From: a virus
Virus record (IMG/VR): IMGVR_UViG_3300044987_000088
Span: 1-22,793 of that record
Reading direction: 5' to 3' (one strand)
DNA: 22,793 nucleotides
In this document: one piece after another, positions 1 through 22,793 of the stretch
Numbering within the stretch: position 1 is the first letter of the stretch
How the letters are laid out: every line of letters starts with the position of its first letter
Notes under the pieces: generated by a model
Seen by the model: the letters and a program-made list of their open reading frames with translations, nothing else
The model's database searches: none
What the model was told of the DNA's origin: nothing
Program-made: the position numbers and the translations under genes

Positions 1-1
1 A

Positions 2-502
2 ATTAGCGAGTCTGTCCTTTTAGATGGGCAAACAGCAGTCAATACTGGCAACAGTTACTTGCGTATTTCTCGTATGTATGTAACCACCGCTGGTTCTGGT
101 GCAACTGCCGTAGGAACTATCTACGCTGGCACTGGCACTGTTACTTCGGGCGTACCAGCAACTGTATACGGCATGATTGCTATTGGTGCAAACCAAACGC
201 AAATGGCATTTTGGACTGTACCCGCAGGTTATACCTTGTATTTAATGGGAAATTTCTTTACATCTGCAAACTCAACCGCAAACGCATCAACCAACTTTCA
301 ATTGATTCAACGCCCATTGGGTGGTGTGTTTAGAATACAAAGTTCAGCGCGTACCCCCGGCAACGGAGACCTCGTGCTTGATCTGCACACACCGCTTGCT
401 TTTGCTGAAAAGACAGACATTGAAATTAGGGCAATTGCTTCAGCAGGAACTTCCAATGTGTCTGCTGAGTTTGAAGGCATCTACATTAAGAACCCTGACT
501 AA
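2..502 (+). CDS. Virion structural-type protein (5' truncated by window edge)
   Basis: The reading frame is open from the first complete codon at base 2, so the gene starts upstream of the window and only its last 166 residues are seen. A TTG at 59 could act as a start, but the codons before it continue the same protein style, so I treat the gene as partial. The protein is rich in Thr, Ala, Gly and Ser with short hydrophobic beta-strand-like stretches, and has few charges and no cysteines. A central part reads TVPAGYTLYLMGNFF and a later part reads PLGGVFRIQSS. This composition is typical of phage capsid decoration, head fibre or other virion proteins. The position just upstream of small head/tail genes agrees. 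No catalytic motif is visible and the exact role is unknown. The stop lies 2 bases before the next start. Confidence 0.6.
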   Translation: MSESVLLDGQTAVNTGNSYLRISRMYVTTAGSGATAVGTIYAGTGTVTSGVPATVYGMIAIGANQTQMAFWTVPAGYTLYLMGNFFTSANSTANASTNFQLIQRPLGGVFRIQSSARTPGNGDLVLDLHTPLAFAEKTDIEIRAIASAGTSNVSAEFEGIYIKNPD

Positions 503-504
503 TC

Positions 505-810
505 ATGCCAAGCAAATCACCTGCTCAACATAGGTTGATGGAGGCGGTTGCGCACAATCCTGCGTTCGCCAAAAAGGTGGGCATCCCTCAAAAAGTCGGC
601 AAAGAGTTTGCTCGTGCTGACAAAAAAATGGCGGATGGTGGTAGCGTAAATGCGGCTGGTAATTACACCAAGCCCGAGCTCAGAAAGCGTATTGTTTCAG
701 CAGTCAAGTCTGAGGCCACGCAAGGCACGGGCGCAGGACAATGGAGCGCAAGAAAAGCGCAGCTTGTGGCCAAGCGGTACAAGGCCGCAGGTGGCGGGTA
801 TCGTGATTAA
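505..810 (+). CDS. Small basic phage protein (GGGYRD C-terminus)
   Basis: 101 residues starting at ATG 505, two bases after the preceding stop. The N-terminus (MPSKSPAQHRLMEAVAHNPA) followed by a KVGKEFARADKK segment is a pattern I know from many phages of aquatic and environmental bacteria, where it sits near head or tail genes. The C-terminal half contains NYTKPELRKRIVSAVK and QWSARKAQLVAKRYK, and ends GGGYRD. The protein is strongly basic (many Lys and Arg), without membrane segment or cysteines. A nucleic-acid-binding or virion-packaged role would suit the charge, but nothing in the sequence proves it. Its last codons overlap the next gene by 8 bases, so the two are probably translationally coupled. 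Confidence 0.75.
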   Translation: MPSKSPAQHRLMEAVAHNPAFAKKVGIPQKVGKEFARADKKMADGGSVNAAGNYTKPELRKRIVSAVKSEATQGTGAGQWSARKAQLVAKRYKAAGGGYRD

Positions 811-1042
811 AGCGCCACAGAAATCCCTGAGCGATTGGGGCAAACAAGATTGGACGACCAAAAGTGGGAAAAAATCTTCTGAAACTGGTGAGCGATACCT
901 TCCAAAAGCTGCGATTAAAAGTCTTAGCCCTGCTGAATACGCTGCGACGACCAAAGCCAAGCGAGCAGGAAAAGCCGCCGGAAAACAGTTTGTAGCGCAG
1001 CCAAAAAAGATTGCGCAGAAAACAGCCAAATACAGGTTCTGA
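803..1042 (+). CDS. Small basic conserved phage protein (GTG start)
   Basis: 79 residues if translation begins at GTG 803, which overlaps the end of the preceding gene by 8 bases and has an AGGTGG at 789-794. The open frame extends upstream to an ATG at 650, but those residues are an out-of-frame copy of the upstream gene and look unlike protein, so the GTG is preferred. The sequence SLSDWGKQDWTTKSGK, then TGERYLPKAAIKSLSP, then AEYAATTKAKRAGKAAGKQF belongs to a short family I have seen in phages and large DNA viruses of eukaryotes. From memory it may be the DUF5872 type, which is unverified. It is highly basic with two Trp in a WGKQDW motif. No function is known to me. Confidence 0.7.
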   Translation: MIKAPQKSLSDWGKQDWTTKSGKKSSETGERYLPKAAIKSLSPAEYAATTKAKRAGKAAGKQFVAQPKKIAQKTAKYRF

Positions 1043-1044
1043 CC

Positions 1045-1455
1045 ATGCCCAAAAACAACTCATCCGTAGCCAAATCTTTGAAGAAGGCTGGCTTCTACGA
1101 GCCGTCCAAAAGCAAGCCTGAGCGAGTCAAGATCATCAACGAGGTGACGACCAAACCTCAGCGCCTGAACATGGTTGAGAAGCTGTTTTCGGAAAAAAAA
1201 TTGAAGGCTGGCGGCCCGTCTCTTGCAGTTGGCCGTGGCGAGAAATTGCCGGTCAGCAAGGGCGCTGGACTGACCGCCAAGGGTAGAGCCAAATACAATG
1301 CGGCAACGGGCAGCAACCTGAAGGCACCACAGCCCCAAGGAGGCGCACGCAAGGACTCGTTCTGCGCAAGAATGGGAGCAGTTCCGGGTCCAATGAAAGA
1401 CGAAAAAGGCAAGCCAACACGCAAGGCGGCAGCCTTAAACAGATGGAAGTGCTGA
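1045..1455 (+). CDS. Conserved basic phage protein with C-terminal Lys-Cys module
   Basis: 136 residues, ATG two bases after the upstream stop. The N-terminal 55 residues (PKNNSSVAKSLKKAGFYEP and following) look variable. The C-terminal about 70 residues form a recognisable module: LPVSKGAGLTAKGRAKYNAA, then SFCARMGAVPGPMKDEKGKP, ending in ALNRWKC. This module is widespread in tailed phages and, from memory, corresponds to a DUF6321-type family (number unverified). Two cysteines (in SFCARM and the terminal WKC) are conserved features of the module. The protein is strongly basic. A run of eight A at 1193-1200 encodes Glu-Lys-Lys and needs no frameshift. With the two genes before it, it forms a block of three small basic proteins between the head and adaptor genes. 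Confidence 0.75.
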   Translation: MPKNNSSVAKSLKKAGFYEPSKSKPERVKIINEVTTKPQRLNMVEKLFSEKKLKAGGPSLAVGRGEKLPVSKGAGLTAKGRAKYNAATGSNLKAPQPQGGARKDSFCARMGAVPGPMKDEKGKPTRKAAALNRWKC

Positions 1456-1456
1456 T

Positions 1457-2530
1457 ATGGCTTATTCTGGTTCTGTAGGCACGACCGTCATAACGGTCCA
1501 GACGCTGATTGACCACGGTGCGCGTCGCTGTGGGAAGTTGGCCGAGGAACTGACCTCAGAGCAGGTCCTGAGCGCCCGCGAGTCGCTTTTCTTCCTCCTG
1601 TCCAACCTGATCAACATCGGCATCCAGTATTGGGCCATCAGCAAGAAGGTCTATGGCCTTCAGGCGGACAGTTACATCTACAAGCTACCCCTAGGTGGCA
1701 ACGACGTCCTTCAGGCGCTGTACCGCAAAATGAACCGCCCTACACCCAACACGGTGGGTGGGTACGCCTCGAGCGCCGGTGGCATCGTTGAAAACGCATT
1801 TGACAACAACATTGAAACATCCTGCACCCAAACATCTGCCAACGGAAACATTTCAGTCGACTACGGCACAGACAACTCAGTCTACATCGGCTCAATCGGC
1901 ATATTGCCAGACGTTTCTGGCTCTTTCAACGTGGTATATGAGTATTCCAATGACGGAATTACTTGGAGCACGCTCGTAGCCCCGGGCGCAGAGACGTGGG
2001 TTGACAATGAGTGGATCTGGACAGATGTCAAGGTTGGCCAGACGGCGCAGTTTTATCGAATTCGCGAGACCGGCGGCAACACCCTGAGCCTGCGCGAGCT
2101 TTTTTTCGGCAACAATTCGACCGAAATCACGATGTCTCGCCTGAACCGCGACGACTACACCAACCTGCCCAACAAGAACTTCACGGCCAACCAGCCGTTC
2201 CAGTATTGGTTCAACCGGACCATCCCGCAGGCTGAGATCTATCTTTGGCCGGTGCCTTCGGATCCGTTCATTCAGATGACGGTGTGGTACTCGCGCCAGA
2301 TCATGGACGTAGGCGACCTGTACGGTGAGCTGGAGGTCCCGCAGCGCTGGTACGAGGCCGTCATCATGATGCTGGCTCACCGGATGAGCCTAGAGCTGCC
2401 CGGCGTAGACATGGCTCGCGTGCAGTACCTCGAGGGTCAGGCCGAAAAGTACCTTGGCATCGCCGAGGAAGAAGAACGCGACAAGTCGCCAATTTACTTC
2501 GCCCCAAATATTTCGTGCTACACAAGGTGA
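1457..2530 (+). CDS. Tail adaptor-like protein with inserted discoidin-like domain
   Basis: 357 residues, ATG 1457 separated by one base from the preceding stop. Residues 1-95 are helical with a pattern common in phage head-tail adaptor (tail tubular A / gp4-like) proteins: an N-terminal helix pair, then IGIQYWAISKKVYGLQ and beta strands. Residues 220-357 continue this fold, with NRTIPQAEIYLWPVP, then strands and a long C-terminal helix (QRWYEAVIMMLAHRMSLELP) typical of the family. Between them, about residues 96-219 resemble a galactose-binding/F5-8 type C (discoidin) beta sandwich, with a VENAFDNNIETSCTQ start and YEYSNDGITWSTL in the middle. That part would face outward and might bind carbohydrate. 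Role inferred: ring between portal and nozzle. A second adaptor-like gene lies at 9826. Confidence 0.7.
   Translation: MAYSGSVGTTVITVQTLIDHGARRCGKLAEELTSEQVLSARESLFFLLSNLINIGIQYWAISKKVYGLQADSYIYKLPLGGNDVLQALYRKMNRPTPNTVGGYASSAGGIVENAFDNNIETSCTQTSANGNISVDYGTDNSVYIGSIGILPDVSGSFNVVYEYSNDGITWSTLVAPGAETWVDNEWIWTDVKVGQTAQFYRIRETGGNTLSLRELFFGNNSTEITMSRLNRDDYTNLPNKNFTANQPFQYWFNRTIPQAEIYLWPVPSDPFIQMTVWYSRQIMDVGDLYGELEVPQRWYEAVIMMLAHRMSLELPGVDMARVQYLEGQAEKYLGIAEEEERDKSPIYFAPNISCYTR
1742..2113 (+). other. Discoidin-like domain insertion within adaptor gene
   Basis: This segment encodes residues 96-219 of the adaptor-like protein. It contains the features expected of an F5/8 type C domain: AFDNN with a following Cys/Thr strand, a YGT strand, and a YSNDG-x-TW hairpin. 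Codon use is locally more A-rich (for example 1790-1860) than in the flanking adaptor halves, which suggests the domain was acquired separately. Boundaries are estimated from where the helical adaptor pattern stops and resumes. Confidence 0.5.
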
Positions 2531-2533
2531 CCT

Positions 2534-2881
2534 ATGGCCATCTTTCTGGACACCCTCGGATACTCTGACATCGCAATTGCGATATGCGATCGCTGCAAGA
2601 TGAAGCGCCCGCATGCCGTGATGCGCAATGACCCCAACTTCCCGGGTCTCAGGGTATGCAATGAGGGCTGTGCAGACCAGCTTGACCCCTACCGTTTGCC
2701 AGCACGCAAAACCGAAAGGATAACGATTCGGTTTCCGCGTCCTGACGTAAGTGTGGCCGTTGACCCCAACAATTTGACCGCGTCAGGCGCATATGACGGG
2801 TATGTGCTCTCGCCCCAGCAAAACATCGAGACCCCTGAGAACAACGGGAACCTTGATGGGATAGAAGTCCAACCGAGCTGA
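2534..2881 (+). CDS. Zinc-ribbon-like small phage protein
   Basis: 115 residues. The start at ATG 2534 is preceded by AAGG at 2524-2527, inside the end of the upstream gene. Cys18 and Cys21 (CDRC), then Cys42 and Cys46 (CNEGC), make a CxxC...CxxxC pattern spaced like a treble-clef or zinc-ribbon site. The loop between contains DPNFPGLRV. A conserved segment PYRLPARKTERITIRFPRP follows. I know similar short proteins from phages of proteobacteria next to adaptor and tail genes, without a known function. The C-terminal 35 residues are acidic and low in structure. Zinc binding is inferred from the cysteine spacing only. Confidence 0.7.
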   Translation: MAIFLDTLGYSDIAIAICDRCKMKRPHAVMRNDPNFPGLRVCNEGCADQLDPYRLPARKTERITIRFPRPDVSVAVDPNNLTASGAYDGYVLSPQQNIETPENNGNLDGIEVQPS

Positions 2882-2882
2882 C

Positions 2883-3743
2883 ATGGCAAACGTAACCATC
2901 ACCCAACTGCCGCCAGCGGGCCCGATTACGGGGTCTGAGGCGGTTGCAATTGTCCAAGCTGGGCAGACAGTCAAAACCACCACCGGCGCGATCTCCGCCT
3001 CGCCGTCGCAGCCCTACACCTACCTGACCGTCACCCAAACGCCCCAGTTGGCCAACAGCCGGTACTTCGGGGCAACCAACGGTCTGACGCTGACCGACGG
3101 CGGTGCGCAGGGGGTATTCAATATAACGACCACAGGCGCTCTTTTGTCGTTGGTGAACTCCAGCACCGGGTTTCAGGTAAAAACGTCTTCTACGACCCTT
3201 GCAAGCCGTTCTATTGCTGTTTCCGGGGCTGGCCTGTCCATCGCCGACGGAAGCGGGGTTGCTGGTGACCCCACCGTCTCTTTGAGCGGGCAGGTGCTGA
3301 ATTTTGCCAACGCCAGTTTTGATGGCCTTGTAGTGCTTTCAACCGGCGGAGGTATCACCTCTGCGGTCATTGCGGGAACTGCAAACCAAATTTCCGTGGC
3401 AAATGGGAACGGGATAAGCGGCAACCCGACGATTTCTTTGGCTGACAACGCCGTTATGCCGGGGACCTCCGCTATGACGGTGGTTACAGGCACCATTGCC
3501 CAGCAACCCTCTGGATCTCAAGGACAGTTCAGATTCAATAGCGACACCCAGACGTTTGATGGCTATGCCGCTGGGATGTGGCGGCAATTTACAGCCAGCG
3601 GCGGCGTCCTGACATTCAGCGGCGGAACCACAGGGCTAACCCCATCTACTGCTACCGCTGGCGTCGTAACGCTTGGGGGCATTTTAAATACCGCCAATGG
3701 CGGCACTGGCACAATCTACGGAGTTTCCGGCGGGACTTTCTAA
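2883..3743 (+). CDS. Tail fibre-like virion protein
   Basis: 286 residues, ATG 2883 one base after the upstream stop. The N-terminus (MANVTITQLPPAGPITGSEA) is a common start of phage tail fibres and probably the virion-attachment part. The middle repeats a beta-strand motif: LSIADGSGVAGDPTVSLSG (about residues 118-136) and again NGNGISGNPTISLADN (about 173-188), which is typical of fibre shafts. A GQFRFNSDTQTFDGYAAGMW segment near residue 215 is a widespread fibre module. The C-terminus ends VSGGTF, a tail shared with the fibre-like protein ending at 12676. No membrane segment, catalytic motif or auto-chaperone is visible. The likely role is receptor contact or a fibre base. The next fibre gene starts 9 bases downstream. 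Confidence 0.75.
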   Translation: MANVTITQLPPAGPITGSEAVAIVQAGQTVKTTTGAISASPSQPYTYLTVTQTPQLANSRYFGATNGLTLTDGGAQGVFNITTTGALLSLVNSSTGFQVKTSSTTLASRSIAVSGAGLSIADGSGVAGDPTVSLSGQVLNFANASFDGLVVLSTGGGITSAVIAGTANQISVANGNGISGNPTISLADNAVMPGTSAMTVVTGTIAQQPSGSQGQFRFNSDTQTFDGYAAGMWRQFTASGGVLTFSGGTTGLTPSTATAGVVTLGGILNTANGGTGTIYGVSGGTF

Positions 3744-3752
3744 GGAAAAATT

Positions 3753-6700
3753 ATGGCTGCAACGAACTACACCCCGATCCAACTCTATCACTCAACGACT
3801 GCATCTGCCGTACCACTGGCGGCAAATCTTGTGCAAGGTGAATTGGCAATCAACATCACTGACGGCAAGCTGTATTACGAAGACAACGGCGGCGTTGTTC
3901 AGGTAATTGCCACCAAGGGTGCTGGCACGATCGGCGGCTCAACCACGCAGATCCAGTACAACAACGCAGGCGCGTTGGCCGGAAATGCCGCGATGACGTT
4001 CAACAGCGGGACCAGCACCACTACGCTAACCACGTTGAACCTCACCAATGCCCTTGGAGCGATCTATGGCGGCACGGCGCAGTCCGCCTATACCCAAGGT
4101 GACGTTCTGTACGCCTCGGCCACCAACACGCTTGCCAAGCTCGGCATTGGCGTGGTCAACTACATCCTGACATCCACCGGCTCGGTCCCTCAGTGGGTTG
4201 CCCCCACCAGCATTACCGTCAACACGGCGACCAACCTTGCCGGAGGCCTTGCGGGGTCGGTCCCCTACCAGTCCGCTTTGGACACGACCACCTTCTTGGC
4301 CATTGGAGCCGCGAACAGGGTCATGACGTCCACCGGGTCCGCCCCGCAGTGGGTGACGTCCCTGACGGGCCTTACGGGCGTTTCCAGCTCGTCTATCACG
4401 AACACCAGCCTGACCTCTGGCCGGGTGGTGATCAGCTCGACTGCTGGCCTTGAGGCTGACTCGGCAAACCTGACCTTCAACGGCACGACCCTGTCGACCA
4501 CCGGCCTGTCAAATACCGGCTTCAGCACCTTGGTCAAAACCCTGACCTTGGGCGACTCCAGCTTCAACGGCGCGGCGGTGTTTGCCCCCGCTACGCCTGC
4601 CAAGCTGTATTTGGGTACTGGTACCGTGACTGACGTCACTTCGGCCGCCAGCGCAACCAACACCACGGGTGCTATCGCCTCCTTGGCCATCACGCCAATC
4701 GCCGCGACCAACACAAGCGTCACCTATACCAACGCCTCAACCCTGTACATCGCAGGCGCTCCGAGTGCCGGTACGAACATCACGATCACCAACCCATACT
4801 CGCTGTACATCGCCGCTGGCGCTTCGTACTTCGGCGGGTTGGTTACTGCAACTGGTTTCTCTGGCCCGCTGAACGGCACTGTGGGGGCTACAACGCCTAC
4901 GACGGGGGCTTTTACGACGGTGAGTGCGACGGGTTTAGTATCTGGATCAAACGGTTGGTTTACTGGCCGCGATGCGCCATCGAGCGGCACGGGAGTTGAG
5001 GTATTTTCTGCTGGCGGCAATGGGCAATTGCTGGGATACAACCGGACGGGTGCGGCATATGTACCGCTGGTCTACGATGCGTCAAATCACACGTTCAACA
5101 TATCTGGCACTACTGTTGCCGCTGTATCCTCCACCGGCTTAGCAATCACCGGCACCCTAAGCGCAACTGGTGGCGTAACCCTCTCAGGCGGCACCGCCAA
5201 CGGCGTGGCTTACCTCAACGGCTCCAAGGTGCTGACAACGGGGTCTGCGCTGACGTTTGATGGGACGAATTTTAAAACTACAGGCTATGCAAAAGCTGGA
5301 GGTTTTACTGTTGCGGCTGGCACATTGACTGCCTTTGATGCGGCTTCAGGCGGCTTGTACGGCTATTACAGCAGCGGTGGTGTGCTTGCTAGTTATTCAG
5401 ACAACAGCGGCACGTTGTCACCTCTTAACTTTGACGGTTCATATTTGGCATGGCGACCCGCTGGCACCGAACAAATGCGCCTCACCAGCACAGGGCTGGG
5501 TATTGGGACGAGTTCGCCTGCTTATAAGTTGGATGTTGCTGGTTTTGTCAACACTTCTGCCGGATATACCGTAGGGGGCTTTACGGTTGGTGGGTACTTA
5601 GCTCTTGCAAGTAACTCAACTAATTTGTGGATAGGGGATATTCTCAATAATTTTGGTTCCGGTGTTGCGTTTTATTCTGGCGGTGCCGAACGCATGCGCC
5701 TAGACAGTTCCGGCAACCTAGGTATTGGGACGAGTTCGCCAGCGGCAAAGCTGGATGTATTCAAAGCTAGTTACGTAGACCAGTATTGGCGCACAGGCGT
5801 TGTCAATACCTACCTTGCATCGGATGACAGCCAAGCCAAAGCAATATTCGGAACAATTACAACGCACCCTTTAACTTTCTACACAAACGGTGCAGAGAAG
5901 ATGCGCCTAGACGCCTCCGGCAACCTAGGTATTGGTACTTCAAGCCCACTAACCAAACTTCATTTGCAAGATAACGCTGCTGTCTTCATTCAGATGACTG
6001 ATGTGGGCGATGGCGCAAGTCGAATCGGGCAAAACGGAACGGCACTTACGTTTGGCGTGGATAGCGGCAACGGAACAACCGAACGCATGCGCCTAGACGC
6101 CTCCGGCAACCTAGGCTTAGGGGTTACTCCTAGTGCTTGGACCGGTGGGTTTAAAGCGCTTCAAATGCCCGGCGGCTCTGTTGCAAGCTACGCATCTGGA
6201 ACTAATCTTCAGATAGAAATTGGTAGTGCTTATTACCAATCCAGCTTGGGCGCATACGCATATTTCAACACAGGTACTGCACCAACACTCTATCGTCAAC
6301 TTAACGGGCAGCACAATTGGAATATCGCACCCTCCGGCACAGCAGGCAACGCCATCACCTTCACCCAAGCAATGACGCTGACGGCTGATGGCGTACTGCT
6401 TATTGGGCAGACTGCAACCAAAACAGATGAATATTTGCGCGTGTCCAACTCAGGGCAGGCCAGTATGTTGCTGGATAACACAGGCAAAAACAACGGTGCG
6501 TTTTTGGGCGTGTTTAATGACGCGGCATTGTTTGGCGTAAACCGCAACCCGTCAAGTGGAATTTTTTACGACACCAGCAAATACGCAACGGACATTGTTG
6601 CAGTAGGCAGTAGCACCGACTCTTACATTGTTTTTGAAACGTCTTCGGCGGCTAACACCATACCCACCGAACGTATGCGCCTAGACGCTTCCGGCAATTT

Positions 6701-6920
6701 GTTGGTGGGGCTTACTTCCGCTACTGGAGTTGCAAAGCTACAAGTATCTGGCGCAATCAGAACGACTGGTTTTACTGTTGCAACACTACCTGCTGGCACT
6801 GTCGGCATGAGAACTTATGTGACAGACGCCTTGGCTCCATCTTTTAGCGCCACCGTTGTCGGCGGCGGTGCTGTCACTATCCCTGTTTTTTACAACGGCA
6901 CGAATTGGATCGTTGCTTAA
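3753..6920 (+). CDS. Long modular tail fibre protein
   Basis: 1055 residues with an AAGGA ribosome site just before ATG 3753. The N-terminal 60 residues (LVQGELAINITDGKLYYED) match the attachment module seen in many phage fibres. Residues about 110-220 hold two copies of a 52-residue unit ending GS-x-PQW. A linker near residues 370-395 contains GTVGATTPTTGAFTT, a module reused across phage fibres. From residue 570 onward, five copies of a unit of the form ERMRLDASGNLGIGTSSP alternate with variable segments. The C-terminus (ALAPSFSATVVGGGAVTIPV, then FYNGTNWIVA) is a common fibre end. I see no C-terminal S74 intramolecular chaperone, although the MRLD repeats often precede one. The role is receptor binding; which segment binds is not visible. 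Confidence 0.85.
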   Translation: MAATNYTPIQLYHSTTASAVPLAANLVQGELAINITDGKLYYEDNGGVVQVIATKGAGTIGGSTTQIQYNNAGALAGNAAMTFNSGTSTTTLTTLNLTNALGAIYGGTAQSAYTQGDVLYASATNTLAKLGIGVVNYILTSTGSVPQWVAPTSITVNTATNLAGGLAGSVPYQSALDTTTFLAIGAANRVMTSTGSAPQWVTSLTGLTGVSSSSITNTSLTSGRVVISSTAGLEADSANLTFNGTTLSTTGLSNTGFSTLVKTLTLGDSSFNGAAVFAPATPAKLYLGTGTVTDVTSAASATNTTGAIASLAITPIAATNTSVTYTNASTLYIAGAPSAGTNITITNPYSLYIAAGASYFGGLVTATGFSGPLNGTVGATTPTTGAFTTVSATGLVSGSNGWFTGRDAPSSGTGVEVFSAGGNGQLLGYNRTGAAYVPLVYDASNHTFNISGTTVAAVSSTGLAITGTLSATGGVTLSGGTANGVAYLNGSKVLTTGSALTFDGTNFKTTGYAKAGGFTVAAGTLTAFDAASGGLYGYYSSGGVLASYSDNSGTLSPLNFDGSYLAWRPAGTEQMRLTSTGLGIGTSSPAYKLDVAGFVNTSAGYTVGGFTVGGYLALASNSTNLWIGDILNNFGSGVAFYSGGAERMRLDSSGNLGIGTSSPAAKLDVFKASYVDQYWRTGVVNTYLASDDSQAKAIFGTITTHPLTFYTNGAEKMRLDASGNLGIGTSSPLTKLHLQDNAAVFIQMTDVGDGASRIGQNGTALTFGVDSGNGTTERMRLDASGNLGLGVTPSAWTGGFKALQMPGGSVASYASGTNLQIEIGSAYYQSSLGAYAYFNTGTAPTLYRQLNGQHNWNIAPSGTAGNAITFTQAMTLTADGVLLIGQTATKTDEYLRVSNSGQASMLLDNTGKNNGAFLGVFNDAALFGVNRNPSSGIFYDTSKYATDIVAVGSSTDSYIVFETSSAANTIPTERMRLDASGNLLVGLTSATGVAKLQVSGAIRTTGFTVATLPAGTVGMRTYVTDALAPSFSATVVGGGAVTIPVFYNGTNWIVA
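5469..6716 (+). repeat. Five ERMRLDASGN-type repeats in the tail fibre
   Basis: Units start at 5469, 5688, 5895, 6081 and 6669. The first is degenerate (EQMRLTSTGLGIGTSSP), the second is ERMRLDSSGNLGIGTSSP, the third is nearly the same, and the fourth and fifth change after SGNL. Copies three and four share a block of well over 20 identical bases covering the MRLDASGNL codons. Spacings are 219, 207, 186 and 588 bases, all multiples of three. Each copy is followed by a different 40-190-residue segment, so the repeats could act as joints or recombination sites. Confidence 0.85.
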
Positions 6921-6935
6921 CCCAAAGGAACCACC

Positions 6936-7256
6936 ATGACAAATATCACTTGGACCGTCACCGCTATGAACTGCTACCCCACCGTGGGCAGCGAAACCGA
7001 TGTCGTTTTTACCGTGCATTGGACATGCTCTGGTACTGACGGCACCTACACCAGCAGCGTCTACTCAACCTGCTCTGTGCCCACCCCTGCCGATGGCTCC
7101 TTTACGCCCTACGATCAATTGACGCAAGATCAAGTTTTAGGCTGGGTGTGGGCCAACGGCGTAGACAAAGATGCTACAGAGGCCGCTGTGCAGCAACAGA
7201 TCGACAACCAGATCAATCCACCGGTGGTGACCCCGCCACTGCCTTGGGTCGTATGA
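6936..7256 (+). CDS. Small conserved tail-associated protein
   Basis: 106 residues, ATG 6936 with AAAGGA at 6923-6928. The first half is a beta-rich domain (ITWTVTAMNCYPTVGSETDV, then FTVHWTCSGTDGTY) with Cys13, Cys31, Cys46 placed on strands. The second half contains the helix DQLTQDQVLGWVWANGVDKD and ends with a proline-rich NPPVVTPPLPW. I recognise the overall pattern from many phages, usually directly after fibre genes. From memory it may be the DUF7936 type (unverified). It could be a fibre tip, an accessory or a chaperone-like protein, but no function is established. Its stop overlaps the next start (ATGA at 7253-7256). Confidence 0.7.
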   Translation: MTNITWTVTAMNCYPTVGSETDVVFTVHWTCSGTDGTYTSSVYSTCSVPTPADGSFTPYDQLTQDQVLGWVWANGVDKDATEAAVQQQIDNQINPPVVTPPLPWVV

Positions 7257-7513
7257 AGACCGCTCCCCTCCCCGTTCTGTGGTTCTTGAAACTTGCCGGT
7301 GCCTTGGCTGTGACAACGCCTTGGAAAACGGTGTACTGCCGTCCCGGCCAAGAACTGAACTACGCCCTTGCCGCCCACGAGGCGGTGCATGTGGCGCAGA
7401 TCGAGCGGGATGGGGCCATCAAATGGACGGCAAAGATTTTCTGGTACCTGCTGCGTTACGGCTACGTCAACAGCCCGTATGAGGTAGAAGCGCGGGCAAA
7501 AGCCGGGTATTGA
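7253..7513 (+). CDS. Small HExxH putative metallopeptidase-like protein
   Basis: 86 residues starting at ATG 7253, which overlaps the preceding stop in an ATGA. The frame is open further upstream, but those residues are shadow sequence of the previous gene. An N-terminal hydrophobic stretch (residues 8-20, VLWFLKLAGALAV) could be a membrane anchor. The core holds HEAVH at residues 42-46, a canonical HExxH zinc site. About 30 residues further on, YEVEAR (Glu77, Glu79) offers a third-ligand glutamate, as in gluzincins. This is far shorter than most peptidases, but short HExxH proteins are known in phages. It lies directly before the lysis genes, so a role in cell-wall or virion-protein processing is possible. 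Activity is inferred only from the motif. Confidence 0.65.
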   Translation: MKTAPLPVLWFLKLAGALAVTTPWKTVYCRPGQELNYALAAHEAVHVAQIERDGAIKWTAKIFWYLLRYGYVNSPYEVEARAKAGY

Positions 7514-7544
7514 TGCGGAATGCAGCATAATTGATGAGGGCAAA

Positions 7545-7563
7545 CCGCTGGCCCAAACAGCGG
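7545..7563 (+). terminator. Short perfect hairpin ahead of the lysis cassette
   Basis: CCGCTG at 7545-7550 and CAGCGG at 7558-7563 form a perfect six-pair GC-rich stem with a seven-base loop, inside the longest non-coding gap of the window (7514-7584). No U-tract follows, so it is not a classical intrinsic terminator. It could be an attenuator, an mRNA-stability element or chance. Confidence 0.3.
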
Positions 7564-7584
7564 CAATTACACGGAGAGTTTGAA

Positions 7585-7737
7585 ATGGAAAAAATTGCTT
7601 TGTCAACGCAACTGGTGAACGCAATCCTGCAATATTTGGGCAACCAACCCTTTGTTCAGGTGCAGCAACTGATCAACGGCATCCAGACGGAAGCTCAGGC
7701 TCAAGTCGCTCCTGCCGACGTGACAGTCGTAGAGTAA
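7585..7737 (+). CDS. 50-residue conserved small phage protein
   Basis: Start at ATG 7585 is chosen because GGAGAG at 7573-7578 is ideally spaced. An in-frame ATG at 7531 has no ribosome site and would add residues read from the hairpin region. The protein begins MEKIALSTQLVNAILQYLGN and continues with PFVQVQQLINGIQTEAQ, two amphipathic helices. Similar short proteins starting with the LSTQLVNAIL motif occur in other phages near lysis and tail genes. It is soluble and mildly acidic, with no cysteines. The function is unknown. Position between the HExxH gene and the first membrane protein suggests a lysis-region accessory. Confidence 0.65.
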   Translation: MEKIALSTQLVNAILQYLGNQPFVQVQQLINGIQTEAQAQVAPADVTVVE

Positions 7738-7752
7738 AACGGAAATTTCCTC

Positions 7753-7968
7753 ATGGAACAAATTCAAGGACTTGCTACGGAAACGGACAAGCGGTTGAGT
7801 GTCCATGAGGCGATTTGTGCGAGCAGATATGAAAATATCCAAGCTCGATTTGATGACGGCTCCAAGCGCATGACCAAGATTGAGTACCTGCTTTACGCAC
7901 TCATTGCGGCTGTGCTGCTTGGCCCCGGCGTAGCAGCCGAGTTTGTCAAGAAGCTGATTGGTTTGTAA
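7753..7968 (+). CDS. Single-span XhlA/holin-like membrane protein
   Basis: 71 residues, ATG 7753 with ACGGAAA upstream. Residues 1-42 are polar and helical, containing KRLSVHEAICASRYENIQAR. Residues 44-64 (IEYLLYALIAAVLLGPGVAAE) form one hydrophobic span, followed by the basic end VKKLIGL. A short N-terminal coil plus one C-terminal membrane helix is the layout of XhlA-type haemolysin/holin accessory proteins. It therefore probably acts in the inner membrane at lysis. The stop TAA shares its last A with the ATG of the next gene (TAATG). It could instead be a small membrane anchor for another lysis protein. Confidence 0.6.
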   Translation: MEQIQGLATETDKRLSVHEAICASRYENIQARFDDGSKRMTKIEYLLYALIAAVLLGPGVAAEFVKKLIGL

Positions 7969-8429
7969 TGATTGACCTCACCAAGGCCATTGGAGCGGTT
8001 GCAGCAAGCATTGCAGCGATTGGGGGTGGCTACACCCTTGCCGACAAGTTTGGCTGGTTTGACAGGGCCATTCTGGAGTGGAGGCCAGAGCACTTCAAAA
8101 TTGTTGCTCAAGAGGGGCAGCCCATCAATGTGACGGTTGCCAGAGTTAAAAAGCGGGACGACTGCTCGGTTGAGAACTTTACTCCCAGCATCCGTGACGC
8201 GGCAGGCGTGGTCCACGAAGCAACCACTACGGCCAGCAAGTTTAGCGGCCCGGCAGGACCAGAGATTGATACCTTTACCTACCAACTCACCATGGTAAAG
8301 AAAGAAAAAATTGCCGATGGCAAAGCAACTTTGTTGGCAACCATCAAGTACAAATGCCCCGAGGGTGAGCGTAATGTTCAATATCCCCGGCATGCCAACC
8401 TTAGTTTTGATTTGAAAGGGCGACCATGA
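7968..8429 (+). CDS. Membrane-anchored lysis-region protein with two cysteines
   Basis: 153 residues. The start overlaps the previous stop (TAATG). Residues 7-25 (AIGAVAASIAAIGGGYTLA) are a Gly/Ala-rich span, best read as an N-terminal membrane anchor. The remainder is a polar, beta-rich domain with FKIVAQEGQPINVTVARVKK and a lone cysteine pair, Cys66 and Cys130. If the domain is periplasmic, as the anchor suggests, the cysteines could form a disulfide. I do not recognise the family. It lies between two holin-like genes, where spanin or holin-regulator genes are often found. It lacks the lipobox and long coiled coil of ordinary spanins, so that role is speculation. Confidence 0.65.
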   Translation: MIDLTKAIGAVAASIAAIGGGYTLADKFGWFDRAILEWRPEHFKIVAQEGQPINVTVARVKKRDDCSVENFTPSIRDAAGVVHEATTTASKFSGPAGPEIDTFTYQLTMVKKEKIADGKATLLATIKYKCPEGERNVQYPRHANLSFDLKGRP

Positions 8430-8938
8430 TTCCAATTGTTGCCTCGTTACTCGGGACCCTAGCCTCCAGCGGCTTGGGTCTTTTGTCTTCTGCAATCCAA
8501 GCAAAAGGCAAGGAGGTTGTTGAAAACGCTCTTGGCGTCAAGATTTCCGACAACCCAAGCCCTGAAGAGGTCAGCAAGCTGCGCCAGCTTCAGTACGACC
8601 ATGAGGAGCGCCTGCTTGAGCTTGGAATTATGAAAGTGCAAGCCGAGTTGGAGGAGCTGAAGGTATTTGCCCTAGCCTCCCAGAACGAGGATAACAACGT
8701 CACAGACCGCTGGAAGGCGGATATGGGCAGTGACTCTTGGTTGTCCAAAAATATTCGCCCTATGAGCCTTGTAGCCATCTTCGTGGGGTACTTCATCTTT
8801 GCCATGATGTCTGCATTCGGACTGGACGCCAACGAGTCCTATGTCCAACTGCTTGGTCAGTGGGGAATGCTGATCATGGGTGCTTACTTTGGCGGACGGA
8901 CAATTGAAAAGTTGGCTGACATGAGGAGCCGTAAATGA
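8426..8938 (+). CDS. Three-span holin-like protein (gene-transfer-agent type)
   Basis: 170 residues, overlapping the previous gene by four bases (ATGA at 8426-8429). An N-terminal hydrophobic segment covers residues 3-23. A charged helix follows (about 48-85, rich in Glu, Leu and Lys). Two more hydrophobic segments lie at about 111-131 (SLVAIFVGYFIFAMMSAFGL) and 140-157. The signature WLSKNIRPMSL before the second span and GAYFGGRTIEKLA at the end match the family described as holin of 3 TMs found in gene transfer agents and phages. It would form inner-membrane lesions that release the endolysin encoded immediately downstream (ATGA overlap at 8935-8938). Confidence 0.75.
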   Translation: MIPIVASLLGTLASSGLGLLSSAIQAKGKEVVENALGVKISDNPSPEEVSKLRQLQYDHEERLLELGIMKVQAELEELKVFALASQNEDNNVTDRWKADMGSDSWLSKNIRPMSLVAIFVGYFIFAMMSAFGLDANESYVQLLGQWGMLIMGAYFGGRTIEKLADMRSRK

Positions 8939-9306
8939 GCCTCAGCGACGATCAGGCCGCTTTCCTACTGGATGCCTGCAAACTGATCCAGCACGCCACA
9001 GAGGCCGGTTTTAAGGTCACTGGGGGCGAACTAGCCCGCACCCCCGAGCAGCAGGCCATCTACGTCAAGACGGGCCGTTCCAAGACGCTGAACTCAATTC
9101 ACCTTAAGCGCTGCGCAATCGACCTAAATTTCTTCAAAGACGGTAAAATCATCTGGGACAAGGGGCAGCTCGCCCCGCTCGGCGCGTTTTGGGAGTCTTT
9201 GAATAAAGCTAACTCATGGGGTGGCAATGGAGTAACATTGGTGGACACACCACACTTCTCCAGAGGCCCAGATGGAAAACCAGAGTTCCGAAGAGTTGGA
9301 TCTTGA
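8935..9306 (+). CDS. Endolysin, M15-type peptidoglycan peptidase
   Basis: 123 residues, starting in an ATGA overlap with the holin-like gene. The zinc ligands of the M15 (VanY/Ala-Glu endopeptidase) family are visible: His56 and Asp63 in SIHLKRCAIDLNFF, and His107 in VDTPHF. GGELARTPEQQAIY near residue 30 is also characteristic. It would cleave the peptide stems of peptidoglycan. Length is at the short end for phage M15 endolysins. There is no signal peptide, so it depends on the upstream holin. The last 25-30 residues (GVTLVDTPHFSRGPDGKPEF and on) use more A/T-rich codons than the rest and overlap the start of an HNH gene by 35 bases. A second, differently coded VDCPHF end lies at 9779, so this end appears to have been replaced. 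Confidence 0.85.
   Translation: MSLSDDQAAFLLDACKLIQHATEAGFKVTGGELARTPEQQAIYVKTGRSKTLNSIHLKRCAIDLNFFKDGKIIWDKGQLAPLGAFWESLNKANSWGGNGVTLVDTPHFSRGPDGKPEFRRVGS
9262..9266 (+). promoter_or_regulatory. Ribosome site for the HNH gene inside the endolysin
   Basis: AGAGG lies five bases before ATG 9272, within the last codons of the endolysin. It supports the 9272 start over the in-frame ATG at 9320, which lies after the endolysin stop but has no visible ribosome site. Confidence 0.45.
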
Positions 9307-9814
9307 AAAATTTCAAACCATGTACGATCATCTTCTTGTCACGCGATGCGGTCGGGTTTTTACAAAAACTCGAATCAAGCATAGCTTCTCAAGGGGTCAA
9401 TCTCCATATTCATGCGAGGTCAAAGGCCGAGAGTTGAAGACTCGCAAAGACAAGGATGGGTACTTGAGATTCAACACAACGGTTGAAAACAAACACATCA
9501 CCCTGCTTGTCCATCGGCTGATGGCGTCTACTTTTTTGTCAAAGTGCCCAGACGGCCTTGTGGTTGATCACATTGACAGAAACAAGGTCAACAATCAAAT
9601 TGCAAACCTCCGATATGTCAGTCAGGCTGTAAATTGCAGAAATTCTGACCGCCACAAAATGACGGCAGAAAAAAAAGGAATGGCAGTTAAAATGAAAAAT
9701 ATCGGAGCATCAACGGCGGCCATTGCGCGGGCGCTAAACGTGGAATACGGCTCAGTAACGTATTATTTCAAGTCGCTGGTCGATTGCCCGCACTTTGAAC
9801 GCAACGTCGGCTAA
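9272..9814 (+). CDS. HNH homing endonuclease fused to endolysin remnant
   Basis: 180 residues. Residues 80-125 hold the HNH core: VHRLMA, then VVDHIDRNKVNNQIANLRYV with His100 and the paired Asn, then NCRNS. Residues 146-166 (ASTAAIARALNVEYGSVTYY) form a helix-turn-helix-like DNA-binding end, usual in phage HNH enzymes. The protein would nick or cut DNA at an intron-less or gene-less allele and spread its own gene. The final residues KSLVDCPHFERNVG do not belong to an HNH protein. They match an M15 endolysin end and switch to the G/C-rich codon style of the neighbouring phage genes. The gene is A/T-richer than its neighbours, as expected for a mobile endonuclease. Free-standing insertion is favoured over an intron because the coding region fills almost all the inserted DNA. 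Confidence 0.85.
   Translation: MENQSSEELDLEKFQTMYDHLLVTRCGRVFTKTRIKHSFSRGQSPYSCEVKGRELKTRKDKDGYLRFNTTVENKHITLLVHRLMASTFLSKCPDGLVVDHIDRNKVNNQIANLRYVSQAVNCRNSDRHKMTAEKKGMAVKMKNIGASTAAIARALNVEYGSVTYYFKSLVDCPHFERNVG
9767..9814 (+). pseudogene. Displaced original 3' end of the endolysin gene
   Basis: These bases encode FKSLVDCPHFERNVG and a stop, read in the HNH frame. The VDCPHF motif parallels the metal-binding VDTPHF of the endolysin at 9241-9258, 538 bases upstream and in another frame. I infer that this is the former endolysin terminus, separated from its gene when the endonuclease inserted. Confidence 0.6.
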
Positions 9815-9825
9815 CGGAGAAAAAC

Positions 9826-10461
9826 ATGACTGTCGCAGCCGTGATGACGTATTCCAGTTTGGTGAACGACATCCAGACCTATCTGGAGCGTACCGACCAG
9901 CAGACATTGGACAAGATTCCGCAGTTCATTATGCTGGCGGAGCAAGTCATTGCGGCCGAGATCAAGTTCCTTGGCAACCTGACCGTGGCCACGAGCACCA
10001 TGGTCCTCGGTGAAAACATCATTCCCAAGCCTGCCCGGTGGCGCAAGACGGTGTCAATGAACGTGACAGTGGCAGGCAAGCGCCAACCCTTGCTGTTACG
10101 CACCTACGAGTACATCCGAGAGTATTGGCCAAATCCAACCTCAACGGACGTCCCGCTGTACTTTTGCGACTACGACTACGAGCACTGGCTGGTAGGCCCA
10201 ACGCCTGCCTTGGCCTACTCCTACGAGGTGCTGTACTACCAGCGCGTACAGCCTTTGGACTCATCGAACCAATCCAGTTGGTTCACCCAGTACGCCCCGC
10301 AGGCGCTGCTGTACGGCACTTTGCTGCAGGCCATGCCGTTCCTCAAGAACGACGAGCGCATGCCTATGTGGCAGAGCAACTATGACCGAATTATTGAAGT
10401 CCTGAAGACGGAAAACGTCACCCGTGGCGCTGATCGTCAGGCGATTGCGAGGGATTCATGA
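9826..10461 (+). CDS. Phage adaptor protein (SU10/tail tubular A-like)
   Basis: 211 residues, ATG 9826 with ACGGAGAAA upstream. Residues 8-50 form the helical start (YSSLVNDIQTYLERTDQQTL, then IPQFIMLAEQVIAAEIKFLG) typical of podovirus adaptor proteins. Next come beta strands with LPxRTYEYIREYWPNP-like sequence and a DYEHWLVGPTPA strand. The C-terminal helices read YAPQALLYGTLLQAMPFLKN and end in a positively charged tail. It probably forms the ring under the portal to which the nozzle attaches. From memory this matches the adaptor family named after phage SU10. The gene is bracketed by two endonuclease genes: HNH upstream, and GIY-YIG starting in an ATGA overlap at 10458. Confidence 0.75.
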   Translation: MTVAAVMTYSSLVNDIQTYLERTDQQTLDKIPQFIMLAEQVIAAEIKFLGNLTVATSTMVLGENIIPKPARWRKTVSMNVTVAGKRQPLLLRTYEYIREYWPNPTSTDVPLYFCDYDYEHWLVGPTPALAYSYEVLYYQRVQPLDSSNQSSWFTQYAPQALLYGTLLQAMPFLKNDERMPMWQSNYDRIIEVLKTENVTRGADRQAIARDS

Positions 10462-11183
10462 CAACGTGGTCTCTCTACATTGTGACCAATGCTTGCAACG
10501 GTAAGCAGTACGTTGGCCTCACCAAAAATTTAGATCGCAGGCTCAAGCAACACATGTCTGCAAATGGAAGCGCCCCCGCGCTCCATGCGGCCATCAAAAA
10601 GCATGGGGCTGACAAGTTTGTTTTTTCTCACATCTGCGATGCGTTTGATTTTGAGGCTGCCTGCGACCTTGAGAGGATGCTCATTCAGCAGCACAATACC
10701 AAAGCGCCCAGCGGCTACAACCTAACAGACGGCGGCGAGGGTGTTGTTGGTTGGCCAATGACGGATCATGAAAAGAAAATCCGCAAGATTGCCTCTTCTG
10801 CTTATGTGGCCAGCTTGACGCAAGAGGAAAGATCAAAAAAATACGGAACCAAAGGTAAAAAACCAACTTTTGTCACGCTTGAAAAAAGAAGCATCAGCCT
10901 GAAGGGAAAGAATCTTGGCAAGACCGCTTCTGAAGAAGTTCGCGCCAAAATGTCGGCTGCCCATAAAGCCAGACCCAGAAACCCAATGAGCGAAGAAACT
11001 AAACAGAAAATTCGTCAATCGCTTCTTGGTCGCAAGATGCCAGAATCAGAAAAGTCTAAACATGCAAGTTTTTTGGGGCGCAAGCACTCCGAAGAAACTA
11101 AGGCAAAAATTAGGGCTTCCAACATAGCCACAAAAGCCATAAGCAAAGCGCAACGGCTTGCAGAAAACAAGGTGACCTTATGA
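10458..11183 (+). CDS. GIY-YIG homing endonuclease
   Basis: 241 residues. The N-terminal domain starts SLYIVTNACNGKQYVGLTKN followed by LDRRLKQH. LYI and YVG replace the family's GIY and YIG, with the downstream Arg of the active site in LDRRL. A conserved Glu in the ACDLERMLI helix completes the nuclease. From about residue 110 the protein is a chain of Lys-rich minor-groove-binding motifs of the NUMOD3 type: ASEEVRAKMSAAHKARP, then MSEETKQKIRQSLLGRK, then SFLGRKHSEETKAKIRASN. The start follows GAGGG at 10449-10453, in an ATGA shared with the adaptor stop. The stop forms another ATGA with the next gene. The A/T-rich composition sets it apart from both neighbours, which points to mobile origin. 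Confidence 0.9.
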   Translation: MTTWSLYIVTNACNGKQYVGLTKNLDRRLKQHMSANGSAPALHAAIKKHGADKFVFSHICDAFDFEAACDLERMLIQQHNTKAPSGYNLTDGGEGVVGWPMTDHEKKIRKIASSAYVASLTQEERSKKYGTKGKKPTFVTLEKRSISLKGKNLGKTASEEVRAKMSAAHKARPRNPMSEETKQKIRQSLLGRKMPESEKSKHASFLGRKHSEETKAKIRASNIATKAISKAQRLAENKVTL

Positions 11184-12676
11184 GCTTTAATAGTCCCTTC
11201 ACGGGAACCGTCATTCAGCCGACCGACGTTTCATACCGCTCAATCACGCTGTCCGAAGACGGCACGCTGTCGTGGCCAATCAACGGCAGCGACACAGACA
11301 ACGCAGCCGCCCGGGTCATGGACGTCACGTCGCTCTCAAGCGGATTGGTGCTTGCTGGCGTTACCGTCGCAGGCACAAACGGCCAGTGCTCTTGCACGGC
11401 CACCCCAAGCCTGTTTGTTGGCCAAGCCGTTGTTGTCACCGGGGTTTTGACTGGCACGTCAACAGGCATTGTCAGCGGCAACACCTACTACATCATTCTC
11501 ACCAATGGCACGACCACCTTCACGCTGTCGGCTACTTCGGGCGGCACGGCGGTGGCCACTACGGCTGGCACAACCACTGGTCTGACGTTCACGCTGGACT
11601 CGTTCACTTTGGACATGCCGCCTGCCAATCAGGCGTCTGTGGGTATTGACGCGCTGTTCCGCAACGTCGGGTCCTACACCTTCACCGTCAGGGACTACGC
11701 TGGTGGCACGATCGTCACGATCGCCCCCGGTGAGGCCAAGTACATTTACCTGACCAGCAACGCCACCACGGCGGGAACATGGGGCCTGATTGCCTTTGGC
11801 GTCGGCACCTCCAACGTCGACGCCGCAACTCTTGCAGGGTTTGGCCTCAAGGCTATTTCTAACACCCTGAACGCCGCCAATGAGGTCAACACCTTTGCGT
11901 CCAACTACACCGCGCTGACCACCGACCGCGCCTCAACTTACGTCTGGACTGGCGGCTCCGGCACCCTAGCGCTGACGTCAGCCGTCACACTGGGCAACGA
12001 CTGGTACATGATGGTCCGAAACGGTGGGTCTGGCACTTTGACCATTGCCCCTGCCGGTGGAATACAGATCAACGCAGCGTCAACGATTTCCCTGCAGCCT
12101 GCTGACTCCTGCGTGATCTGCTGCTCCGGATCTGCCTTTTTTACCGTCGGCTTGGGTCGAAGCACGCAGTTCAATTTCACCCAGCTCACCAAGGCCGTGG
12201 TGACCGGCAGCTACACCCTGAGCGCCTCAGAGGCGGCCAACACGATTCAGAAGTACACCGGAACCCTGACAGGCAACGTCACCGTCACATTGCCTCAGAC
12301 GGTGCAAATTTATTACATCACCAACCAGACAAACGGTGGCGGCCCCGGATACCAGATCACCTTCACCACAGGCGCGGGCGGTGCTACGGCGACCGTCCCC
12401 GCTGGCCAGCAGGTGATCTTGCTGTGCGACTCGGTCAACTTGCTGAACGCCTCAACGATTGCCGCCGGTGCGGTAAATGTTTCTCTGGTGGATGGAACTG
12501 TGGGCGCTCCATCTCTGAACTTTGCGACTGAGACGTCAACGGGTATTTACCGCCCCGGATCGGGTGAATTCGGTATTGCAATCTTGGGCGTCAAGCTGTT
12601 TGGTCTGACCGCTACAGGGCTAAACATACCGGGCACCGGCAACTTTACTGGGGGTGTTCAGGGCGGGACCTTCTGA
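11180..12676 (+). CDS. Modular virion/tail fibre-like protein
   Basis: 498 residues, in an ATGA overlap with the endonuclease gene; AAGG at 11169-11172 lies in the endonuclease's own end. The N-terminus MSFNSPFTGTVIQPTDVSYR is a conserved opening of podovirus virion proteins. Residues about 51-143 look like a separate beta domain (FVGQAVVVTGVLTGT, then GNTYYIILTNGTTTFTLSAT), a type found in many tail and fibre proteins. The rest is beta-rich. Near the C-terminus, GAPSLNFATETSTGIYRPGS is a motif usually found in fibre shafts, and the protein ends GGVQGGTF, like the fibre ending at 3743. It lies between adaptor and nozzle genes, so it may be a fibre attached to the tail tube. Confidence 0.7.
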   Translation: MSFNSPFTGTVIQPTDVSYRSITLSEDGTLSWPINGSDTDNAAARVMDVTSLSSGLVLAGVTVAGTNGQCSCTATPSLFVGQAVVVTGVLTGTSTGIVSGNTYYIILTNGTTTFTLSATSGGTAVATTAGTTTGLTFTLDSFTLDMPPANQASVGIDALFRNVGSYTFTVRDYAGGTIVTIAPGEAKYIYLTSNATTAGTWGLIAFGVGTSNVDAATLAGFGLKAISNTLNAANEVNTFASNYTALTTDRASTYVWTGGSGTLALTSAVTLGNDWYMMVRNGGSGTLTIAPAGGIQINAASTISLQPADSCVICCSGSAFFTVGLGRSTQFNFTQLTKAVVTGSYTLSASEAANTIQKYTGTLTGNVTVTLPQTVQIYYITNQTNGGGPGYQITFTTGAGGATATVPAGQQVILLCDSVNLLNASTIAAGAVNVSLVDGTVGAPSLNFATETSTGIYRPGSGEFGIAILGVKLFGLTATGLNIPGTGNFTGGVQGGTF

Positions 12677-14889
12677 TGTCAGCCAAGGTCTTCTCCCTAG
12701 ACACGCAGCCGGGCATTCAGCGCGACGGCACGGTATTTGACAGGGTGTTCTACACCGACGGCGAGTGGGTCCGCTTCCAGCGCGGCCGCCCGCGCAAGAT
12801 TGGTGGCTTCCGGGTCATCTCTGGCCAGCTCACTGGGCCCTCACGCGGGATCTGGGTCAACCCCCAGAACGCCTTCACCTCAATTTTCAGCGGCTACAAC
12901 GACGGCTTGCAGGTCCTGACCATTGACAACAACGGCGTAGGCGCTGGCGTGGGCAATTTTACCCTGTCCAACTTCACCCAGACCGACCTAAACCTCTGGC
13001 AGTTTGACGGCTTTTACGACGTGGCTGGCACCGGCTTGCAGTCTCTCGTGGCGCACCCCGGCCAAAACCTTGCCTCCATCAGCAATGACAACAACACGCC
13101 CGTGCTGATTGGCGACATCACCGCGTTGACGATGCAGCAGGTTGGGGTGTTTACCGACTCTGGCTCCACAACAAATTTGAGCCCTACGGTGACGTTAGCC
13201 GCCGCAAACCCGCTGATCGGCGCTGGCCAGACTGTGACCGGATCAGGCATACCTGCCAACACTACGGTGGTGTCAATATCTACCACCACGCTGACATTGT
13301 CAAATAACGCCACGGCCACGGCCACGGTCACGCTGACCTTCAACAACAATATCGCGGTGTCCGGCGGCGTTGTGTCGCTGCACCCGTACCTGTTTGTCTA
13401 CGGCAACAACGGCTTGATCCAGAACTGCTCGGCAGGCAATACCAACGATTGGGTCTCAGCCGACGCCAATGCGACCAACGTGGCCTCCGGCAAGATTGTG
13501 CAGGGCCTACCCGTCAGGGGCGGCTCAAACGCGCCTTCTGGCCTGTTCTGGAGCCTTGACAGCCTGATCCGCGTGTCTTTCATCGGCGGCACCGGTTCGC
13601 CTCCTCAATACTGGCGCTACGACATCATCAGCAGCCAGTCTTCCATTCTTTCGTCGCAGTCGGCCATTGAGTACGACGGCGTCTATTACTGGTGCGGCGT
13701 TGACCGATTCTTGCTTTACAACGGTGTTGTGAAGGAGATCCCCAACACCATGAACCAGAACTACTTCTTTGACAACCTGAACTATGACCAGCGTCAGAAG
13801 GTGTGGGCAACGAAGGTCCCCCGGTTTGGTGAGATCTGGTGGTTCTATCCTCGTGGGGATGCTACCGAATGCACCGACGCCATCATCTACAACGTGCGCG
13901 AAAACACTTGGTACGACGCCGGTGAGGCCCGTGGTGCCCAGCGCTCCGCCGGGTACTTCTCGCAGGTGTTTGCCTACCCCGTGGCGGCCGATTGGCATGG
14001 CAGCACGGCCGAAACCGTATTTACAGGCACTTTTAACGAGGTGTCCGGCAGCGTTTTCCTGTTCAGCGATACCTACAGCACGCAGGCCGCGCTCGGGCAG
14101 GTTATCACCGGCTCCAACATCCCAACGAACACGACCGTGGTGGCCATTACGACCAGCAACATTGAGACACTTGGTGCCATCACCCCGGGCTCTGGTTACG
14201 TCAACGGCTCATACGTCGGTGTAGCCCTCACAGGAGGCTCAGGATCGGGCGCTACGGCCACGATTGGCGTTGCTGGAGGGGTAGTAGCCTCGGTGACCAT
14301 TGTGGCCCGTGGAGCGGGTTATTTGGTGGGCGACGTTCTGAGCGCCACGGCGGCCAGCTTGGGCGGTTCCGGAGCTGGTTTTTCCATTCCGGTGACGGAC
14401 ATTTATGCCCAAGCCATCCAGATGTCAGCGGCGGCCACTGGAACCGGATCGGTGTCATTGACCTTTTCAATCCCGGCTGACCTCATTGCCATGTACCAAC
14501 ACGAAATTGGAACGGACGAGATTGATGGCCAAAACGTGCGGGCCATTCTGAGCTCATTTGAGACCAACGATCTGAGCTGGATGGGCGGCGGACCGTCGCA
14601 GCCAACGCCAGAAGGACAAAACCGCTGGATCCGCTTGGAGCGCGTCGAGCCTGATTTTGTGCAGTCCGGGGAAATGTCCATGGTTGTGACTGGGCGACCA
14701 TTTGCGCAGGGCGAGGACAAGGATTCGGACCCTTACATTTTTGGGCCTAACACCGGAAAAATTGACCTGCGTGAACAACGTCGCGAGCTGCGATTGAAAT
14801 TCACCTCCGACGTGGCCGGTGGAAATTATCAGCTCGGCAAATTGCTTCTCAGCGCCGAGATCGGCGATGTGAGGCCGTATGGCTCTTAA
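12676..14889 (+). CDS. Tail nozzle / gp10-like stabilisation protein
   Basis: 737 residues, sharing one base with the previous stop (TGATG). The start is the conserved FDRVFYTDGEWVRFQRGRPR region of podovirus nozzle and packaged-DNA stabilisation proteins. Blade-like repeats of about 40 residues follow (residues 50-150, 230-440, 600-737), with motifs such as YWCGVDRFLLYNGVVKEIP and a conserved C-terminus GKIDLREQRRELRLKFTSD. It would plug or extend the tail tube below the adaptor. P22 gp10 is 472 residues. The extra length here comes from two inserted domains at about residues 160-223 and 447-600. Role is inferred from pattern and position after the adaptor genes. Confidence 0.75.
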   Translation: MSAKVFSLDTQPGIQRDGTVFDRVFYTDGEWVRFQRGRPRKIGGFRVISGQLTGPSRGIWVNPQNAFTSIFSGYNDGLQVLTIDNNGVGAGVGNFTLSNFTQTDLNLWQFDGFYDVAGTGLQSLVAHPGQNLASISNDNNTPVLIGDITALTMQQVGVFTDSGSTTNLSPTVTLAAANPLIGAGQTVTGSGIPANTTVVSISTTTLTLSNNATATATVTLTFNNNIAVSGGVVSLHPYLFVYGNNGLIQNCSAGNTNDWVSADANATNVASGKIVQGLPVRGGSNAPSGLFWSLDSLIRVSFIGGTGSPPQYWRYDIISSQSSILSSQSAIEYDGVYYWCGVDRFLLYNGVVKEIPNTMNQNYFFDNLNYDQRQKVWATKVPRFGEIWWFYPRGDATECTDAIIYNVRENTWYDAGEARGAQRSAGYFSQVFAYPVAADWHGSTAETVFTGTFNEVSGSVFLFSDTYSTQAALGQVITGSNIPTNTTVVAITTSNIETLGAITPGSGYVNGSYVGVALTGGSGSGATATIGVAGGVVASVTIVARGAGYLVGDVLSATAASLGGSGAGFSIPVTDIYAQAIQMSAAATGTGSVSLTFSIPADLIAMYQHEIGTDEIDGQNVRAILSSFETNDLSWMGGGPSQPTPEGQNRWIRLERVEPDFVQSGEMSMVVTGRPFAQGEDKDSDPYIFGPNTGKIDLREQRRELRLKFTSDVAGGNYQLGKLLLSAEIGDVRPYGS
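14014..14475 (+). other. Nested accessory domains inserted in the nozzle gene
   Basis: Residues 447-600 begin like a TGSNIPTNTTVVAIT beta module and finish with GTGSVSLTFSI. That module also occurs, uninterrupted, at residues 160-223 (TGSGIPANTTVVSIS...VTLTF, bases 13153-13344). In the second copy it is split by about 80 residues (497-578, bases 14164-14409) with a GSGY-x-NGSYVGVALTGGSG pattern, followed by VASVTIVARGAGYLVGD. This is a domain placed within a domain placed within the nozzle. Confidence 0.6.
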
Positions 14890-15139
14890 TCCACCGCAAA
14901 TCTATGACCCCCGCTACCACACGTTTGAGTCGTGGGCGAGCCTCATGTGCGAGCTGTACGGGGCTCAGAACCTTGAAATCCCCAACGACCTGACGGACTG
15001 GCGGCTTTGGGGCAACGGCCTGAACGCGATCGACGTATTCTCAAACGAGGCAACCCCTCGGACGGACCAGTACGATGACTGGTTTGAGTGGGCCGAGGCC
15101 ATGGTGGCGGCAGTCAACCCGGCGACACAAACAACATGA
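14879..15139 (+). CDS. Small acidic podovirus tail-region protein
   Basis: 86 residues beginning inside the end of the nozzle gene (11-base overlap). The sequence is acidic and rich in Trp and Tyr, with the motifs NPPQIYDPRYHTFESWASLM and YDDWFEWAEAMVAAVNP. It is helical without membrane segments. I do not recognise a named family. The position between nozzle and ejection-type genes suggests a small virion or assembly protein. Its stop overlaps the next start (ATGA at 15136-15139). Confidence 0.65.
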   Translation: MALNPPQIYDPRYHTFESWASLMCELYGAQNLEIPNDLTDWRLWGNGLNAIDVFSNEATPRTDQYDDWFEWAEAMVAAVNPATQTT

Positions 15140-15621
15140 GCTCAAAAGGCATTCACTCGGTGAGCTCAAAAGAGCACATGCTCAACCCTACCGACATTTT
15201 TGCGGTGGCCGCGCATGAGGACAAGTACGGCCAAAAAGCTGTATTTGCTGGAGCTAAAAAGGCGGGCATTTCCCCGGAACGCATGCTGTACTCCATCATG
15301 ATTAGCGAGTACAGCAACAAGGGTCTGATCCGGATCCGTTCCGGCAACACCCTGTTCACAATTGCGGCATTTGAGGGCCGGGTTGGTTTGACGCGCAGCT
15401 ACAACGGCGACACTGTTGAAAACTACGTTGAAAACATGCACCAATTTTTGACATCGGCTCGCAAAATGGGCTTTGACTCTCTAATTGCTTTCACGCATAC
15501 GCCTGAAGTGGTGCGCCTGTTAAAAGTTGCAGCCCGCAAGATGAAAGACCCTGCTGTCAAGACGCACTTTGACAGTTCCAAAGGCATTTTTGCCGTGTCT
15601 ACCGGCAAAAAAAGGGACTGA
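15136..15621 (+). CDS. Unrecognised protein before the ejection gene
   Basis: 161 residues with ATG 15136 chosen because it overlaps the preceding stop as ATGA. A longer in-frame start at 15088 would only add residues that shadow the previous gene. The central part has HEDKYGQKAVFAGAKKAGIS and alternating strands and helices (SNKGLIRIRSGNTLFTIAAF, then MGFDSLIAFTHTPEVVRLLK). The strand-helix order recalls an acetyltransferase-like fold, and T7 gp13 occupies a similar place, but no CoA-binding loop is visible. The function is unknown. A role in virion assembly or in the ejectosome is only positional inference. Confidence 0.6.
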   Translation: MSSKGIHSVSSKEHMLNPTDIFAVAAHEDKYGQKAVFAGAKKAGISPERMLYSIMISEYSNKGLIRIRSGNTLFTIAAFEGRVGLTRSYNGDTVENYVENMHQFLTSARKMGFDSLIAFTHTPEVVRLLKVAARKMKDPAVKTHFDSSKGIFAVSTGKKRD

Positions 15622-15623
15622 TC

Positions 15624-18600
15624 ATGAGCATTGTAAAAGACCTTGTTGAGGGTGTTGGTGGTGCAATTGGCACGGCTTTGAATGCCGTCGTAGGGGTTGT
15701 CTCTGGTGTTGGCAACGCAATTGCCGGACAGGTAAACGGACTTGCAAGAACCTTGACCGGCATCATGGAAGACCCACTCCCGACGTTGCTGCAGGTTGGT
15801 GGATCACTGGTTGGCATACCGCCTTATGTGACTGCCGCCGTCATCACTGCGGCACGAGGCGGCAACTTGGAGGATGTTGCAAAGTCAGCGGCAATTTCTT
15901 ACGGCGCGGCTCAGATCATGGGCAACACAAACATCGGCAAAGAGATTGGCAAAGTAACCCAAACGGCCGGTCAAGACTTTACCGACTCAATGGTGAAAAA
16001 CTTCAATCTGCCAGTTGACACCGCAGTTGCGGTTTCAAAGGCTGCAACAGCAAGTTTGAATTCATCAATCATAGGCGGTGTCAATGCGGCAATTAGCGGC
16101 AAGAACGTCATGGACGGCATCACCTCTGGTTTTACCTCCGGCTTGATCTACTCCTCAACCAGCAGCTACTTTGACGAGTTGAACAAAGACCCCAACTGGG
16201 GCTTGTCGCCAAAGACTCTGGACCTCATGAAGGGTGCTGGTAGCAGCGCCTTGAATTCGATTGTGTCCGGCAAAGACCCGTCTCAGGCCGTTGGCAATTA
16301 CATCGCCTCCGCCTTTATCAGCATGGGTGAAACGACGCTCAAGAAGGCCGCCACCGATGCATTTACCGAACTGACAACCGACACTAACGCGGCCAAGGCT
16401 GCGCAAGACAAGTACATCACCGCAAAAGCTGAGTTGGATGACAAGGCTCGAAGAGGCGAAGCCCTCCGCAAAGAAATAAACGACGAGTCGGCTGCCTACC
16501 AAAAAACAATCACTGAAAAATATAACCCGCTCAAGGCTGAGTACGACAAATTGGCTATTGATAGCGCGGCTGCTGTCAACACCTATACCGAACACAAAAA
16601 AATCTACGAAGACAACATCGGGTCGTACAACAACTACCAAAATATCATAGGCCAATACGGTGGGCATTACGAAAGTAGATCGGCTGGGGATGCGGATTAC
16701 GAGGCATTCATATCACACGCTCCAAGTAGACAGTCATTCTTGGATGCCGCAAACGCTGCCGCTGCTACCGCAAACGCTGCGGGGAAAACTGCTGAGAATG
16801 CCTCAATAGCCGCTCAAAAGTTGATGAGCGACAACCAGTCAATGATTGACAGCTTGACAAGCGGCAAGGCGTTGATTGACAAAAAAGTTGCTGACTTTCA
16901 GGCGATCAAAAAAGACATTGAGGACCCATCTGTTGCCGGATCCACTGCCGCCACGCTGAAGGCCGCCTCGGACGCCTACCAGACCAAATACGACGCTTGG
17001 TCCAAGACTAAGTCGGCCGCCGATCGTTCTGCTGAAAACTACACCAAGGCATTGGCTGAGGTGGCCACACGCGATGCAACCATCGACGCCCTGAACACCG
17101 GGGCCATCAAAGTTACGAGCAAGGACGCTGACAACAACTGGGTGCTGGACAACGGCATGACCCTGACCGCTCAAGGCAAGTTTGTTCAGAACGGTCAGCA
17201 GGTGTTTGCTGGCGCTGTAGGCGTCCCCCAGAAGGTTATGGACTTCAAGGCAAATGACGGTTCCAACGTCGACTTCAACTCCGAAGCAGGTCGGGTGCTG
17301 TCAGAGACTGACGTCGTCAATATCTGCAAGCGCGACTACGGCTTCGAGCCAACTACCGATGAGATTGACCGGCTTGCCGGGGCCACCTACACGGGCACAG
17401 GCAACCAAGACATCACCGCGCTGGCTGACCAGAAAGCAACAGCGGCTTACCGCTCCGTCACCGGTACAGACCCGACGGCAGATGAGCTCGCCGCCATCAA
17501 GAGGACCAACAACGTCGTTGGCAGCGCCATCAGCTTGGCCAAGACCGGTGATGCCGACCCGTGGGGGAACTTAGAGGGTGCGATGCTCAAAGGGGCATCC
17601 GGCCAAGACGTCAAGTTAACTGACGCCCAACTGACTGAAATGGTGCGCAAAGGGCTTGTTTTTGAAGGCGGCGACTTCAACACCAAGCAGGACGCGGCCA
17701 ACGCCGCCCGGTTGGCAGGTTACACGCAGTTTGAGTACGACAACAGCGTTTACACCATGCAGCCGGGAGGGCCTACAGAGAAGGATGTGTTCAAAGCCGC
17801 CATTGACATGCAGCCAACTAGAGGCGAGGCGTTTAACACTGCCCGCAGCCTGCTTGGAGCTGACAAGACCTTTGATTACAAAGGTGCGGCGTACACTACG
17901 GAGACGCGGGAAGAGCGAAATGCTCGACAGTACAACTCTGACGCGGCAATTCAAGCTCGGGTAGATTTGATCCCTGCTGTTGGCGGGTCAATCAACACCC
18001 GGACAGGCACCCCGGCAAATGTCTCAAATACTTTCATTGACCAAAAAACCAATCAAGTTGTAGAGGACACCCGAGTCTGGGACGTTTTTGGGAACGTGGT
18101 GAGCGGAAGCCTAAGTGTTGCTGACCAACCAAGGGCATTGCAGGTTGCAGGATCGCTTGTTCTTGACGCCGGAACGCAAATGATTGACGCTTTTACAGGG
18201 GCTGGTAAATTTCTTGGTGCGGTAGACAAAAACGGTGAATTTGCCAAAAACGTCAACCAGCTTGTCAACTTCAACAAAGCTCAAACTCCTCCAGAGGTAA
18301 GCGCTGAATCAGCAATTTTTTGGAGCAATGTAAAAAACGCTCAAGGCATAGCTGACACCGCAAAAGTTGTTCTTAGTTCGGTGGTTGACCAGCCGTTAAT
18401 GACTGGCTTCAACATTGCCTCAGAAATTATTCAGACGATGGGAACCTTGGGCGCTGGCGCTGGCGTTAAATATGCGTCCACGTTGTTGAAAGCGGCTCCA
18501 ACTCTTGCCGCAAAGTTAGGCATCGGCGTAGACGTGGTTTTAAACATCGGAGAATCTGCCGGAGCAGCTTACAACGAGTCGTACAAAAAAGCGTTGAACA

Positions 18601-21600
18601 GCGTCGGCGCACAAGTACGAGATGGGTCTATGACCACAGCCGATGCAGAGGCTTATGCTGAGGACACGGCAGGCAAAACTTTCCTTGCCGCAGCAGGCGT
18701 GACCGGGGCGGTCATGTTGCTTCCGGGTGGCAACGCACTTGCCAAGCAGGTGCTGGGATCAGGTGCAGAAACTGCCGCAATGAAGACAGCATTTAAAGAG
18801 GCAATAAAAACCGATGCGGCAAAGGTTGGCTATAAATTGGCCGCAGGAACATCCGTAAAGGAAACTATTGCAGAAGGCGGCGAGGCTGGTCTTATAGAGG
18901 CTGTAAGCCAGAAAATTTTAAATCCAGACGCAGATTACAACTGGAAGGATATTACCGTAACGACTATGCTGGATAGCATTTACGGAGGCGGGCATTCTGC
19001 TGTAATTGCCGCTGCTGACGTTGCTGTTTCCAACTTTAAAGACAGGCTCATTTCCTCTGGCGTTGATCAAACTGAAGTTGAAAACCTGACAAATAAAGTA
19101 ACCGATTTAGTCAAGTCGGGCAACGTGTCAGATGCGTCCATAGCAGCCTTAAAAACGGAAACTGCAAATTTATTTCAAAGTGTTGGTCTTCGCATTGATC
19201 CAACTTTGGACTTGATGAACGACCAATTTTTGGCTGGGGTTGTGTCGCAAGAAGTGGCTGGAGAGTTGAGCTTGTCTGGACTGAGTCCGGAGCAAATAGC
19301 GAAAAATTTGTCCGGTGCCGTTGCTCACGTTGAGTCCGGTCAAAAAATTGACCCAACTTACGTCGACCCGTTTTTGACGGACGAAGCAGAGGCCCGACAG
19401 ATCGCGCAAAGCCTTGGCTATACCAACCCCTCACCCGAGGTCCTGAAGAGCCTCACAGGCCCGATAAGCGAGGCTGACGCGCAAATAAAATTAGACAAGT
19501 TCTTGGGGGGCATGAACGCGTTCGAGTCAGGCAAGCCGATCGACGCTGCCGCTGCGCAAGGGATGGTAAAGGATCTCGGTCTGACCAACCTGTCAGACGC
19601 CGAAGCAATCAGCCTTGCGACAAAAATTGTTCAGAGCGTCCCAGCCGACAAATTAAGCGAGCCCAAAATGACTCCGGAACAAGTACGCACCATCATTGAT
19701 GAATTTATCGTTGCCAACCCAACCCTTACAGAGGTTCAGGTTGGACGGATTGTCAACGATGCAATTGCAAAAATTCCTGCCGGGACCTCAGCGGCTGACA
19801 TCTCCAGTTTGGTGACGACGGCAATTTCCAACATTCCCAGTGGCCTCAGCATCGACGACGTCTCAAGGGTCGTAACTGATGCCACCAAAAATCTGACGAC
19901 AAAGCTAGACACCGAAAAAGCCATTTCTGATGCGATCGGAAAAATAAACTTTCCAGCAGGGATTACCACTGCTGACGTCACCTCGGCGATCAAGACTTAC
20001 ATGACTGAAAACCCGGGCTTGTCGCTTTCTGACGTTGCCGGAAAGATTACAGAGTCGACTAAGGGTCTGGCAACTGACACCAGCGTCCAAAACGCAATCA
20101 GCACGGCATTGAAAGACGTGGCCACAACGGCAGACGTCAATAAGGCAATTTCCAACATCAAGTTCCCGGCAGGCATCACTGCGGCGGACGTGGCAGCACA
20201 GGTCAAGGCTGAGTTGATTGCCAACCCGGGCCTGACCGCTGAAGACGTTGCGGGATCAATTTCCGCCTACATGACGGCCAACCCGGGCCTGTCTGCTGCT
20301 GACGTTAAAGCGGTCATTGATGATTCAACCAAAAATTTTGCAACCAAGAAAAATATTGAAGACGCGATTGCGGAGATCAAGTTCCCGGCGGGCATTACGT
20401 CTGCCGACGTGAGTCTGGCCATCACCAACTACATGAAGGAGAACCCCGGCCTAACACTGCAGCAGGTGTCTGATGCAATTACTACCGGGACCAGCGGCCT
20501 TGCCACTGACGCAGGAGTAAAGACGTCTATCAGCGATGCCTTGAAGGGTGTTGCTACAAAAACGGACGTTGCAGATGCAATTAAGGGAATTGTGTTCCCT
20601 GCCGGGATTTCAAAGGATGACGTCACAAATTCAATTGCGGCTTACATGAAAGAGAACCCCGGCCTCTCTATCCCAGACGTAACGGCAGCAATTACAACTT
20701 ACATGACTGCCAACCCGGCCCTTACAGCCACCGACGTCACAAGCATCGTAAGCAACGCAACCAAAGACTTGGTGACCAACACCGCATTGAACACGGCGCT
20801 TGCTGGCGTTACTACCGACGTCAAAACAAAATTTGACGCCTTGACTCAAGCTCAGAAAGACGCCGTTGCCGACCAGCTCCAGCAGGGCAAGGATCTCACT
20901 AAAGCCATCACTGACACCGCTTCCGGGCTGCAGGCCAACATTGATGCGCTGTCTGGCACCGTGAAAACCCAATACGACTCTCTCACGCAAGCTCAAAAGG
21001 ATGCCGTTGCGGATCAGGTCCAACAAGGGAAAGACCTCACAAAGGCAATCACTGATTCGGCGTCTGGCCTGCAAACCCAAATTACAGGGCTGACGACTGA
21101 CGTTAAGACCAAATACGATGCCTTGACTCAGGCCCAAAAGGACGCCGTTGCATCGCAAGTTCAGCAAGGAAAAGACCTGACTACGGTCATCAATAATACG
21201 GCCTCTGGACTGCAAACGCAGATTACTGGTCTGTCAGTCGACTCTCAGACCAAGTACGACGCCTTGACGCAGGGTCAGAAGGACATTGTTGCCAATCAGG
21301 CCAAGCAAGGCGTTGACCTCACCACGGCAATCAATGATGCGTCCAAGCTGGCGACGCAACAGGTGGCTGATGTCAAGAAAGACGTCGGCGCACTGACGAC
21401 AGACGTTCAGGCCAAGTACGACCTTCTGAATCAGGGTCAAAAAGACATTGTCGCCACTCAAGTCAAGCTAGGTGTTGACGTCAACAAGGCAATCGAAGAC
21501 GCGGCCAAAACAACCTCTGGCGAAATTGCTGCTGTAAAAACAGAACTGAAAAAAGACATTGGCGAGGGTCAGACGCAGTTCAACACGCGAGTTGACGACC

Positions 21601-22433
21601 TAGTAAAGCAGGGCCTGACGTTCCAGACGGCAACTCAGAAGGCTTTGGACGAGATCAAGGCCACGCAGACTGCTGAGGCGGCCAAGGCCGAGACACTTGC
21701 AAAGTCCGGCCGCGCTGCTACGGCGCAGGCCGGGATTGCGCAAAACCTTCAAAACGCCGTTCAAAGAATTACGCCGTCCCCCGGGCTGGTCGACACGTCT
21801 ACACCCGGCTTCGCCAACATTGGCCTCAAAACAACGGGCGAAGCAAAGTTTGAAGGCCCGCTTGAGCAATACATGAAAATGCTCACAGGCAATTCCTACG
21901 CAGCAAAACCGCAAGAAACCCAACAAACTCAACAGGTGGCCCCAGTGCAAGACGAACTCTCAGCTCAACAACAGCCCGGCTCCGACTACTTCGCCTATGG
22001 CCAGCAAACCGATATTGACCTTGCTCAGGGTCCCGGCACAGACATGCTGTACTCGAAGGCTGGAGGGCTCGCCACGCCGTTATTTGCTGGCGGCGGTACT
22101 ACCCGGCACGGCCGGTTTGCCGGAGGCGGCCTGAACGTCGTAGAGCACTCTGGCAAGGCCCGCATTGACTTCCGCAGCGGCAACGCCGTGACCGGACCCG
22201 GCGACGGCCAGTCCGACGACATCCCGGCAATGCTGGCCGACGGGGAATTTGTCTTCCCTGCGGACGTGGTCGCGGCCCTTGGAAATGGCTCAACAAAGGC
22301 CGGGTCAGATAAACTCTACGACATGATGCACTCCATACGAGCGTATCACAGGTCGGCCAAACCCCGAGACTTGCCGCCCCCGGCGAAAAAGTCACCGTTG
22401 GATTACCTCAAAAAACGCAAAGTTAGGAGATAA
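15624..22433 (+). CDS. Giant repeat-rich ejection/internal virion-type protein
   Basis: 2269 residues, ATG two bases after the upstream stop. Residues 1-60 are Gly/Ala-rich and hydrophobic. Residues about 256-333 form a charged coiled coil. Residues 560-770 hold small repeats of the AAR...F-x-Y-x-x-x-x-YT type (about 683-716 and 732-765). Hydrophobic segments appear near 1015-1045 (TFLAAAGVTGAVMLLPGG), and an ETIAEGGEAGLIEAVSQKI helix near 1080. Two repeat arrays follow at residues 1349-1729 and 1730-1979. The C-terminus has GPGDGQSDDIPAMLADGEFV followed by FPADVVAALGNG (from residue 2191), a module I know from ejection-type proteins of environmental podoviruses, then a basic tail. No lysozyme or transglycosylase motif is visible. 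Position and membrane-active segments fit an internal virion protein; a fibre or tape-measure role is less likely. Confidence 0.65.
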   Translation: MSIVKDLVEGVGGAIGTALNAVVGVVSGVGNAIAGQVNGLARTLTGIMEDPLPTLLQVGGSLVGIPPYVTAAVITAARGGNLEDVAKSAAISYGAAQIMGNTNIGKEIGKVTQTAGQDFTDSMVKNFNLPVDTAVAVSKAATASLNSSIIGGVNAAISGKNVMDGITSGFTSGLIYSSTSSYFDELNKDPNWGLSPKTLDLMKGAGSSALNSIVSGKDPSQAVGNYIASAFISMGETTLKKAATDAFTELTTDTNAAKAAQDKYITAKAELDDKARRGEALRKEINDESAAYQKTITEKYNPLKAEYDKLAIDSAAAVNTYTEHKKIYEDNIGSYNNYQNIIGQYGGHYESRSAGDADYEAFISHAPSRQSFLDAANAAAATANAAGKTAENASIAAQKLMSDNQSMIDSLTSGKALIDKKVADFQAIKKDIEDPSVAGSTAATLKAASDAYQTKYDAWSKTKSAADRSAENYTKALAEVATRDATIDALNTGAIKVTSKDADNNWVLDNGMTLTAQGKFVQNGQQVFAGAVGVPQKVMDFKANDGSNVDFNSEAGRVLSETDVVNICKRDYGFEPTTDEIDRLAGATYTGTGNQDITALADQKATAAYRSVTGTDPTADELAAIKRTNNVVGSAISLAKTGDADPWGNLEGAMLKGASGQDVKLTDAQLTEMVRKGLVFEGGDFNTKQDAANAARLAGYTQFEYDNSVYTMQPGGPTEKDVFKAAIDMQPTRGEAFNTARSLLGADKTFDYKGAAYTTETREERNARQYNSDAAIQARVDLIPAVGGSINTRTGTPANVSNTFIDQKTNQVVEDTRVWDVFGNVVSGSLSVADQPRALQVAGSLVLDAGTQMIDAFTGAGKFLGAVDKNGEFAKNVNQLVNFNKAQTPPEVSAESAIFWSNVKNAQGIADTAKVVLSSVVDQPLMTGFNIASEIIQTMGTLGAGAGVKYASTLLKAAPTLAAKLGIGVDVVLNIGESAGAAYNESYKKALNSVGAQVRDGSMTTADAEAYAEDTAGKTFLAAAGVTGAVMLLPGGNALAKQVLGSGAETAAMKTAFKEAIKTDAAKVGYKLAAGTSVKETIAEGGEAGLIEAVSQKILNPDADYNWKDITVTTMLDSIYGGGHSAVIAAADVAVSNFKDRLISSGVDQTEVENLTNKVTDLVKSGNVSDASIAALKTETANLFQSVGLRIDPTLDLMNDQFLAGVVSQEVAGELSLSGLSPEQIAKNLSGAVAHVESGQKIDPTYVDPFLTDEAEARQIAQSLGYTNPSPEVLKSLTGPISEADAQIKLDKFLGGMNAFESGKPIDAAAAQGMVKDLGLTNLSDAEAISLATKIVQSVPADKLSEPKMTPEQVRTIIDEFIVANPTLTEVQVGRIVNDAIAKIPAGTSAADISSLVTTAISNIPSGLSIDDVSRVVTDATKNLTTKLDTEKAISDAIGKINFPAGITTADVTSAIKTYMTENPGLSLSDVAGKITESTKGLATDTSVQNAISTALKDVATTADVNKAISNIKFPAGITAADVAAQVKAELIANPGLTAEDVAGSISAYMTANPGLSAADVKAVIDDSTKNFATKKNIEDAIAEIKFPAGITSADVSLAITNYMKENPGLTLQQVSDAITTGTSGLATDAGVKTSISDALKGVATKTDVADAIKGIVFPAGISKDDVTNSIAAYMKENPGLSIPDVTAAITTYMTANPALTATDVTSIVSNATKDLVTNTALNTALAGVTTDVKTKFDALTQAQKDAVADQLQQGKDLTKAITDTASGLQANIDALSGTVKTQYDSLTQAQKDAVADQVQQGKDLTKAITDSASGLQTQITGLTTDVKTKYDALTQAQKDAVASQVQQGKDLTTVINNTASGLQTQITGLSVDSQTKYDALTQGQKDIVANQAKQGVDLTTAINDASKLATQQVADVKKDVGALTTDVQAKYDLLNQGQKDIVATQVKLGVDVNKAIEDAAKTTSGEIAAVKTELKKDIGEGQTQFNTRVDDLVKQGLTFQTATQKALDEIKATQTAEAAKAETLAKSGRAATAQAGIAQNLQNAVQRITPSPGLVDTSTPGFANIGLKTTGEAKFEGPLEQYMKMLTGNSYAAKPQETQQTQQVAPVQDELSAQQQPGSDYFAYGQQTDIDLAQGPGTDMLYSKAGGLATPLFAGGGTTRHGRFAGGGLNVVEHSGKARIDFRSGNAVTGPGDGQSDDIPAMLADGEFVFPADVVAALGNGSTKAGSDKLYDMMHSIRAYHRSAKPRDLPPPAKKSPLDYLKKRKVRR
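17671..17919 (+). repeat. Two short AR-x-x-G...YT units in the giant protein
   Basis: The first unit is AANAARLAGYTQFEYDNSVY and the second is AFNTARSLLGADKTFDYKGA followed by AYTT, about 49 residues apart. The pattern is a helix ending in AR, a short turn, an F-x-Y strand and a final Y-T. It resembles small repeats common in large phage virion proteins. Confidence 0.5.
19668..20810 (+). repeat. Array A: 71/73-residue alternating repeats
   Basis: FPAGI marks unit starts at bases 19950, 20163, 20382 and 20595 (residues 1443, 1514, 1587, 1658). Spacings are 213, 219 and 213 bases, so units alternate between 71 and 73 residues. Units one and three share the LATD...V-x-x-x-IS...VAT-x-x-DV second half, while units two and four carry an extra AYMTANPGLSAADV-like segment. 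This makes a two-unit super-repeat of 144 residues (432 bases). Each unit has YM-x-ENPGL, D-V helices and a short loop. Degenerate earlier copies start near 19668. Confidence 0.85.
20811..21560 (+). repeat. Array B: 47-residue LTQAQKDAVA repeats
   Basis: Units start with the LTQ(A/G)QKD motif at 20841, 20982, 21123, 21264 and 21426 (the last reads LNQGQKD). The first three spacings are exactly 141 bases (47 residues). The fourth is 162 bases (54 residues), one heptad longer. Units carry D-x-KTKYDA, QQGKDLT and SGLQTQITGL segments with hydrophobic residues spaced as in a coiled coil. Confidence 0.9.
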
Positions 22434-22435
22434 GC

Positions 22436-22793
22436 ATGGCATTCCTTCAAGGCGCACCACTGCCGGACATCAAAACGACAGAGACGAAGACCGATACCGC
22501 CCCGTCGTACTACACCGACTACCTGTCTGGCCTGTCAACGGCTGGCCAAACTGCCATGGGGAAAACCCCGACGCAGTCCGTTGCCGGGTATGACCCGCTG
22601 CAGGTTATGGGGTACGGGGCCCTGCCTGCGGCCGCTACCGCTGGCCAGCCGGGTATGGAGGCCGCTCAAGCCACCGCCGCGCAGGCTGCGCAGGGCATCA
22701 CGCCCGAGCGGATACAGGCCCTGATGAACCCGTACACCAGCAACGTGGTGGACGAGATGGGCCGCCTGTCGCAGCAGAACATGCAGCGCAACA
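22436..22793 (+). CDS. Ejection-type virion protein (3' truncated)
   Basis: ATG 22436 follows the giant gene's stop by two bases and has TAGGAGA at 22424-22430 as ribosome site. The window holds the first 119 residues. They begin MAFLQGAPLPDIKTTETKTD and continue with APSYYTDYLSGLSTAG, then an Ala/Gln-rich helix and MNPYTSNVVDEMGRLSQQNM. The last motif is one I know from environmental podovirus virion proteins that come directly after the giant repeat protein. No catalytic or membrane segment appears in this part. The protein is probably ejected or bound to the tail interior. The rest lies outside the window. Confidence 0.6.
   Translation, partial: MAFLQGAPLPDIKTTETKTDTAPSYYTDYLSGLSTAGQTAMGKTPTQSVAGYDPLQVMGYGALPAAATAGQPGMEAAQATAAQAAQGITPERIQALMNPYTSNVVDEMGRLSQQNMQRN

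Follow-up and report, generated by a model that had tools for sequence, protein, structure and literature searches.

We found that adaptor-1, a head-tail adaptor homolog encoded in the window (the whole stretch of DNA that was analyzed, a virus record of 22,793 bases), is predicted to carry a complete discoidin-like domain within its fold, and that in relatives of the window this insert is, as judged from sequence comparisons, an exchangeable cassette. On balance, we lean toward reading the insert as an accessory, outward-facing surface-binding domain at the neck that diversifies apart from the ring core, with the fibers as the main receptor-binding parts. That a discoidin-like domain interrupts a protein of adaptor fold had been the original prediction, and it was borne out; the exchange of the insert is an addition to that observation. 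The window is probably a fragment, since several records with the adaptor-1 gene run 52 to 62 kb. Throughout, residue numbers are those of window adaptor-1, L-numbers are labels of individual relative loci, and the clades are called W (the window's own), M (Candidatus Megaera, Rickettsiales-phage type), and C (Caulobacter phages).

Table 1. Positions in the window of adaptor-1, its parts, and genes of the neck and tail region
Feature	Position	Strand	Evidence
Adaptor-1, head-tail adaptor homolog with inserted domain, 357 aa	1457..2530	+	ORF, SU10_adaptor match, fold of insert-free homolog
N-terminal part of adaptor core (residues 1-91): two helices, followed by strands as far as 81-91	1457..1729	+	AlphaFold secondary structure; alignment with insert-free homologs
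Insert (residues 92-220), predicted beta-sandwich resembling F5/8 type C / CBM32	1730..2116	+	Model pLDDT 88-94; VIA Z 16.6; change points
C-terminal adaptor core, residues 221-357: remaining beta domain, two helices, tail	2117..2527	+	Model; SU10_adaptor match 210-341
Small gene, 115 aa, four Cys in first half, directly downstream of adaptor-1	2534..2881	+	ORF
Structural (286 aa) and tail-fiber-like (1055 aa) genes	2883..6920	+	PHROG structural 3.5e-10, tail fiber 1.4e-16
Adaptor-2, SU10_adaptor paralog, 211 aa, no insert	9826..10461	+	Pfam E 1e-23, 85.3 bits
Virion structural protein of 737 aa, nozzle-like, encoded near adaptor-2	12676..14889	+	PHROG 3287 E 8.5e-23

Predicted fold of adaptor-1 and its insert

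The adaptor-1 ORF has zero internal stops (Table 1). The window protein matches Pfam SU10_adaptor over residues 210 to 341 (E 5.4e-5, 24.2 bits; cut-off 27) and F5_F8_type_C at E 0.016 as a full protein or E 0.0013 with the insert alone (19.3 bits; cut-off 28.2), and both matches are weak taken alone because they lie below the curated cut-offs. The homolog L400, a single ORF, exceeds both cut-offs (29.9 bits for F5_F8_type_C and 27.7 bits for SU10_adaptor), so that the profile search yields matches to both families, sub-cut-off in the window and above it in this relative. The SU10_adaptor cut-off is also exceeded by L404 (33.2 bits) and by CRP-901 gp54, an insert-free protein of 226 aa (52.4 bits), and 24 of the 50 W-clade inserts match F5_F8_type_C at E ≤ 0.01. 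Searching the PDB with window adaptor-1 by phmmer gave zero matches up to E 10. With the window insert alone as the query, the top match was YeCBM32 (E 0.082), while the adaptor-1 profile (A1) found glycosidase chains (E 4e-4, positions 108 to 177 of the profile) and an insert-only profile found 3f2z (E 0.01) and 4a42 (E 0.16), with arginases after those.

An AlphaFold2 model of adaptor-1, built from 86 aligned sequences, had a mean pLDDT of 83.5, with residues 91 to 220 at 88 to 94, and in it residues from about 92 to 220 form a separate domain. This domain matches CBM32/F5-8 type C structures (Foldseek, VIA), best 7d2a (Z 16.6, 2.3 Å over 122 residues), followed by 4a42 (Z 16.1) and 2j1a (Z 15.6); among the 50 VIA matches listed, Z ranged from 16.6 to 14.2 and the matched part of the model was mostly near residues 92 to 220. 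The insert is predicted from this model to have a galactose-binding-like beta-sandwich fold. It had been placed at positions 1742 to 2113, which are residues 96 to 219 in frame, and by the model the limits in Table 1 fit better. For the core, a model of a 226-aa insert-free homolog, weaker at a pLDDT of 72, matched the head-tail adaptors of GP4 (portal-tail complex 8jov, the top VIA match, Z 13.6), cyanophage A4 (13.3), VP1 (12.7), P22 (11.6), SU10 (10.1), and T7 (9.8), and the order of helices and strands in the window adaptor-1 model is that of this homolog. These models predict a podovirus head-tail adaptor fold for the adaptor-1 core, a helix bundle with a beta domain, in which the insert occupies the hairpin turn between the strands of residues 81 to 91 and 223 to 229 (junction residues 91/221).

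Structure prediction did not place the insert in the adaptor core, and the separate domain in the model, together with the plain fold of the insert-free homolog, rules out that the insert is part of that core. A chance Pfam match is likewise ruled out by the structural matches and by L400. In BFVD, a protein of 350 aa from an uncultured phage, labeled "uncharacterized protein," matches the model over its full length (TM 0.84/0.85, 25% identity), so the architecture of an adaptor with an insert is already present in databases.

SU10 gp11 and adaptors of the T7 and P-SCSP1u type have the same helix bundle and beta domain as adaptor-1. According to PMC9509320 and PMC10575957, the beta domain of the T7, SU10, and P-SCSP1u adaptors is the fiber dock and binds fibers, and the hairpin-bearing beta domain of adaptor-1 corresponds to this dock. 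The SU10 gene order also resembles that of the window (capsid, adaptor, fibers, lysis, tail or short-fiber position, nozzle). In contrast to adaptor-1 with its complete F5/8 type C-like domain, SU10 gp11, when aligned, has no domain at the hairpin, and it was found by sequence from an adaptor-2, not from adaptor-1. The GP4 adaptor chain, at 213 aa, has no room for an insert; entry 8jov contains two adaptor-like chains, comparable to adaptor-1 and adaptor-2. Over 115 to 122 residues, the insert shares its fold with domains of the CBM32/F5-8 type C group from bacterial glycosidases and lyases (7d2a, 4a42, and 2j1a), but it is without visible galactose-binding residues and its carrier is an adaptor homolog. 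A comparable arrangement exists in the "evolved Dit" of siphophages, in which carbohydrate-binding insertions are found in the Dit ring. In siphophage R4C, the Dit has a sugar-binding-type insertion in a ring protein as an accessory adhesion device, as may be the case for adaptor-1, although Dit is a distal tail protein and the adaptor-1 insert is in a neck adaptor. The R4C adaptor has an additional beta domain, as does adaptor-1, but one that is N-terminal, Ig-like, and in contact with the capsid, unlike the adaptor-1 insert.

Distribution of the insert among relatives

Homologs of adaptor-1 were found in MW202545 (67% identity), Caulobacter phages (39%), and CRP-901/902 (about 29%). The first scan gave at least 597 relatives, of which 80 were kept, and in the redundant set from four scans and phage records the insert is present in 241 of 326 homologous ORFs. 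Insert-bearing relatives include the Caulobacter phages RW, RLK, KcrB, and GB2A in clade C and, in clade M, two Candidatus Megaera (Rickettsiales) plasmids with a phage structural module, CP113869 and AP017967. In all of these records the protein is a homologous adaptor with the insert but is not annotated as an adaptor; one Megaera plasmid protein was annotated "Discoidin domain-containing protein" by the depositor, and the Caulobacter form is without the segment of residues 109 to 129. The two plasmids (L326, CP113869.1; L327, AP017967.1) are circular and look like phage-plasmids, since the adaptor is accompanied on them by a portal-like gene and a phage terminase; between the structural genes, L326 has a BrnT-annotated gene and L327 a CopG-annotated gene. 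Insert-free homologs, proposed at the outset as a check, do exist: besides Roseobacter CRP-901 and CRP-902, they include two Manatee Spring phages and Alcaligenes phage QDWS535.

Two scans with the insert only (80 of at least 569 relatives kept in one, 78 of 78 in the other) were added, and an insert ORF is now known in 163 loci, 153 of them new from these scans and 10 from earlier. Both core halves are present in 151 of the 163, and the other 12, which are cut by a contig end, contain the half that remains. Other virion proteins as carriers were rejected, as the loci kept from these two scans carry the insert only in adaptors. Matches to PF00754 occurred in 10 of the 26 records searched, nine of them in reading frames about as long as adaptor-1 and a weak one in a 1446-aa ORF. 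This last F5_F8_type_C match (record G014, that of L156, positions 37876 to 38004) is in a separate ORF near the adaptor, a possible second carrier. The 275 distinct insert-bearing proteins form eight core clusters by single linkage at 55% identity, with sizes of 115, 58, 52, 43, 3, 2, 1, and 1. A search of bacterial genome contigs found no relatives of window adaptor-1 on bacterial chromosomes, and the Megaera adaptor as the query against such contigs gave one Rickettsiales MAG contig. In a core tree, Megaera groups with CRP-901 weakly (83/80) and on long branches, and insert presence needs two changes, one change sufficing in 0 of 200 bootstrap trees; the claim of exchange does not rest on this tree. 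In searches of the open PMC literature, we recognized no paper that describes a phage adaptor with a discoidin-like domain, which is no proof of its absence from print; a passage of PMC7824862 mentions discoidin domains in jumbo phages, not in connection with adaptors.

Adaptor-2 and neighboring genes

In each of 26 records searched, one SU10_adaptor match, that of adaptor-2, lies above the cut-off (at least 79 bits). The adaptor-2 of MW202545 finds SU10 gp11 (7z47) at E 0.0024, and by sequence adaptor-2 is a closer relative of SU10 gp11 than adaptor-1 is. Two SU10_adaptor-type proteins per genome suggest a two-ring neck outside crassviruses; in that group, as PMC10172136 reports, having several ring proteins that are paralogs is a defining trait. 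The small gene after adaptor-1 is present in all 35 loci that extend 4.7 kb or more downstream, and its product has no PHROG or Pfam match. The label "nozzle-like" comes from comparing its gene position with that of SU10 gp17. Adaptor-2 is flanked by HNH_3 and GIY-YIG/NUMOD3 endonuclease genes (9272 to 9814 and 10458 to 11183), probably homing endonucleases, and at 15624 to 22433 the window encodes a protein of 2269 aa in which similar segments recur many times and which has no Pfam match, perhaps an ejection or internal virion protein.

Exchange of the insert in relatives of the window

Within clades, mean identity is lower for the insert than for the core (0.656 versus 0.781 in W, 0.615 versus 0.721 in M, and 0.647 versus 0.753 in C), whereas between W and M the order is reversed (insert 0.308, core 0.221); this reversal alone could reflect fold constraint. 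Among pairs with a remaining core at least 95% identical, the insert is less than 75% identical in 417 of 964 pairs in M, 58 of 321 in C, and 14 of 407 in W, and less than 50% identical in 236 of the M pairs and in none of the W or C pairs; these and the discordance counts below are not probabilities, since the pairs are non-independent and the sampling is redundant, with near-copies. The 74 M loci make up one core cluster (single linkage, 85%) and contain two alleles of the N-terminal half of the insert (44 and 30 loci), two of the C-terminal half (47 and 27), and three chimeras. Similar inserts are also found in dissimilar cores: L400, L402, and L404 to L406 are 27 to 45% identical to the Megaera protein in the core halves and 66 to 76% in the insert, and some adaptors with cores 34 to 39% identical have inserts 76 to 79% identical.

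The same patterns are seen in DNA. In windows compared between L334 and L378, identity is 81 to 100% outside the insert and 38 to 62% across it; between L402 and L370, it is 65 to 81% in the insert and 27 to 57% in the surroundings, with one downstream window at 62%. Over the span compared, L407 equals L378 at gene nucleotides 241 to 287 and then L334 at nucleotides 288 to 330. Identity thus drops and then recovers near the insert edges, and in fits with two change points the median edges were close to the structural limits of 92 and 220, at residues 96 and 221 in M (40 of the 236 pairs), 94 and 211 in C (18 pairs), and 93 and 216 in W (14 pairs), with wide ranges (91 to 222 on the left and 221 to 333 on the right in M; 191 to 214 on the right in C; 140 to 216 on the right in W). 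When the control segments 1-90, 222-290, and 222-345 were treated as the insert had been, there were 0 discordant pairs in W, M, and C, and segment 291-357 gave discordant pairs in M (22 of 1,099) and none in W or C. For the core flanks of the 275 proteins, a C-terminal core below 0.4 with an N-terminal core above 0.6 occurred in 0 of 20,149 pairs (insert equivalent, 267 of 20,751), and a C-terminal core above 0.95 with an N-terminal core below 0.75 in 0 of 819 (insert equivalent, 214 of 743).

The W-clade discordance is modest, so rate alone could explain it; L249 and L261, for example, are 62 to 83% identical in insert windows and 78 to 92% in the core. Exchange is best shown in M and is only suggested in W, as no close pair in W or C has an insert below 50%. 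Exchange as a cassette is the pattern expected of a surface-recognition module, and it strengthens the earlier view of the insert as a possible recognition domain.

Insert alleles and the downstream fiber

Host recognition by tailed phages is usually sought in fibers and tail tips. Across the 35 W loci with enough downstream sequence, length-scaled mean identity to the window decreased from the core halves (89.8 and 86.2) through the insert (75.0) to successive parts of the fiber (49.6, 11.8, and 5.7), so the variation is mainly in the fiber, with the insert in between. An unlikely but serious alternative to a surface-binding domain is that the insert is an enlarged fiber-docking element, which grips a tail fiber or other appendage and varies with its partner. 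The insert lies within the beta domain that serves T7/SU10-type adaptors as fiber dock, where it may be compared with the fiber dock loops of SU10 gp11, and fiber-like genes come after adaptor-1 both in the window and in SU10. The insert allele is also associated with the downstream fiber cluster, with mutual information matched by 0 of 1,000 shuffles for the fiber N terminus, 2 of 1,000 for the C terminus, and 13 of 1,000 for the whole gene; for the small intervening gene, shuffles were as high in 100 of 1,000. This association could come from shared descent, linkage, or real co-variation. Against a docking role, one fiber N-terminal cluster of 44 M loci occurs with both insert alleles (30 and 14), and both occur in 4 of the 6 multi-member clusters of the whole fiber gene, which is complete in 57 of the 74 loci. 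L334 and L382 differ in the insert, yet over most of the following 4 kb their DNA is 90 to 100% identical, with one stretch at 72 to 94%, and Caulobacter phage GB2A has no annotated fiber gene directly after adaptor-1 and one after adaptor-2. Within the fiber-like gene downstream, the L334-L382 comparison also shows a gap of some 450 bases, from +2050 to +2500 relative to the adaptor start.

Conserved residues of the insert

Galactose-binding CBM32s use Trp/His after the D-N-T loop and Arg/Asn in the next loop, and in an alignment of the insert to 3f2z these residues are absent at the aligned positions. CBM32 ligand sites vary, and carbohydrate binding elsewhere on the insert may occur. The observation behind the original prediction is confirmed and its interpretation partly supported, the proposal of carbohydrate binding being weakened by the absence of the galactose-binding residues. 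The structural calcium site of F5/8 type C domains consists of Asp, Asn/Asp, Thr, and a C-terminal Glu. A putative equivalent is present in nearly all of 217 long-form inserts (D116 in 213, N or D118 in 210, T121 in 208, and E214 in 208), and it seems partly lost in the 58 short-form inserts of the Caulobacter type, which are without residues 109 to 129: D116 is missing in all, and position 214 is E in 10 and Q in 38, with N118 retained in 49 and T121 in 50. Two loops of the insert are strongly conserved (Q125 in 205, G130 in 217, and G207 in 211 of 217) and could mean a constant, perhaps internal, partner. In a comparison of conservation with insert-free proteins, at least 2 of 51 "insert-free" rows (L396 and L403) were contig-end fragments of insert-bearing proteins, and its closest pairs were therefore left unused.

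These residues bear on a reading that we regard as improbable, in which the insert reinforces the structure through contacts with the capsid, adaptor-2, or neighboring subunits, like the Ig-like domain of the R4C adaptor. The attachment domain of the R4C adaptor, which binds the capsid, is a precedent, the two conserved loops and D116/N118/T121/E214 are kept across lineages, and the two adaptor paralogs per genome offer a possible partner within the neck. A constant internal partner, however, does not predict replacement of the allele with an unchanged core (236 of 964 pairs), nor inserts common to cores 34 to 39% identical.

Bacterial immunity senses phage structural proteins, capsids among them, and the insert could be a surface target escaping recognition by intracellular host sensing or decoys, its diversity then reflecting evasion and not binding. 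Allele replacement with a constant core would fit this view, but we think it very unlikely, as the lectin-type fold is retained and loss of the insert would be a simpler escape, given that insert-free adaptors exist and that ring function in general needs no insert. Least probable of all is that there was no exchange and that the insert evolved fast early and under fold constraint later, so that identities merely look discordant, which could explain W versus M and the W-clade and C-clade pairs but leaves unexplained the sharp changes in DNA identity near both insert edges, the chimeric inserts, the L407 junction, and the 76 to 79% identical inserts in 34 to 39% identical cores, and is contradicted for clade M.

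Possible role of the insert in host recognition

In the reading that we favor, that of an accessory surface-binding domain, adaptor-1 would be a podovirus-type neck ring protein with the discoidin-like beta-sandwich inserted at a hairpin turn of the fiber-dock region. Because the insertion is in the fiber-dock beta domain, the ring most likely displays the insert copies outward at the neck, where they may bind host envelope polysaccharide or another external ligand and so contribute to adsorption. Homologous recombination in and around the insert would swap versions within the same adaptor, and recombination would also move similar inserts between adaptors with cores only about 35% alike. More tentatively, and with somewhat less than even confidence, we suggest that the neck ring is a second organ of host recognition, in which lectin-type domains, perhaps twelve of them, would form a crown and cassette replacement within an unchanging adaptor would alter their specificity, for the most part separately from the fibers, in phages of up to eight insert-carrying core lineages.

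The computed exchange in relatives points to domain replacement inside a neck ring protein, with a core able to accommodate an entire extra domain at a single hairpin. If a neck adaptor does have an exchangeable lectin-type domain, then host-range prediction and annotation would be missing a module. The loci with one core and two alleles, in which phages are alike around the gene and differ in the insert, would be a natural experiment.
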